Assembly: GCF_001886615.1 (NCBI RefSeq)
Contig: NZ_CP018139.1
Span: 806,001 to 870,000, forward strand
DNA: 64,000 nucleotides
Direction of reading: 5' to 3'
From: Halomonas aestuarii
GTDB lineage: Bacteria > Pseudomonadota > Gammaproteobacteria > Pseudomonadales > Halomonadaceae
Positions 1 to 64,000 of this stretch are shown here, in pieces; the stretch's first letter is position 1; every line of letters begins with the position of its first letter. The position numbers were made by a program, and so were the translations under genes. The notes under the pieces are model-generated. The model was not told where the DNA came from. It saw nothing but the letters and a program-made list of their open reading frames with translations, and did no database searches.

Positions 1-155
1 CCGAGCACGAACATCAGGGTCGGGTCCCAGGCGCCCGCGAGGTCCAGGAAACCAATCACCCGGGCGGGGTCGGTCATGCCGGAGACGGCGAGGCCGAGGC
101 CGAAGATCAGCCCGGCGACATAGCCCATCAGGGTCTTGACGCTCTCGGTCTTCAT
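1..155 (-). CDS. YeeE/YedE-family membrane protein (DUF6691-like), C-terminus beyond window
   Basis: This is the first 51 codons of a gene that continues past the left edge. The N-terminus begins MKTESVKTLMGYVAGLIFGL and continues with GLAVSGMTDPARVIGFLD, a glycine-rich first membrane helix and loop typical of the half-size YeeE/YedE proteins of the thiosulfate/sulfur-compound transporter superfamily. Its ATG overlaps the stop codon of the preceding gene (ATGA), so the two are almost certainly co-translated and form the two halves of one permease, as is usual for split YeeE/YedE pairs. Substrate (thiosulfate or another reduced sulfur compound) is inferred from family and from the sulfide-oxidation neighbours. 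Confidence 0.8.
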   Translation of the reverse strand, partial: MKTESVKTLMGYVAGLIFGLGLAVSGMTDPARVIGFLDLAGAWDPTLMFVL

Positions 156-613
156 GCCCCACCTCCGATCACGTGACGGACCACGAAGACGGTGATGATG
201 GCAGTGACCAGGAAGGTCACGGTGGCCACCAGGGAGCGCACCGAGAGCCGCGACAGGCCGCAGACGCCATGTCCGCTGGTGCAGCCGCTGCCAAGGCCAG
301 TGCCGAGGCCCACCAGCAGGCCGGCCAGCAGCATCAGGGGCACGCCCCCGGCCGGCGCGCCGATCACCTCGCCCGGCGCGCCGGCCACGTTGCCGGCCCC
401 GCCGCCGGCGAGCATCAGCACGATCGGGCCGCTGATCAGGCCGAGCAGGAAGGCCAGGCGCCAGGCGCTGTCCCCCGGGGGCCTCGCCGTGACCAGGGTC
501 CCGATGATCCCGCTGATGCCGGCGATGCGACCAAGGGTCGCCATCAGCCAGGTGGCCGAGAGGCCGATCAGGATGCCCCCGATCAGCCCCTGCAGGCTAG
601 TCATCCAATCCAC
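152..613 (-). CDS. YeeE/YedE-family transporter subunit
   Basis: A 153-residue, very hydrophobic protein with about four membrane segments. Around residues 105-120 it carries GLGSGCTSGHGVCGLSRLS, the cysteine-containing signature of the YeeE/YedE (TsuA-like) family, whose characterised member conducts thiosulfate. It is half the length of full YeeE proteins; the partner half is the next gene, which starts inside this gene's stop codon. Located at the end of a run of sulfide-oxidation genes read in the same direction, it probably moves a sulfur product across the inner membrane. The substrate itself cannot be read from sequence. Confidence 0.85.
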   Translation of the reverse strand: MDWMTSLQGLIGGILIGLSATWLMATLGRIAGISGIIGTLVTARPPGDSAWRLAFLLGLISGPIVLMLAGGGAGNVAGAPGEVIGAPAGGVPLMLLAGLLVGLGTGLGSGCTSGHGVCGLSRLSVRSLVATVTFLVTAIITVFVVRHVIGGGA

Positions 614-646
614 GTGAGGTCTCCTTCAGAGTGCATGAGTGGCCGT

Positions 647-838
647 TCACTTCTGCTCCTTGCAAGTGCTGATGCCCAGCAGGCGATAGGCGGGACAGGT
701 GTTGAGCAGGCCGGTGGCCAGGGGCACCACCCCGATCCAGCCCCAGGCGCCGATCATCCCGGTGATGGCCATGCCGATCAGGATGGCGCCGATGACGATG
801 CGAACGATCTTGTCGATACCGCCGACGTTCTTCTTCAT
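647..838 (-). CDS. DUF2892 (YgaP-like) inner-membrane protein
   Basis: A 63-residue protein, MKKNVGGIDKIVRIVIGAIL followed by two hydrophobic segments and the ending CPAYRLLGISTCKEQK. The pattern MxxNVGxxDRxxRxxxG plus two helices and the CPxYxLxGxxTC tail is that of the DUF2892 family. That domain is also the C-terminal membrane anchor of the rhodanese YgaP, and it is often found free beside sulfur-transfer genes. It sits between the SulP permease and the YeeE pair, same strand. Function is unknown; a role in membrane handling of sulfane sulfur is inferred from context. Confidence 0.85.
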   Translation of the reverse strand: MKKNVGGIDKIVRIVIGAILIGMAITGMIGAWGWIGVVPLATGLLNTCPAYRLLGISTCKEQK

Positions 839-916
839 GGTGAGACTCCTTGGTGTCGATCGGGACGCCGGCCCTCTGGCCGGGCATCCCCTGTCGGGTG
901 GGCAGACCCCACCCGG

Positions 917-2683
917 TTACTTGTGGATGACGACGCCGCTCCCGCCACAGGCCGCCCCCGACGCCTCGGCCGGGACCTCGTCGTGCAACGCGCGCCAGGC
1001 GTCGTAGGTGCTCAGGAACACCCGGCCGGTCAGCTCCCGGCAGAACGCGGTATGCTCCAGGCGGTCCATCACCGGCCCCTTGACCTCGGCCAGGTGCAGG
1101 GCGACGGCGGAGTCCTTCAGCCGGGCGTTGATCGCCTCGAGGCTCTCCAGCGCGGAGGCATCGATGACGTTCACCGCCTGGCAGGCCAGCACGATATGGG
1201 CCAGGCCCGGCTGGCGAGCCGCCAGGGCCATGACGGTGTCCTCCAGGTAGCGAGCATTGGCGAAGTAGAGGCTCTCGTCGACCCGCAGGATGGCAATCCG
1301 CTCGTCGGTCTCGACCTCGTGGCGCCGCACGTTGCGGAAGTGCTCGCTCCCGGGGACCCGGCCCACCACGGCGCTGTGCGGCCGACTGGTGCGATAGAGG
1401 TGCAGCCCGAGGGAGAGCCCCACGCCGACCAGGATACCGCTCTCCACGCCATGGACCAGGGTCAGGACCAGCGTCGCCAGCATGGCCACGCCGTCGGCGC
1501 GGGAGTAGGACCAGGTGCGCCGGATGGCGGGCAGGTCGATCAGGGTGCCCACGGCGACGATGATCGTGGCGGCCAGCGTCGCCTTGGGCAGGAAGGCCAG
1601 GGGGGTGGTCAGGGCAAGCGTCGCCACGGCGATGCCCACGGCAGTGAAGGCGCCGGCGAGCGGCGTGGCGGCCCCGGCCTCGAAGTTGACCACCGACCGG
1701 GAGAAGCCGCCAGATACCGGCGAGCCGCCGCTCGTTCCGGCGCCGATGTTGGCCAGCCCCATGGCGATCAGTTCCTGGTTGGGATCGATCCGCTGGCGCC
1801 GCTTGGCGGCCAGGGTCTGGGCCACCGAGACCGACTCCACGAACCCCACCAGGCTGATCAGCACCGCGGCCGGCGCGAGGGTCGACCACAGCCCGGGGTC
1901 CAGGCTCGGCAGGGCCAGGCTCGGCAGGCCGCTGGGCACCTCGCCGACCAGGGCGACGCCCTGTGCGCCTAGCCCCAGCCCCCAGGCCAGCAGGGTGGTG
2001 ACGATCACCGCCGACACCGGGGCGGCCTTGGCCGCCAGGTCCGCCGCGGTGCTCGACAGCCCCAGGCGGCCCAGCCAGCCCTTGAGCTTGCGCCGGCAGA
2101 TCAGCAGGTACGCCCAGACGCCCAGGCCGATCGCCAGGGTGATGGCGTTGGTCTCTCCCAGCCCCGCGATCAGCGACGAGCCCATCTCCACCAGGTTGTG
2201 GCCGGACGCCTGCACCCCCAGCACGTGACGCAGCTGGCTGGCGGCGATCAGGATGCCCGAGGCGGTGACGAAGCCCGAGATCACCGGATGGCTCAGGAAG
2301 TTGGCGAGAAACCCCAGGCGCAGCAGGCCCATGGTGACCAGCACCAGGCCGGAGAGGGCGGCCAGCACCAGGGCCGCCCCGACGTACTCCGCGCTGCCGG
2401 GGGCGGCGATGCCCGACAGCGCCGAGGCGGTCATCAGAGAGGCCACCGCCACCGGCCCCACCGCCAGGGTGGCGCTGGTGCCGAAGACGGCATAGACCAC
2501 CAGCGGCAGCATGCTGGCATAGAGGCCCACCTCAGGGGGCAGGCCGGCCAGCAGGGCGTAGGCCAGCGCCTGGGGCACCAGCATCAGGGTGACGATCACT
2601 GCCGCCAGCAGGTCGCGCGCCAGGACATCGCGGCGGTAGCCGTGCAGCCAGCCGATCAGGGGAATCCAGCGGGAAGGGATCAT
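917..2683 (-). CDS. SulP-family anion (sulfate) permease with STAS domain
   Basis: A 588-residue protein with the SulP layout: an N-terminal cytoplasmic stretch (MIPSRWIPLIGWLHGYRRDV), about 10-14 hydrophobic segments over residues 20-430, including the family motif region PQALAYALLAGLPPEVGLYAS, and a C-terminal STAS domain at roughly residues 450-560. Members are proton- or sodium-coupled sulfate, bicarbonate or other anion transporters of the inner membrane. The position directly downstream of the sulfide:quinone oxidoreductase suggests transport of sulfate or a related sulfur oxyanion, but bicarbonate is an alternative for this family. Confidence 0.92.
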   Translation of the reverse strand: MIPSRWIPLIGWLHGYRRDVLARDLLAAVIVTLMLVPQALAYALLAGLPPEVGLYASMLPLVVYAVFGTSATLAVGPVAVASLMTASALSGIAAPGSAEYVGAALVLAALSGLVLVTMGLLRLGFLANFLSHPVISGFVTASGILIAASQLRHVLGVQASGHNLVEMGSSLIAGLGETNAITLAIGLGVWAYLLICRRKLKGWLGRLGLSSTAADLAAKAAPVSAVIVTTLLAWGLGLGAQGVALVGEVPSGLPSLALPSLDPGLWSTLAPAAVLISLVGFVESVSVAQTLAAKRRQRIDPNQELIAMGLANIGAGTSGGSPVSGGFSRSVVNFEAGAATPLAGAFTAVGIAVATLALTTPLAFLPKATLAATIIVAVGTLIDLPAIRRTWSYSRADGVAMLATLVLTLVHGVESGILVGVGLSLGLHLYRTSRPHSAVVGRVPGSEHFRNVRRHEVETDERIAILRVDESLYFANARYLEDTVMALAARQPGLAHIVLACQAVNVIDASALESLEAINARLKDSAVALHLAEVKGPVMDRLEHTAFCRELTGRVFLSTYDAWRALHDEVPAEASGAACGGSGVVIHK

Positions 2684-2713
2684 GGGCGTCTCGTCATCGG
2701 TGGTGAACCCGGC

Positions 2714-3967
2714 TCACTCGCGACGGGCGGGGCGAGCCAGCCATTCATGCCCCTTGAGCATGCCGTTCCAGTAGAGCCAGGGAAGCTGCTTGGCCTTGAG
2801 CCACCAGGCCCAGCGGGTCGCCTGGGTGCCCTCGTTGACCCAGCGCGGAAAGGTCGGCTGCAGGGCGCCGCCGTAGCCGAACTCGGCGAGCACGATGCGC
2901 CCCCGCTCCACGGTCAGCGGACAGGAGCCGTAGCCCAGATACGCGGCGCGCAGCGGGGCCTCGTCCAGGGAGGCCAGCAGGTTCTCGGCCACCACCGGCG
3001 CCTGCTTGCGCACCGCCGCCGCGGTCTTGGCATTGGACGTGCCGCTGGCGTCGCCCAGGCCGAACACCGCCGGGTAGCGGACGTGCTGCAGGGTCTCGGG
3101 GTCCAGGTCCAGCCAGCCGGTCTCGTTGGCCAGCCGCGACGTCGCGATGAAGGCCGGCGCCTTCTGCGGCGGCACCACGTGCAGCATGTCGAAGGGCCGC
3201 TCCTCCTCGCCCTCGCCGTCCTCGCCGCTCACCGCGAAACGCGCCGTGCGGGAGGGCCCGTCCACGGCCACCAGGCGATGACCGAAGGCCTTCTCGATGC
3301 CGTAGCTCTCGATGTAGCGCTCCAGGGCCGGCACATAGTCCGGCACCCCGAACAGCACCTGTCCGGCATTGCAGAAGCTCACCTCGATGTCGCCCAGGCG
3401 CCCCTGGCGACGCCAGTGGTCGCAGGACAGGTACATGGCCTTCTGCGGGGCCCCGGCACACTTGATCGGCATGGGCGGCTGGGTGAACAGCGCCCTGCCC
3501 TTCTCCAGCGACTGGACCAGCAACCAGGTGTAGGGGGCGAGGTCGAAGCGGTAGTTGGAGGTGACCCCATGGTGGCCCAGCGTCTGCTCCAGTCCCTCGA
3601 TGGCGCCCCAGTCGATCACCAGCCCCGGCGCCACCACGAGCCGGGTGTAGCCGAGACGGCGGCCATCCCCCAGCATCACCTCGCCGGCCTCCGGGTCGAC
3701 GCGATCGGCGTCGACCGCATACCAGCTGGCCTTGTCGGGAATGACATCGGCCATGGGACGTCGGGTGATGGCGGCCGAGAAGACACCCCCGCCGACCAGG
3801 GTCCAGCCGGGCTGGTAGCTGTGCATCTCGGCGGGCTCGACGATGGCGATGTCCAGATCGCCGCGGCGCTTCAGCAGGCTCGCCGTCACGGCGATGCCCG
3901 CCGCACCGCCGCCGATCACGACGACATCATGGTGGCGAGAGGCATTCTCGGGGGGCGTGGGGTGCAT
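2714..3967 (-). CDS. sqr: SQOR-type sulfide:quinone oxidoreductase
   Basis: A 417-residue FAD-dependent oxidoreductase. The dinucleotide-binding motif VVIGGGAAGIAVTASLLKRR lies at residues 16-35. KCAGAPQKAMYL (Cys170) and LGYGSCPLTVERGRIVL (Cys349) match the two redox-active cysteine contexts of the mitochondrial SQOR-like (type II) class. VFGLGDASGTSNAKTAAAVRKQ at about residues 301-322 is the second FAD contact. The enzyme oxidises sulfide to sulfane sulfur and passes electrons to quinone at the inner membrane, protecting the cell from sulfide. The downstream-acting persulfide dioxygenase and sulfurtransferase genes lie immediately upstream in transcription order, making a coherent sulfide-detoxification cluster. 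Polysulfide release versus transfer to a low-molecular-weight thiol is not determinable here. Confidence 0.92.
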   Translation of the reverse strand: MHPTPPENASRHHDVVVIGGGAAGIAVTASLLKRRGDLDIAIVEPAEMHSYQPGWTLVGGGVFSAAITRRPMADVIPDKASWYAVDADRVDPEAGEVMLGDGRRLGYTRLVVAPGLVIDWGAIEGLEQTLGHHGVTSNYRFDLAPYTWLLVQSLEKGRALFTQPPMPIKCAGAPQKAMYLSCDHWRRQGRLGDIEVSFCNAGQVLFGVPDYVPALERYIESYGIEKAFGHRLVAVDGPSRTARFAVSGEDGEGEEERPFDMLHVVPPQKAPAFIATSRLANETGWLDLDPETLQHVRYPAVFGLGDASGTSNAKTAAAVRKQAPVVAENLLASLDEAPLRAAYLGYGSCPLTVERGRIVLAEFGYGGALQPTFPRWVNEGTQATRWAWWLKAKQLPWLYWNGMLKGHEWLARPARRE

Positions 3968-4012
3968 GGCATGGCTCCAGGGCGTGGTGATCGTTGTCGT
4001 GACGATCGCCCG

Positions 4013-4432
4013 TCAGGCCTTGAGCATCTCGCGGATCGGCTGGGGGTCATGGCCCGCGTCATGGGCGGCGGCCAGCAGCGCCGCAATGTTGCAGCCGGCC
4101 TCACGTGAGCGGGCCTGGGCCCAGAGATGCACGGCCCGCTTGCCGGTCCGGCAGAAGGCCAGGATGGGCGCGGGCATCTCCTCGAGGGCCTGGCCGAAGG
4201 CCTCGATGTCGGTCTCGGCGTAGTCGCCTGGGGTCACGGGGATGCTGCGCCACTCGAGGCCCAGCTCGGCGGCCCGGGCCCTCAGGGGGCGGTCGTCGGG
4301 ATGGTCCTCGGCCTCGCCGGGACGGCGGTTGCAGATCACCGAGCGGAAACCGCGACGGGCGACCTCGTCGAGATCGGCGGGGGTCACGGCATCGGCGATG
4401 GCGAAGCCGGCTTCGAGTTCGTGGATCTGCAT
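4013..4432 (-). CDS. TIGR01244/DUF442-family sulfurtransferase
   Basis: A 139-residue protein with the phosphatase/rhodanese-like active loop AFCRTGKRA, catalytic Cys94. This is the DUF442 (TIGR01244) family, which occurs alone or fused to persulfide-dioxygenase domains in Blh-type proteins and acts as a sulfurtransferase on sulfane sulfur. The start at 4432 (MQIHELEAGF) is chosen because AGGAG lies nine bases before it. A longer reading from a TTG at 4447 would place that ribosome site inside the coding region. It lies between a persulfide dioxygenase and SQR and probably hands persulfide sulfur between them. Confidence 0.85.
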   Translation of the reverse strand: MQIHELEAGFAIADAVTPADLDEVARRGFRSVICNRRPGEAEDHPDDRPLRARAAELGLEWRSIPVTPGDYAETDIEAFGQALEEMPAPILAFCRTGKRAVHLWAQARSREAGCNIAALLAAAHDAGHDPQPIREMLKA

Positions 4433-4473
4433 GGACACTCTCCTCAAAAGATCAGGCCTGGGATGATGGGAGA

Positions 4474-5355
4474 TCAGAACTTGTTGATCGGCACCTTGAG
4501 ATAGACCTGGCCGTTGTCCTCGGCCGGCGGCATGTGACCGGCGCGCATGTTGACCTGCACCGACGGCAGGATCAGGCGGGGCATGTCGAGGGTCGCGTCG
4601 CGCTCGGTGCGCATCTTGACGAACTCGTCCTCGCTGACCCCTTCGTGGACATGCACGTTGTGGGCGCGCTGCTCGGCCACGCTGGTCTCGTGCTGGTACT
4701 CCTCGCGCTCCGGCGCCTTGTAGTCATGACAAAGGAACAGCCGGGTCTCGACCGGCAGGGCCAGCACCTTCTGGATGGAACGGTAGAGGGTGCGCGCATC
4801 GCCGCCCGGGAAGTCGCAGCGGGCGGTGCCGTAGTCCGGCATGAAGAGGGTGTCGCCGACGAAGGCGGCATCGCCGATCACGTAGGTCAGGCAGGCCGGG
4901 GTATGGCCCGGCGTGTGCAACACCCGCCCTTCCAGGTGGCCGATGGTGAGGGTGTCGCCCTCCTCGAAGAGGCGGTCGAACTGGCTGCCGTCGCGGGCGA
5001 ACTCGGTGCCGGCATTGAAGGCCTTGCCAAAGACGTCCTGCACCACGGTGATGTTGGCCCCGATGCCGGTCTTGCCGCCCAGCTTCTCGTGCAGGTAGGG
5101 CGCGGCGGAGAGGTGGTCGGCGTGGACATGGGTCTCGAGAATCCACTCGACCTCGAGCCCGTGCTCTCGCACGAAGGCGATGATTTCATCGGCGGAACGC
5201 ACGTCGGTGCGACCGGCGGCGTAGTCGAAGTCGAGGACCGAATCGAGAATAGCGCAGGCCTTGCTGTCAGGGTCCTGCACCACATAGCTGAAGGTGTTGG
5301 TGGGCTCATCGAAGAAGTGGGTCACGATGGGACGGGGCAGGCTTGACTGGGGCAT
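4474..5355 (-). CDS. Persulfide-dioxygenase-like MBL-fold metallo-hydrolase (copy 1)
   Basis: A 293-residue metallo-beta-lactamase-fold protein. Metal ligands are visible in ETHVHADHLSAA (HxHxDH), LHTPGHTPACLTY, VGDTLFMPDYGTARCDFPGG and FLCHDY, and DYGTARCDFPGGDA is the signature of the ETHE1/Blh persulfide dioxygenase group. These enzymes use a mononuclear iron to oxidise glutathione persulfide to sulfite. The ATG at 5355 is preferred over the upstream TTG at 5364, because GGAG sits ten bases before the ATG but abuts the TTG. A closely related paralogue follows at 5507-6418; the two share length and all ligand motifs. Glyoxalase II is the main alternative but lacks this DFPGG motif. Confidence 0.88.
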   Translation of the reverse strand: MPQSSLPRPIVTHFFDEPTNTFSYVVQDPDSKACAILDSVLDFDYAAGRTDVRSADEIIAFVREHGLEVEWILETHVHADHLSAAPYLHEKLGGKTGIGANITVVQDVFGKAFNAGTEFARDGSQFDRLFEEGDTLTIGHLEGRVLHTPGHTPACLTYVIGDAAFVGDTLFMPDYGTARCDFPGGDARTLYRSIQKVLALPVETRLFLCHDYKAPEREEYQHETSVAEQRAHNVHVHEGVSEDEFVKMRTERDATLDMPRLILPSVQVNMRAGHMPPAEDNGQVYLKVPINKF

Positions 5356-5415
5356 GGGAAGCAATCTCCATCGAATCTCGTTGACCGGGTGATGTCGCCA
5401 GCATATACGAAAGAC

Positions 5416-5446
5416 AGTTATTAGATAATATCGTTTTGATATATCA
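5416..5446 (-). promoter_or_regulatory. AT-rich putative operator upstream of persulfide dioxygenase copy 1
   Basis: In an otherwise GC-rich region this stretch is strongly AT-rich. Plus-strand bases 5434-5446 read TTTTGATATATCA, and ATATC-GTTTT-GATAT forms an inverted repeat. TTATCTAATAA on the minus strand (TTAT-CTA-ATAA) is a second small palindrome. A related sequence, TTTTGATCTATATG, occurs at 6488-6501, at a similar distance before the second dioxygenase gene. Binding by an ArsR-type sulfide sensor (BigR/SqrR class) is an inference from gene content; no such regulator is in the window. Confidence 0.35.
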
Positions 5447-5506
5447 GGTCCGGGGCAGATGCCGTTTCGTCGACATCGCCCCGTCGCGACGGGCCCGCCC
5501 CTGACG

Positions 5507-6418
5507 TCACTCCCAGGCGGCGCCTTCCAGGGCGTCCAGCGGAATCTTCAGGTAGCGCTTGCCGTTGGACTCGGGCTCCGGCAGGCGACCGCCCCGGGTA
5601 TTCACTTGCAGGGCGTGCAGGATCAACTTGGGCATCGGCAGCTCGCTGTCGCGCTGGTCGCGCATGTTCACATAGTCGTCCTCGGTGACGCGGCCGGCGA
5701 GGTGCTTGTTGCTCTCGCGCTGCTCGCGCACCGTGCTCTCCCACTCCGGCTCACGGCCACCTGGCATGTAGTCGTGGCCGGTGAACAGGCGCGTCTCGTC
5801 GGGCAGGGCCAGGATCGCCTGGATGGAGCGCCACAGCTGATGGGCGTCGCCGCCGGGGAAGTCGGCCCGGGCGGTGCCGAAGTCCGGCTGGAAGAGGGTG
5901 TCGTGGACGAAGGCGGCATCACCGATCACATAGGTGATCGAGGCCAGGGTGTGGCCCGGCGAGAACATCACCCGCGCCTCGAGGTCCCCGATGCGGAAGG
6001 TGTCTCCCTCGGCGAACAGGCGGTCCCACTGGGAGCCGTCGGCCGGGAAGTCGGGCCAATGGTAGATCTCCTTCCAGAGCGCCTGTACCTCGACCACCTT
6101 CTCGCCGATGGCGGTGGGAGCGCCGGTCTTCTCCTTCAGGTACTGCGCCGCGGAGAAGTGATCGGCATGGGGGTGGGTGTCGAGGATCCACTGCACTTCG
6201 AACCCCTGCTCCTTCACGTAGGCGAGCACCTCGTCGGCATGCCGGGTGGTGGTGGCGCCGGACTTCTCGTCGAAGTCGTGGACCGGGTCGATGATGGCGC
6301 ACTGTCGGGTCGACGGGTCGCTGACCACGTACTGCACGCTGAAGGTGCGCGGGTCGAAGAAGCCCGCGACCTCCGGCTGACCGGCGCCGGTGCTCGGGGA
6401 GAGGGCGAAGGTTTTCAT
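5507..6418 (-). CDS. Persulfide-dioxygenase-like MBL-fold metallo-hydrolase (copy 2)
   Basis: A 303-residue paralogue of the gene at 4474-5355. Ligand motifs are DTHPHADHFSAAQYL, MFSPGHTLASITYVIGDAAF, LFQPDFGTARADFPGGDAHQ and FTGHDYMPGG. It differs in having HDTLF where copy 1 has GDTLF, and HPHADH for HVHADH. It starts at the ATG at 6418 with GGAGG upstream (plus-strand cacctccgtt). It is divergent enough from copy 1 to suggest an old duplication and perhaps different substrates or expression. It has its own 189-base upstream region with an AT-rich motif like that of copy 1, so the two may be separately transcribed. Biochemical activity is inferred from family. Confidence 0.87.
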   Translation of the reverse strand: MKTFALSPSTGAGQPEVAGFFDPRTFSVQYVVSDPSTRQCAIIDPVHDFDEKSGATTTRHADEVLAYVKEQGFEVQWILDTHPHADHFSAAQYLKEKTGAPTAIGEKVVEVQALWKEIYHWPDFPADGSQWDRLFAEGDTFRIGDLEARVMFSPGHTLASITYVIGDAAFVHDTLFQPDFGTARADFPGGDAHQLWRSIQAILALPDETRLFTGHDYMPGGREPEWESTVREQRESNKHLAGRVTEDDYVNMRDQRDSELPMPKLILHALQVNTRGGRLPEPESNGKRYLKIPLDALEGAAWE

Positions 6419-6480
6419 GGGTCACCTCCGTTGGCGCCCGGGCTCGTTCGGACGCCCTTGAAGAATGTGGAATTACCTTA

Positions 6481-6501
6481 TCATCTTTTGATCTATATGC
6501 C
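6481..6501 (-). promoter_or_regulatory. AT-rich putative operator upstream of persulfide dioxygenase copy 2
   Basis: The plus strand reads TATCATCTTTTGATCTATAT at 6480-6499. It shares TTTTGAT(A/C)TAT with the site at 5434-5444, and both sites lie roughly 70-80 bases before the start codon of a persulfide dioxygenase gene. The shared spacing is the reason for reporting it; binding by a sulfide-responsive repressor is inference. Confidence 0.3.
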
Positions 6502-6607
6502 GATTGACCCCGTCCATCATGGCGATAGACGCAGGCAAGACAGGGGGAAGAGGCCTCAGCGGGGCGTCGCATGGCGCCCCGGAACCGACGGACAGCCCCA
6601 CGCTGTC

Positions 6608-8017
6608 CTAGAGCTCGATAAGGTCGCCGTAGCCGGGAATCTCGGCCTCGATGTCGCTCTCCGCGAGGGCCGCCTGCAGCGCCTGCTGGGCACCGGGCTC
6701 GCCATGCACCAGGTAGAAGCGCGGTCGATCGCGAAAGGCGCCGGCCCAGCCCAGCAGCTGGGTCTGACCGGCATGGGCCGAGAAGCCGCCGATGGTATGG
6801 ACCTTAGCCTTGACCGCCAGGTCGTGGCCCATCACGCGGATCCGGTCGGCGCCATCGACGATCTGGCGCCCCACCGTGCCCCCCGCCTGGAAGCCCACGA
6901 TCACCAGCCGGGTGCTCGGTCTCTCGAGGTTGTAGCGGAAATGATGGAGGATACGACCGCCGTTGCACATGCCGGCGCCGGCGATGATGATCGCCCCGCC
7001 ATGGATGCGGTTGATAGCCATCGACTCCTCCACCGTGCGGGTCATGCGCAGGATCGGCAGGTACTGGCTGGGATCACCGCTGGCGGCGACGTTGAGCACC
7101 TTGAGGTCGTCGGGATCCAGGGACTTGCGTGCCCGGTGGTAGAGCTCGGTGACCTTGATCGCCATGGGGCTGTCGAGGAACACCAGCTGCTGGCGAAGGC
7201 GCCCCTCGTGGTAGAGCACGCTGAGGTGGTAGAGGATCTCCTGGGTCCGCCCCACGGCGAAGGCGGGAATCAGCACGTTGCCGCCGTCGGCATGGGCCTC
7301 CTCCAGCACCTGGGCGAACTCCTCGAGGGTCTCGTCCAGGGGCCGGTGGTCGCGGTCGCCGTAGGTGCTCTCCATCAGCACGAGATCCGCATCGTAGAGC
7401 TTCTCGGGATCCCTCATCAGCACCGAGCTGGGGTTGCCGAGATCCCCCGAGAAGACCAGGCGCCGGGTCTGCCCCCCCGAGGGGATGGCCAGTTCGACGA
7501 CGGCCGAGCCCAGGATATGGCCGGCATTGCGGAACACCAGGGTGGCACCGCCCGGCAGGTCGATCGGCTGGCCGTAGCCGTGGGGCTCACAGAGCGCCAG
7601 GGTGCGTTCCACGTCCGCAAGCTCGTAGAGCGGCTCGGCCAGCGGCTTGCCGTCACGCTTGCGCCACTTGTTCTCCCACTCGACATCCTTGGCCATGATG
7701 AAGGCGGCATCCTGCAGCATGATCTCCAGCAGGTCCCGGGTGCCACGGGTACAGTGGATCGGCCCGGCATACCCCTCGCGGACGAGCTTCGGCAGCAGCC
7801 CCGAATGATCCAGATGGCCGTGGGACAGCACCACCGCCTCGAGCTGTCCGGCCAGGCTCCCGAAGGCGCGGGCGTTGGCCTCGTCGGCGTCACTGCCGCC
7901 CTGGTGCAGGCCGCACTCCAGCAGCAGCTTGTGCGAATGACGCCCGCCGTCCACCTCGATGAGGTAGCGTGAGCCGGTGACTTCCTTGACCGCACCCTGG
8001 AAGGTCAGTGTAGACAT
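6608..8017 (-). CDS. Beta-CASP metallo-beta-lactamase nuclease (RNA exonuclease-like)
   Basis: A 469-residue protein. Motif 2 of the metallo-beta-lactamase fold, LSHGHLDHSGLLPKL, is near residue 60. Later ligands include FSGDLG, and the beta-CASP part includes MESTYGDRDH, IIAGAGMCNGGRILHHFRYNL and the RMMBL-like segment VHTIGGFSAHAGQTQLLGW. This is the RNA-processing MBL family of the archaeal CPSF/bacterial exonuclease type, here acting in the cytoplasm on an unknown RNA. The start at 8017 (MSTLTFQGAVKEV) has GGGGAG eight bases upstream; the open frame extends 50 codons further without a start that has a ribosome site. It follows the sulfide genes on the same strand, but 189 bases apart, so membership of that operon is doubtful. 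Confidence 0.88.
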   Translation of the reverse strand: MSTLTFQGAVKEVTGSRYLIEVDGGRHSHKLLLECGLHQGGSDADEANARAFGSLAGQLEAVVLSHGHLDHSGLLPKLVREGYAGPIHCTRGTRDLLEIMLQDAAFIMAKDVEWENKWRKRDGKPLAEPLYELADVERTLALCEPHGYGQPIDLPGGATLVFRNAGHILGSAVVELAIPSGGQTRRLVFSGDLGNPSSVLMRDPEKLYDADLVLMESTYGDRDHRPLDETLEEFAQVLEEAHADGGNVLIPAFAVGRTQEILYHLSVLYHEGRLRQQLVFLDSPMAIKVTELYHRARKSLDPDDLKVLNVAASGDPSQYLPILRMTRTVEESMAINRIHGGAIIIAGAGMCNGGRILHHFRYNLERPSTRLVIVGFQAGGTVGRQIVDGADRIRVMGHDLAVKAKVHTIGGFSAHAGQTQLLGWAGAFRDRPRFYLVHGEPGAQQALQAALAESDIEAEIPGYGDLIEL

Positions 8018-8178
8018 GGTCTCGCTCCCCGTGGCTCGCCTGCCGGGGCCTGACCGTCGAATCAGGCACCCTGTCGACTCAGCATAACGGATACGAGATT
8101 CGGCGGGTTGCGCGAGGTCAACGGCAGGGACGATGCCGCCAGGGCGCCCGGAGCCCCGATCAGGCACCGCCGGAGCGG

Positions 8179-9399
8179 CTAGACCTCCCCGGCATTGTCG
8201 AGCTCCACCGCCTGGAACATGCGCTCCGGCAGGTCGGGGATGGCCGCCTTGACCCGGTTCCAGCTGGGGATGAAGGGTCGTTCGCCGGGGTTGTCCAGGA
8301 AGGCGCTGCCGGCCTCGAGCAGGTTGGCGGCAAAGAGCTCCACGGCCTGTTCCTCGCCGTGGCGATCCAGGCTCAGGCCGTTCATCACGGCATCGTGGTC
8401 ATAGGCCTCGATCAGGTCCAGGGCCAGGCGGTAGTAGGTCGCCTTGATGGTCCTGAAGCCCTCGGCGCTGAAGGTCACGCCCTGGGTCGCCAGCTTGCGA
8501 TAGAGCGACTTGGCGATATCGAGGCTCATGCGGTTGAGTCCGCCCGTGGCGTCGTCGGCGGACACCGGCTGGTGCTTGTGGTCATAGGCGTCGGCCAGGT
8601 CCACCTGGCAGAGGCGCTTGGTCGAGTAGTTGCGATGTACCTCCGAGAGTACCCCGATCTCCAGCCCCCAGTCGGCCGGGATGCGGATGCCGTCGAGCAC
8701 CTCGGTGCGCATGGAGAACTCGCCGGAGAGCGCGTAGCGGAAACTATCCAGGTACTCGAGGTAGGGCAAGGGACCGTGAATCTTCTTGAGGGCCCGCAGC
8801 AGCGGGGTGACCATCAGCCGCGAGACCCGGCCGTTGAGCCGCCCCTCGGCGATGCGCGGGTAGTAGCCCTTGCAGAACTCGTAGTTGAACTGGGGATGGA
8901 CCACGGGATAGAAGAGCCGCGCCAGTAGCCCCCGGTCGTAGGTGAGGATGTCGCAGTCGTGCAGGGCGACCACCCGGCTGCGCTGCGAGGCCTGCACATA
9001 GCCCCCGCAGTACCAGACGTTGCGGCCCTTGCCGGGCTGCTGGGGCGCCAGACCCTGCGCCTCCAGCTCGGCGTCCAGCGCGCGCAGCCGGGGACCGTCG
9101 TTCCAGAGGATGCGGTGGTGCTGGGGCAGCCGGGCGAAGAAGTCGCGGGCGCGCAGGAACTGCTCCCGGTCGGCGCGATCCAGGCCGATCACCACCTCCG
9201 CGAGGTAGGGCACCCGGGCGATCTCGTCGACGATGTGGGACAGCGCCGGCCCCTCCAGCTCGGAGAAGAGCGACGGCAGGATCAGGCTCATGGGGCGACG
9301 CGCGGAGAACGCGACCAGATCCTCCTCCAGGGCCTCCACCGGCCGGCGGGTCAGGTTGTGGAAGTCGGTGATGATGCCGTTCTGGTGGAAGTCGCTCAT
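8179..9399 (-). CDS. gpgS: GT81-like glucosyl-3-phosphoglycerate synthase
   Basis: A 406-residue glycosyltransferase with a GT-A fold. A nucleotide-sugar metal site VVALHDCDILTYDRG (DCD) lies near residue 150, preceded by GKGRNVWYCGGYVQAS and followed by FCKGYYPRIAEGRLNGRVSR. This arrangement is that of glucosyl-3-phosphoglycerate synthases, which join NDP-glucose to 3-phosphoglycerate in the cytoplasm as the first step to glucosylglycerate, a compatible solute. Its ATG overlaps the stop of the HAD phosphatase gene (ATGA), giving a two-gene operon for the pathway. Glucose rather than mannose is inferred from overall resemblance to GpgS; mannosyl-3-phosphoglycerate synthase is the alternative. 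Confidence 0.8.
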   Translation of the reverse strand: MSDFHQNGIITDFHNLTRRPVEALEEDLVAFSARRPMSLILPSLFSELEGPALSHIVDEIARVPYLAEVVIGLDRADREQFLRARDFFARLPQHHRILWNDGPRLRALDAELEAQGLAPQQPGKGRNVWYCGGYVQASQRSRVVALHDCDILTYDRGLLARLFYPVVHPQFNYEFCKGYYPRIAEGRLNGRVSRLMVTPLLRALKKIHGPLPYLEYLDSFRYALSGEFSMRTEVLDGIRIPADWGLEIGVLSEVHRNYSTKRLCQVDLADAYDHKHQPVSADDATGGLNRMSLDIAKSLYRKLATQGVTFSAEGFRTIKATYYRLALDLIEAYDHDAVMNGLSLDRHGEEQAVELFAANLLEAGSAFLDNPGERPFIPSWNRVKAAIPDLPERMFQAVELDNAGEV

Positions 9400-10322
9400 G
9401 CCGGCACCCTCCCCGTACGCTCACCGCGCACCGTCTCGGTCACGCCTGCGGCCGCCGACGTCAGTCGGCGGTGGGCTCGCCCCCACCAGTAGGCCACCCC
9501 CTCGGCCCAGCCGGCGGGCCCGGTGGCCACGCTGCAATAGAGTGATGGCTGGTCCGGCGACACCGACAGATCGTGGCAGCCGCGGATCACCACGGCCTGG
9601 TCGACCGCCTCGAGCATGGCGATGTCGTTGGGGCCGTCGCCCAGCGCCAGGGTCAGGGGCCGGCTGCCGCGCAGCGCCTCGAAGCGATCGATCAGCCAGG
9701 CGACGGCCCGGCCCTTGTGGCAGTCGCCGGTGACGTGCCAGAAGCGTCCGCCACGCACCAGGCGCAGGCCATCTCCCTCGAGGCCCTCCCGGAAGGCCGC
9801 GAGGCGCTCGTCCGCCTCCTCCCAGATCAGCGGCTCGCTGCCCTCGCGCAGCCGGGCCAGGCGTGCCTCCGGCTCGGCCAGCCCGGTGAAGTCGACCAGT
9901 TCCTCCAGGGACATCTCGCTCATGGTGGTGAAGCGTATCCCCAGCCGCTCTCGCCAGACCGAGAGTCGCTTGCGGATGAAGCCGATATCGACGCCCAGGG
10001 TGCGGATCGCCAGGCCGTCGGGGCCGGGCCCACGATCCAGCCGGGCATGGCACCAGGCGGGGGGCAGCCCGGCCAGGGCGCCGTTCTCGGCGATGAAGGG
10101 GGCGTCCTCGAGGCCGAGCTCGCGGCGCAGCGGCAGGATTTCGCTGCGGGTCTTGCTGGTCACCGGAATCACCGGCACGCCCTCGGCCTTCAGACGGTCG
10201 AGCCAAGGCCGGGCCGGCGACCAGTCGTAGCTGTGGTGGTCGAGCAGCGAGCCGTCCAGGTCGGTGAAGACCAGGCGCGGCCGCTGGGCGGGATCATAGG
10301 GCGAGGCTGAGTTCGAGGGCAT
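9396..10322 (-). CDS. gpgP: HAD-IIB glucosyl/mannosyl-3-phosphoglycerate phosphatase
   Basis: A 308-residue HAD-superfamily hydrolase of the IIB (Cof/MPGP) type. Motif I is VFTDLDGSLLDHHSYDW at residues 18-34, with the nucleophile in DLDGS. Motif II is VIPVTSKTRSE near residue 57, and motif IV is LGDGPNDIAMLEAVD near residue 232. IAENGA and the FTTMSEM cap segment are as in mannosyl-3-phosphoglycerate phosphatases (YedP family). It should remove the phosphate from the product of the adjacent synthase to give glucosylglycerate. It is the first gene of the pair and overlaps the synthase start by four bases. Confidence 0.83.
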   Translation of the reverse strand: MPSNSASPYDPAQRPRLVFTDLDGSLLDHHSYDWSPARPWLDRLKAEGVPVIPVTSKTRSEILPLRRELGLEDAPFIAENGALAGLPPAWCHARLDRGPGPDGLAIRTLGVDIGFIRKRLSVWRERLGIRFTTMSEMSLEELVDFTGLAEPEARLARLREGSEPLIWEEADERLAAFREGLEGDGLRLVRGGRFWHVTGDCHKGRAVAWLIDRFEALRGSRPLTLALGDGPNDIAMLEAVDQAVVIRGCHDLSVSPDQPSLYCSVATGPAGWAEGVAYWWGRAHRRLTSAAAGVTETVRGERTGRVPA

Positions 10323-10942
10323 GGCGTGTCCGGCTCCGGCGTGGTGGACTCGTCATGCCCCATGCAGGGGGCGTGCCAGAGGCCACCGAAAGCGCTCTGT
10401 ACACAGGGGCATAGAGATCGCCCACCGCAGGCGGCAGGGCTGACGCACCAGAAGCGAACACGAAAACGCCCCACCATGGTGCGTCATGGAGAGCAGTACT
10501 CCTGCAGGACAAATTCCAGCGGATGGCATCTCACCATGATGAACCTGTGGACCTGAGATGAGTATATTCATGCCAACGTACGAGCTATCAGTTGGTGCCA
10601 TATCTAACACTTCCGCAAGTATATATTCTGAAAAAGCCGTCATTTTTCATGACAAGAATCTCCGATCATTTACGGATAAAAACCACTCTAATGATGAGAT
10701 CAATACCATTATAAAAATACACTTCGTAAAGGTTGGTTACATTTCTACCGTGCTATATTCTGTTCGAGTGGTGACCTTTTATTGGCAGCCATGTGGTGTG
10801 GCTGCATTTTAATTGCCTTCCTTCATGTCGCCTTCTACCAGTCAGTCCAATCGAAGGTTTTTACTGTCAAGAACAGCTATTCGCGAAGTGTATACCTAGC
10901 CCGCCGATTGACGTTGGTCGTGGATACAATGGGAGATGGAAA
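10323..10942. other. 620-base gene-free leader before the first giant repeat protein
   Basis: No convincing gene is seen here. From about 10560 to 10930 the composition turns markedly AT-rich compared with the rest of the window, which suggests a promoter/regulatory region or acquired DNA. A weak sigma-70-like pair, TTGGTT near 10732 and TATATT near 10753, lies about 190 bases before the start codon. Short open frames on both strands here lack ribosome sites and recognisable content. Confidence 0.4.
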
Positions 10943-13900
10943 ATGGCCACTCCAACTGCTAACGATGACTTATTCTACGAAGTCTTCGAAGACGAGATCC
11001 TTCGCGCCAATCCTCAGCTCGGCGTTCTGAACAATGATACCGATGCCGACGGAGATAAGCTGTCGGCAGTACTGCTCTCTGCTCCGCAAAACCCGCTTAT
11101 CCACTTACGATCCAATGGCAGCTTCACTTACGACGCGAGTTATAGTGACCAACTGTGGATCGACACCGACGGCAGTGATCCGACACTGAGTCTAGAGGCA
11201 GACGGAGACGTCCAACTGGTGAACGGCTTCGACTCCCTCGCCGCTGGTGCCATCGTCTACGACGAATACACCTATGCTGCCGATGATGGCCAGAGTACTG
11301 ATGATGCAACGGTGAGAGTGAAGATCATCGGTGTCAATGACGACCCGGTCGCCTACGACGATGCCGGTACGTTCCTGCATGGGGTCGACTCGACGATCTC
11401 GATCGATGTGCTGGACAACGATACCGACGTCGATATCTGGCCCGTGGCGGACGACCTCGAGATCATTGGCCTGACGGACCTGGTGGACACTACCGCCGGC
11501 ACCCTCGACAGCGACACCACGGTCGACGATGGACTGACGATCACGACGCTGGAGGGTGGCACCGCCACCTTCAATACGGCCACCGGAGAGATCGAATACG
11601 TCGCCGCCCCTGGCTTCGTCGGCACCGACACCGTCCAGTACACGGTCAGCGACGGTAACGGAGGCACCGATACCAGCGTGATCCGGATCACCGTCGAGGC
11701 GACCAACCGCGCGCCGCTGGCCGGCGACGACAGCATCACCACGGCCCGGGACACCGCGGTGCAGATCGCCGTGCTCGCCAACGACAGCGACCCCGACGGC
11801 GATACGCTGACGCTGGGCAGCGTCACCCAGCCCGCCAACGGCAGCGTCACGGCCAATCCCGACGGCACGCTCACCTACACCCCGGCCGCGGGCTTCGTCG
11901 GCACCGACAGCTTTACCTACCGCGCCTCGGACAGTGCCCTGGAAAGCGACCCCGCCACGGTCACCGTCACCGTGGAGGCGGTCAACCAGGCGCCGCTCGC
12001 CGGCGACGACAGCATCACCACCGCCAAGGACACCGCGGTACAGATCGCCGTGCTCGCCAACGACAGCGACCCCGATGGCGATACGCTGACGCTGGGCAGC
12101 GTCACCCAGCCCGCCAACGGCAGCGTCACGGCCAATCCCGACGGCACGCTCACCTACACCCCGGCCGCGGGCTTCGTCGGCACCGACAGCTTTACCTACC
12201 GCGCCTCGGACAGTGCCCTGGAAAGCGACCCCGCCACGGTCACCGTCACCGTGGAGGCGGTCAACCAGGCGCCGCTCGCCGGCGACGACAGCATCACCAC
12301 CGCCAAGGACACCGCGGTACAGATCGCCGTGCTGGCCAACGACAGCGACCCCGACGGCGATACGCTGACGCTGGGCAGCGTCACCCAGCCCGCCAACGGC
12401 AGCGTCACGGCCAATCCCGACGGCACGCTCACCTACACCCCGGCCGCGGGCTTCGTCGGCACCGACAGCTTCACCTACCGCGCCTCGGACAGTGCCCTGG
12501 AAAGCGACCCCGCCACGGTCACCGTCACCGTGGAGGCGGTCAACCAGGCGCCGCTCGCCGGCGACGACAGCATCACCACCGCCAAGGACACCGCGGTGCA
12601 GATCGCCGTGCTCGCCAACGACAGCGACCCCGACGGCGATACGCTGACGCTGGGCAGCGTCACCCAGCCCGCCAACGGCAGCGTCACGGCCAATCCCGAC
12701 GGCACGCTCACCTACACCCCGGCCGCGGGCTTCGTCGGCACCGACAGCTTCACCTACCGCGCCTCGGACAGTGCCCTGGAAAGCGACCCCGCCACGGTCA
12801 CCGTCACCGTGGAGGCGGTCAACCAGGCGCCGCTCGCCGGCGACGACAGCATCACCACCGCCAAGGACACCGCGGTACAGATCGCCGTGCTCGCCAACGA
12901 CAGCGACCCCGACGGCGATACGCTGACGCTGGGCAGCGTCACCCAGCCCGCCAACGGCAGCGTCACGGCCAATCCCGACGGCACGCTCACCTACACCCCG
13001 GCCGCGGGCTTCGTCGGTACCGACAGCTTCACCTACCGCGCCTCGGACAGTGCCCTGGAAAGCGACCCCGCCACGGTCACCGTCACCGTGGAGGCGGTCA
13101 ACCAGGCGCCGCTCGCCGGCGACGACAGCATCACCACCGCCAAGGACACCGCGGTGCAGATCGCCGTGCTCGCCAACGACAGCGACCCCGACGGCGATAC
13201 GCTGACGCTGGGCAGCGTCACCCAGCCCGCCAACGGCAGCGTCACGGCCAATCCCGACGGCACGCTCACCTACAGCCCGGCCGCGGGCTTCGTCGGCACC
13301 GACAGCTTCACCTACCGCGCCTCGGACAGTGCCCTGGAAAGCGACCCCGCCACGGTCACCGTCACCGTGGAGGCGGTCAACCAGGCGCCGCTCGCCGGCG
13401 ACGACAGCATCACCACCGCCAAGGACACCGCGGTACAGATCGCCGTGCTGGCCAACGACAGCGACCCCGACGGCGATACGCTGACGCTGGGCAGCGTCAC
13501 CCAGCCCGCCAACGGCAGCGTCACGGCCAATCCCGACGGCACGCTCACCTACACCCCGGCCGCGGGCTTCGTCGGTACCGACAGCTTCACCTACCGCGCC
13601 TCGGACAGTGCCCTGGAAAGCGACCCCGCCACGGTCACCGTCACCGTGGAGGCGGTCAACCAGGCGCCGCTCGCCGGCGACGACAGCATCACCACCGCCA
13701 AGGACACCGCGGTGCAGATCGCCGTGCTCGCCAACGACAGCGACCCCGACGGCGATACGCTGACGCTGGGCAGCGTCACCCAGCCCGCCAACGGCAGCGT
13801 CACGGCCAATCCCGACGGCACGCTCACCTACACCCCGGCCGCGGGCTTCGTCGGCACCGACAGCTTCACCTACCGCGCCTCGGACAGTGCCCTGGAAAGC

Positions 13901-16900
13901 GACCCCGCCACGGTCACCGTCACCGTGGAGGCGGTCAACCAGGCGCCGCTCGCCGGCGACGACAGCATCACCACCGCCAAGGACACCGCGGTGCAGATCG
14001 CCGTGCTCGCCAACGACAGCGACCCCGACGGCGATACGCTGACGCTGGGCAGCGTCACCCAGCCCGCCAACGGCAGCGTCACGGCCAATCCCGACGGCAC
14101 GCTCACCTACACCCCGGCCGCGGGCTTCGTCGGCACCGACAGCTTCACCTACCGCGCCTCGGACAGTGCCCTGGAAAGCGACCCCGCCACGGTCACCGTC
14201 ACCGTGGAGGCGGTCAACCAGGCGCCGCTCGCCGGCGACGACAGCATCACCACCGCCAAGGACACCGCGGTGCAGATCGCCGTGCTCGCCAACGACAGCG
14301 ACCCCGACGGCGATACGCTGACGCTGGGCAGCGTCACCCAGCCCGCCAACGGCAGCGTCACGGCCAATCCCGACGGCACGCTCACCTACACCCCGGCCGC
14401 GGGCTTCGTCGGTACCGACAGCTTCACCTACCGCGCCTCGGACAGTGCCCTGGAAAGCGACCCCGCCACGGTCACCGTCACCGTGGAGGCGGTCAACCAG
14501 GCGCCGCTCGCCGGCGACGACAGCATCACCACCGCCAAGGACACCGCGGTACAGATCGCCGTGCTGGCCAACGACAGCGACCCCGACGGCGATACGCTGA
14601 CGCTGGGCAGCGTCACCCAGCCCGCCAACGGCAGCGTCACGGCCAATCCCGACGGCACGCTCACCTACACCCCGGCCGCGGGCTTCGTCGGTACCGACAG
14701 CTTCACCTACCGCGCCTCGGACAGTGCCCTTCAGAGTGACCCCGCCACGGTCACCGTCACCGTGGAGCCCCCCCCCAGGGTGACCGTGCAGTTCCAGCAG
14801 GGCCTCGACGGCTATGCAGGCGTGGCGGACACCTACCTGCGCGAGGTAGCGCCCTCGACCAGCCTGGCGAATGCCACGACGCTCAACGTCGACAGCAGCG
14901 ACGGCGGTGGCCAGGTGCAGACGCTGCTGCGTTTCGACGCCCTCTTCGGCAGCGGGGCCGGGCAGATCCCGCTGGGCGCCACCATCCTCTCCGCAACGCT
15001 CGAGTTGGAGACCACCGGCAAGGGAGATGGAGCCAAGCTCCACCGCATGCTCCAGCCCTGGGAAGACGACGCCACCTGGAACGGCCTCGAGAACGGCATC
15101 CAGGCCGATGGCCTCGAGGCCATGACCCAGGCCGACCTCGACACGGGCTTCGTCGAGGTCGGCACGACGCGACTCGATGTCACAACTAGCCTGCAGGCCT
15201 GGGCCGACGGCGAGCTGAACCTCGGCTGGGCCTTCATGCCCACCGGCTCCAACGGGTGGGACTTCGATTCGGCGGAGGGCGCCACCCCGCCCAGGCTGAT
15301 CGTCGAGTACAGCGTTCCGGAGGACGACCCGACCAATGGCGCGCCGCTCGCCAGTGACGACACCATCACGACCTCTCGGGACACCGCGGTGCAGATCGCC
15401 GTGCTGGCCAACGACAGCGATCCCGACGGCGATACGCTGAGCCTGGGCGCCCTGACCGCCCCCTCGAACGGCACCGTGACGGTCAACCCCGACGGCACGC
15501 TCGTCTACACCCCGGATGCCGGCTTCGTCGGCACCGACAGCTTCACCTACCGCGCCTCGGACGGTGAGCTGGACAGCGACCCCGCCACGGTCACCGTCAC
15601 CGTCGAGCCTATCCCCAGCGTGACCGTGCAGTTCCAGCAGGGCCTCGACGGCTATGCGGGTGCGAGGGATACCTACCTGCGTGAGATAGCGCCCGGGACC
15701 AGTCTGGCGAATGCCACGACGCTCAACGTCGACAGCAGCGACGGCGGCGGCCGGGTGCAGACCGTGCTTCGCTTCAGTGACCTCTTCGGCAGCGGGGCCG
15801 GGCAGGTCCCGCTGGGCGCCACCATCCTCTCCGCCTCGCTCGAGGTGGAGACCACCAGCAAGGGAGACGGCGCCAGGCTCCACCGCATGCTCCAGCCCTG
15901 GAAGGACGATGCCACCTGGGACGACCTCGAGAACGGCATCCAGGCCGATGGCCTCGAGGCCCTGGCCGAGGCCGATCTCGACACCGGCTTCGTCGGCACC
16001 GGCACCACGCGCCTCGATGTCACGACGAGCCTGCAGGCCTGGGCCGACGGCGAGCTGAACCTCGGCTGGGCCTTTATGCCTACCGGCTCCGACGGGTGGG
16101 ACTTCGACTCGGCGGAGGGCAGCACCCCGCCCCGGCTGATCGTCGAGTACAGCGTCCCGGACGCCGACCCGACCAATGGCGCACCACTCGCCAGCGACGA
16201 CAGCACCACCATGCCGTGGTACAGGGCGGTGCAGATCGACGTGCTCGCCAACGACAGCGACCCCGATGGCAACCCGCTGTCGCTGGGCGCCCTCACCGCG
16301 CCCTCGAACGGCAGCGTGACGGTCAACCCCGACGGCACGCTCACCTACACCCCGGACGCAGGCTTCAGCGGCACCGACAGCTTCACCTACCGCGCCTCGG
16401 ACGGACGCCTGCTGAGCCCCATCGCCACCGTGAGCATCACCGTCGAGGCAGCGGGCGAGCCGCCTGACACCTCCTTCATCGCCACGACATTCGACAGCAC
16501 CGACGGGCGCAACTTCGCCCACACGAACGCGACCAAGAGCTTCTATCACGACGGCGAATGGTGGAGCGTACTTCCCGAACAGGCGGGCTGGCATGTCTAC
16601 CGCTTCAGTGGAACACTGCCTGACCCCGGCACGCTGGGGGGATGGACCCTGGCCAGCCCCACGATGCTGGCCAGCGGCAGCCGCGCCGACATTGCCTGGC
16701 ACGATGCCACCGACACGCTGTACGTGCTGAATTTCGGCCCCGATGAAGCGAGCCCTCGTCTGTTCCAGCTGGGATACGATCCGGTCACCGGCGAATTCGA
16801 GATCCAGGCCGACATCACGCTCGCCGGCGCGGACGGCAAGTTGACCGGCGCCGAGTGGCAACGCAACACGGAAATGTCACTGGGGGTCGACCAGCAGGGG

Positions 16901-17674
16901 AACCCCATCGTCTCCCTGATCGGCCCCTCGGCGGCGGGGGGAGAGAGTGGCCTGAAGCTCGCGTTTCCCACCTCCGGGGCCCTGGAGGCCTGGAGCACGG
17001 CCGTGGTCGACAGTGGCCCGACCACCGTCTCGGCCAGCAACGGCGACAACAAGGTTGATTTCGTGGCCTTCCAGCTCGGCGGCGTCGACCATGTCGGGTT
17101 CGTCTATGGCGACCAGAGCAGCGGCGTCTGGAAGTTCGCCTACCAGGCGACGCCTTCGACGCCCGAAAACTATGCAAGCGGCTGGGTGACCGAGGTCATC
17201 ACCGATGCGGTCGGCCTGGACAATCACCTGGCGGCATTGTGGGATGGCGACGAGGTCATCATGACCATGAAGGACGACCAGGATGCCATCTGGGCGGTGA
17301 AGGGAGTTCCCGGCAACTGGGAGGCGCCCGTCCTGGTCCATGACGCCGCCTACGAGGCAAGCCGGCCGACCCTGGCGTTCGACGAGGATAATGATCAGAT
17401 CTTCATCTTCTACCAGGAAAACGCCGTCTCTCCCTATGGCGACATCTACTTCAAGACGTCATCCACCGAGACACTGGTGTTTGACGCTAATGCCCCGGGA
17501 ACCCGGTTTGTCGCGAGCGACAGCCCCGACGAGAACATGACGGACCCGCAGATGCCGACCCATTCCGTGGGCGAAGCGACGGGCGGTGAATTCTTCGTCT
17601 TCGCCAGGAATAATGAAGCGGACGAGATCTGGTACAACGATTTCTCACTTGCCGAGGATGTGCTTATCGCGTGA
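10943..17674 (+). CDS. Giant cadherin-like/tandem-95 repeat surface protein with two DNRLRE domains
   Basis: A 2243-residue acidic protein. GGAG at 10932 lies seven bases before the ATG at 10943, so this start (MATPTANDDLFYEV) is preferred over the open frame running 50 codons upstream. Order: an N-terminal Ig-like region; eleven copies of a 93-residue cadherin-like/VCBS-type unit (APLAGDDSITT ... VTVTVEAVNQ, about residues 257-1275); two DNRLRE-type domains (YAGVADTYLREVAP, later WEDDATW) each followed by one further cadherin-like unit; and a C-terminal 400-residue segment with repeated strands (FVYGDQSSGVWKF, MKDDQDAIWAV) that may be a beta-propeller. There is no Sec signal peptide and there are no cysteines in the repeats, as expected of type I secretion substrates. 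It is probably a surface or extracellular adhesin; carbohydrate binding by the DNRLRE parts is inference. Confidence 0.85.
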   Translation: MATPTANDDLFYEVFEDEILRANPQLGVLNNDTDADGDKLSAVLLSAPQNPLIHLRSNGSFTYDASYSDQLWIDTDGSDPTLSLEADGDVQLVNGFDSLAAGAIVYDEYTYAADDGQSTDDATVRVKIIGVNDDPVAYDDAGTFLHGVDSTISIDVLDNDTDVDIWPVADDLEIIGLTDLVDTTAGTLDSDTTVDDGLTITTLEGGTATFNTATGEIEYVAAPGFVGTDTVQYTVSDGNGGTDTSVIRITVEATNRAPLAGDDSITTARDTAVQIAVLANDSDPDGDTLTLGSVTQPANGSVTANPDGTLTYTPAAGFVGTDSFTYRASDSALESDPATVTVTVEAVNQAPLAGDDSITTAKDTAVQIAVLANDSDPDGDTLTLGSVTQPANGSVTANPDGTLTYTPAAGFVGTDSFTYRASDSALESDPATVTVTVEAVNQAPLAGDDSITTAKDTAVQIAVLANDSDPDGDTLTLGSVTQPANGSVTANPDGTLTYTPAAGFVGTDSFTYRASDSALESDPATVTVTVEAVNQAPLAGDDSITTAKDTAVQIAVLANDSDPDGDTLTLGSVTQPANGSVTANPDGTLTYTPAAGFVGTDSFTYRASDSALESDPATVTVTVEAVNQAPLAGDDSITTAKDTAVQIAVLANDSDPDGDTLTLGSVTQPANGSVTANPDGTLTYTPAAGFVGTDSFTYRASDSALESDPATVTVTVEAVNQAPLAGDDSITTAKDTAVQIAVLANDSDPDGDTLTLGSVTQPANGSVTANPDGTLTYSPAAGFVGTDSFTYRASDSALESDPATVTVTVEAVNQAPLAGDDSITTAKDTAVQIAVLANDSDPDGDTLTLGSVTQPANGSVTANPDGTLTYTPAAGFVGTDSFTYRASDSALESDPATVTVTVEAVNQAPLAGDDSITTAKDTAVQIAVLANDSDPDGDTLTLGSVTQPANGSVTANPDGTLTYTPAAGFVGTDSFTYRASDSALESDPATVTVTVEAVNQAPLAGDDSITTAKDTAVQIAVLANDSDPDGDTLTLGSVTQPANGSVTANPDGTLTYTPAAGFVGTDSFTYRASDSALESDPATVTVTVEAVNQAPLAGDDSITTAKDTAVQIAVLANDSDPDGDTLTLGSVTQPANGSVTANPDGTLTYTPAAGFVGTDSFTYRASDSALESDPATVTVTVEAVNQAPLAGDDSITTAKDTAVQIAVLANDSDPDGDTLTLGSVTQPANGSVTANPDGTLTYTPAAGFVGTDSFTYRASDSALQSDPATVTVTVEPPPRVTVQFQQGLDGYAGVADTYLREVAPSTSLANATTLNVDSSDGGGQVQTLLRFDALFGSGAGQIPLGATILSATLELETTGKGDGAKLHRMLQPWEDDATWNGLENGIQADGLEAMTQADLDTGFVEVGTTRLDVTTSLQAWADGELNLGWAFMPTGSNGWDFDSAEGATPPRLIVEYSVPEDDPTNGAPLASDDTITTSRDTAVQIAVLANDSDPDGDTLSLGALTAPSNGTVTVNPDGTLVYTPDAGFVGTDSFTYRASDGELDSDPATVTVTVEPIPSVTVQFQQGLDGYAGARDTYLREIAPGTSLANATTLNVDSSDGGGRVQTVLRFSDLFGSGAGQVPLGATILSASLEVETTSKGDGARLHRMLQPWKDDATWDDLENGIQADGLEALAEADLDTGFVGTGTTRLDVTTSLQAWADGELNLGWAFMPTGSDGWDFDSAEGSTPPRLIVEYSVPDADPTNGAPLASDDSTTMPWYRAVQIDVLANDSDPDGNPLSLGALTAPSNGSVTVNPDGTLTYTPDAGFSGTDSFTYRASDGRLLSPIATVSITVEAAGEPPDTSFIATTFDSTDGRNFAHTNATKSFYHDGEWWSVLPEQAGWHVYRFSGTLPDPGTLGGWTLASPTMLASGSRADIAWHDATDTLYVLNFGPDEASPRLFQLGYDPVTGEFEIQADITLAGADGKLTGAEWQRNTEMSLGVDQQGNPIVSLIGPSAAGGESGLKLAFPTSGALEAWSTAVVDSGPTTVSASNGDNKVDFVAFQLGGVDHVGFVYGDQSSGVWKFAYQATPSTPENYASGWVTEVITDAVGLDNHLAALWDGDEVIMTMKDDQDAIWAVKGVPGNWEAPVLVHDAAYEASRPTLAFDEDNDQIFIFYQENAVSPYGDIYFKTSSTETLVFDANAPGTRFVASDSPDENMTDPQMPTHSVGEATGGEFFVFARNNEADEIWYNDFSLAEDVLIA
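11711..14779 (+). repeat. 11 x 279-bp tandem coding repeat (93-aa cadherin-like unit)
   Basis: Eleven head-to-tail units of exactly 279 bases. Copies 2-11 differ at only a few silent or near-silent sites (GTA/GTG, CTC/CTG, GGC/GGT), with one Thr-to-Ser change in copy 6. The last copy diverges at its end (LQSDPA). Near-identity at silent sites points to recent expansion or gene conversion rather than selection on protein alone. Copy number is likely to vary among strains. Confidence 0.97.
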
Positions 17675-17684
17675 GTGCCGACAC

Positions 17685-17700
17685 GGCGGCTCCAGCCGCC
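17685..17700 (+). terminator. Weak hairpin after the giant protein gene
   Basis: GGCGGCT-CC-AGCCGCC begins 11 bases after the stop codon. The stem is GC-rich but the loop is only two bases and no T-run follows, so a terminator role is uncertain. Confidence 0.3.
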
Positions 17701-18139
17701 GGTCATGCTTCCCTGATGGCTCAGGTCGGCATGTCGAATCGGCACCAGAGTGCGCGCCCCGCACCCAGCTCAGCTGAGTGTGCGCCTGAGCCTGCACCGT
17801 CACCTATCGACACCTGCCTTGCCCTGTAGACAGCGGCCCACGAAACGGTGCGTCGGTAGGATGCTTCCCCGATGTCGAAGAATGGACATCCCCCGTACGG
17901 CTTACCATCCCACCGGCTTGCCCCGGCCCATGGGAGTTCCTTTGTTGGGTTCCCCCTGACCGGACACGTCGAGACATGCGGTTCCATCGCCCTGGGTGAC
18001 GGCCCCCGCGACGCGCGTTCCACGGCCAACAAAAGGGGCCGGCCCGCGCAAGGCGGGTCGACCCGGCTATGGATGTCCATCAAGCGATCCAGTCTGGTCA
18101 ATGAGACGGGCCCACCAAATGGCAGGCCCGCCTACTGGC
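17701..18139. other. Convergent intergenic region between two giant genes
   Basis: About 440 bases between convergently read adhesin genes. The only recognisable elements are the minus-strand terminator at 18031-18067 and some local GC-rich inverted repeats (for example GGGCC..GGCCC around 18102-18128). No gene is supported. Confidence 0.5.
18031..18067 (-). terminator. Rho-independent terminator of the 2602-aa adhesin gene
   Basis: Read on the minus strand, a long GC-rich stem (GCCGGGTCGACCCGCC / GCGGGCCGGCCCC) is followed by TTTT. It is nearly identical to the terminator at 29878-29914 after the other minus-strand adhesin, so it was copied with the operon duplication. Confidence 0.8.
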
Positions 18140-21100
18140 TTAGAGCAAGTTCACGGTGAAGTCGTCCGTCGCGGTATCGTTGTCGCCGTCCTCGAGCGTG
18201 GCGGTGAAGTCCATCGCGAGAGGTTCCGGTTCGAACTCCGTCTCGACGTCGAAGGAGATGATCGGGATCTTCACGGTTCCAAGCCCCATGGTGAACTGGA
18301 CCGCATCGATCTGGTTGACCTGGTTCTCACCGCTTTCAATGGTGAACGAGCTGCCGCCCTTTGCCTCCTTCGGCACCGACGTGTCGTTGTTGGCGTAATG
18401 GGTAAGGTCCAACTCCTCGACCAATATAGGCCCAGAGACGCTACCGTCTGCATAGTAGACGGTGTAGTAGAGGTCCTCCGTCGCCGTATCGTAGCCCTGC
18501 ACCGTGCTCGAGATATAGACCGTCACGCTGTCGACGAGCGTCTCCGGGTTGACGACGAAGCTCTCGTCCCCCGAGGTGATCGTCGTGCCAGCGAACGCCC
18601 CGGTGCCGTCCCCCTCATCGGCGCCATCGAGGTTGTTGTTGTTGATGCCGATGCCTGCCGTCGACACGTTCATCTGCGTCCCCGGGTTGACCAGGTCGGG
18701 CAGCGGCAGCAACGCCTCGATCTCCTCCTCCGTCAGATCGAGCTCGCCGCGGACGACGAGGTCGAGGATGCTGTCGATGTCTACGGGCTCCGCCGGATCC
18801 GACCGGACCGCTGTCGGCACCGCGCCGAAGAACACGATGTCGTCATTGCCAGCATCGGTCGGCGGCTCGCCACCGAACAAGAGGGTCCTCACTTCATCCG
18901 GCCCACCGGCCTTCAGGGTGCCCTGCGAGGTATCGAAGGTCGAGGTCGAGGTAGGCAAATCGTCGATGACGATGCTGTAGGTATCGGCGACGGGATCGAA
19001 GGTGAGGCTGAAGTCGACCGTCTGCTCATTGATGACTCCGTCGTCCGTGAAGTCGCCCGTGACCGATCCCGCCCACGAGAGGTTGCCCGTCCTGGCGAAC
19101 GTGCTGTTGGTGGTGGAGGTCGTTTGCGTCCCGTTGGCGTCGATCTCGAAGCTGTCGAACGTCACGTTCAGCGAGTCGAAGCCATCCGCCCCAGGCAGGT
19201 CGGACCACGTGCCATCTGCTCCCGCCTGGTAGGTCCCCGACGCGTCATTCACGGTCACCGCCGGCCCGTCATCGCCGAAGCGCACGTTGCCGCCGAGGTC
19301 GAGCGCCTCGGAGTTGACGCCGCTGGTGTCACCCTCGCTGTCGGTGGTCTCGGCCGAGGCCACCAGCTCGACCAGCCCGTTGGCCAGCTCCCGCACGTCA
19401 ACGATATAGGCACCCTCGTACTCGTCGGTCGTGCCGTGGTCGATCACCGCGCTCTGGGTCTGCGTCAGCACGCCCGTCGTGGCGTTCAGCGCCAGGGTGA
19501 AGACCGTGAAGCCGTCACCTGCGCCCTCCGACGTATCCGTCGAGCCGGTCACCAGGGTGCCGTCATCGTTGATGTAGAGTCTGATCGGATCGCCGCCCGA
19601 GGTCAGGCCCGAGGGATCACCCTCCGCCACACCGGTCGCCAGTTGCAGCGCGTAGGAGACGACCGTCGAGTCGCCGCCGTCGGCGCCGAAGTCGTCCTGG
19701 ATGCCGATCGTGAAGGCGGTGGAGAAGTCGACCACCGCGACCAGCGGCGTGCTCGTGCTGGTGTCGTCGCCGCTCTCGGTGCCGGTGAAGTTGCCGTCGG
19801 TCAGCCCACCGTCGAAGGTCAACCCGACCGGTTCGGCCCCGCTCAGGGCCACTGTCGGATCGGCCGGCCCGTCGTCGCCGAAGCGCACGTTGCCGCCGAG
19901 GTCGAGCGCCTCGGAGTTGACGCCGCTGGTGTCACCCTCGCTGTCGGTGGTCTCGGCCGAGGCCACCAGCTCGACCAGCCCGTTGGCCAGCTCCCGCACG
20001 TCAACGATATAGGCACCCTCGTACTCGTCGGTCGTGCCGTGGTCGATCACCGCGCTCTGGGTCTGCGTCAGCACGCCCGTCGTGGCGTTCAGCGCCAGGG
20101 TGAAGACCGTGAAGCCGTCACCTGCGCCCTCCGACGTATCCGTCGAGCCGGTCACCAGGGTGCCGTCATCGTTGATGTAGAGTCTGATCGGATCGCCGCC
20201 CGAGGTCAGGCCCGAGGGATCACCCTCCGCCACACCGGTCGCCAGTTGCAGCGCGTAGGAGACGACCGTCGAGTCGCCGCCGTCGGCGCCGAAGTCGTCC
20301 TGGATGCCGATCGTGAAGGCGGTGGAGAAGTCGACCACCGCGACCAGCGGCGTGCTCGTGCTGGTGTCGTCGCCGCTCTCGGTGCCGGTGAAGTTGCCGT
20401 CGGTCAGCCCGCCGTCGAAGGTCAACCCGACCGGTTCGGCCCCGCTCAGGGCCACTGTCGGATCGGCCGGCCCGTCGTCGCCGAAGCGCACGTTGCCGCC
20501 GAGGTCGAGCGCCTCGGAGTTGACGCCGCTGGTGTCACCCTCGCTGTCGGTGGTCTCGGCCGAGGCCACCAGCTCGACCAGCCCGTTGGCCAGCTCCCGC
20601 ACGTCAACGATATAGGCACCCTCGTACTCGTCGGTCGTGCCGTGGTCGATCACCGCGCTCTGGGTCTGCGTCAGCACGCCCGTCGTGGCGTTCAGCGCCA
20701 GGGTGAAGACCGTGAAGCCGTCACCTGCGCCCTCCGACGTATCCGTCGAGCCGGTCACCAGGGTGCCGTCATCGTTGATGTAGAGTCTGATCGGATCGCC
20801 GCCCGAGGTCAGGCCCGAGGGATCACCCTCCGCCACACCGGTCGCCAGTTGCAGCGCGTAGGAGACGACCGTCGAGTCGCCGCCGTCGGCGCCGAAGTCG
20901 TCCTGGATGCCGATCGTGAAGGCGGTGGAGAAGTCGACCACCGCGACCAGCGGCGTGCTCGTGCTGGTGTCGTCGCCGCTCTCGGTGCCGGTGAAGTTGC
21001 CGTCGGTCAGCCCACCGTCGAAGGTCAACCCGACCGGTTCGGCCCCGCTCAGGGCCACTGTCGGATCGGCCGGCCCGTCGTCGCCGAAGCGCACGTTGCC

Positions 21101-24100
21101 GCCGAGGTCGAGCGCCTCGGAGTTGACGCCGCTGGTGTCACCCTCGCTGTCGGTGGTCTCGGCCGAGGCCACCAGCTCGACCAGCCCGTTGGCCAGCTCC
21201 CGCACGTCAACGATATAGGCACCCTCGTACTCGTCGGTCGTGCCGTGGTCGATCACCGCGCTCTGGGTCTGCGTCAGCACGCCCGTCGTGGCGTTCAGCG
21301 CCAGGGTGAAGACCGTGAAGCCGTCACCTGCGCCCTCCGACGTATCCGTCGAGCCGGTCACCAGGGTGCCGTCATCGTTGATGTAGAGTCTGATCGGATC
21401 GCCGCCCGAGGTCAGGCCCGAGGGATCACCCTCCGCCACACCGGTCGCCAGTTGCAGCGCGTAGGAGACGACCGTCGAGTCGCCGCCGTCGGCGCCGAAG
21501 TCGTCCTGGATGCCGATCGTGAAGGCGGTGGAGAAGTCGACCACCGCGACCAGCGGCGTGCTCGTGCTGGTGTCGTCGCCGCTCTCGGTGCCGGTGAAGT
21601 TGCCGTCGGTCAGCCCGCCGTCGAAGGTCAACCCGACCGGTTCGGCCCCGCTCAGGGCCACTGTCGGATCGGCCGGCCCGTCGTCGCCGAAGCGCACGTT
21701 GCCGCCGAGGTCGAGCGCCTCGGAGTTGACGCCGCTGGTGTCACCCTCGCTGTCGGTGGTCTCGGCCGAGGCCACCAGCTCGACCAGCCCGTTGGCCAGC
21801 TCCCGCACGTCAACGATATAGGCACCCTCGTACTCGTCGGTCGTGCCGTGGTCGATCACCGCGCTCTGGGTCTGCGTCAGCACGCCCGTCGTGGCGTTCA
21901 GCGCCAGGGTGAAGACCGTGAAGCCGTCACCTGCGCCCTCCGACGTATCCGTCGAGCCGGTCACCAGGGTGCCGTCATCGTTGATGTAGAGTCTGATCGG
22001 ATCGCCGCCCGAGGTCAGGCCCGAGGGATCACCCTCCGCCACACCGGTCGCCAGTTGCAGCGCGTAGGAGACGACCGTCGAGTCGCCGCCGTCGGCGCCG
22101 AAGTCGTCCTGGATGCCGATCGTGAAGGCGGTGGAGAAGTCGACCACCGCGACCAGCGGCGTGCTCGTGCTGGTGTCGTCGCCGCTCTCGGTGCCGGTGA
22201 AGTTGCCGTCGGTCAGCCCACCGTCGAAGGTCAACCCGACCGGTTCGGCCCCGCTCAGGGCCACTGTCGGATCGGCCGGCCCGTCGTCGCCGAAGCGCAC
22301 GTTGCCGCCGAGGTCGAGCGCCTCGGAGTTGACGCCGCTGGTGTCACCCTCGCTGTCGGTGGTCTCGGCCGAGGCCACCAGCTCGACCAGCCCGTTGGCC
22401 AGCTCCCGCACGTCAACGATATAGGCACCCTCGTACTCGTCGGTCGTGCCGTGGTCGATCACCGCGCTCTGGGTCTGCGTCAGCACGCCCGTCGTGGCGT
22501 TCAGCGCCAGGGTGAAGACCGTGAAGCCGTCACCTGCGCCCTCCGACGTATCCGTCGAGCCGGTCACCAGGGTGCCGTCATCGTTGATGTAGAGTCTGAT
22601 CGGATCGCCGCCCGAGGTCAGGCCCGAGGGATCACCCTCCGCCACACCGGTCGCCAGTTGCAGCGCGTAGGAGACGACCGTCGAGTCGCCGCCGTCGGCG
22701 CCGAAGTCGTCCTGGATGCCGATCGTGAAGGCGGTGGAGAAGTCGACCACCGCGACCAGCGGCGTGCTCGTGCTGGTGTCGTCGCCGCTCTCGGTGCCGG
22801 TGAAGTTGCCGTCGGTCAGCCCGCCGTCGAAGGTCAACCCGACCGGTTCGGCCCCGCTCAGGGCCACTGTCGGATCGGCCGGCCCGTCGTCGCCGAAGCG
22901 CACGTTGCCGCCGAGGTCGAGCGCCTCGGAGTTGACGCCGCTGGTGTCACCCTCGCTGTCGGTGGTCTCGGCCGAGGCCACCAGCTCGACCAGCCCGTTG
23001 GCCAGCTCCCGCACGTCAACGATATAGGCACCCTCGTACTCGTCGGTCGTGCCGTGGTCGATCACCGCGCTCTGGGTCTGCGTCAGCACGCCCGTCGTGG
23101 CGTTCAGCGCCAGGGTGAAGACCGTGAAGCCGTCACCTGCGCCCTCCGACGTATCCGTCGAGCCGGTCACCAGGGTGCCGTCATCGTTGATGTAGAGTCT
23201 GATCGGATCGCCGCCCGAGGTCAGGCCCGAGGGATCACCCTCCGCCACACCGGTCGCCAGTTGCAGCGCGTAGGAGACGACCGTCGAGTCGCCGCCGTCG
23301 GCGCCGAAGTCGTCCTGAATGCCGATCGTGAAGGCGGTGGAGAAGTCGACCACCGCGACCAGCGGCGTGCTCGTGCTGGTGTCGTCGCCGCTCTCGGTGC
23401 CGGTGAAGTTGCCGTCGGTCAGCCCGCCGTCGAAGGTCAACCCGACCGGTTCGGCCCCGCTCAGGGCCACTGTCGGATCGGCCGGCCCGTCGTCGCCGAA
23501 GCGCACGTTGCCGCCGAGGTCGAGCGCCTCGGAGTTGACGCCGCTGGTGTCACCCTCGCTGTCGGTGGTCTCGGCCGAGGCCACCAGCTCGACCAGCCCG
23601 TTGGCCAGCTCCCGCACGTCAACGATATAGGCACCCTCGTACTCGTCGGTCGTGCCGTGGTCGATCACCGCGCTCTGGGTCTGCGTCAGCACGCCCGTCG
23701 TGGCGTTCAGCGCCAGGGTGAAGACCGTGAAGCCGTCACCTGCGCCCTCCGACGTATCCGTCGAGCCGGTCACCAGGGTGCCGTCATCGTTGATGTAGAG
23801 TCTGATCGGATCGCCGCCCGAGGTCAGGCCCGAGGGATCACCCTCCGCCACACCGGTCGCCAGTTGCAGCGCGTAGGAGACGACCGTCGAGTCGCCGCCG
23901 TCGGCGCCGAAGTCGTCCTGGATGCCGATCGTGAAGGCGGTGGAGAAGTCGACCACCGCGACCAGCGGCGTGCTCGTGCTGGTGTCGTCGCCGCTCTCGG
24001 TGCCGGTGAAGTTGCCGTCGGTCAGCCCGCCGTCGAAGGTCAACCCGACCGGTTCGGCCCCGCTCAGGGCCACTGTCGGATCGGCCGGCCCGTCGTCACC

Positions 24101-25948
24101 GAAGCGCACGTTGCCGCCGAGGTCGAGCGTGCTGCTAACCACGTTCGACACGTCGTGATCGCCATCGGTGGTCTCGGCCGAGGCCACCAGCTCGACCAGC
24201 CCGTTGGCCAGCGCCCGCTCGTCAACGATATAGGCACCCTCGTAGGTGTCGGTCGTGCCGTGGTCGATCACCGCGCTCTGGGTCTGCGTCAGCACGCCCG
24301 TCGTGGTGTCGAGCGCCAGGGTGAAGACGGTGTTGCCGGCCGCGACCGAGGCCTCGTCCCCGGCGGTAGAGCCGGTCACCAGGGTGCCGTCATCGTTGAT
24401 GTAGAGTCTGATCGGATCGCCGTCCGAGGTCAGGCCCGACGCGGTACCCTCCGCCACCGCGAGCTGCAGCGCGTAGGAGACGACCGACTCTCCGGCACCG
24501 TCGGCCCCGAAGTCGTTGAGGTTGCCGATGGTGAAGGCGTCGGAGAAGTCGACCACCGCGATCGTCGGCGAGGCGTTGGTGTCGTCGGAGCTCTCCGCAC
24601 CGGTGAAGTTGCCGTCCGGCTGAAGCCCGCCGTCGAAGGTCAGCCCGACCGGGTCGTCCCCGCTCAGGGCCACCGTCGGGTCGCCCGGCCCGTCATCGTA
24701 AAAGGAGATCTTCGACCCGATCTCGTCGGTATCCCCGGCGACTTCGGTCAAGGCGAATCCTCCCAGGTCGAAGCTCACGTTCGACCCCTTACCGCTCTCC
24801 GGCTGGGCATTCTCGATGAGGACTCGCTGGTGATCGGCCACCGTCGTATAGCCCACGACATCGCCGGCTTTCACACCGGAGACGATGACCCCGTCGCCAT
24901 CTGTAGTGAAAGACACGGAAGTACCGTTGATCGTGACACCCGTAATTAGCACAGGCACGTCGTCGGCGTCCCCGAGACCGTCCAAGAAATTGACCCCTGT
25001 CTCGAGATCGGTCGTGTAGGCGGTGATCCGCATGCTGACCGTCGTGTTCCCGCCTGGATTGACCTGCGAGACCGTCACGGACGCCCCGCGGGCGTCTGTC
25101 AGTGCCAAGGGCGTGATGTTGGCCTCGACGTCCGCCTCGGTCTGACTGAGGTTCGGCACGATGTAGTCATCAGGGGTCGAGGATGTCGACCCGGACGCGA
25201 AGGTGAAGTAGAGGCCTTCACCCGCCTTGACCTGCTGACCGTTCGTGCCGAGGCTCGTGTCGGTGTTCCCGCTCGTGTTCACGGTGTCGCCGGAGGAGAT
25301 GTTCTCCCCTTCCGACTGGTTGGCCGGATCGCGCCCGGTCACGATGATCGACTGATCCAGGTCGCCGAACCACATGAAGAGGTTGCTGCCCGGAGGCGCA
25401 CCAGCGAAGCTGAATTCCTGCGACTCGAAGGCGGTCACGTAGACGAGATTCGCGAGGTCGTAGGACGCGTCGTGGTCGTTGCCGTCACCGTCGTTGAGTT
25501 GGTCCGCACCATCGTGCTCGATGGCGTCGTATTCCACGACCCAGATGCTGGATTCAAGCGGATCACCTGCCGGTTCCGTGAGATAGATCGCGAACACGAT
25601 CTCATCGGTCATTTCGTCCCGACCCAGGACGATGTTGTCGTTATCCGTGTCGGTGTAGAGCAGGATATCGTTTCCCGTGGAGGTCCGGTCGAACCCGCTG
25701 TCCACGCCGTCCAATGGTTGCCCGTCGCTGCCGGTAAGAGCGACGTTGCCGAGGGTTCCCGTCGGCGAATACCGCACCGCGCTGCCGGAACTGACGGCGG
25801 CTTCGTCGGGACTCGCCGTAGCGCCGAGGGCGGCCAAGCGAGCTAAAAAGTCGGACGGAGGCGTAGTGGCGGTGTCGTCCTGCTGCAGGCCAGCGGTTTC
25901 ATCGATTCCGACCCCGGGAACGAGAATTTGCACAAGTGACTCAGACAT
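18140..25948 (-). CDS. Giant DUF5801/T1SS-143-type repeat adhesin (2602 aa)
   Basis: A 2602-residue, highly acidic protein with no Sec signal. The N-terminus has IDETAGLQQDD, the DETxGLQ signature at the head of DUF5801 repeat proteins, and about 350 residues of unique sequence. Ten DUF5801-like units follow, each beginning FGDDGPADPTVALSGAEPVG; eight are nearly identical 201-residue copies. The C-terminus has about 600 unique residues ending DNDTATDDFTVNLL, an acidic/hydrophobic tail like those of RTX-type type I secretion substrates. GGAGG lies nine bases before the ATG, and that ATG overlaps the stop of the small upstream ORF by eight bases. The ABC/HlyD pair just upstream on the same strand should export it. 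No LapA-style retention or LapG cleavage motif was recognised. Confidence 0.88.
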   Translation of the reverse strand: MSESLVQILVPGVGIDETAGLQQDDTATTPPSDFLARLAALGATASPDEAAVSSGSAVRYSPTGTLGNVALTGSDGQPLDGVDSGFDRTSTGNDILLYTDTDNDNIVLGRDEMTDEIVFAIYLTEPAGDPLESSIWVVEYDAIEHDGADQLNDGDGNDHDASYDLANLVYVTAFESQEFSFAGAPPGSNLFMWFGDLDQSIIVTGRDPANQSEGENISSGDTVNTSGNTDTSLGTNGQQVKAGEGLYFTFASGSTSSTPDDYIVPNLSQTEADVEANITPLALTDARGASVTVSQVNPGGNTTVSMRITAYTTDLETGVNFLDGLGDADDVPVLITGVTINGTSVSFTTDGDGVIVSGVKAGDVVGYTTVADHQRVLIENAQPESGKGSNVSFDLGGFALTEVAGDTDEIGSKISFYDDGPGDPTVALSGDDPVGLTFDGGLQPDGNFTGAESSDDTNASPTIAVVDFSDAFTIGNLNDFGADGAGESVVSYALQLAVAEGTASGLTSDGDPIRLYINDDGTLVTGSTAGDEASVAAGNTVFTLALDTTTGVLTQTQSAVIDHGTTDTYEGAYIVDERALANGLVELVASAETTDGDHDVSNVVSSTLDLGGNVRFGDDGPADPTVALSGAEPVGLTFDGGLTDGNFTGTESGDDTSTSTPLVAVVDFSTAFTIGIQDDFGADGGDSTVVSYALQLATGVAEGDPSGLTSGGDPIRLYINDDGTLVTGSTDTSEGAGDGFTVFTLALNATTGVLTQTQSAVIDHGTTDEYEGAYIVDVRELANGLVELVASAETTDSEGDTSGVNSEALDLGGNVRFGDDGPADPTVALSGAEPVGLTFDGGLTDGNFTGTESGDDTSTSTPLVAVVDFSTAFTIGIQDDFGADGGDSTVVSYALQLATGVAEGDPSGLTSGGDPIRLYINDDGTLVTGSTDTSEGAGDGFTVFTLALNATTGVLTQTQSAVIDHGTTDEYEGAYIVDVRELANGLVELVASAETTDSEGDTSGVNSEALDLGGNVRFGDDGPADPTVALSGAEPVGLTFDGGLTDGNFTGTESGDDTSTSTPLVAVVDFSTAFTIGIQDDFGADGGDSTVVSYALQLATGVAEGDPSGLTSGGDPIRLYINDDGTLVTGSTDTSEGAGDGFTVFTLALNATTGVLTQTQSAVIDHGTTDEYEGAYIVDVRELANGLVELVASAETTDSEGDTSGVNSEALDLGGNVRFGDDGPADPTVALSGAEPVGLTFDGGLTDGNFTGTESGDDTSTSTPLVAVVDFSTAFTIGIQDDFGADGGDSTVVSYALQLATGVAEGDPSGLTSGGDPIRLYINDDGTLVTGSTDTSEGAGDGFTVFTLALNATTGVLTQTQSAVIDHGTTDEYEGAYIVDVRELANGLVELVASAETTDSEGDTSGVNSEALDLGGNVRFGDDGPADPTVALSGAEPVGLTFDGGLTDGNFTGTESGDDTSTSTPLVAVVDFSTAFTIGIQDDFGADGGDSTVVSYALQLATGVAEGDPSGLTSGGDPIRLYINDDGTLVTGSTDTSEGAGDGFTVFTLALNATTGVLTQTQSAVIDHGTTDEYEGAYIVDVRELANGLVELVASAETTDSEGDTSGVNSEALDLGGNVRFGDDGPADPTVALSGAEPVGLTFDGGLTDGNFTGTESGDDTSTSTPLVAVVDFSTAFTIGIQDDFGADGGDSTVVSYALQLATGVAEGDPSGLTSGGDPIRLYINDDGTLVTGSTDTSEGAGDGFTVFTLALNATTGVLTQTQSAVIDHGTTDEYEGAYIVDVRELANGLVELVASAETTDSEGDTSGVNSEALDLGGNVRFGDDGPADPTVALSGAEPVGLTFDGGLTDGNFTGTESGDDTSTSTPLVAVVDFSTAFTIGIQDDFGADGGDSTVVSYALQLATGVAEGDPSGLTSGGDPIRLYINDDGTLVTGSTDTSEGAGDGFTVFTLALNATTGVLTQTQSAVIDHGTTDEYEGAYIVDVRELANGLVELVASAETTDSEGDTSGVNSEALDLGGNVRFGDDGPADPTVALSGAEPVGLTFDGGLTDGNFTGTESGDDTSTSTPLVAVVDFSTAFTIGIQDDFGADGGDSTVVSYALQLATGVAEGDPSGLTSGGDPIRLYINDDGTLVTGSTDTSEGAGDGFTVFTLALNATTGVLTQTQSAVIDHGTTDEYEGAYIVDVRELANGLVELVASAETTDSEGDTSGVNSEALDLGGNVRFGDDGPAVTVNDASGTYQAGADGTWSDLPGADGFDSLNVTFDSFEIDANGTQTTSTTNSTFARTGNLSWAGSVTGDFTDDGVINEQTVDFSLTFDPVADTYSIVIDDLPTSTSTFDTSQGTLKAGGPDEVRTLLFGGEPPTDAGNDDIVFFGAVPTAVRSDPAEPVDIDSILDLVVRGELDLTEEEIEALLPLPDLVNPGTQMNVSTAGIGINNNNLDGADEGDGTGAFAGTTITSGDESFVVNPETLVDSVTVYISSTVQGYDTATEDLYYTVYYADGSVSGPILVEELDLTHYANNDTSVPKEAKGGSSFTIESGENQVNQIDAVQFTMGLGTVKIPIISFDVETEFEPEPLAMDFTATLEDGDNDTATDDFTVNLL
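19262..24085 (-). repeat. 8 x 603-bp tandem coding repeat (201-aa DUF5801 unit)
   Basis: Eight units of exactly 603 bases, almost identical. One diagnostic silent site (plus-strand CCACCGTCG or CCGCCGTCG near 19806 + n x 603) reads A, G, A, G, A, G, G, G from left to right. Unit 7 alone has TCCTGAATG near 23316 where the others have TCCTGGATG. The alternation in units 1-6 suggests growth by 1206-base two-unit blocks. A further divergent unit follows on the right. Confidence 0.97.
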
Positions 25949-26195
25949 TGCCAGCTTCCTCCAAAGAGAAGACTGATGAAAACGATGTTGACTCGCCGTG
26001 ACTCAGGCCCGCCTTGCGGGAGAGATTCGCGGGCTCAGCGAAGTCGAAAACGGGATCGGAACCGAACAGTGCCGCACTCTGCGCTGTCCTGTTCGCGGAG
26101 ACAGCAATCTCATCGTCCTCTGGCAGGTCTCCCGCCGTTTCATCGACCGTGATCGGGTTCGTTACATCCAGGATGTCTTCATGTTGTTCTGCCAT
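25941..26195 (-). CDS. Small ORF resembling an adhesin N-terminus, coupled to the giant gene
   Basis: An 84-residue ORF with GAGGTGG before its ATG. Its sequence contains VTNPITVDETAGDL, DEIAVS and EPANLSRKAGL, which align in order with the first 60 residues of the 1639-aa adhesin (VTNPISVDETPDV, DEIMVS, VPANLSCKEDM). The DNA leader upstream (26196-26290) is also close to that of the 1639-aa gene (34886-34960). It ends in ATGTCTGA, overlapping the start of the 2602-aa gene, so translation is probably coupled. It may be a relic N-terminus severed when another adhesin body was joined in, or a kept leader/accessory peptide. Confidence 0.6.
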   Translation of the reverse strand: MAEQHEDILDVTNPITVDETAGDLPEDDEIAVSANRTAQSAALFGSDPVFDFAEPANLSRKAGLSHGESTSFSSVFSLEEAGNV

Positions 26196-26328
26196 GACCC
26201 ACCTCTGCTCGTTGCCTGATCCCTGGATGTGAATGCTCCCTGCGGGATTCGCCTGTTATCATTGATCTGACCCACTCCGAGGTCCGGCACCGTCGCGCGG
26301 GGGGGCATCCCCCCCTCGAGACAGTGCC

Positions 26329-27694
26329 TCATTCTTCCCTGATGGCCCTGGCCAGCATGTCGGTGATCGGCTTGGTGATGTAGCTGGCGAAGGTCCGTTC
26401 GCCGGTGCGGATCATCGCCTCGGCCGGCATCCCGGACAGCAGCTGCATCTGGTCGGTCATGTCCTGGCGTCCGTCGTCGGTAACCTCCAGCCGCACCCGG
26501 TAGAAACGCACGCCCGTGGCTTCGTCCACCTGACTGTCGGCGCTGACGAAGACCACCCGCGCCGCAATGACGTGGGTCGAGCGCCGGTTGAAGGCGGAGA
26601 AGCGGATCTCGGCGGGCTGACCGACATAGAGCTGGTTGACGTCACGGTCCGGCACCCTGGCCTCGACCAGGAAGCTGTCGTTGACCGGGACGATATCCAG
26701 CAGCGGATCGCCGGCGCGCACCACATCCCCCACCGAGTGCACCCGGCGTTCCACGACGATGCCCGCCACCGGCGCCGTGACCGTGGTGCGCCCCACCTGG
26801 TCCATGAGGTCGACGATCTGCTCCTCGGCCTCGGTGGCCCGGGTCTGGGCCTCGCGCAGCTGCTCGCCGATCTCGCCCTGATACTCCTGCACCGTGATCT
26901 CGTGCTGCACGCGGCTCTCGCTGATCCGGGACCCCAGCCGGGCGATCTCGGCGCGGTGGCTGGCGATCTCGCTGGAGAGCTCCAAGAGGTCGCGCTCCAC
27001 CTCGCGCAGGCGCTGGTTGCCGACCATCCGCTTGCTGAACAACTTGCGCAGGTCGGCCACCTCGGTGCGCAGCGACGCGGCGTGCCGCTCCCCGATCTGG
27101 ACCATCTCCTCGAGTCCCTCGACCTGGCGCTGCAACTGCACGGCCTGCTCGTCCAGCGCCTCCAGGGTGCCCCGCTGGGATTGCCGCCGCGCCATGAACA
27201 GCGCCTGCTGAACGGCAAGGACTTCCTGCACCCGCGGCAGGTCGCTATGGGTCAGCTCCTCGGAAAAGCGCAGTTCGTCATCGCCCCGCTGCTCGGCCAG
27301 CAGCCGCAGTGCGGTGGCTCGCCCGTCCAGGTACTGGGTACGCGCCATCTGGAGCCGTGTGCGCACCCGGGTGTCGTCTAGCACCACCAGCGGTTGTCCC
27401 GCCTCGACACGATCACCGTCGGCGACCAGTATCTGGCGAACGATCCCGCCCTCGAGGTGCTGCACCGAGCGTCGGAAGCTTTCCACGGTCACATGGCCGG
27501 GCGCCACCACGGCCACCGCCAGGTTGGCGGTGGCGGCCCAGCCACCGAAGCCGCCCAGAGCCAGCACCAACACCAGCATGCCGAAGCGCCGATAGGGTCG
27601 ATGGTTGTCGGGCACCACGTGGTATTCCCCCTCCAGCACCGCGGGCTCGGGCGTCCGGGCACCCTCCTGGAGCGAGAGGGCCCGAGAGGTATCG

Positions 27695-27714
<20 letters not shown>
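26329..27714 (-). CDS. Type I secretion membrane-fusion (HlyD/PrtE-like) adaptor
   Basis: A 461-residue adaptor. A short cytoplasmic N-terminus is followed by one membrane helix (FGMLVLVLALGGFGGWAATA, about residues 44-63), then the lipoyl half-motifs VVAPGHVTVESFRRSVQHLEGG and VTAPVAGIVVERRVHSVGD flanking a long coiled-coil region (about residues 120-310). A C-terminal beta-barrel ends KPITDMLARAIREE, a PrtE/HlyD-type tail. It would link the inner-membrane ABC transporter to a TolC-like outer-membrane channel, which is not encoded here. Its start lies 20 bases inside the end of the ABC gene, so the two are co-translated. Confidence 0.93.
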
Positions 27715-29497
<1,783 letters not shown>

Positions 29498-29503
29498 CGG
29501 CAT

Positions 29504-29557
29504 CCATCCTTTAGAGCCCGTGGCTGGCATTACGAAGTGTTACAGGGCTCTGTGACT
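29504..29557 (-). promoter_or_regulatory. Hairpin in the leader of the type I secretion operon
   Basis: AGAGCCC near 29551-29557 and GGGCTCT near 29512-29518 (minus-strand sense) form a seven-base stem whose 3' arm lies directly before the AAAGGA ribosome site. The relic operon at 35185-35237 keeps the same arms (AGAGCCCT / AGGGCTCT) although the loop has changed. This hints at a conserved RNA structure; the function is unknown. Confidence 0.4.
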
Positions 29558-29624
29558 CAAGTTAGCAAGGGCCCATGGCACGGAACGCCTGAAAAAAGGC
29601 ACAAAACAATCCGCTTCGCGACGT

Positions 29625-29698
29625 CATAAACGGCGCGTGGCGGTACTAGGAAACCGGGCGGGGCGATGACCAGAAAAGCAGTATGGGGCGGCTGACTC
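29625..29698. repeat. Degenerate ~24-bp tandem repeats (duplicated array)
   Basis: About three imperfect units of the pattern AAAC-GCG-GGGCGGxGACT. A longer array of the same element follows glyA at 35310-35446. It was carried here by the duplication that also brought the glyA fragment. Confidence 0.55.
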
Positions 29699-29703
29699 GC
29701 CGC

Positions 29704-29813
29704 CGATGGCGGCGGTGTCGGAACCCTCGGCCATGACGTCGAGGATGTCGCAGATCCAGCCGGCGAGCTCGGGTCACTCGATTTCGGCGAAGCCGCGCTC
29801 GTTGAACATGGGG
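29704..29813 (-). pseudogene. glyA 3'-end fragment (duplication scar)
   Basis: The plus strand from GATGGCGGCGGTGTCG onward matches the end of the intact glyA (35525-35625), including the stretch encoding [14 protein letters not shown], with scattered changes and an in-frame stop. The last twenty or so glyA codons are missing and the homology ends near 29813. There is no start codon or upstream domain. The fragment marks the border of the tandem duplication. Confidence 0.85.
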
Positions 29814-29877
29814 ACGTCGGGGTCAGCGGATCCACCTTCATGGGCATCGGTCCGGAGGGCCCTCGTTCGAGAGCCAC
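29814..29877. other. Junction between glyA fragment and adhesin terminator
   Basis: Short stretch joining the glyA relic to the terminator of the 1639-aa adhesin gene. Its right part (CGTTCGAGAGCCACAAA) resembles the sequence before the terminator at 18031 (CGTTCCACGGCCAACAAA), so this is shared flanking DNA of the two adhesin 3' ends. No gene is seen. Confidence 0.5.
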
Positions 29878-29914
29878 AAAAAAGGGCCGGCCCGCGCAAG
29901 GCGGGTCGGCCCGG
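29878..29914 (-). terminator. Rho-independent terminator of the 1639-aa adhesin gene
   Basis: On the minus strand, GGGCCGACCCGCC-TTGC-GCGGGCCGGCCC is followed by six Ts: a strong hairpin and T-run. It is nearly identical to the terminator at 18031-18067. Confidence 0.88.
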
Positions 29915-29965
29915 CTATGGATGGCTATGCAGTGATCAGTCCTTGACCAGGCTGATCAAGGCAAA

Positions 29966-32900
29966 TCACACCAAACCATCGCCATCGCCGTCGATGAAGT
30001 AGGCAAAGGTGTCGGCTACCTCATCGAAGTCGCCGTCCGTCGCCTCGACGGTAACCGTTCCCTGGATGTCCGGGATATCGGCGAACGTGAAGGCATAGAT
30101 CTCGGGCAGACGCCAGCCGTTGTCCAGCGGCTCGCCGCCGCCGGTGGGGGAATCCGTCACCTCGTGGATGAGGATGAGCTGGTCGAACTCGACACCCTCA
30201 TCAAACACGACCTCCTGGAGAGCATTGCCCTTGGGAAGGAGAAAGGTCTCTTCAGAGTACCCTACTTGAGTCCCGCCATCGTAGGCCGCCATCTTGAGGG
30301 TGAGAAAACCACCAGGAGACCCCGTCCCCCCATCAACGATGAACCTGACGCCCGCCACATCCTCGTGGAAGTTCAGCGCCAGTCCCTCGCCGGGATCGAA
30401 CTGCTGGTCCTTAAGCGCGGCCCCCTTGTTGCTGATGTTGATGTCGTCTGAGGCCGCCTCCGGATCGCCGACTTCCTTGTCGCCAGCCAGGTAGGTCCCC
30501 AGCAGGTCGGATGTATTCTGGCTAGTGAAGATGAACCCGTCCAGGGTCACGATCGGGGTGTCCGGGGCTTCCGGAAGGTTGATCTCCTCCACCGGGCCAC
30601 CGGGCGTGGTCGTGTCCTCGATCAGCGCCTCCTCGATGATGGGGGCGTCGATGAGCACTTCCGCGGTATAGCCGCCCGGTGCCGACCCATCGAGGGTGAC
30701 CCGGAAGAAGTCGCCGAAATCATCATCGCTCGCGCTCAGGGTCAGCGTCGAGCCATCGGGCGAGATGCTCCCGGAGATCGTGCCCATGACATCGTCGAGC
30801 AAGGGGCTGACGGTGAAGCCGGTGATCACGAAATCACCCTCCCCGTCGGCGCCATAGCTGAGGAACCCCGAGTCGCTGAAAAATCCCGCCGGCCCATCGA
30901 CGAACGCCAGCACCGGGGTATCCAGGATCAGTGGATCGATCGCCGGCCCGTCATCGGTGAAGGAGAGGTTGGCCGAGATGTCGATGTAGTCCGTCGCGGT
31001 GTCGGCCGCGGTCTCGTCGTCGCTGATGGTGCCCACGAGCCGGATCGCGTCGGCCACGCCGAGCCCGGTGGTGTCGCCGCTGTAGGGCGATGCCGTGTCG
31101 ATCGTGGCGTGCTGGACGGCGCGCAGCTGTTCCAGCGTCACGTCGCCGGTCGCCGCGTTCACCGAAACCGTGAAGACCAGGTCGTTCGTCCCCGTGGTGC
31201 GGCCCTCGATCACGCCGCTGCCGTTCAGGCTCACCGTCACCGCCTCGTTCGTGGCCGTGTCGACCAGCGTGGTCGCCGCGTTGACGCCCACCGCCAGGCT
31301 GTAGACGATGTCGTCACCATCGTTCTCGGTATCGGCCCCGGTCGAGGAGACGACCGAGAACAGGCTGCCCAGCCCTTCGGTGTCGGTATCCGTGCCGGTG
31401 CCGTCGCCTTCGTTGCCGCCGGCAAGATCACCGTCGTCGGTCTGCAGCACGCCGCCCTCGTTCGTCAGGGCGATGGTCGGCCCGTCGTCGGTGAACGAGA
31501 GGTTGCCGGAGATGTCGATGTAGTCCGACGCGGTGTCGGCCGTCGTCTCGTCATCGCTGATGGTGCCGACGAGCCGGATCGCGTCGGCCACGCCGAGCCC
31601 GGTGGTGTCACCGCTGTAGGGCGATACCGTGTCGGCGGTGGCGTGTTCGACGGCCCGCAGCTGGGTCAGCGTCACCGCGCCGGTCGCCGCATTGACCGAC
31701 ACCGTGAAGACCAGGTCGTTGGTCCCCGTGGTGCGGCCCTCGATCACGCCGCTGCCGTTCAGGCTCACCGTCACCGCCTCGTTCGTGGCCGTGTCGACCA
31801 GCGTGGTCGCCGCGTTGGCGCCCACCGCCAGGCTGTAGACGATGTCGTCACCATCGTTCTCGGTATCGGCCCCGGTCGAGGAGACGACCGAGAACAGGCT
31901 GCCCAGCCCTTCGGTGTCGGTATCCGTGCCGGTGCCGTCGCCTTCGTTGCCGCCCGCCAGATCACCGTCGTCGGTCTGCAGCACGCCGCCCTCGTTCGTC
32001 AGGGCGATGGTCGGCCCGTCGTCGGTGAACGAGAGGTTGCCGGAGATGTCGATGTAGTCCGACGCGGTGTCGGCCGTCGTCTCGTCATCGCTGATGGTGC
32101 CGACGAGCCGGATCGCGTCGGCCACGCCGAGCCCGGTGGTGTCACCGCTGTAGGGCGATACCGTGTCGGCGGTGGCGTGTTCGACGGCCCGCAGCTGGGT
32201 CAGCGTCACCGCGCCGGTCGCCGCGTTCACCGAAACCGTGAAGACCAGGTCGTTGGTCCCCGTGGTGCGGCCCTCGATCACGCCGCTGCCGTTCAGGCTC
32301 ACCGTCACCGCCTCGTTCGTGGCCGTGTCGACCAGCGTGGTCGCCGCGTTGGCGCCCACCGCCAGGCTGTAGACGATGTCGTCACCATCGTTCTCGGTAT
32401 CGGCCCCGGTCGAGGAGACGACCGAGAACAGGCTGCCCAGCCCTTCGGTGTCGGTATCCGTGCCGGTGCCGTCGCCTTCGTTGCCGCCGGCAAGATCACC
32501 GTCGTCGGTCTGCAGCACGCCGCCCTCGTTCGTCAGGGCGATGGTCGGCCCGTCGTCGGTGAACGAGAGGTTGCCGGAGATGTCGATGTAGTCCGACGCG
32601 GTGTCGGCCGTCGTCTCGTCATCGCTGATGGTGCCGACGAGCCGGATCGCGTCGGCCACGCCGAGCCCGGTGGTGTCACCGCTGTAGGGCGATACCGTGT
32701 CGGCGGTGGCGTGTTCGACGGCCCGCAGCTGGGTCAGCGTCACCGCGCCGGTCGCCGCGTTCACCGAAACCGTGAAGACCAGGTCGTTGGTCCCCGTGGT
32801 GCGGCCCTCGATCACGCCGCTGCCGTTCAGGCTCACCGTCACCGCCTCGTTCGTGGCCGTGTCGACCAGCGTGGTCGCCGCGTTGGCGCCCACCGCCAGG

Positions 32901-34885
32901 CTGTAGACGATGTCGTCACCATCGTTCTCGGTATCGGCCCCGGTCGAGGAGACGACCGAGAACAGGCTGCCCAGCCCTTCGGTGTCGGTATCCGTGCCGG
33001 TGCCGTCGCCTTCGTTGCCGCCCGCCAGATCACCGTCGTCGGTCTGCAGCACGCCGCCCTCGTTCGTCAGGGCGATGGTCGGCCCGTCGTCGGTGAACGA
33101 GAGGTTGCCGGAGATGTCGATGTAGTCCGACGCGGTGTCGGCCGTCGTCTCGTCATCGCTGATGGTGCCGACGAGCCGGATCGCGTCGGCCACGCCGAGC
33201 CCGGTGGTGTCACCGCTGTAGGGCGATACCGTGTCGGCGGTGGCGTGTTCGACGGCCCGCAGCTGGGTCAGCGTCACCGCGCCGGTCGCGGCATTGACCG
33301 ACACCGTGAAGACCAGGTCGTTGGTCCCCGTGGTGCGGCCCTCGATCACGCCGCTGCCGTTCAGGCTCACCGTCACCGCCTCGTTCGTGGCCGTGTCGAC
33401 CAGCGTGGTCGCCGCGTTGTTGCCCACCTCCAGGCTGTAGACGATGTCGTCCGTGGCGTTGGCGTCGTCGGCCCCGGTCGAGGAGGTCACCGAGAACAGG
33501 CTGCCCAGCCCTTTGGTGTCGGTGTCCGTACCGGTCCCGTCGCCTTCGTTGCCGCCCGCCAGGTCGCCGTCATCGGTCTGCAGAACGCCCACGCCGAGGG
33601 TCAGGTCGATGGCCGGGCCGTCATCGTAGAACACGAGGGTGATGGGATCCGCGTCGGTCTGGACATCGATGTCGGCGATGGAGTAATCGCCGATATTGAA
33701 CCTGGCGTTGCCCGTCCCGCCGTTCTCCACAAGGACCCGGTTGTGGTCGCCGAGGGTAAAGAAGGTGATGGTGTCGCCGGTGTTGATGCCTTCGACCGTC
33801 GCTACGCCGTCCACAATCGAAAATGACCACGTGGACGAACCGCTATGGGACTCACCATTGACGAGAATATCGATGATGTCGACGGGATTGTCGTCGAGAA
33901 TGCCCGGGATAAAGGCGGTGCCTTCCTCCTGTGTCGTACCACCTGAACCATCAGCGATAGTGCCATCTGCCGTGTACTGCGCGGTGAGAACAACCGTCGC
34001 GGTCGAACTGCCGGGCCCCACCTTGACGATGGTCAACGAGGCTTCCGTGGCCGTCTGCAGCGTGCCGAACTGGATGTTGTTCGGGTCGGCCGCCTCGGGA
34101 CCGGTCAGGCCGGGGACCAGGTACTGCGGGTCCATGTCGTTCACATAGGTGATGGCAAGGCCTTCGCCGGCGTTGATGTTGTTGCTGTTGGCGGCCAGCG
34201 ACGTGGGCTGGTTCTGGGCTTGGCTGCTGTTGACATCCTCGCCCACGGTACGGCCGGTCACCACGATCGCGACGCCCTCAGGGCCGGGCTGGCCGAACGC
34301 CATGAAAACGTTGTTCCCCGAGGGAGCCCCCGCGAAGTCGAACGAGACGCTCTGATCCACGGTGACATTGACGTAGAGGTTGGACAGCGTGAGCGTGTCG
34401 TCGGGGGTCGTATCGTCGAGATGCTCCTTCGGCAGGTAGTCCAGGAGATAGACGTCGGAAGATAGACCGTCCGGGTTCTCCACGATCACCGCGATAAAGG
34501 CGACGTTGCCCGACGTCGTCGTGCCGATGAGGATATTGTCATCGCTCGGGTCGGTGTTGAGCGTCACCGTTTCGTATAGCCCCGTATCGGGGTCGAGCGC
34601 CTTCAGCGGATTCCCATCGCCGTCGAGTGCCGTCAGGCCACTGACGGGGTCACCAGCCTCATTCTCTGCCCAGCCGAGGGTCGTGACCCCCTGCGGGGTG
34701 AGAATCATGTCCTCCTTGCAGGAGAGATTCGCGGGTACGCCGTAGTCGGTATCGAGATAGAGGGCGTAAACGGCGGGAATCGACACACCATCGCTGACCA
34801 TGATCTCGTCTTTCGGCGCGCCCTGCACGTCCGGGGTTTCGTCGACCGAGATGGGATTTGTGACTACCACTGTTCCTTCTGACAT
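29966..34885 (-). CDS. Giant DUF5801/T1SS-143-type repeat adhesin (1639 aa)
   Basis: A 1639-residue acidic protein without a Sec signal. The N-terminal module (VTNPISVDET, then about 420 unique residues including AGEGLAITYV and FAGAPSGNNVFM) resembles that of the 2602-aa protein (AGEGLYFTF, FAGAPPGSNLFM). Five DUF5801-like units of 178 residues follow (TDDGDLAGGNEGDGTG ... DYIDISGNLSFTDDGP). The last 380 residues are unique and end VADTFAYFIDGDGDGLV. It is a second probable type I secretion adhesin. The relic of its own transporter genes lies immediately upstream (34966-35172), so export must now depend on the transporter at 26329-29497 or one elsewhere. Confidence 0.87.
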   Translation of the reverse strand: MSEGTVVVTNPISVDETPDVQGAPKDEIMVSDGVSIPAVYALYLDTDYGVPANLSCKEDMILTPQGVTTLGWAENEAGDPVSGLTALDGDGNPLKALDPDTGLYETVTLNTDPSDDNILIGTTTSGNVAFIAVIVENPDGLSSDVYLLDYLPKEHLDDTTPDDTLTLSNLYVNVTVDQSVSFDFAGAPSGNNVFMAFGQPGPEGVAIVVTGRTVGEDVNSSQAQNQPTSLAANSNNINAGEGLAITYVNDMDPQYLVPGLTGPEAADPNNIQFGTLQTATEASLTIVKVGPGSSTATVVLTAQYTADGTIADGSGGTTQEEGTAFIPGILDDNPVDIIDILVNGESHSGSSTWSFSIVDGVATVEGINTGDTITFFTLGDHNRVLVENGGTGNARFNIGDYSIADIDVQTDADPITLVFYDDGPAIDLTLGVGVLQTDDGDLAGGNEGDGTGTDTDTKGLGSLFSVTSSTGADDANATDDIVYSLEVGNNAATTLVDTATNEAVTVSLNGSGVIEGRTTGTNDLVFTVSVNAATGAVTLTQLRAVEHATADTVSPYSGDTTGLGVADAIRLVGTISDDETTADTASDYIDISGNLSFTDDGPTIALTNEGGVLQTDDGDLAGGNEGDGTGTDTDTEGLGSLFSVVSSTGADTENDGDDIVYSLAVGANAATTLVDTATNEAVTVSLNGSGVIEGRTTGTNDLVFTVSVNAATGAVTLTQLRAVEHATADTVSPYSGDTTGLGVADAIRLVGTISDDETTADTASDYIDISGNLSFTDDGPTIALTNEGGVLQTDDGDLAGGNEGDGTGTDTDTEGLGSLFSVVSSTGADTENDGDDIVYSLAVGANAATTLVDTATNEAVTVSLNGSGVIEGRTTGTNDLVFTVSVNAATGAVTLTQLRAVEHATADTVSPYSGDTTGLGVADAIRLVGTISDDETTADTASDYIDISGNLSFTDDGPTIALTNEGGVLQTDDGDLAGGNEGDGTGTDTDTEGLGSLFSVVSSTGADTENDGDDIVYSLAVGANAATTLVDTATNEAVTVSLNGSGVIEGRTTGTNDLVFTVSVNAATGAVTLTQLRAVEHATADTVSPYSGDTTGLGVADAIRLVGTISDDETTADTASDYIDISGNLSFTDDGPTIALTNEGGVLQTDDGDLAGGNEGDGTGTDTDTEGLGSLFSVVSSTGADTENDGDDIVYSLAVGVNAATTLVDTATNEAVTVSLNGSGVIEGRTTGTNDLVFTVSVNAATGDVTLEQLRAVQHATIDTASPYSGDTTGLGVADAIRLVGTISDDETAADTATDYIDISANLSFTDDGPAIDPLILDTPVLAFVDGPAGFFSDSGFLSYGADGEGDFVITGFTVSPLLDDVMGTISGSISPDGSTLTLSASDDDFGDFFRVTLDGSAPGGYTAEVLIDAPIIEEALIEDTTTPGGPVEEINLPEAPDTPIVTLDGFIFTSQNTSDLLGTYLAGDKEVGDPEAASDDINISNKGAALKDQQFDPGEGLALNFHEDVAGVRFIVDGGTGSPGGFLTLKMAAYDGGTQVGYSEETFLLPKGNALQEVVFDEGVEFDQLILIHEVTDSPTGGGEPLDNGWRLPEIYAFTFADIPDIQGTVTVEATDGDFDEVADTFAYFIDGDGDGLV
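30949..33618 (-). repeat. 5 x 534-bp tandem coding repeat (178-aa DUF5801 unit)
   Basis: Five units with an exact 534-base period; the rightmost (first translated) unit is the most diverged (TKGLGSLFSVTSS). A silent marker (plus-strand CCGGCAAG versus CCCGCCAG near 31422, 31956, 32490 and 33024) alternates between successive units, again suggesting two-unit block duplication. Confidence 0.95.
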
Positions 34886-34965
34886 GACACACCTCCGCTC
34901 GTTACCCGGTCCCTGGATGTAAATGCTCCCTGCGGAATTCGATTGGTGTTAATGATCTGACTTAC
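34886..34965 (-). promoter_or_regulatory. Duplicated 5' leader of the 1639-aa adhesin gene
   Basis: The bases before the adhesin start closely match those before the small ORF at 26195 (26196-26290), including GATCCCTGGATGT-type and ATGCTCCCTGCGG blocks and the ATGATCTGAC segment. Conservation in non-coding DNA at both loci supports a shared leader copied by duplication. A specific promoter could not be picked out. Confidence 0.45.
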
Positions 34966-35172
34966 TCACTGGTCCGGCACCTTCCCGAAGGCGGTCTTGC
35001 ATTGTTCCCTGATGGCCCTGGCCAGCATGTCGGTGATCGGTTTGGTGGTGTAGATGGCGTGCACCTGCATCAGAAGGTTCACGAAAAGGCGAAAGAACCC
35101 CACCAGCGAGAAGGCGCCTTGACAGGTGCCCAAAGAGCGCTGCAGATCCGTGATATCGAGTTTGCTGGCCAT
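34966..35172 (-). pseudogene. Collapsed ABC/HlyD fusion relic of a second type I secretion operon
   Basis: An open frame whose first 40 or so codons (MASKLDITDLQRSLGTCQGA ... LLMQVHAIY) match the start of the ABC transporter at 29497. The next 17 codons (TKPITDMLARAIRE) match the last residues of the HlyD adaptor at 26329-27714. The join falls at GTGTAGATGGCG (35049-35060), which corresponds to ATGTAGATGGCG in the ABC gene (29373-29384) and ATGTAGCTGGCG in the HlyD gene (26378-26389). These lie 2995 bases apart in the intact operon. The HlyD stop is lost and the frame reads on eleven codons. It encodes no transporter; a small fusion peptide could still be made. Confidence 0.9.
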
Positions 35173-35184
35173 CGGCATCCACCC

Positions 35185-35237
35185 TTTAGAGCCCTAGGCT
35201 TCGGTAGGTATCAATGACGAAGATTGAAAGGGCTCTA
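35185..35237 (-). promoter_or_regulatory. Leader hairpin of the relic type I secretion operon
   Basis: AGAGCCCT and AGGGCTCT pair to an eight-base stem before the AAAGGGTGG ribosome site of the relic ORF, parallel to the hairpin at 29504-29557. The arms are conserved while the loop differs. Confidence 0.4.
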
Positions 35238-35309
35238 CGAATCACACTAGCAGGGGGACTTGGCAAAAAGCGGCTGAAAAAAGGCACGAAAGAGTCCGCC
35301 CCTCTCCGT

Positions 35310-35446
35310 CAAACACGGCGCGGGGCGGACTCAGAAACAGCGTGGGGCTAGGCCCAGAAACTGCGTGGGGCTAGACTGGTAAACCGTGCAGGACGGGGCT
35401 GATAAATCGTGCGGAGCGGTGACTAGGAAAGCAGTGAGGGGCGCCT
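35310..35446. repeat. Degenerate ~24-bp tandem repeats downstream of glyA
   Basis: About five to six imperfect copies, for example CAGAAACAGCGTGGGGCTAG and CCAGAAACTGCGTGGGGCTAG side by side, then more divergent GGTAAACCGTGCAGGACGGGG and GATAAATCGTGCGGAGCGG. The two clearest copies are about 22 bases apart. Non-coding; origin and role unknown. A shorter version is at 29625-29698. Confidence 0.65.
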
Positions 35447-35460
35447 GACTCGGCGCCCCA
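35438..35460 (-). terminator. Hairpin terminator candidate after glyA
   Basis: Four bases after the glyA stop, the minus strand reads GGGGCGCC-GAGTCA-GGCGCCCC, a perfect eight-base GC stem. A clear T-run is missing (TCACTGCTTTCC follows), so termination efficiency is uncertain. Confidence 0.6.
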
Positions 35461-35464
35461 GGGC

Positions 35465-36730
35465 TCAGCGATAGACGGGCAGGCGGGCGCAGACCGCCTC
35501 GACCTTGGCCTTCACCTCGGCCTCGATGGCGGCGGTGTCGTCACCGGCGGCCATGACGTCGAGGATGTCGCAGATCCAGCCGGCGAGCTCACGGCACTCG
35601 GTCTCGCCGAAGTCGCGGGTGGTCACCGCCGGGGTGCCGATGCGCAGGCCCGAGGTCACGAAGGGGCTCTGGGGATCGCCGGGCACGGCGTTCTTGTTGA
35701 CGGTGATGTGGGCACGGCCCAGGGCGGCGTCCGCATCCTTGCCGGTCAGGCCCTGCTTGATCAGCGAGAGCAGGAAGAGGTGGTCCTCGGTGCCGCCGGA
35801 GACGATGTCGAAGCCGCGCTCGATGAACACGCCGGCCATGGCCTGGGCGTTCTTGACCACCTGCTGCTGGTAGGTCTTGAAGCCAGGCTCCATGGCCTCC
35901 TTGAAGCACACCGCCTTGGCGGCGATGACGTGCTCCAGCGGGCCGCCCTGGCCGCCCGGGAAGACCGCGGACTGCAGCTTCTTCTCGATGGCCTCATCGC
36001 CCTCGGCGGAGAGGATCAGGCCGCCGCGCGGACCGCGCAGGGTCTTGTGGGTGGTGGTGGTGACCACGTGGGCGTGGGGCAGCGGGGTCGGATAGACCCC
36101 GGCGGCCACCAGGCCGGCGATGTGGGCCATGTCGACCAGCAGGAAGGCGCCCACCTCGTCGGCGATCTCGCGGAACCGGGCCCAGTCGATGATCTGGGAG
36201 TAGGCGGAGAAGCCGGCGATGATCATCTTCGGCTGGTGCTCGCGGGCCAGGCGCGCCACCTCGTCGTAATCGATCAGGCCCTGCTCGTCGAGGCCGTACT
36301 GCACGGCATGGTAGTGCTTGCCGGAGAAGTTCGGCTTGGCGCCGTGGGTGAGGTGCCCGCCCGCGTCGAGGCTCATGCCCAGAATGGTATCGCCTGGCTT
36401 GACCAGGGCCTGGAAGACGGCGCCGTTGGCCTGGGAGCCGGAGTGCGGCTGGACGTTGGCGTAACTGGCGCCGAACAGCTCCTTGGCATAGTCGATGGCC
36501 AGCTGCTCGACGATGTCGACGTACTCGCAGCCACCATAGTAGCGCTTGCCGGGATAGCCTTCCGCATACTTGTTGGTCAGCTGGCTGCCCTGGGCCTCGA
36601 GCACCCGGGGGCTCGCGTAGTTCTCGGAGGCGATCAGCTCGATGTGCGCCTCCTGGCGTGCGACTTCCTTCTGCATCGCATCGAACAGGACGTCATCGAA
36701 ACCGGCAATCTGCATGTCACGGCTGAACAT
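35465..36730 (-). CDS. glyA: Serine hydroxymethyltransferase
   Basis: A 421-residue PLP enzyme interconverting serine plus tetrahydrofolate with glycine plus 5,10-methylene-tetrahydrofolate in the cytoplasm. Family hallmarks: [54 protein letters not shown] and the PLP-lysine motif [16 protein letters not shown]. The start at 36730 ([15 protein letters not shown]) gives the standard family length; the frame is open 28 codons upstream without family similarity. It is apparently monocistronic. Its 3' end was copied to 29704-29813 during the neighbouring duplication. Confidence 0.98.
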
Positions 36731-36853
36731 CGGCGGGAAACCTCGCATCACGGGAGAATCTGGGGCCCACATGATACCCCACCCCCCGGCGGCTTTCACA
36801 TGAAAGGCGATCATGGGCCACCGCCGTCTCGTTCACGTCGGGCAGGGGGCGGC

Positions 36854-38251
36854 TCAGCGGCTCTCCACGCGCATCTCGAGCCGTTCCGGCAGGGCGAGGG
36901 GATCGGCGGAGAGTGCCTCGAGCTCGCTGTCGGCGGGCAGGGTCAGGTGGATGGCGAGCTCGCTGGCCTCCCCCGCCATCATCGCCACCAGGCCGCTGAA
37001 CAGCGCCTCGAACTCCGGGCCGAGCATCATGCCGAACCCCTGGGCCTGGGTGCGCGCCTGCTCCAGGAACACCGCCTCGCTGACGCCCTGGCTGGCCGCC
37101 ATGATCGTCGGCAGGCGCCCGAAGAGCCCCAGGTCGGAGAGCGTCGCGTCGACCCGGCCGCCCAGCAGGGTCACCCCCTCCAGGCTGTCCATCCGCGCCA
37201 GGAAGACGGCCGGCTCCACGCCCTCGGGCAGGCGCACCGGCAGGTCGGCGTCCAGCGCCCAGCCGAAGGCCTCGTCGGCCGTGATGGTCAGCTCGCCCAG
37301 CAGGCGGCTGGCCGTCTCGCCCGACTCCCAGCGTCCGGTGGAGGCCGCATCGATCCGCAGCTGCCCGCTGCCGTCGGTCAGCACGTTGCTGGCCATGCGC
37401 AGCTGCGTGCGCTCCTCCTCCGGCGCCAGGGTGATCATCCTGGCGAGGTCGAGGTCCAGCGCCTCGAGCCGGAAGCCGCCCTCGCCGTCCGCCATGTCGC
37501 CATCGACCTCCAGGGACGACAGGGCCGCCACGAGCCGGTCGGACTCGATGTCCAGGTCGCGCACCTCGAGGCGGTCCAGTTCCCGCTCCTCTTCCGGGCC
37601 CTGGAGACCGCGCAGCCCCTCCACCCGCGCGAAGCCCACGGAGAAAGTGCCGCTGCCGAACTCGTCATCGCCCTCGGCCTCCCCCGCCAGACCGCTGAAC
37701 TCCAGGCTCTCGATGGCGTCGCGACCGAGCCCCGTGGCCTGCAGGCGCTCGACGGCGATCCGCCCGCGGCCCTCGCCGCTCTCCTCCCCCGGCACCCGGC
37801 CGGCGAACTCGGCGGAAAGCGACTCCACGGCGAGCCCTCCGACCGTGAGACCCTCGGGCCAGGTCTCCTCGTGGAGCGGCAGGACCGCCCGGGAGGGCGC
37901 GTCGAGCAGCAGCGTCTCGGCGCTCAACCGCGACTGCTCGCGCCCGGGGGTCTCCAGGCGGATGCCCTCGATGCGCACCTCGTCGGGGCGGTCGTAGTCT
38001 CCGCTGACCTCGTAGCGATCGAGCCACAGCTGCTGGCCGTCGGGCCCGGCGAAATGCAGGTCGCGGGCGGTGACCCGGTCGCGGATCAGGGCCTCGGAGA
38101 CCTCGCCGATCTCGAGCGTCCCCTCGTCGGCGAACAGGGCCCGCAGGTCGTCCTCCAGCCGCTCGGCCGGGCCGCGCTCGTCGGCTAGGGCCGGCAGGGA
38201 AAAGGAGAGCGTCAGGGCGGCCAGGACAACCGGCCAGGAGATCGGACGCAT
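36854..38251 (-). CDS. Hypothetical secreted/periplasmic protein
   Basis: A 465-residue protein that I do not recognise. A clear Sec signal peptide (MRPISWPVVLAALTLSFSLPALA, cleavage before DERG) is followed by an acidic, alanine/leucine-rich body without cysteines or catalytic motifs. Alternating short strands such as LRLE-GIRLETPG and LEVRDLDIESDRLVAALSS suggest a beta-rich fold, loosely like AsmA or DUF945-type periplasmic proteins. AGAGG lies seven bases before the ATG. It is flanked by glyA and a polyphosphate phosphotransferase on the same strand, with no clear functional link. Confidence 0.75.
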   Translation of the reverse strand: MRPISWPVVLAALTLSFSLPALADERGPAERLEDDLRALFADEGTLEIGEVSEALIRDRVTARDLHFAGPDGQQLWLDRYEVSGDYDRPDEVRIEGIRLETPGREQSRLSAETLLLDAPSRAVLPLHEETWPEGLTVGGLAVESLSAEFAGRVPGEESGEGRGRIAVERLQATGLGRDAIESLEFSGLAGEAEGDDEFGSGTFSVGFARVEGLRGLQGPEEERELDRLEVRDLDIESDRLVAALSSLEVDGDMADGEGGFRLEALDLDLARMITLAPEEERTQLRMASNVLTDGSGQLRIDAASTGRWESGETASRLLGELTITADEAFGWALDADLPVRLPEGVEPAVFLARMDSLEGVTLLGGRVDATLSDLGLFGRLPTIMAASQGVSEAVFLEQARTQAQGFGMMLGPEFEALFSGLVAMMAGEASELAIHLTLPADSELEALSADPLALPERLEMRVESR

Positions 38252-38324
38252 GGGGGCACCTCTCGTGTGGTCATGACGGGAACTGATCAGCAGTCTAGCG
38301 TGCCCGCGTCGCGGCGAGCCAGGC

Positions 38325-39752
38325 TCATGGCGGCGAGGCCAGCCGCAGCTCCAGCCGACGATTGACCTCCTCGAGGACGGCGAGGCGCGCCTGGCGCTTG
38401 TCGTCGCAGGCGATCAGCGCCCACTCCGCGCCCGGGGCCTGGGTGCGCGCGAACATCTCGTCGATGGCCGTCGCGTAGTCCCCCCAGCGCTCGCGGTTGC
38501 GCCAGTCCTCGTCGGTGAGCTTGTGGCGCTTGTGGGGCGTGGCGGCCCGGGCCTCGAAGCGGCGCAGCTGCTCCTCCTGGCTGATGGCCAGGAACAGCTT
38601 GCCGAGCACGGCACCGTGGGCCAGCAGCTGGCGCTCGAACTCGCGGATCTCCGCAAAGGCGCGCCGCCAGGCCGCCTCGGGGGCCAGCCCCTCGACCCGC
38701 TCCACCAGTACCCTGCCGTACCAGCTGCGGTCGAAGATGGCGATGCGCCCGTCGGCCGGCAGGCGACGCCAGAAGCGCCAGGCCCAGGGCAGCGCCAGCT
38801 CCTCGTCGCTGGGGGCGGCAATGCGGTGGACCCGATACTGGCGGGCATCCAGGGCCTCGGTGACGCGATGGATGCCGCCGCCCTTCCCCGCCGCGTCGAG
38901 TCCCTCGAAGGCCAGCACCACCGGGATGCGCCGGCGGGCCACCTCCCGGGCGTTGATGGCCAGCCGCCCCTGGGCATCGACGAGGCGTGCGGCATAGCTC
39001 GCCTTCTTCATCGGCGCCGGCACACGGGGATCGGCGTGGCGTATCGAGGGGGCCGCCAGGGCCTCGTCGGGCACCGCTTCGGGCATGGCGCGGGGCGGCG
39101 CCGGCGGCGCGACCAGGGTCTCGTGCAGCAGGGCTCCGACCCGCCGGAGCTGTGCCGGCCGGTCGCGGAAGTCGAGCCGACGCCAGGGCGCATGATCGGC
39201 CGCGGTGGCCTCGCGCATCTCGCTCCCCAGGGCGCCGATGGCGGCATGCTGCAGGTGTCGCTGCCAGTCGGTATCACTCAGCTGCCAGGCACGGACCGGG
39301 TCCTGCTGCAGCGCCTCCAGGTGGCGGCGCTGCTCGTGACGGCCGATATCCATCCACAGCTTGAGCAGGACCACGCCCTCGGCGGCCAGCTCGGCCTCGA
39401 AGGCGCGGATCTCCGCCAGCCTGTCCCGGAAGGCCCCCGGCGAGAGGCGTCGTTCGGCCCGGGCGAAGAGCGCATCGCCGTACCAGCCGTGGATGAAGAT
39501 GCCGATGCGGCCGCGATCGGGAATGCGCCGCCAGAAGCGCCACCAGTAGGGTCGCTCGCGCTCCTCGCTGCTGGGCCCCAGGGCATGCACCTCGGTGTGG
39601 CGGTTCTCCAGCCAGTGGTTGAGCTCGTTGACCAGCCGTCCCTTGTGGGTGACGGCATGGCCGGTCAGCAGCACGATCACCGACCGCTCCCGGTGATTGA
39701 CGAGGTCGAGCTGGACCTCCAGCAGGCGGGCACGCAGGGTCTCGGTCTTCAT
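38325..39752 (-). CDS. pap: Polyphosphate:AMP phosphotransferase (two-domain PPK2)
   Basis: A 475-residue protein made of two PPK2 domains. The C-terminal one (about residues 245-470) keeps the P-loop VVLAFEGLDAAGKGGGIHR and the lid/Walker B region AIFDRSWYGRVLVERVEG. The N-terminal one has the decayed loop VLLTGHAVTHKGRLVNEL but retains IFIHGWYGDALFAR. This arrangement is that of class II PPK2 enzymes, which use polyphosphate to phosphorylate AMP to ADP in the cytoplasm. Substrate preference is inferred from class. It ends close to the preceding membrane gene and lies nine bases after the YbbP-like permease in map order. Confidence 0.92.
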   Translation of the reverse strand: MKTETLRARLLEVQLDLVNHRERSVIVLLTGHAVTHKGRLVNELNHWLENRHTEVHALGPSSEERERPYWWRFWRRIPDRGRIGIFIHGWYGDALFARAERRLSPGAFRDRLAEIRAFEAELAAEGVVLLKLWMDIGRHEQRRHLEALQQDPVRAWQLSDTDWQRHLQHAAIGALGSEMREATAADHAPWRRLDFRDRPAQLRRVGALLHETLVAPPAPPRAMPEAVPDEALAAPSIRHADPRVPAPMKKASYAARLVDAQGRLAINAREVARRRIPVVLAFEGLDAAGKGGGIHRVTEALDARQYRVHRIAAPSDEELALPWAWRFWRRLPADGRIAIFDRSWYGRVLVERVEGLAPEAAWRRAFAEIREFERQLLAHGAVLGKLFLAISQEEQLRRFEARAATPHKRHKLTDEDWRNRERWGDYATAIDEMFARTQAPGAEWALIACDDKRQARLAVLEEVNRRLELRLASPP

Positions 39753-39761
39753 GACCCTGCC

Positions 39762-42389
39762 TCAGGCCTCGCCCAGCAGGCCCAGGCTCGCCGCCGGGGC
39801 CTGGCGGCGAAGGCCCCGGGAGAGCAGGTGCCCAATGACGCCGATCAGCAAGGCGCCGCCCAGCGGCAGGGCCAGCCACAGCCCCCAGTGGAAACGGGGC
39901 GCCAGGTCGAACCAGGCGAGGTAGATGCCCGCGGCGGCGAGTTCGGCGAGCAGCGCGCCCATCAGGCCGCTGGCCAGGCCGAGGATGGCGAACTCGGCGC
40001 CCTGAACCCGGGAGAGCAGGCGGTTGCCCGCGCCGAAGACGCGCAGCAGGCCGCTCTCGTGGGCCCTCACCGGGCGGCTGGCGGTCAGGGCGGCATAGAG
40101 CACGCTGATGCCGGCCAGCAGCACGAAGGCCAGCACGAGCTCCACCGCCCGCGTCACCTGGGCCAGGACGTCACGCACCTGGCCGAGGATGGCGTCGATG
40201 TTGAGCAGCGAGACGCCGGGGAAATCACGAACCAGCTGGCGCAGCGTGTCGTTCTCGGCGTCGTTCAGGTGGAAGGCGGTGATGTAGCTGTGGCCGAAAC
40301 GCTCCAGCACGCCGGGCGGGAAGATGACGTAGAAATTGGGTCGGAAGCTGTCCCAGTCCAGGTTGCGCAGGCTGGTGAGTTCGCCGACGACCTCGGCGCT
40401 GCCGATGGTGAAGGTCAGGGTATCGCCGAGCTCCATGCCGAAGCGCTCGGCCAGGCCGTCCTCCATGGACATGGGCACCGGGGCCGGGCTCGCATCGGGC
40501 GCGGGCCGGGCATCGACGGCCGCCATCCAGTTCCCGGACTCGTCGCTGTGGAGAGCATCAGAGCCGAGCGCATCGAACCACTCCCCCGCCACCAGGCGGT
40601 TGCCCTCGGGCAGGCGCTCCTGCCAGGTGAGGTTGAGCTCCCGGCGCAGGGCGTTATCGCCCCGGGACTCCGGAGGCACCATCTCCCGCGGCGGCTCGCC
40701 GTTGAGGGCGGTGATCCGGCCGCGCACCATGGGATAGAGGGCGCTGCGGGCATCCGCGGCCCCTTCCAGCACCGCCGAGAAGGCGTCGCGCTCGCCGGGC
40801 TGGATATTGATGGCGAAGTAGTTGGGGGTGTCTTCGGGCAGTTGGTCCTGCCAGGTGGTGAGTAGGTCGCCGCGCACCAGGAAGATCATCGCCACGGCGA
40901 AGAAGGTCACCGAGAAGGCCAGCAGCTGGCCGAGGCTGGCCTGGCGCCGCCGGGCCAGCTGCTGACCGCCCAGGCGCAGCGCCTGGACCAGCCCGCCCTC
41001 CTGGCCGCCGCGCCGGGGCAGGCGCGAGGCGAGCCGGAACAGCAGCCCGAGCAGCAAGTTGCCGGCCCACCACAGCACCACCAGCATCGCCAGGCCGCCG
41101 ACCAGAAGGCCGGCCGAGAGCAGCGGGTCGCCGGAGTAGAGCCACAGCAGGCCGCCGAAGACCAGCGCGGCCACGGCCACCACCAGCCAGGCCGAGGCCG
41201 GGAGGGGGTCGAGCTCGCGACGCAGAACCTTGAGGGCGCTGACCCGCTTCAGACGCAGCAGGGTCGGGCCGGCGAAGCCCACCAGCACCGCCAGGGCGGT
41301 GAGGATGCCCAGCCACAGCGGCAGCACCCCGGGCGGCGGCAGTTCCAGCGGCAGGAAGGTGGTCAGCAGGCCGAGCAGCGCCGCCTGACCGGCCAGCCCA
41401 AGCAGGGCGCCGACCATTGATGCCGCCAGCGCCAGCCACATCAGCTGCAGGGCGAAGAGCCGGGTGAGCTCGGCCTGGGTGGCGCCGAAGCAGCGCATCA
41501 GCGCGGCGGTATCCAGGTGCCGATCCACGTAGCGGCGGGTCGACATGGCCACCGCCACGCCGGCCAGCAACACGGCGGCGAGCCCGGCCAGGCTGAGGTA
41601 CTTGTCGGCGCGTTCCAGGGCATTGCCCAGGCCCGGGCGGTCGCGTCGCACGTCGCGGACCTCTACCCCGTTGCGGCGCAGTCGCTCGAGCAATGGCTCG
41701 ACGCTGGACACGGCCTCGGCGGGGCCCGCCGCGAGAATCTCGAACTCGACCCGGGAGCCGGGCTGCACCAGGTTGGTGGCCGGCAGGTCGTCGACATGCA
41801 TCATCAGCCGCGGATTGAAGCTGCCGAAGCCCGCCGACTGATCCGCCTCGCGCTCGATCAGGCCGCCCACGGTGAGCTCGGCCTGGCCCACCCGGATCCG
41901 GTCGCCGATCTCGACCTCGACCAGCAGCGCCAGACGCGGCGCCAGCCAGGCCTCGCCGGGCGGCGGCCCGTGGTCGAGCAGCTCGACGCCGTCGCCTCGA
42001 TCGACATGGTTGGCGCCGAAATGCGGATAGACCGCATCCACAACCTTGAGGCTGGCCACCTGGAAGGCGTCGCCGTGGCTGACCATGGAGACCATGTCGA
42101 CCTGGTCGCTGAGCACCAGGCCGGCGTTCTCGAGGGTGTCGCGGACCTCCTCGTCGAAGGGCCGGCCCTGCTCGAGGACCAGGTCCCCGCCCAGCAATTG
42201 TCCGGCCTGGCGGGTCAGGCCCTTGTCCAGGCGATCGAGGAAGAAGCCGATCATGGTGGAAGCCGCCACGGCCAGGGCCAGGGCGATGAAGAGCGCGCGC
42301 ACATCAGCGGCACGCAGGTCACGGATCAGGCCCCGGAGTGAGAACCGCAGCAGGCGTGTCAGCGTTCGCAGGGGGCCGGCATCGCTCAT
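39762..42389 (-). CDS. ybbP: FtsX/MacB-type ABC permease (YbbP-like)
   Basis: An 875-residue permease with ten or so membrane helices in the FtsX-repeat layout: one helix near residue 35, clusters around 265-360, 400-460 and 495, and a final FtsX domain at 750-870 (LVLAFVLLAGISVLYAALTASRP). Large periplasmic segments lie between. It overlaps the ATPase stop by four bases (ATGA), so the pair forms one transporter. The YbbA-YbbP pair next to tesA is a conserved gammaproteobacterial arrangement; the substrate is not established, with lipid or lipoprotein-like molecules suggested by the esterase neighbour. Confidence 0.9.
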   Translation of the reverse strand: MSDAGPLRTLTRLLRFSLRGLIRDLRAADVRALFIALALAVAASTMIGFFLDRLDKGLTRQAGQLLGGDLVLEQGRPFDEEVRDTLENAGLVLSDQVDMVSMVSHGDAFQVASLKVVDAVYPHFGANHVDRGDGVELLDHGPPPGEAWLAPRLALLVEVEIGDRIRVGQAELTVGGLIEREADQSAGFGSFNPRLMMHVDDLPATNLVQPGSRVEFEILAAGPAEAVSSVEPLLERLRRNGVEVRDVRRDRPGLGNALERADKYLSLAGLAAVLLAGVAVAMSTRRYVDRHLDTAALMRCFGATQAELTRLFALQLMWLALAASMVGALLGLAGQAALLGLLTTFLPLELPPPGVLPLWLGILTALAVLVGFAGPTLLRLKRVSALKVLRRELDPLPASAWLVVAVAALVFGGLLWLYSGDPLLSAGLLVGGLAMLVVLWWAGNLLLGLLFRLASRLPRRGGQEGGLVQALRLGGQQLARRRQASLGQLLAFSVTFFAVAMIFLVRGDLLTTWQDQLPEDTPNYFAINIQPGERDAFSAVLEGAADARSALYPMVRGRITALNGEPPREMVPPESRGDNALRRELNLTWQERLPEGNRLVAGEWFDALGSDALHSDESGNWMAAVDARPAPDASPAPVPMSMEDGLAERFGMELGDTLTFTIGSAEVVGELTSLRNLDWDSFRPNFYVIFPPGVLERFGHSYITAFHLNDAENDTLRQLVRDFPGVSLLNIDAILGQVRDVLAQVTRAVELVLAFVLLAGISVLYAALTASRPVRAHESGLLRVFGAGNRLLSRVQGAEFAILGLASGLMGALLAELAAAGIYLAWFDLAPRFHWGLWLALPLGGALLIGVIGHLLSRGLRRQAPAASLGLLGEA

Positions 42390-43102
42390 GCGCTCACCTC
42401 GTCCATGGCCATCTCGACCAGCCGGCCCTCCTCCAGCCGCAGGCAGCGGTCGCAGCGCCGCGCCAGTGCGTGGTCGTGGGTCACCAGCACCAGGGTGGTG
42501 CCCGCCTCCTGGTTGAGGTCGAAGAGCGCAGAGATGATGCGCTCCCCGGTGGCCGGATCCAGGTTGCCGGTGGGCTCGTCGGCAAACACCAGCTCGGCGC
42601 CGGTGACGAAGGCCCGAGCCAGGGCGACGCGCTGCTGCTCGCCGCCGGAGAGCTGCTTGGGCAGGTGGTCCAGGCGCTCGCCCAGGCCCACCCGGGTCAG
42701 CCAGTCGCGCGCCCGGGCCTCGGCATCGGTCTGCGGCGTGAGCTCCAGCGGCAGCAGCACGTTCTCCAGGGCGGTGAGCGTGGGCAGCAGCTGGAAGTTC
42801 TGGAACACGAACCCCACCCGGCCGGCGCGCAGTCGTGCCCGGCCATCCTCGTCGAGCTCGGCCAGCGGCTGGCCGAACAGTTCGAGGGTGCCGCCGCTGG
42901 GCGCGTCCAGCCCGGCCAGCAGGCCCAGCAGGGTCGACTTGCCCGCCCCGCTCTGCCCGAGGATCGCCACGCTCTCGCCGGGGAACACCGTGAGGCCAAG
43001 ACCACTCAGAATGGTGAGTTCCCGTTCGCCGCTCCGGACCTGCTTTAGAAGATGGTCGGCGTGTAGAATCGGGGCGCTATCCGTTCGTGAGGAGATGGTC
43101 AT
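42386..43102 (-). CDS. ybbA: ABC transporter ATP-binding protein (YbbA-like)
   Basis: A 238-residue ATPase of the LolD/MacB class: VAILGQSGAGKSTLLGLLAG (Walker A), LSGGEQQRVALARAFV (signature), ELVFADEPTGNLD (Walker B) and LVTHDHALARRCDR (H-loop). The start at 43102 (MTISSRTDSAPIL) matches the usual length; the frame is open further but only by read-through of the divergent tesA region. It works with the YbbP-like permease, whose gene begins inside its stop codon. tesA lies divergently upstream. Confidence 0.92.
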   Translation of the reverse strand: MTISSRTDSAPILHADHLLKQVRSGERELTILSGLGLTVFPGESVAILGQSGAGKSTLLGLLAGLDAPSGGTLELFGQPLAELDEDGRARLRAGRVGFVFQNFQLLPTLTALENVLLPLELTPQTDAEARARDWLTRVGLGERLDHLPKQLSGGEQQRVALARAFVTGAELVFADEPTGNLDPATGERIISALFDLNQEAGTTLVLVTHDHALARRCDRCLRLEEGRLVEMAMDEVSA

Positions 43103-43157
43103 GGCAAAGGGCTTCCCTGTTCCTGGAGTCGGAAGTAGTGGTGAGTCACGGCAACTG

Positions 43158-43820
43158 ATGCGAGCCCTCGCGGCCTGTCGGCGGCGGGCAGCGGTCGCCG
43201 GCATGGCCCTGCTGCTGGCCCTGGTCGTGCCTCCCGCCCAGGCCGAGGAGCGCCCGTTGCTGCTGGTCATGGGCGACAGCCTGAGCGCCGCCTACGGCAT
43301 CGAACGGCAGGAAGGCTGGGTCAGTCTGCTCGACGAGCGCCTGGACGGAAAGGCGAATGTCGTCAACGCCAGCATCAGCGGCGAGACCAGCAGTGGCGGG
43401 GCCAGCCGGCTTCCCGACCTTCTGGGACAGCACGAGCCCCACATCGTTCTGCTCGAACTGGGCGGCAACGACGGGCTGCGCGGCCTGCCGCCGCGCCAGT
43501 TCGAGGCCAACATGGCGGACATGATCGAGGCCAGCCAGGCGGCCGGTGCCGAGGTGCTGCTGCTGGGGATCGACATCCCGCCCAACTACGGCCAGGCCTA
43601 TCGCGACGCCTTCACCGGGGTCTATGACCGCCTCGCCGAGGAGTTCGACGTTCCCCTGGTGCCCTTCCTGCTCGAGGGCATCGCCCTCGACGACAGCCTG
43701 ATGCAGGACGACGGCATCCACCCCACCGCGGCCGCCCAGCCCCGCATCCTCGATACCGTCTGGCCGGAACTCGCGCCACTACTGGAGGAGAACGGCCTGA
43801 CCCTGGCGGTTCATGACTGA
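43158..43820 (+). CDS. tesA: Periplasmic GDSL esterase / lysophospholipase / thioesterase I
   Basis: A 220-residue SGNH hydrolase: block I LLVMGDSLSAAYGI (nucleophile Ser), block III LELGGNDGLRG and block V DDGIHPTAAAQ (Asp and His). From the ATG at 43158 it begins with a normal Sec signal peptide (MRALAACRRRAAVAGMALLL, cleavage after PAQA). An earlier ATG at 43101 has a better ribosome site (GAGGAG) but adds 19 residues and would overlap the divergent ybbA start, so the start remains open. It hydrolyses acyl esters/thioesters in the periplasm. The 3' end overlaps the convergent DMT gene by ten bases. Confidence 0.93.
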   Translation: MRALAACRRRAAVAGMALLLALVVPPAQAEERPLLLVMGDSLSAAYGIERQEGWVSLLDERLDGKANVVNASISGETSSGGASRLPDLLGQHEPHIVLLELGGNDGLRGLPPRQFEANMADMIEASQAAGAEVLLLGIDIPPNYGQAYRDAFTGVYDRLAEEFDVPLVPFLLEGIALDDSLMQDDGIHPTAAAQPRILDTVWPELAPLLEENGLTLAVHD

Positions 43821-44716
43821 GTCGCCGCCGCCGGGGCCTTCTGCCACTGCTGGAGCCCCAGGCCGCCCAGGATCAGCACCAGGCCGACCAGGGTGGAGGG
43901 CAGGATCGGCTCGCCGACGATGAAGAACAGCAGCAGCAGGGACACCGGCGGCGAGAGGAAGATCAGGTTCGAGACCTTGGCCGTGCGCGACACCTTGTGC
44001 ACGGCCAGTTGCCAGAGCACGAAGGCGATGCCCATCTCGAAGAGCCCCACGTAGACCCCGGCGCCCAGCCCCGCCCAGCCGTGCCACTGCAGGCCGGGGC
44101 CGAGCAGCAACAGGACCGTCAGCACCGGCACCCCGACGCTGAAGTTCTGCCACTGGGCCACCAGCGGCGGGCGGTGGTCGCGGGCATTGAGCAGCCAGTA
44201 GAGCGCCCAGAGCAGCGTCGAGGCCAGTGCCAGGCCGACGCCCAGGGGATCGGCGAAGGCCACGTCGAACACCGCCCCGCGTGTGGCGATGACCCAGACG
44301 CCCGCGTAGGCGATCAGGCCGGCCATCACGTCGATGCGGGTGAGACGATGGCCGAGCAACGGCACGGCAAGGAAGGCCATCGCCAGCGCCCAGGTGTAGT
44401 TGAGCGCCATGGCCTCCTGTCCCGGCAGGCGGTCATAGGCCCCGAAGAGCACGAGGTAGTAGGCCACCGGGTTCATCAGCCCCGCCCAGGCCGCGGTGCG
44501 CCAGCCGCGCCTCAAGGCCTGGCCCAGCAGCCCCTGGCGCGCCACCAGCACGCCGATCAGCGCCCAGGAGACCAGCGAGGCGAGCCACATCAGTTCCAGC
44601 GGCGACATGTATCCAAGCGCCACCTTGAAGGCCGTGGCGACCGTCGACCAGAGCGCCACCGCGCCCAGGCCGAAGAGCATCGCCTGGCGGTCCTGGTGAG
44701 CAATCGCCTGGCTCAT
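43811..44716 (-). CDS. EamA/DMT-superfamily exporter
   Basis: A 301-residue membrane protein of ten hydrophobic segments, with two EamA repeats (about residues 10-140 and 150-290): MLFGLGAVALWSTVATAFKV and later GVYVGLFEMGIAFVLWQLAV. Members export metabolites such as amino acids across the inner membrane. Its ATG at 44716 overlaps the stop of the SelW-like gene (ATGA). The substrate is unknown; YddG-like aromatic amino acid export is one possibility. Confidence 0.9.
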   Translation of the reverse strand: MSQAIAHQDRQAMLFGLGAVALWSTVATAFKVALGYMSPLELMWLASLVSWALIGVLVARQGLLGQALRRGWRTAAWAGLMNPVAYYLVLFGAYDRLPGQEAMALNYTWALAMAFLAVPLLGHRLTRIDVMAGLIAYAGVWVIATRGAVFDVAFADPLGVGLALASTLLWALYWLLNARDHRPPLVAQWQNFSVGVPVLTVLLLLGPGLQWHGWAGLGAGVYVGLFEMGIAFVLWQLAVHKVSRTAKVSNLIFLSPPVSLLLLFFIVGEPILPSTLVGLVLILGGLGLQQWQKAPAAATQS

Positions 44717-44982
44717 CGGTCGATATGCCCGAGGTCGCGTCCGGGGTCGAGACGGTCGCGGACCGCCTGCTTGAGCGCCTTGATGTCCGGGAAGCCCCCG
44801 TCGCGCTTGCGCTCCCAGAGGGAGGCCTCGTCCATGAGGATCTCGAAGTGGCCACCATGGGAGGGCGAAAGCTCCACGCCCGCGAGGTCCTCGCCGAAGG
44901 TGGAGAGCAGTTCCTGGGCGTACCAGGCACTGCGCAAGAGCCACTGGCACTGAGTACAGTAGTGGATTCTGATGCGTGACAT
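44713..44982 (-). CDS. SelT/SelW/SelH (Rdx)-family selenoprotein W-like protein
   Basis: An 89-residue thioredoxin-fold protein with the redox motif IHYCTQCQWLLRSAWYAQEL (CxxC near residues 9-12) and SPSHGGHFEILMD. The second position is an ordinary Cys codon, so this is the non-selenocysteine form. The family is of unknown redox function in the cytoplasm. It is translationally coupled to the DMT exporter. Confidence 0.88.
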   Translation of the reverse strand: MSRIRIHYCTQCQWLLRSAWYAQELLSTFGEDLAGVELSPSHGGHFEILMDEASLWERKRDGGFPDIKALKQAVRDRLDPGRDLGHIDR

Positions 44983-45038
44983 GGGACCTCGAGTGTCGCG
45001 ACAATGTTGGCCTCGATGATAACAGCCAGGGAGTGCCG

Positions 45039-46352
45039 ATGGCCGCCCCCGAGATCAGCCAGACCCACCTCTATGAATGGCTCACCGGCGACGAGGACAG
45101 CCGGATGTGTCGGGATATCCCCGAGGCCGCCTGCCGGGAGCAGCCGCGCAACTTCTTCCTGCATCTCGCCGCCTCGCTGGGCAACAAGCTGGCCGACGAG
45201 CTCGCCAGCGCCCGCCTGGTGCTGCCCTGGCTGCTGGGGGTGATCGGCGCGCCGCTGTGGATGGTGGGCCTGCTGGTGCCGATCCGCGAGTCCGGCGCCC
45301 TGCTCCCCCAGCTGTTCGTGGCGGGCTTCGTGCGCCTCAGGCCCGAGCGCAAGTGGGCCTGGGTGCTCGGCGGTCTCCTGCAGGCCATCGCCGCGGGCCT
45401 GCTCGCGCTGCTGGCCCTGTTCGGCAGCGGGGGCATCGGGGGCGGGCTGGTGCTGGCGGTGCTGGTGGCCCTGTCGCTGGCCCGGGGCCTGTCGTCGATC
45501 GCCACCAAGGACGTGCTGGGCAAGACCATCGCCAAGCAGCGTCGCGGCACCCTGATGGGCTGGAGCGGCAGCGTGGCGGGCGGCGTCACCCTGGCCGCCG
45601 GCGGCGTGCTTATGCTGTTCGGCGACGGTCCCGGGGAGCTGGCGCTGGCCGTGCTGCTGGGCGTGGCCTCGCTGGGCTGGGCCGTCAATGCCCTCTGCGC
45701 GGCTCGCATCGAGGAGGTCCCCGGTGCCGTGGAGGGGGGCGAGAACGCCTGGGACAGCATCCGGCAGGGCCTGGGCCTGCTGCGGGACGACCGGAACTTC
45801 CTGCACTTCAACCTCGCGCGCGCCCTGCTGCTGGCCAGCGCCCTGGCGCTGCCCTACGTGGCCCTGCTGGGCCAGGAGCAGAGCGGCGCCGAACTCGGAG
45901 GCCTGGGGATCCTGATCGTCGTCTCGGGTGTGGCCGCCATGCTGGCGAGTCCGCTATGGGGTAAGCGTGCCGACGCCTCGAGCCGGCGCGTGATGCGCGA
46001 CGGGGGGCTGGGCACCGCGGCCGGCTGCCTGCTCGGCGCGCTCTTCGCCTGGTGGCCGGCGGCCTGGAGCGAGACCATCTGGCCCTATGCGCTGGTCTAT
46101 GCGGTCCTGGTGATCGTCCATGCCGGCGTCCGGCTGGGCCGCAAGACCTATGTCGTCGACATGGCAGGCGCCGACAACCGGGCGCTCTATGTGGCGCTCT
46201 CCAACACCCTCACCGGCGTGCTGATGCTGGCCGTGGGCGGGGTCGTCGGCCTGCTGGCGCAGTGGCTCGGCAGCGCCGGGCTGCTGGCGATCCTGGCCCT
46301 GATGGGCCTGGCCGCCGCCGCCAGCGCCCAGCGTCTGCCCGAGGTGGAATGA
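45039..46352 (+). CDS. Major facilitator superfamily transporter
   Basis: A 437-residue membrane protein with about twelve hydrophobic segments and an unusual 35-residue cytoplasmic lead (MAAPEISQTHLYEWLTGDED). The loop after helix 4 (KDVLGKTIAKQRRGTLMGW) is of MFS type. AGGGAG lies six bases before the ATG at 45039. Substrate is unknown. It is divergent from the SelW-like/DMT pair and followed by the LOV protein on the same strand. Confidence 0.88.
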   Translation: MAAPEISQTHLYEWLTGDEDSRMCRDIPEAACREQPRNFFLHLAASLGNKLADELASARLVLPWLLGVIGAPLWMVGLLVPIRESGALLPQLFVAGFVRLRPERKWAWVLGGLLQAIAAGLLALLALFGSGGIGGGLVLAVLVALSLARGLSSIATKDVLGKTIAKQRRGTLMGWSGSVAGGVTLAAGGVLMLFGDGPGELALAVLLGVASLGWAVNALCAARIEEVPGAVEGGENAWDSIRQGLGLLRDDRNFLHFNLARALLLASALALPYVALLGQEQSGAELGGLGILIVVSGVAAMLASPLWGKRADASSRRVMRDGGLGTAAGCLLGALFAWWPAAWSETIWPYALVYAVLVIVHAGVRLGRKTYVVDMAGADNRALYVALSNTLTGVLMLAVGGVVGLLAQWLGSAGLLAILALMGLAAAASAQRLPEVE

Positions 46353-46467
46353 GCGTCCAGCGTCCAGGCGCGTTGAAATCCCGCCGCCGGCTGGCCATGA
46401 TGTTGCTAATATCTCACCCCATGCCGCCAGGAAGCGCGGCATGGGCACCGCGACAGGAAGCCCCTGC

Positions 46468-46899
46468 ATGAAACGATCCCCGCTGATCAGCCCGGAACTG
46501 CTGGAACGCATCGTCGATGCCTCGGAGGACGGCATCGTGGTCGCCGAGCAGGAGGGCGACGAGAACATCCTGATCTACGTCAACCAGGGCTTCGAGCGCC
46601 TCACCGGCTACAGTGCCGACGAGATCCTCTACCAGGATTGCCGCTTCCTGCAGAACGAGGACCGCGACCAGCCGGGACTCGACGCCATCCGCAAGGCCAT
46701 CCAGGAGGGTCGCCCCTGCCGCGAGGTGCTGCGCAACTATCGCAAGGACGGCACCCTGTTCTACAACGAACTCTCCATCACGCCGGTGCACGACGAGGAC
46801 GACAACCTCACCTACTACATCGGCGTGCAGAAGGACGTGACCGAACGCGTCGAGGCACAGATGGAACTCGAGCGGCTCAAGGCCGAGCAAGGCCTCTGA
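46468..46899 (+). CDS. Short LOV-domain blue-light photoreceptor
   Basis: A 143-residue protein consisting of a single PAS/LOV domain plus short N- and C-terminal helices. Residues expected for flavin photochemistry are present: adduct-forming Cys58 in DCRFLQ, then Asn90 (RNYRKDGT), Asn100 (FYNELSI) and Gln121 (GVQKDVTER). This matches stand-alone short LOV proteins, which bind FMN, form a cysteinyl adduct under blue light and signal by dimer rearrangement. AGGAAG lies eight bases before the ATG at 46468. No effector domain is attached; the partner is unknown. Confidence 0.9.
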   Translation: MKRSPLISPELLERIVDASEDGIVVAEQEGDENILIYVNQGFERLTGYSADEILYQDCRFLQNEDRDQPGLDAIRKAIQEGRPCREVLRNYRKDGTLFYNELSITPVHDEDDNLTYYIGVQKDVTERVEAQMELERLKAEQGL

Positions 46900-46995
46900 C
46901 AAGCCCCCGCGCATGTTCGGGTGCGGCCTTTACCAGCCCCCGCGCATCTCCGGGCGCGGCCTCCAGCATCCCCCGCCCACGGCCGAGCGCGAGCG
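46898..46995. repeat. Three imperfect ~33-bp tandem repeats
   Basis: Units begin AAGCCCCCGCGCATGTTCGG, CCAGCCCCCGCGCATCTCCG and GCATCCCCCGCCCACGGCC, with a period of about 33 bases. They follow the LOV gene stop and are non-coding as far as can be seen; a minus-strand frame across them has no recognisable content. Confidence 0.5.
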
Positions 46996-47032
46996 CGGCG
47001 ACGAGGCGATGAAAAAATGTCCCCTCGGGGGG

Positions 47033-47061
47033 TTGCCCTCCTCCCGCCGTGAGGATATATA
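47033..47061 (+). promoter_or_regulatory. Sigma-70-type promoter before the PA3496-like gene and ettA
   Basis: TTGCCC (47033-47038) and TATATA (47056-47061) are separated by exactly 17 bases, in a region otherwise very GC-rich, 118 bases before the start codon at 47180. Confidence 0.5.
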
Positions 47062-47179
47062 GCCACCAGGCAATGACCGTTGCCGCTGGCGCTTCAGGTT
47101 CCACCCACCGGGACGCGAAGCGATCGAATGATCCGCCGGAGACTTCGACCTTCGGCCCCGGGCCATGGGAGGACATCGC

Positions 47180-47395
47180 ATGAGCCAAGAACCCCTTCTC
47201 GACACCCCCTTTGATGACGACCAGGACTACCTGGAGGCGGTCAACGACGACGAGGCTCGCTCGCGCCCCAGCAGTCGTGCCGATACCCTGCGGGCTCGCC
47301 GCCGCGTGGAGGCGCTGCTCGAGGAGCGCCGGCTGCGACGCGCCATCGAGGACGACTGGTCCCTCGGCGAGGCGTTCGAGGAAGAGGAAGAGTAA
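47180..47395 (+). CDS. PA3496-family small putative envelope-integrity protein
   Basis: A 71-residue, highly charged protein: an acidic first half (DTPFDDDQDYLEAVNDDE), a basic middle (RADTLRARRRVEALLEERRL) and an acidic end (EAFEEEEE). The RRxVExLLEERRLRRxI helix is the hallmark of the PA3496-like family of pseudomonads and relatives, whose role is only putatively envelope-related. GGAGG lies about seven bases before the ATG at 47180. It is cytoplasmic by sequence, with no signal or membrane segment. Confidence 0.8.
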   Translation: MSQEPLLDTPFDDDQDYLEAVNDDEARSRPSSRADTLRARRRVEALLEERRLRRAIEDDWSLGEAFEEEEE

Positions 47396-47486
47396 CGAAA
47401 GGCTCCACCACCCGGGGACGCTGGCCTTTGCCGTCCCCGGGCTCTATCATCGTGGCCACTGAAACTCCCCAACAAAGTGGCTCTAC

Positions 47487-49148
<1,662 letters not shown>

Positions 49149-49170
49149 TCGAAACGCCGCACCCAGTTCA

Positions 49171-49204
49171 CCGCCCCCTCGCCCACCGGCAGGGGGCGGT
49201 TTTC
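49171..49204 (+). terminator. Rho-independent terminator after ettA
   Basis: CCGCCCCCT - eleven-base loop - AGGGGGCGG followed by TTTT, 22 bases after the ettA stop. It may also work for the convergent lpxL transcript. Confidence 0.88.
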
Positions 49205-49275
49205 ATTGGTCGCCTGGAAGGGGCACCCCGGGTTATTCGTCGTCGGCCAGGCCGCGACCGTGAACGTGACCCGCC

Positions 49276-50190
49276 TCAGTAGAGCTTCGGCTCTCCCCGG
49301 GGGCGGGTCTTGAAGCGCCGGTGGAGCCAGAGGTACTGCTCCGGATGGCGGCGGATCGCCGCCTCGATGACGGCGTTGATCCGGGCGGCATCGGCCACCT
49401 CGTCGTCGCTGGGGAAGTCCGCAAGCGCAGGCAGGTACTCCAGGGTATAGGTGCGATCGTCCGGGTTGCGGTGGAAGATCAGCGGCATCACCGGCGCCCC
49501 GGTCATGCGCGCGATCTTGGCGGTCAGCTTGATTGTGGCCGCCTCGATGCCGAAGAAGGGCGCGAAGACGCTGGCGTCGCGGCCGAAGTCCTGGTCCGGC
49601 GAGTACCAGACGTTGTGCCCCGCCTTGAGCCGGCGCACCACGCCGCGCAGGTCGCGGCGATCGATGGCCCGGCCGAAGATCCGGCTGCGGGCCCGGGTCA
49701 TGAACCGTTCGAAGAGCGGGTTGTCATGGGGCCGATAGACCACGTCGGCGGGGAAGAACAGCGAATGCAGGGCGCCACCCAGGTCCAGGGTGGAGAAGTG
49801 GATGCCGATGATCAGCACGCCCTGCCCCCTTCCCTGGGCCCTGGCCATGTGCTCCTGCCCCCGGAAGGTCACCCGATGGCGCAGGTGCTCGGGGTCCCGG
49901 CACCAGCCGGTGGCCGTCTCGAGGATGCCGATGCCGTTGGCGATGAAGCTCTCCCGGACCAGGGCGGCCTGCCGGTCGGCATCGAGTTCGGGAAAGCACA
50001 GCCGGATGTTGGTCTCGGTGATGTGCCGGCGCGACTTGGCGAAACGCCAGGCGGCCAGGCCGATGGCCTTGCCCACCCACAGCTTGAGGCGCCAGGGCAA
50101 CCAGGCGCCGAGGTGCATGGCACCGATGGCCAGCCAGGTCCCCCAGAAGCGGGGATGGGCGAAGCGGGTCGGGGAATCGTCCTTGGTCAT
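49276..50190 (-). CDS. lpxL: Lipid A biosynthesis lauroyl acyltransferase (LpxL/HtrB family)
   Basis: A 304-residue inner-membrane acyltransferase. The HX4D active motif is in LIIGIHFSTLDLGGALHSLF near residue 130. VVYRPHDNPLFERFMTRAR and WYSPDQDFGRDASVFAPFFG are LpxL/LpxP landmarks. It transfers a secondary acyl chain to Kdo2-lipid IVA on the cytoplasmic face. The start at 50190 (MTKDDSPTRF) has GAGGG upstream; ten further codons in frame are less likely. It lies 19 bases after alr on the same strand. LpxM or LpxP identity cannot be excluded from sequence alone. Confidence 0.92.
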   Translation of the reverse strand: MTKDDSPTRFAHPRFWGTWLAIGAMHLGAWLPWRLKLWVGKAIGLAAWRFAKSRRHITETNIRLCFPELDADRQAALVRESFIANGIGILETATGWCRDPEHLRHRVTFRGQEHMARAQGRGQGVLIIGIHFSTLDLGGALHSLFFPADVVYRPHDNPLFERFMTRARSRIFGRAIDRRDLRGVVRRLKAGHNVWYSPDQDFGRDASVFAPFFGIEAATIKLTAKIARMTGAPVMPLIFHRNPDDRTYTLEYLPALADFPSDDEVADAARINAVIEAAIRRHPEQYLWLHRRFKTRPRGEPKLY

Positions 50191-50209
50191 GGGGCCCTCG
50201 CGGCGGGAG

Positions 50210-51310
50210 TCAGCCCCCATGGTACCGCCTGGGCACCCTGGGGAGCACCCCGGTGAGCAGGGTGTAGCTGATGGTGTCGCAATGGCGCGCCACCTCGTCC
50301 ACCGACAGCACCTCGCCGTTCTCCGCCCGGCCCCAGAGGACCACCTCGCTGCCGATATCGGCCTCGGGAATATCGGTGAGGTCCACCGTCAGCATGTCCA
50401 TGGAGACCTTGCCGGCAATTGCGGTGCGCTGCCCCGCCACCAGGGCCGGGGTGCCGTCGACCGCGTGGCGGTCGTAGCCGTCACCGTAGCCACAGGCCAC
50501 CACGCCGATCCGCGAGGGGCGCGGCGCCCGCCAGCGTCCGCCGTATCCCACCGGCTCCCCCGCGGCGATCTCGCGCACGGCGATGATCGCGGAGCGCAGG
50601 GTCATCACCGGGGCCAGTCGGCGACTGGCCTCGTTGGAGGCTTCCAGCGGGTCGCTGCCATAGAGCATCACCCCGGGACGGTTCCAGGCGCCGTGGGAGG
50701 CGGGCCAGGCCAGGGTCGCGGGCGAGTTGGCCAGGCAGGTGGGGGCATCGAGCCGCCTTGCCAGGGCGTCGAGCAGCGTCATCTGGCACTGGAAGTAGTC
50801 GGGCGCCAGGGCATCGGCGGTGGCGAAGTGGCTCATCAGGTGCAGGTCGCAGGCGTGGTCCGGGGCCGCGACGAGCCGCTCCCAGACCCGTTCCACCTGC
50901 TCGGGGGGAAAGCCCAGGCGGTGCATCCCGGAATCCACCTTGACCCAGACCGGAATGGGCCGGGCGGGACGATAGGCGAGCAGCGCCTCCAGCTGCCACT
51001 CGCTGTGGACCGCCATCCAGAGGCCCAGCGCCTCGACCCGCTCGAGTTCGGCGGCCTCGAAGACCCCCTCCAGCAGGACGATGGGGGCCTTGATGCCCCC
51101 CTCGCGCAGCGTCTCGGCTTCCTCGAGGCAGGCCACGGCGAAGGCCGGCGCCAGGTCCTCGAGCGCCCGGGCACAGGCCAGGGCCCCATGGCCGTAGGCA
51201 TCGGCCTTGATCACGGCCACGGAATGGCTGTGGGGCGCCTGGTCCCGGGCGATACGGTAGTTGTGACGAAGGGCATCGAGGTCGATGTCGGCAATCAGCG
51301 GCCGGGCCAT
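50210..51310 (-). CDS. alr: Alanine racemase
   Basis: A 366-residue PLP enzyme converting L- to D-alanine for peptidoglycan. The PLP lysine is in VAVIKADAYGHGALACARAL near residue 35, and VKVDSGMHRLGF, NRPGVMLYGSDP, VGYGGRW and VVACGYGDGYDRHA follow in the usual order. The start at 51310 (MARPLIADIDLDALRHNY) matches the family; AGGAT is seven bases upstream. It probably forms an operon with lpxL. Confidence 0.97.
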   Translation of the reverse strand: MARPLIADIDLDALRHNYRIARDQAPHSHSVAVIKADAYGHGALACARALEDLAPAFAVACLEEAETLREGGIKAPIVLLEGVFEAAELERVEALGLWMAVHSEWQLEALLAYRPARPIPVWVKVDSGMHRLGFPPEQVERVWERLVAAPDHACDLHLMSHFATADALAPDYFQCQMTLLDALARRLDAPTCLANSPATLAWPASHGAWNRPGVMLYGSDPLEASNEASRRLAPVMTLRSAIIAVREIAAGEPVGYGGRWRAPRPSRIGVVACGYGDGYDRHAVDGTPALVAGQRTAIAGKVSMDMLTVDLTDIPEADIGSEVVLWGRAENGEVLSVDEVARHCDTISYTLLTGVLPRVPRRYHGG

Positions 51311-51474
51311 GGTCGGTATCCTGTCGCGTCGCGGGAAAGCCATGATTATCCCCCAAAGAAAAGGGGATTTCATGGCAAGAGACGCTGCATGACATGCCAC
51401 GCCTGGGGTTTTATTCTAATCAGAAACTGATGGACAGCTTTATCAACTGCCCGCTGCGAACCTCAGGGGATGAT

Positions 51475-51499
51475 CCTGCCGGAGATGGCCTCCGGCAGG
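51475..51499 (-). terminator. Hairpin after rpoS
   Basis: CCTGCCGGA-(GGCCATC)-TCCGGCAGG begins six bases after the rpoS stop: a nine-base GC stem but without a following T-run. Position suggests termination or 3'-end protection. Confidence 0.6.
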
Positions 51500-51504
51500 C
51501 GCTG

Positions 51505-52518
51505 TCACTCGAAGATGGCATCCAGGGAGAGGCCCTGCTTGTCGAGCATGCGGCGCAGCTTCTTGAGGGCTTCCACCTGGATCTGGCGGACCCGCTCGCG
51601 GGTCAGGCCGATCTCCTCGCCGACCTGCTCGAGGGTGGCGGCCTCGTGGCCTCGCAGGCCGAAGCGGCGCACCACCACCTCCATCTGCTTCTCGGTGAGC
51701 TCGGCCAGCCATTCGTCGACGTGCTGGCGGACGTCGCCATCCACCAGGGTCGACTCGGGGCCCTGGTCGTTGTCGTCGGCCAGGGTCTCGATCAGCGGCT
51801 TGTCGCTCTCGCTGCCCATCGGATAGTCGACAGAGGAGACCCGCTCGTTGAGGCCCATCATCTTCTTGACGACTTCCACCGGCTTGTCGAGGTGGTCGGC
51901 GATCTCCTCGGCCGTGGCCTCGTGATCCAGCTTCTGGGTCAGCTCGCGAGCCGCCCGCAGGTAGATGTTGAGTTCCTTGACCACATGGATCGGCAGCCGG
52001 ATGGTGCGGGTCTGGTTCATCAGGGCCCGCTCGATGGTCTGGCGGATCCACCAGGTGGCGTAGGTCGAGAAGCGGAAGCCGCGTTCGGGGTCGAACTTCT
52101 CCACGGCGCGGATCAGGCCGAGGTTGCCCTCCTCGATGAGGTCGAGCAGGGTCAGGCCGCGGTTGAGGTAGCGACGGGCGATCTTCACCACCAGGCGAAG
52201 GTTGGATTCGATCATCCGCGAGCGGCCGAGGGGATCCCCCTTGCGGGCCAGGCGTCCGAAGAAGACCTCCTCCTCGGGCGTCAGCAGCGGCGAGAAGCCG
52301 ATCTCGTTGAGGTAGATCTGCGTGGCATCGAGACTCTGGCGATGGTGGCGATCCTCGCGACTCAGCGCCTTCTCGAAGGCATCCTCGTCGTCGACCAGCG
52401 CCTCCTCGTCGTCGACTTCCTCCCGCTCCAGTGCATCTTCCGTTTCGACAGCGTCCTCGTCCGCCTCGTCGGCAGACGCCAGATTCACACCCTGAAGGTC
52501 CCGTTCAAGCATGCTCAT
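51505..52518 (-). CDS. rpoS: RNA polymerase sigma factor RpoS
   Basis: A 337-residue sigma-70 family factor for the general stress/stationary-phase response. An acidic region 1 (residues 10-55) precedes [21 protein letters not shown] (1.2), [27 protein letters not shown] (2.1-2.2) and [21 protein letters not shown] (2.3-2.4). Region 3 follows, then [26 protein letters not shown] (4.2, helix-turn-helix). It lies downstream of nlpD as in most gammaproteobacteria, where the main rpoS promoter is inside nlpD. In a salt-tolerant organism it would also govern osmotic stress genes. The ribosome site before the ATG is weak. Confidence 0.97.
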
Positions 52519-52640
52519 CGATTACTACCCCATGGTTGCGTCCAGGCGTCGTGGCTCCACTTACGGACGATCGACGCACGAAATTATTATTGTGTGGTAC
52601 CCCGGAGCGCCTGCATCGGGAGGCAACCGACCCGCGGGGG

Positions 52641-53813
52641 TCAGCGCGTCGGCAGGTACTCGAGGGGATCCTGAGGTTGGCCGTCCTTACGCACCTCGAA
52701 GTGCAGCCTGACATCCTCGGCATCGCTGTCACCCATGGTGGCGATGACCTCACCGGCCTCGACCACATCGTTCTCCTTCACGTTCAGGGTGTCGTTGTGG
52801 GCGTAGGCACTCAGGAACTGGTCATTGTGCTTCAGCAGGATCAGGTTGCCATAGCCCCTGACGCCGCTGCCCGCATAGACCACGATGCCTGGTCCGGCCG
52901 CCTTGACAGATTGCCCCTTTTGACCAGCGATATCAATGCCGGCAGTGATGCTGCCTCCCTTGCCAAAACGGCCGACCACTTCACCGGGCGCGGGCCACTG
53001 CCAGTCGACCTCCTCCACCGGCGTATAGCTACGCCCGGAGCGTTCCTCGGAGGCCGGCTCACCGGCGACCGAGGTCCCCGCATCGGCGGCCACCGCCGCC
53101 TCGCCGTCACGTTCGGGCGCTTCCTCGGCGACCTGCTCGGGGCGCTCCTGTGTCCCGGCGTCAGCGGTCTCCGCCTCCGGTGCAGCGGCGTCGGACTGCT
53201 CGGCCCGCGCCGCGCGCTCCCGACGTTCGGCCAGGTCGCGCTCGCTCAGGTTGCCGTCCGCCCCCGGGCTGTCGTAGCTGTAGACCGGGCCCGGTCCCTG
53301 GTCGGCGCCCGACACGGCATCGGCACTCTCCATGGCCGCCTGGCTGGGGCCCTGGGCCGCATCGCCCTGTGGCTGGCGTTCGGCCGCGAGGCGGCGATTG
53401 CGCTCGATGGCGCTCTCGTCCGGCAGCAGCCAGTCGAGGTCCCCGTCGCTCCCGGAGGCTTCACTGCCGAGGCCGGTGGCCACGACGCCGGCACCGCCGG
53501 TGGCGTCCTGTGCCTCGGCCTGCCCGGACGCCGTGTCACTGCTGCCCTCGCCGCCCAGCACCAGGCGCTGGCCAGGCTCGATGCGATAGGGCGGACCGAT
53601 ACGGTTGAGGCGAGCGAGATCGCGATAGTCCATGTCATGGCGCCAGGCGATACCGTAGAGCGTATCCCCCGCCTCGACGGTGTATTCCGCGGGCCTCGCG
53701 TCCGTCCGAGAGGCCGAAAGGTCGCGGACCTGGACCGTCCGGCTCTCGCCCTGTTGGGCGGCACAGCCGGCCAGCGCCAGCGCCAGCCCGGAAATCAGAA
53801 ATACCTTATGCAT
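52641..53813 (-). CDS. nlpD: Murein hydrolase activator NlpD (LysM + degenerate M23 lipoprotein)
   Basis: A 390-residue outer-membrane lipoprotein: signal with lipobox LALAGCAAQ, a LysM domain at about residues 45-90 (YTVEAGDTLYGIAWRHDMDYRDLARLN), a long low-complexity Glu/Ala/Asp/Gln linker (95-265), and a LytM/M23 domain at about 270-390 (GKGGSITAGIDIAGQKGQSV, VRLHFEVRKDG). The metal ligands HxxxD and HxH are replaced (TAGID, RLH), as in EnvC/NlpD proteins that activate amidases rather than cut peptidoglycan. AAGGAGG lies nine bases before the ATG at 53813. It overlaps the DUF368 gene by eight bases. Confidence 0.94.
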   Translation of the reverse strand: MHKVFLISGLALALAGCAAQQGESRTVQVRDLSASRTDARPAEYTVEAGDTLYGIAWRHDMDYRDLARLNRIGPPYRIEPGQRLVLGGEGSSDTASGQAEAQDATGGAGVVATGLGSEASGSDGDLDWLLPDESAIERNRRLAAERQPQGDAAQGPSQAAMESADAVSGADQGPGPVYSYDSPGADGNLSERDLAERRERAARAEQSDAAAPEAETADAGTQERPEQVAEEAPERDGEAAVAADAGTSVAGEPASEERSGRSYTPVEEVDWQWPAPGEVVGRFGKGGSITAGIDIAGQKGQSVKAAGPGIVVYAGSGVRGYGNLILLKHNDQFLSAYAHNDTLNVKENDVVEAGEVIATMGDSDAEDVRLHFEVRKDGQPQDPLEYLPTR

Positions 53814-54816
53814 CGGAGCCTTCCTCCTTGTCAGCACCTTGTGGGGGGCCGGATGCCGCCGCCCGGCGGTTCTCCGGCCGAGAGGCGTCGGGGCCTGCGG
53901 AGCGGTTGGCCCAGCTGATCAGCAGCACCAGGGCGGCGCCGGCCAGGATCAGGGCCGTCACCGCCAGCAGACGGGCGGGTTCACCGGTCAGCTCGGCGAA
54001 GCCGGTCGGGGTCAGGTAGCGGTAGTCGAGGGGAATCATCTGGCCCTCCGGCCCCAGCTGGTAGCGTACCAGCTCACGCCACGGCCAGAGTACCGGCAGC
54101 GAGCCGATGATGAAGCCGACCAGCAGCTGCAGGGTCGCGGTGTGATGATGACGCAGCAGCCAGGAGAGCAGCCGCGAGAAGCCGAACAGGCCGATCAGGC
54201 AGCCCACGCCGAACAGCGCGATCAACCCCAGGTCGAAGCCGCGGATGCCCTCCATCACCGTGCCGTAGAGCCCCATGGTCAGCAGCAGGAAGCTGCCAGA
54301 CACGCCGGGCAGCAGCAGCGCGCTGATGGCGATGGCCCCGCCCACCACCAGCACCAGATCGGGGTTGCCGAGCTGGGTGACCAGCGGCATCAGCGACGGC
54401 AGGCCGTGGGCCAGCAGCAGGCCACCGGCCAGCGGCAGCAGGTGCCACCACTTCCAGTCGGCCGGATGACGACTGACCACCACGGCCGAGGCGGCCACCA
54501 GGCCGAAGAAGAAGCCGTTGAGCAGCTGGGGATAGTCCTCCATCAGCCAGACGACCAGGTGCGCCACGCTGAACAGGCTGAGGAAGATGCCGGTCAGCAA
54601 CGGCAGCAGGAAGGTCAGGTTGAGGTGCACCGCCAACAGCGGCAGCCCGCCACGCCGCCAGGCCACGAAGGCGCTGGGCCCGAACTGCTTGATGCTGTGG
54701 ATCAGCTCCTCGTAGATGCCGGTGACGAAGGCGATGGTGCCGCCGGACACGCCGGGCACCGCATCGGCAGCCCCCATGCCGGCGCCCCTGAGAAAGATAC
54801 CGAGATGACGCTTCAA
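53806..54816 (-). CDS. DUF368 (PopT-type) putative undecaprenyl-phosphate translocase
   Basis: A 336-residue membrane protein with about nine hydrophobic segments, starting MKRHLGIFLRGAGMGAADAV followed by PGVSGGTIAFVTGIYEEL, the DUF368 signature; a second copy of the motif is LLPGVSGSFLLLTMGLYGTV near residue 170. DUF368 proteins have been shown in other bacteria to return undecaprenyl phosphate across the inner membrane for cell-envelope synthesis. It is inserted between pcm and nlpD, and its end overlaps the nlpD start, so it is co-expressed with envelope genes. Function here is by family. Confidence 0.9.
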   Translation of the reverse strand: MKRHLGIFLRGAGMGAADAVPGVSGGTIAFVTGIYEELIHSIKQFGPSAFVAWRRGGLPLLAVHLNLTFLLPLLTGIFLSLFSVAHLVVWLMEDYPQLLNGFFFGLVAASAVVVSRHPADWKWWHLLPLAGGLLLAHGLPSLMPLVTQLGNPDLVLVVGGAIAISALLLPGVSGSFLLLTMGLYGTVMEGIRGFDLGLIALFGVGCLIGLFGFSRLLSWLLRHHHTATLQLLVGFIIGSLPVLWPWRELVRYQLGPEGQMIPLDYRYLTPTGFAELTGEPARLLAVTALILAGAALVLLISWANRSAGPDASRPENRRAAASGPPQGADKEEGSDA

Positions 54817-54829
54817 CAGCCGACTCCTT

Positions 54830-55498
54830 TCAACGAATGACGCCTTCCAGCAGCGGCACGAAGCGCACCGCCTCGAGCCGCTCTGTCTCGAAACTGTCCT
54901 CGCGGCGACGCACGCGGGTCAGCCATTGCCGGCCATCCGGCTGGGCCAGCGGCGTGATCAACACGCCCTCATCGCCGAGCTGGGCGAGCAGCGGCGCGGG
55001 CAGCTCGCTGGCGCAGGCGGTCAGCAGGATGACGTCGAAGGGCGCCTCCTCTGGCCAGCCATGGCCCCCGTCAGCCAGGCGCAACCGGGTGTTGTGGACC
55101 TCGAGCAGGCGCAGCCGCTCGCCGGCACGCCGGTGCAGGGCATTGATCCGTTCCACCGACCAGAGTTCCTTCACCAGGCGCGACAGCACCAGGGTCTGGT
55201 AGCCGGAGCCGGTGCCGACCTCCAGCACCCGGGACGGGGCCTCCTGGATCACCAGCTCGGTCATCCGGGCCACCATCCAGGGCTGGGAGAGGGTCTGGCC
55301 ATGGCCGATGGGCAGGGAGGTGTCCTCGTAGGCCCGGTGCGCCAGGGCCTCGTCGAGGAAGAGGTGGCGCGGCTCGCGGGCCATGACCTCCAGGACACGG
55401 CGATCGCGCACGCCATGGCGGGCCAGGCGGCCCACCATGCGGTCGCGGGTGCGCTGCGATGTCATGCCGACACCGCGCAGCAGATCAGGTGAGGGCAT
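54830..55498 (-). CDS. pcm: Protein-L-isoaspartate O-methyltransferase
   Basis: A 222-residue SAM-dependent repair enzyme: [20 protein letters not shown] (SAM motif I), [20 protein letters not shown] (substrate loop) and [20 protein letters not shown]. It methylates isoaspartyl residues in damaged proteins. The ATG at 55498 ([15 protein letters not shown]) is preferred, as GGAC lies seven bases upstream and it overlaps the surE end by 14 bases. A start at 55465 would be nearer the usual length but lacks a ribosome site. Confidence 0.95.
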
Positions 55499-56231
55499 CC
55501 AGCCAGTCCTGCACGTCGTCGCGCGCCGCATGCCGGGTCAGGTCGGTCTGCAGCGGCGTGATGGAAACATAGCCCGCCTCGACGGCGGCGAAGTCGGTAT
55601 CCGGGCCATCGTCGGCGTTCTCGCCCACGGCGGCGATCCAGTAGCGCTGACGGCCCCGCGGATCCTTCACCTCCAGGGGCCGGGCCGCGGGGCCACGGTA
55701 GCCCAGCCGCGTGACCCGGAAGCCGCGGATCTCCTCCCAGGGCAGGTCAGGCACGTTGACATTGAGCAGGCTGCGCGGGGGCAGCGAGAGCTGGTCGGCA
55801 GCGCCCACCAGGCTCGCCGCCACCCGCCCCGCCGTCTCGAAGTAGCGATTGCCGACCAGCGACATGGCGATGGCCGTCATGCCCAGGTTGCGCCCCTCCA
55901 TGGCGGCCGCCACGGTGCCGGAGTAGAGCACGTCGTCCCCGAGGTTGCCGCCGTGGTTGATGCCGGAGATCACGAGATCGGGGCGCTCGTCCCAGACGCC
56001 GTTGACCCCGAGATAGACACAGTCCGCCGGGGTGCCATCGACGCTGTAGAAGCCGTTGTCGAGCGACGAGAGCGCCAGCGGCCGGCTCAGCGTCAGCGAG
56101 TTGCTCGCCCCGCTCTTGTCGCGGTCGGGCGCCACCACGCGCAGCTTCGCATGGGCCAGCAGGGCATCATGCAGGGCATGCAGCCCCGGGGCATGGACGC
56201 CATCGTCATTGGAAAGCAGCAATCGACGCAT
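55485..56231 (-). CDS. surE: 5'/3'-nucleotidase SurE
   Basis: A 248-residue metal-dependent phosphatase: [20 protein letters not shown] (metal-binding DD), [43 protein letters not shown] and NVNVPDLP. It acts on nucleoside monophosphates and short polyphosphate, and is a stationary-phase survival factor. The ATG at 56231 overlaps the truD stop (TGATG), with AGGAG about seven bases upstream. Confidence 0.97.
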
Positions 56232-57346
56232 CAACGGCTCCTGTCGGAGGAAGGGGGCTCGAGGGTCGGGTGAGCGATCAGCTCACGCAGCACGGCCGTG
56301 GCGAAGGCGCCCCGGGGCAGGCTGAAGGATAGCCAGAGCTCATCGTCGCCGCGCGTCAGTGCCGGGTCGACGAGGCGCAGCCGCAGTGCCCGGCGAGCCA
56401 GGCGGACCCCGGCATGCTCGAGCCCGCCGCACAGGCCGGGGTAGCCCGCGGCCAGGGCCTCCTCCCGGGCTCGGGCCTCGCCGGCGGCACGGGAGGCGCC
56501 GACGCCCCACAGCACGCCGGCGGGATGCAGGTCGAGTTGTGCCGCCCTCTCGCGCAGCTCGGCGAGCTGCCCGGCATCGTCCGGCGCGACGCCGAACTGG
56601 CTGGCACTGCCGTCGAGCATCACCACCTCGCCGGGCAGGGGCGTCGCCCAGCTGCCGTCGCGGATGCGCTCGGCCAGCAGCTCGTTGAAGAGGAAGCTGC
56701 GGGCCGCCGACAGCAGCATGCCCTCGCGATCGTCCCGCTTGCGCCAGCCTCGCGCCAGCACGGCGCGGGCACGCTGCAGGTTGCGCCCCTGGGGGCCGAA
56801 CCGCTGGGGGCCGAAATAGTTGGCGACCCCCTCTTGGCAGAGGCGCTGCCAGCGCGACTCGAGGTCGGCATCGGCCACCGCCGCCCCGGTGAGTCGCAGC
56901 TGGAAGCGGTTGGCGCGATGCACGCCACGCTTGAGCTTGCGGGGATGGCGAGCCTGATCGAGCACCCGGATACCGCGCTCGGCGAGCCGCTCGACCAGGC
57001 CCTCGGGGGCCTCGCGCCCCGGCAGCTGCACCGACAGCCACTGGCGCGTCACGGCCACGCGATCCTTCATCCCGGCAAAGCCGACCACCCGCGGCGAGAC
57101 CTCGCACAGACGGGCCAGCTCCCGGGCCACCATGGCGGTGGTCAGGTCGCGCTTCTCGAGGAAGAGCCAGAGGTGCTCGCCCTCGCCCTCGGGGACGAAG
57201 TCGAGCACCTCCTCGACCCGGAAGTCCTCGGGGGCGGCACGGTAATCGCCGGCCGGCGGGGGGCCGAACGCCTCGTCCAGCACCCGCGGCCAGGCCGGCG
57301 GCCAGTCGATGGCATCCTCCAGTCGTGGCGACGAGGGCTCACTCAC
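56231..57346 (-). CDS. truD: tRNA pseudouridine(13) synthase TruD
   Basis: A 371-residue pseudouridine synthase. The catalytic Asp is in [20 protein letters not shown] near residue 95; [29 protein letters not shown] and [19 protein letters not shown] are TruD landmarks. It makes pseudouridine at position 13 of tRNA-Glu. It appears to begin with GTG at 57346, inside the end of ispF (eight-base overlap). Confidence 0.96.
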
Positions 57347-57836
57347 CGGGCTCCTCCCTCTCCGGCCGGATCAGCAGTGCCACCGCCTCGGCGGCGATGC
57401 CCTCGCCGCGACCGGTGAAGCCGAGTCGCTCGGTGGTGGTGGCCTTGACGTTGACCTCGGTGACCGCGACGCCGAGGTCCTCGGCGATGCGGGCCGCCAT
57501 GGTGGAGACATGCGGCGCCATCCGGGGCGCCTGGGCGAGCACCGTGGCGTCCAGGTTACCGACCCGGTAGCCGGCCTTGCGGACCAGCCCCGTGACGTGA
57601 CGCAGCAGGGCACGGCTGTCGGCCCCGGACCAGGCCGGGTCGGTATCGGGGAAGTGGCGACCGATGTCGCCGAGGGCACACGCCCCCAGCAGGGCGTCGC
57701 AGACCGCGTGCAGCAGCACGTCGCCGTCGGAGTGCGCCACGAAGCCGTGATCGAAGGGGATGGCGACGCCGCCGATCATCAGGTGATCGCCCTCGCCGAA
57801 GCGATGGACGTCGAAGCCATGGCCGATTCGCATCAT
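57339..57836 (-). CDS. ispF: 2-C-methyl-D-erythritol 2,4-cyclodiphosphate synthase
   Basis: A 165-residue enzyme of the MEP isoprenoid pathway: [20 protein letters not shown] (zinc site DVH), [20 protein letters not shown] and [19 protein letters not shown]. The start ATGATG lies over the ispD stop, and either ATG (57836 or 57833) is possible. It is directly downstream of ispD, which supplies the previous nucleotide-bound intermediate (via IspE). Confidence 0.97.
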
Positions 57837-58585
57837 GCGCGGTTCGCCCCGCACGGGGGCGCCTCGAAAGTCGACGAGGTGGCCTGGGCGGCCCGCTGCT
57901 GGGCTGACAGCACCAGCTCGGCCAGCGCCAGGTCCTCGGGATGGGTGATCTTGAGATTGTCGCGACGCCCGGCGACCAGCCGGGGCGCCAGCCCGACGGC
58001 CTCCACGGCCGAGGCCTCGTCCGTGACGGTGACGCCTCGCGCCAGCGCCTCGGCCAGGGCACGGCGCAGCAGGCCGAAACGGAAGCCCTGGGGCGTGAGG
58101 GCATGCCAGAGGCCCGCGCGGGACTCGGTCGCGCGCACCCGGCCGGCGCCATCGTCGCGCTTCATGGTATCGGCGACCGGCGCGGCCAGCAGGCCGCCCA
58201 CGGCGTCATCGGCCAGGGCGGCCACCAGCCGCGTCAGGTCCTCGACGGTGACGCAGGGCCTTGCCACGTCGTGGACCAGCACCAGGTCGTCCTCCGCGGC
58301 CTCCGGGGCGATGGCCTCGAGGGCCCTGACCACCGAATCCACCCGCTCGGCCCCGCCCGGGGCCCGCCGCCAGTCGGCGAAGGGGACCCAGGTGGGGTTG
58401 AAGTGGGCATCGTCCGGGTCCAGGCAGAGGCAGAGGCGCGCCTCGGGGAGCGCCTCGTGCAGCCTGGCCAGGGTACGGGCCAGCACCGGGCGCCCGGCCA
58501 GCGACAGGTACTGCTTGGGACGGTCGGCACCCATGCGGCGCCCCTGTCCCGCCGCGGGCACGACGAGCCACAGCCGGGCGCTCAC
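57833..58585 (-). CDS. ispD: 2-C-methyl-D-erythritol 4-phosphate cytidylyltransferase
   Basis: A 250-residue cytidylyltransferase of the MEP pathway: [20 protein letters not shown] (CTP-binding), [40 protein letters not shown] and [20 protein letters not shown]. It starts with GTG at 58585, overlapping the ftsB stop by four bases, and has a C-terminal extension of about 15 residues ([16 protein letters not shown]). Confidence 0.97.
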
Positions 58586-58932
58586 TGGCTCCCCTCCGCA
58601 CCCGGGGCCGGCATGCCGACCAGCTCGGCGTTGACCTCGAGGCCGGTGGACTCCACCGCCACCCCGGGCACCCAGAAGAACTGCTCATCGGTGCGCACCA
58701 TGCCGATATCGCTGCGCGCCCGCTCCTCGATGGCATCGAGGCCCGTCTTGAGGTCCACGACCTCGGCGGCCAGGCGGGCATTGCGATCGCGCAGCGGCTG
58801 GTTCTCGCCCTCCAGCACGGCCACGCGCTGACGCACCTCGGCGAGCTCGCGCAGGCCGCTCTCGCCGAGCCACAGACGGTACTGGAGCAGGGCGATGAGG
58901 AGGGTGAGCACGATGGCCAGCCACTTGAGCAT
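58582..58932 (-). CDS. ftsB: Cell division protein FtsB
   Basis: A 116-residue bitopic membrane protein: MLKWLAIVLTLLIALLQYRL (membrane anchor), LWLGESGLREL, then a periplasmic coiled coil (residues 32-70) and ARSDIGMVRTDEQFFWV. It forms the FtsQLB complex of the divisome. The conserved order ftsB-ispD-ispF-truD-surE-pcm follows. Confidence 0.95.
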   Translation of the reverse strand: MLKWLAIVLTLLIALLQYRLWLGESGLRELAEVRQRVAVLEGENQPLRDRNARLAAEVVDLKTGLDAIEERARSDIGMVRTDEQFFWVPGVAVESTGLEVNAELVGMPAPGAEGSQ

Positions 58933-59095
58933 GCAGGGAAATTCCGTCGCGAAGGAGTGTCGATGGCGGCATTATGCCATCTTGTGGCGCAGGGCGGCGA
59001 GATGCGGGGCACAAGCATGGCAGGGGCGGAAGATCAGGGTGTCCGCGGTCACGGCTACACTGCCGGGCCTCCCCTGTCCATGTGACAGGAAGAAA

Positions 59096-59127
59096 CAAGC
59101 AAGCCACCGCCTCCGGTGGCTTGCTTG
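59096..59127 (-). terminator. Rho-independent terminator of the amyloid operon
   Basis: A perfect 13-base stem, CAAGCAAGCCACC / GGTGGCTTGCTTG with a six-base loop, lies 29 bases after the stop of the barrel gene and is followed on the minus strand by TTTCTT. Confidence 0.88.
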
Positions 59128-59155
59128 AACTCGGGATCATCGAGACCCGGATCGA

Positions 59156-60235
59156 CTACATCTGGAAGGGCATGCGGAAGGTCAGGCTGATGTCGGAGGC
59201 ATCGTCGGTCAGGCCCACGCCGAGGCTGGTGACGATGGAGGTGCTGTCGCTCAGGGCATAGGTCCCCCCGAGGTTGAGCACCCCGACACTGGCGTCGCTG
59301 CCGATGACCTTGTTGGTCACCCCGTCCTGGGTCGTCTCGGACTTCTGGATATACTCGTGGGAATAGGAGAGGGAGAGACTCAGGCTTTCTTTCAGAGCAA
59401 AGGCCGTCCCGAAGCCGGCACGAATGGTATCCCCCAGCTTCACATCTCCCGGCTGATTGCCCTCGGACGCGGAGATATCGTCAAAGCTCTCCTCGAAATT
59501 GTAGGTGTAGCCGAGGTTGGCAAAGACGATGGCGGGGTCCAGGGTCTTCAGCACCGACACTCCTGTGTTGACCCCCCAGACCCCGTTACCGGTTGGCAGC
59601 TCCGTGGGCACATTCAGGTTGGAGTTGGGGTCTTCACGCACATCAACCCCGTAAGGATCGGTGCCTGTAGGCGCCCGTACGCCAAGGTTCCAGACGAGAT
59701 CGGGCCGGGATTGGGTTTCGGGCAGCAGACGATAGGACAATGACAGACTGATATCGCCTAGGTCTGCTTCATCCACCGAGGTCTCACTGTTCTTTTCGGT
59801 GGAAAAGTCGTCACCGATGGACTGGTAGGTACTGCTGCGGTAGACAAAGGGCAGATTCAGCCCGACTTCCAGCCGATTGGTCAGACCATAGCGGGTGCTG
59901 AGATCGAAGGTCGTGATATGACTCTCTACCGCATCGACATTGATCTCTCCCAGGAAGATGGCGTCGAGAGCGAGAAAGCCCCGGAGGGCCAGCTGGGAGC
60001 GATCCGAATAGGAGTAGTTGATGCCCGGCTCGATGGTCAGCCGATCCGAGAAGAGCGCATGCTCCTCGCGCAGGACGTTCTCGACGCTCTGGCTGGGCCT
60101 GGCCTCTCGCACCACCTCCCCGTCGTCAGGGCTCATCTGCGCCTGGGTCACCGTGGCGGCACCGGGTAACGCCGCCACGGTGACCAGCGACAGGACCGAC
60201 ACCTTGTTCCGCATGAATGATCTCGAGGTAACCAC
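59156..60235 (-). CDS. fapF: FapF-like outer-membrane beta-barrel amyloid secretion channel
   Basis: About 359 residues. The GTG at 60235 has AAGGAG six bases upstream; the ATG at 60214 (MRNKVSVLSLVTVAALPGAA) is the alternative and begins the signal peptide proper, cleaved near TQA. A short region that could be helical/coiled coil (PSQSVENVLREEHALF) precedes alternating amphipathic strands (TTFDLSTRYGLTNRLEVGLNL, LGDISLSLSYRL). The end, DASDISLTFRMPFQM, is a typical barrel C-terminus. Fap operons end with such a trimeric barrel that exports amyloid subunits; position and architecture fit here. A generic transporter barrel (MetA-pathway type) is the alternative. Confidence 0.75.
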   Translation of the reverse strand: MVTSRSFMRNKVSVLSLVTVAALPGAATVTQAQMSPDDGEVVREARPSQSVENVLREEHALFSDRLTIEPGINYSYSDRSQLALRGFLALDAIFLGEINVDAVESHITTFDLSTRYGLTNRLEVGLNLPFVYRSSTYQSIGDDFSTEKNSETSVDEADLGDISLSLSYRLLPETQSRPDLVWNLGVRAPTGTDPYGVDVREDPNSNLNVPTELPTGNGVWGVNTGVSVLKTLDPAIVFANLGYTYNFEESFDDISASEGNQPGDVKLGDTIRAGFGTAFALKESLSLSLSYSHEYIQKSETTQDGVTNKVIGSDASVGVLNLGGTYALSDSTSIVTSLGVGLTDDASDISLTFRMPFQM

Positions 60236-60369
60236 ACATATCTCCTTGTGCTTGAGCAACCAACCTGTCGGTTACCCCTTAGAGCCCTAATTCACACACC
60301 ACGGGCACGATGGCAACCGCCTTAGGACAGCTGAAGTCTAGACCATCAAAACGTTGACGCTGGACATCC

Positions 60370-61168
60370 TCAGCGCCTGAGCTGACGCGCCGACTCAACG
60401 GCACTGCGCACACCAGGCGCGCCGGCATTGGCACTGCGGCGATCCATGTAGAGTTGCAGCCGGGTCAGGTTGCGCACCTGCTGCAGGTCACTGGTCAGCT
60501 GGATCGACTGGCGAAGCCCGCGACTGGGCACGATGGCCTGGGTCACACGACCCATCCCGGGCACCTCGAGCGCGACTCCCATCCCCTCAGCGCCGTTATG
60601 GACGGTCATCCGCGTACCAGACGGCAGGCGACGCTCAAGAGCGTCACCGAGAGCCTGGGTGCGCCCCCCCCTTGCGTGTCGACGCATCCAGCACATCGAT
60701 CTGCAGGTCGTTGGCCGCGGCGTTGAAGTCGCCCCCCGCCTGGATGGTCTGGACCACCCCTCGGGCGTTGCCGGTCCCGGCATCCCGAACGGTTGCCCCG
60801 TTGCCGCCGGGGCCGGTGGCGCCCTGCTCCTTCATCGAGACCATGGTGAGGCGTGGTTCGAAGGTCACCTTGGGGACCAGGCCGCGGAGATCGCCGAGCA
60901 GGTTGCCCTGCACCATGAGATGCTCGCCCTGGGACGTTCGCCACTCGCTGGTCATCTGCACGCCGAAGAACATCAGGCTACCCTTGTCGACGAAACGACC
61001 CCGCATCTGCCCTAGTTCCGCATCGCTCAACTGCCTGCCCGAGGCGAAATCGGTGAAGTCCGACACCGCGGCCACCGCCGGCGGCGCCGACAGGCCCACC
61101 GTGGAGATCGCCAACAGGGCGGTGATGCCGCCCCTCCTCACGCTCTGTTTCCAATCGTGCTTGAACAT
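60370..61168 (-). pseudogene. FapE-position exported protein, frameshifted at a G8 tract
   Basis: Two overlapping frames make one protein. The first runs from the ATG at 61168 (MFKHDWKQSVRRGGITALLA, Sec signal cleaved after AVA) to DLQIDVLDASTRKGG and then hits a stop. The second continues RTQALGDALERRLPSGTRM to ARQLRR at 60370. The break is at eight Gs on the minus strand (Cs at 60664-60671); seven would restore a 265-residue product. The motif QLSDAELGQMRGRF follows the signal peptide. It lies between the C39 peptidase and the barrel, the fapE position, although sequence similarity to FapE is not evident to me. The break could be a sequencing error, a dead gene or a phase-variable switch. 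Confidence 0.75.
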
Positions 61169-61209
61169 GTTCGTCACCCTCAGATCGACTGTGGTCTCAT
61201 CCCCTGGTG

Positions 61210-61914
61210 TCAGAAGAGGTCCGCATGTCGAAAGCCGAAATCGAGCAGTTTCTGCCTGGGCACCGGAGCAAAGACATCCTGCATGCGGTGCGCCGTCAAC
61301 GGCTGCCGGGGATCAAGCAGCGCGGTATTGCGATCGAACCCTTCACCCACGATGGCGAAGATGATGCTGTTCCATGAGGCCATGAACTCATCCCGCGTCA
61401 TCACGCGGTTGCCCAGCGCTGGATCTCCCACGTAGACCCGATCCCCACTGGCCTTCTTCATGACCACGAAATGCTTGTATCCCTCGAGGTCCAGCAACAC
61501 GATGACCGGGATCGAGACCTCCTCCAGGGTATCGGGTGCCACCTCGTAGCCCCGGCCACGGTAGCCGAGGGTTCCCACGTAGTTCTTCAGGTCCAGCAGC
61601 GAGAAGCCCCGCTCACGCACCACCTCGGGGTCCGAGACCTCCAGCATGCCGGCGAGCACGGCCTCCTCGGTGATCGAGGGCTGCCGATAGGCATACTTGA
61701 GGATGGTGGCCAGCGAGGCCGCCCCGCAGGAGAAATCCGTGTGCTGTTCAACCAGGTTCTCGAAGCGCCGCTCCCGGATGGACTGCACGTCCTTCTGGAT
61801 CACGGTGCCGGACATGACGTTGCCCAGGCGCACACTGGCCGCCTGGGCTTCAAGAAAGGGAAGGGAAAGCCCCAGGACCAGTAATGGCATCCAACGCCGA
61901 TAGCTCGGTTTCAT
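61210..61914 (-). CDS. fapD: FapD-like C39-family cysteine peptidase
   Basis: A 234-residue exported peptidase. The signal peptide MKPSYRRWMPLLVLGLSLPF ends near AQA. The papain-like C39 residues are all visible: Gln57 and Cys63 in VEQHTDFSCGAASLAT, His148 in LEGYKHFVVM and Asp164 in VYVGDPALGN. In Pseudomonas, FapD is a C39-like periplasmic protease needed for amyloid export. The gene order here (subunits, C39 peptidase, small exported protein, barrel) matches that operon. GG-type leader cleavage is typical of C39 peptidases elsewhere; the target here is unknown. Confidence 0.85.
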   Translation of the reverse strand: MKPSYRRWMPLLVLGLSLPFLEAQAASVRLGNVMSGTVIQKDVQSIRERRFENLVEQHTDFSCGAASLATILKYAYRQPSITEEAVLAGMLEVSDPEVVRERGFSLLDLKNYVGTLGYRGRGYEVAPDTLEEVSIPVIVLLDLEGYKHFVVMKKASGDRVYVGDPALGNRVMTRDEFMASWNSIIFAIVGEGFDRNTALLDPRQPLTAHRMQDVFAPVPRQKLLDFGFRHADLF

Positions 61915-62033
61915 GACTGACTCCTTGGCTCACCCTTTGTATGCATGCTTTGCTTCGTTCGAACACCCGGCCTGCCGAGGCAGGCCGGGAATTTCACTGG
62001 ATGCGGCAGAGGCATCTCGGCAGGTCGAGATTA

Positions 62034-63203
62034 CTACTCAGTGCCGCCACCACCGGTGCCTGCCCCCATGGACGACGAGGCAATGGCCATGGAGTTACGC
62101 TGCAGGTTGTTGGTACCGGCGGCCACGTTCACCCCGATGTTGCCGCTGGCACCGCGCAGGGCATTGCCGCCGAGAGACGCGTTGTTCTCATTGGCCACAT
62201 AGACGGTATTGGTCGTGGTGACGGAACCGGACATGGTGCCCCCCATTCTCATCCTGCCAACTTCGCTGAATCCGAGGGTACCGCCCTCATCTCCTTCAAA
62301 CCGTCCGTCATCGCCCGCGGTGCCTTGATCATCGAAGTCCGCATGGCCCCAATACTCCTTCCCTGAGCCAGAACCATGGTTGTTACCCTCTTGACCGCCA
62401 ATCCAGATCTCGGGATAGACATCGTTGGTCTGATTCCATGTGCCATCGTAGGCACCACTTCCAGTACCTCGATATCCACCGCTCATCACACCGGAGACAC
62501 TAACCCGGACCGTGTCGGTAAAGGTCTCGGTGTGACCCTGGTTGGTGGTGGTGTTGTTGTAGGCGGTCTGAACGCCACCGGCCGTGGCATCGGCGGACCC
62601 GCTATTGGTGTTGGCGGAAGCCGCCAGCGAGTTCTGCTGCGCATTGGCGACGCCTGCCGCGACGTTGAGACCGATATTGCCGGTAGCATTCTGGAGCGAG
62701 CTTCCGCCCACGCGCGCGTTATTGGGGCTGCCGGAGTTCTGGACCTCGTTCCAGGAGGACGACTGGGCCGAGAAGGCCGCCGCCTGACTGAACACCCGCG
62801 CCGCATCAGAGGCGGAGAGCGCGGCATCATTGGCCTGGCTATTGTTGTCGCCGGCCGCCACGTTGATGCCGATATTCCCAGAGGCGCCAGCCCCGACGCC
62901 TGCCCCCACGGTGGCATTGTTGTCGGAGACCTGATTGTCCACACTGTTGAAGTCATTCATCTGCTTGCTGTCGACCGTGGCACCGGAGTAGTGCCGCGCC
63001 GGATCCCTGGCATTCACTCTTACCCTGAAGGACTTGTCGGTATCGGAGGAGTGCATGAGATCGACAGCGATGTTGTTGGTGAAGTCCGAATTGATGGAGC
63101 TGTTGGTTTCGAACTCGTTGGGGTGGCCCTCAGCCAACGCATAGGGCGCGGCCATCAGCGCGGTAATTGCCAGTGCCAGCGGTGCTTTCTGGAAGGTTTT
63201 CAT
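62034..63203 (-). CDS. fapC: FapC-like functional amyloid subunit
   Basis: A 389-residue secreted protein. AGGAG lies eight bases before the ATG at 63203 and the signal peptide is MKTFQKAPLALAITALMAAP, cleaved after ALA. Three amyloid-type repeats are visible: GNIGINVAAGDNNSQAN, GNIGLNVAAGVANAQQN and GNIGVNVAAGTNNLQRN, separated by linkers of about 45 and 140 residues rich in Asn, Ser, Gly and Thr. This GNIGVNxAAGxxNxQ motif and the three-repeat layout are those of FapC/FapB. It lacks the C-terminal CxxC seen in Pseudomonas FapC and ends GTGGGGTE. Likely the main fibre component. Confidence 0.82.
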   Translation of the reverse strand: MKTFQKAPLALAITALMAAPYALAEGHPNEFETNSSINSDFTNNIAVDLMHSSDTDKSFRVRVNARDPARHYSGATVDSKQMNDFNSVDNQVSDNNATVGAGVGAGASGNIGINVAAGDNNSQANDAALSASDAARVFSQAAAFSAQSSSWNEVQNSGSPNNARVGGSSLQNATGNIGLNVAAGVANAQQNSLAASANTNSGSADATAGGVQTAYNNTTTNQGHTETFTDTVRVSVSGVMSGGYRGTGSGAYDGTWNQTNDVYPEIWIGGQEGNNHGSGSGKEYWGHADFDDQGTAGDDGRFEGDEGGTLGFSEVGRMRMGGTMSGSVTTTNTVYVANENNASLGGNALRGASGNIGVNVAAGTNNLQRNSMAIASSSMGAGTGGGGTE

Positions 63204-63255
63204 GGTATTTCTCCTGAATGAACCGAATCGTTCTGATTGCTGCATTGCTGTGTCG

Positions 63256-63927
63256 CTACTGCCCCAGCGCCATGTTCATGCGGAAGCTGTTGCGCGTAGC
63301 GTTCCCCGTGCCGGCTGACTGGTTGACCTGGATGACACCCCGGGCCCCCTCGAAGGTCGTCTTGTCGATCTCGACCTTTCGGGAGGATTGACCCGAGCCG
63401 TCACCGGTTCCACTCAGCCTCTGCTTGTCGGCCATCACCTGCTGCAACGTAGAGTCGCTGAGGTTGCTGGCCGATATGCCCAGAGCCACGCCGAAGTCGT
63501 TGCTCTGCACATTCCCCTCGCCCGCTGCCTGATTGATCGACAGCCAGCCATCGGCCTGTCGATAGGCGCGGTCCTGAATCTGGACACTGTCCTGCGTGTT
63601 GCCTCGTTGCTCCTCGATCCTCGACCGCTGCAGGAGGGTGTTGGTCGCATTGGCCACCTTGCCGATGGCAATGGCGCCGCCGTTGTTCTGCAGGTTGCCG
63701 TCGCCGGCCGCCATGTTGGTGGAGCTGACCCCGCTGACGCTGCTCAGGGCGCTGCCGTTCAGGACGGTGCTGTTGCGCATCCCCGGAAACTCCTGAGCCG
63801 CCGCGGTCAGCTGCAGGCCACCCGCCAGCAGGCAGGCCGTTGCCATGGCCACAATTCCCTTTCTTTGGCGGTGCAGGATTTCACCAACCGATCCGCCGCC
63901 GATGTTGTCCGTGTGATGCGTCGCCAT
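63256..63927 (-). CDS. fapB: FapB-like amyloid minor subunit/nucleator
   Basis: A 223-residue secreted protein starting at the ATG at 63927 (AGGACGG eight bases upstream), with a long signal peptide ending TAAAQ. Three repeat-like segments can be seen: VSSTNMAAGDGNLQNN, LSINQAAGEGNVQSN and IQVNQSAGTGNATRN. They are shorter and less regular than those of the next gene. By its position before the FapC-like gene it would be the FapB equivalent, which nucleates fibres in Pseudomonas. It ends RNSFRMNMALGQ without CxxC. Confidence 0.75.
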   Translation of the reverse strand: MATHHTDNIGGGSVGEILHRQRKGIVAMATACLLAGGLQLTAAAQEFPGMRNSTVLNGSALSSVSGVSSTNMAAGDGNLQNNGGAIAIGKVANATNTLLQRSRIEEQRGNTQDSVQIQDRAYRQADGWLSINQAAGEGNVQSNDFGVALGISASNLSDSTLQQVMADKQRLSGTGDGSGQSSRKVEIDKTTFEGARGVIQVNQSAGTGNATRNSFRMNMALGQ

Positions 63928-63929
63928 GA

Positions 63930-64000
63930 TCAATTCCGTCCTGTCAGTGGTGAGAGTGCCTTGCCGACGGTTCCCGAGAGACCGGAGGTGATCGAGCCGA
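63930..64000 (-). CDS. C-terminus of a further upstream gene of the amyloid operon (partial)
   Basis: In one frame, the last 22 codons before a TGA at 63930-63932 read GSITSGLSGTVGKALSPLTG then RN. The stop is two bases from the ATG of the FapB-like gene (TGATCATG), as expected for a close operon neighbour. The Gly/Ser-rich tail fits a FapA- or amyloid-like protein, but too little is in the window to name it. Confidence 0.4.
   Translation of the reverse strand, partial: GSITSGLSGTVGKALSPLTGRN

What the first reader, a model, noticed from the sequence alone, without database searches (positions are those of the whole stretch)
34966..35178. Type I secretion operon collapsed into an in-frame ABC/HlyD fusion by a ~3.0-kb microhomology deletion
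The relic joins the first ~40 codons of the ABC gene to the last ~17 codons of the HlyD gene. The junction GTGTAGATGGCG corresponds to ATGTAGATGGCG in the intact ABC gene (29373) and ATGTAGCTGGCG in the intact HlyD gene (26378), 2995 bases apart. The frame stays open because the frame offset of the two genes equals the deletion's remainder. This is a readable fossil of how a duplicated secretion operon was streamlined to one transporter serving two adhesins.
Basis: seen in the sequence. Interest (0 to 1): 0.8.

Follow-up and report, generated by a model that had tools for sequence, protein, structure and literature searches.

The report
Collapsed second copy of secretion operon
The 70-codon reading frame looks like the worn-down stump of a duplicated protein-export operon whose transporter genes were deleted while the stretch in front of a giant repeat protein stayed in place; a related Halomonas shows similar losses with different break points.

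Summary
ORF 34966-35178(-) is 43 codons of the ABC gene's start joined to the last 16 codons of the HlyD gene, plus 11 codons of readthrough. The junction lies in CTACA, inside an 11-of-12 match of the two intact genes; 57 of 2.5 million ABC x HlyD 12-mer pairs match that well. The matching sites lie 2995 bases apart in the intact copy. A glyA-tail copy upstream of the intact ABC gene independently shows tandem duplication. A relic 72-75% identical to the intact copy, in a one-contig genome, is not an assembly collapse.

The framing needs correction. The open frame looks incidental: the HlyD stop is lost, R, Q and H entered the hydrophobic stretch, and the scars in relative G016 carry indels. 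What is kept lies upstream: 93 of 100 positions invariant in five intact ABC upstream regions are kept in three collapsed copies, against 234 of 334 others. G016 has two collapsed copies with other break points; G095 has an HlyD 3' scar before its adhesin. I read this as recurrent, promoter-sparing loss of redundant transporter genes. One transporter serving both adhesins is plausible, unproven: a second, LssB-type T1SS exists.

The parts
34966..35178 (-). Relic ORF, 70 aa: 43 ABC codons + 16 HlyD codons + 11 codons of readthrough from the lost HlyD stop on
35054..35182 (-). ABC-derived 5' part of the relic (start region kept; R, Q and H entered the hydrophobic stretch)
35047..35054 (-). Deletion junction, resolved to seven equivalent positions in the CTACA common to both parent genes
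34999..35053 (-). HlyD-derived 3' part, former stop codon included (now TGC)
34886..34998 (-). HlyD-to-adhesin intergenic region, homologous to the one after the intact HlyD gene
35248..35281 (-). Kept promoter-like element TTTTTCA-N22-TGCTA upstream of the relic
29563..29596 (-). Same element upstream of the intact ABC gene
29966..34885 (-). Adh2, 1639-aa repeat protein (DUF5801 repeats), the intact gene of the collapsed unit; 'adhesin' is inferred from its make-up
29687..29812 (-). Duplicated glyA 3' fragment: trace of the tandem duplication
27695..29530 (-). Intact ABC gene (PrtD-type T1SS permease/ATPase)
26329..27714 (-). Intact HlyD-family adaptor gene
25941..26195 (-). 84-codon ORF resembling the Adh2 N-terminus, shared with G016, without sign of protein-level constraint (w 1.1)
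18140..25948 (-). Adh1, 2602-aa repeat protein downstream of the intact operon; 'adhesin' is inferred
35465..36814 (-). glyA (SHMT), left flank of the duplicated locus

Best explanation
A tandem duplication starting in the 3' end of glyA made a second [promoter-ABC-HlyD-adhesin] unit. In the glyA-proximal copy a deletion of about 3.0 kb, at a short imperfect repeat (CGCCA.CTACAT), removed nearly all of ABC and HlyD. What is left is the upstream region, the start of ABC, the tail of HlyD and the complete adhesin gene Adh2. The unit works as a separate adhesin gene driven by its own copy of the T1SS promoter/leader (inferred), with export supplied in trans by the intact ABC-HlyD pair (inferred). 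The 70-codon ORF is debris lying in the adhesin's leader, not a selected protein (inferred from its decay).
For: Homology to both parents and a sharply placed crossover. glyA-tail copy. Adh2 open over 1639 codons. Upstream: 93 of 100 columns invariant in 5 intact ABC upstream regions are kept in the 3 collapsed copies, against 234 of 334 other columns, Fisher P 4e-7. The element TTTTTCA-N22-TGCTA occurs 3 times in the genome, 2 of them here. ORF decay: lost stop, R, Q and H in the hydrophobic stretch and 8 N: 6 S on the relic branch. G016 scars with indels and stops. Parallel cases: G016 relA and relB, G095 HlyD scar. The intact ABC is the only one of 5 matches over the PrtD cut-off in the genome.
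Against: No sigma-70-type promoter upstream of either copy; leader RNA folds no better than shuffles. One search lists two weak terminator-like sites on this strand (0.5 expected from shuffles): one upstream of the element, one inside the relic (35104-35088), which would work against transcription into Adh2. In 20-base blocks, relic against intact, the element does not stand out (14-15 of 20; the start region is best, 19 of 20). The five intact regions are those nearest kin that carry the element or a one-base variant; the other 9 of 14 aligned intact upstream regions lack it. Columns and copies are not independent, and some of the time precedes the collapse. G095's scar lacks the element. Transcription and export are untested.
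Confidence: 0.76

Rival explanations
1. The duplication and a first partial deletion are ancestral to G000 and G016; the copies were later homogenised within each genome by gene conversion and eroded to different end points. G093 and G095 lost the extra unit. (A variant of the history, compatible with the kept-promoter reading.)
For: Same order glyA-[collapsed unit with Adh2]-[ABC-HlyD-84-codon ORF-Adh1] in G000 and G016. Branching of relic, G000 and G093 is unresolved in the 5' tree, and the 3' tree resolves nothing.
Against: In the 5' tree the three G016 copies group together (100/100) and the relic groups with the G000 and G093 ABC (100/99). Break points are not nested: G000 keeps more ABC, G016 relA keeps more HlyD. 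No other glyA-tail fragment was seen by tblastn in the 19 fetched stretches or by blastn in two G016 upstream regions. The glyA-ABC gaps of G093 and G095, about 220 and 185 bases, leave no room for such a unit.
Confidence: 0.3
2. The fusion ORF is a functional small protein or leader peptide.
For: Open frame with start region kept (19 of 20 bases); relic against intact w 0.22 over 41 codons.
Against: w is pulled down by the intact branch and by time before the collapse; on the relic branch N:S is 8:6, P 0.09. Stop lost, hydrophobic stretch disrupted. The protein search found only the window's own copy (the search needs shared 5-residue words). G016 scars carry indels and stops.
Confidence: 0.07
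3. Assembly artefact: reads of one operon collapsed or mis-joined.
For: The adhesin genes beside it are long and repetitive, a known assembly hazard.
Against: Relic and intact copy differ at 25-28% of bases, flanks included, so the relic cannot be built from reads of the intact copy; one contig, 99.98% complete.
Confidence: 0.02
4. Adhesin cassettes carrying the HlyD 3' end moved in by recombination; no full second ABC-HlyD copy ever existed here.
For: HlyD 3' scars sit before Adh2 in G000, G016 and G095; in G095 the element is not found at the scar.
Against: In G000 the relic region also holds the ABC 5' end and the upstream region, in operon order and orientation, and a glyA tail was copied too.
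Confidence: 0.12

Closest known systems
PrtD-type type I secretion operon (NCBIfam TIGR01842 ABC + TIGR01843 HlyD) with giant repeat substrates
   Same: The intact pair passes both curated cut-offs and lies next to repeat proteins of 1639 and 2602 residues
   Different: The finding is a collapsed copy with neither gene complete; no TolC-type gene was sought
Duplicated pseudogene or gene remnant formed by tandem duplication and short-homology deletion (general knowledge, recalled)
   Same: Duplicated flank, short-homology junction, decaying frame
   Different: The upstream region keeps its constrained positions, and similar collapses are found in a related species
Tandem duplication that activates a horizontally transferred gene in bacteria (PMC11111574; search listing and start of abstract seen only)
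   Same: Tandem duplication in a bacterial genome tied to the expression of a gene
   Different: From the part seen, that is an experimental method on transferred genes; here an old duplication was pruned inside one copy
CsgD-controlled BapA-type adhesin with its own T1SS (recalled, from no call)
   Same: Large repeat protein beside a T1SS; G086 and G102 carry a CsgD-like regulator between HlyD and the adhesin
   Different: The G086 regulator scores 118.8 bits against a CsgD cut-off of 250; in G000 the best relative lies elsewhere (1736052); control of this locus is untested

Membership tests
PrtD-type T1SS (intact operon) | ABC passes TIGR01842 cut-off | tested here: met
   749.7 bits against 510.15; the only one of 5 listed genome matches over the cut-off
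PrtD-type T1SS (intact operon) | Adaptor passes TIGR01843 cut-off | tested here: met
   358.2 bits against 208.65
PrtD-type T1SS (intact operon) | TolC-like outer-membrane partner | not tested
   no search made
PrtD-type T1SS (intact operon) | Adh1 and Adh2 are its substrates | tested here: inconclusive
   adjacent genes and a loosely shared C-terminal DGD pattern; a second T1SS exists
Functional T1SS component (the relic itself) | Membrane, ATPase or adaptor domain recognisable | tested here: not met
   no Pfam or NCBIfam match at E 0.001
Collapsed tandem duplicate | Homology to both ends of the operon, in order, with flanks | tested here: met
Collapsed tandem duplicate | Duplicated flanking sequence outside the operon | tested here: met
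   glyA tail, 86% over 102 bases
Collapsed tandem duplicate | Short homology at the junction | tested here: met
   11 of 12, judged on the intact copy
Collapsed tandem duplicate | Intact second operon in a near strain | not testable with these tools
   one genome per species is held

The most novel reading that the evidence does not exclude
In this group of Halomonas, giant-adhesin arrays grow by tandem duplication of the whole promoter-ABC-HlyD-adhesin operon, after which the redundant transporter genes are repeatedly and independently pruned while each adhesin keeps a copy of the transporter promoter. HlyD 3' scars before adhesin genes would then be a general sign of this route from one secretion system with one substrate to one system with several.
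Probability: 0.45. Interest if true: 0.5.

Novelty: new member of a known kind. Interest (0 to 1): 0.36.

Why it matters
How a T1SS locus comes to have several substrates for one transporter is seldom visible in sequence (my judgement, from general knowledge). Here a duplicated flank, a scar of roughly known age, a kept upstream region and separate scars in a relative show a possible route, and they give a searchable signature: a HlyD 3' end without a HlyD gene, just before an adhesin gene.

Tried and rejected
Leader-RNA structure as the kept feature: six folds, z between -0.61 and 0.31, dropped. Sigma-70 promoter scan: none found at either copy. Selection on the fusion ORF: not supported. The 84-codon ORF 25941-26195 as a conserved small gene: 66% aa identity to G016 looked like a gene, but dN is about dS (w 1.1), so a shared remnant is more likely. 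Horizontal exchange of the Adh1 start between G000 and G016: dS of the 84-codon ORF and the first 200 Adh1 codons (0.17-0.33) is in line with HlyD (0.30) and glyA (0.23), so no sign of it. Plasmid collection: no match to the relic region. 3' flank tree: nothing resolved. A first Fisher test on the element (36 of 36 against 292 of 389) was set aside because the motif had been chosen with the relics in view; defines the columns from intact copies only, though those five genomes were still picked as the near kin that carry the element or a one-base variant.

Rows dropped: the ABC row (wrong frame on one side, meaningless); the G016 Adh2 fragment row (wrong frame).

Literature: six searches, listings and starts of abstracts seen only, no paper opened; I saw no listed title that describes this locus or this route. 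Absence from print beyond these searches is not claimed.

Full report
WHAT IS THERE. The window is bases 806001-870000 of a one-contig 3.54-Mb genome. On the minus strand the order is glyA (35465-36814), relic ORF (34966-35178), Adh2 (29966-34885), glyA-tail fragment (29687-29812), ABC (27695-29530), HlyD (26329-27714), an 84-codon ORF (25941-26195), Adh1 (18140-25948). A tandem-95-repeat protein lies on the opposite strand beyond Adh1. 'Adhesin' is inferred from size, repeats and neighbours; no adhesin model was matched by Adh1 or Adh2.

THE OBSERVATION. The two intact 12-mers and the 2995-base interval are as stated; the relic's 12-mer starts at 35048. The relic protein is 43 residues of the ABC start up to AIY, 16 residues of the HlyD end, and 11 residues of readthrough. 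The best crossover, seven equivalent positions, falls in the CTACA that both genes share, inside an 11-of-12 match; 57 of 2.5 million 12-mer pairs of the two intact genes match as well. This is judged on the surviving copy, not on the lost one. The relic matches its two parents well beyond 500 block shuffles.

DUPLICATION. The homology runs upstream of the ABC start (75% over 326 bases) and downstream of the HlyD end (146 of 181). A copy of the glyA tail, 86% over 102 bases, lies upstream of the intact ABC gene, as a tandem duplication beginning in glyA would leave. Divergence of 25-28% argues strongly against an assembly collapse.

TIMING. Over 41 codons dS is 0.55 for relic against intact and 0.55 for intact against G093. 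A tree of the 5' region puts the relic, the G000 ABC and the G093 ABC together (100/99) without resolving their order. The duplication is therefore roughly as old as the split from G093, on short sequences. The 3' tree resolves nothing.

THE FUSION FRAME LOOKS INCIDENTAL. Of 22 differences between the relic and the intact ABC start, 14 fall on the relic branch (8 N, 6 S), 7 on the intact branch (2 N, 5 S), 1 is ambiguous. By site numbers 76% N would be expected without selection; 8 or fewer N of 14 has P 0.09, and part of that time the gene was intact. S to R, L to Q and P to H sit in or at the hydrophobic stretch where the ABC membrane domain begins, and the HlyD stop codon is lost. The protein search found only the window's own copy.

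THE UPSTREAM REGION IS KEPT. TTTTTCA-N22-TGCTA stands before the ABC gene in G000, G095, G016 and G079, and with one base changed (CTTTTCA) in G093, with unrelated spacers, and before the three collapsed copies (G016 relB with a spacer of 21); the other 9 of 14 intact upstream regions aligned lack it. The pattern occurs 38 times in 27 of 90 genomes, 6 of them at this locus, against 7 for the reversed control; 3 in G000, 2 of them here. Columns invariant in five intact upstream regions are kept in the three collapsed copies at 93 of 100, other columns at 234 of 334 (P 4e-7). The columns are not independent, part of the time precedes the collapse, and 20-base blocks show no sharp peak at the element. 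No sigma-70 match was found, no unusual RNA fold, and one of two weak terminator-like sites lies inside the relic. Promoter retention is thus a supported inference, not a shown fact.

PARALLEL CASES. G016 reads glyA, relA (ABC start, last 74-80 codons of HlyD), a stump of Adh2, ABC, HlyD, the 84-codon ORF, Adh1, relB (about 106 HlyD codons, no clear ABC coding), Adh2, which runs towards the contig end. relA and relB group with G016's own ABC (100/100), and their break points differ from each other and from the window's. G095 carries about 97 bases of HlyD tail before its adhesin (score 38, best of 500 shuffles 21), without the element nearby. A search of 90 genomes with the first 60 residues of ABC gave 79 places in 53 genomes; 2 of the 79 (the window's relic and G016 relA) lie in open frames under 100 aa, the rest in frames of 584 aa or more. 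That search missed relB and would miss other short scars. Adh2-type N-termini stand beside this operon in 5 of 90 genomes (E up to 1e-15; two further weaker matches are Adh1 and a second G102 place); 3 of the 5 have HlyD scars (G000, G016, G095), and the other two, G086 and G102, have a CsgD-like regulator between HlyD and the adhesin (below the CsgD cut-off for G086).

TWO READINGS OF THE HISTORY. Independent duplication and pruning in each lineage fits the 5' tree, the non-nested break points and the glyA fragment seen only in G000. A shared ancestral array with gene conversion fits the shared gene order. I favour the first, moderately.

EXPORT. The intact ABC is the only one of 5 listed genome matches over the PrtD cut-off, but an LssB-type T1SS lies at 79.7-81.4 kb of the genome; three further ABC exporters among the five were not typed. 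Adh1 and Adh2 share only a loose C-terminal pattern. One transporter for both is likely but untested.

VERDICT. A genuine, well preserved scar of a known kind of event, made more interesting by its kept upstream region and by recurrence in a relative.

Noticed in passing
window 25941-26195 (-) and L066 14413-14661: An 84-codon ORF between HlyD and Adh1, resembling the Adh2 N-terminus, shared with G016 at 84% nt and 66% aa identity but with dN about equal to dS: probably the stump of an earlier adhesin.
   Followed up: partly
L069 4988-5698 (-), L070 about 15.4-16.1 kb (+): CsgD-like regulator gene between HlyD and the adhesin in G086 and G102; the G086 one scores below the CsgD cut-off. In G000 the best relative is elsewhere, at genome position 1736052.
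   Followed up: partly
window 10793-17674 (+): Tandem-95-repeat protein convergent to the locus; its C-terminal part lies directly next to HlyD in G093, G079, G094, G062, G067, G032 and G106, so it may be the older neighbour and substrate.
   Followed up: no
L064 10474-15309, L069 1915-4599: Adhesins with an Adh2-type N-terminal part and an Adh1-type C-terminal part: mosaic adhesins at the same locus.
   Followed up: no
genome pattern hits such as G063:C10:169548: A recurring sequence beginning TTTTTCATATTT and ending in TGCTA at places outside this locus in 14 of the 90 genomes, unexplained.
   Followed up: no
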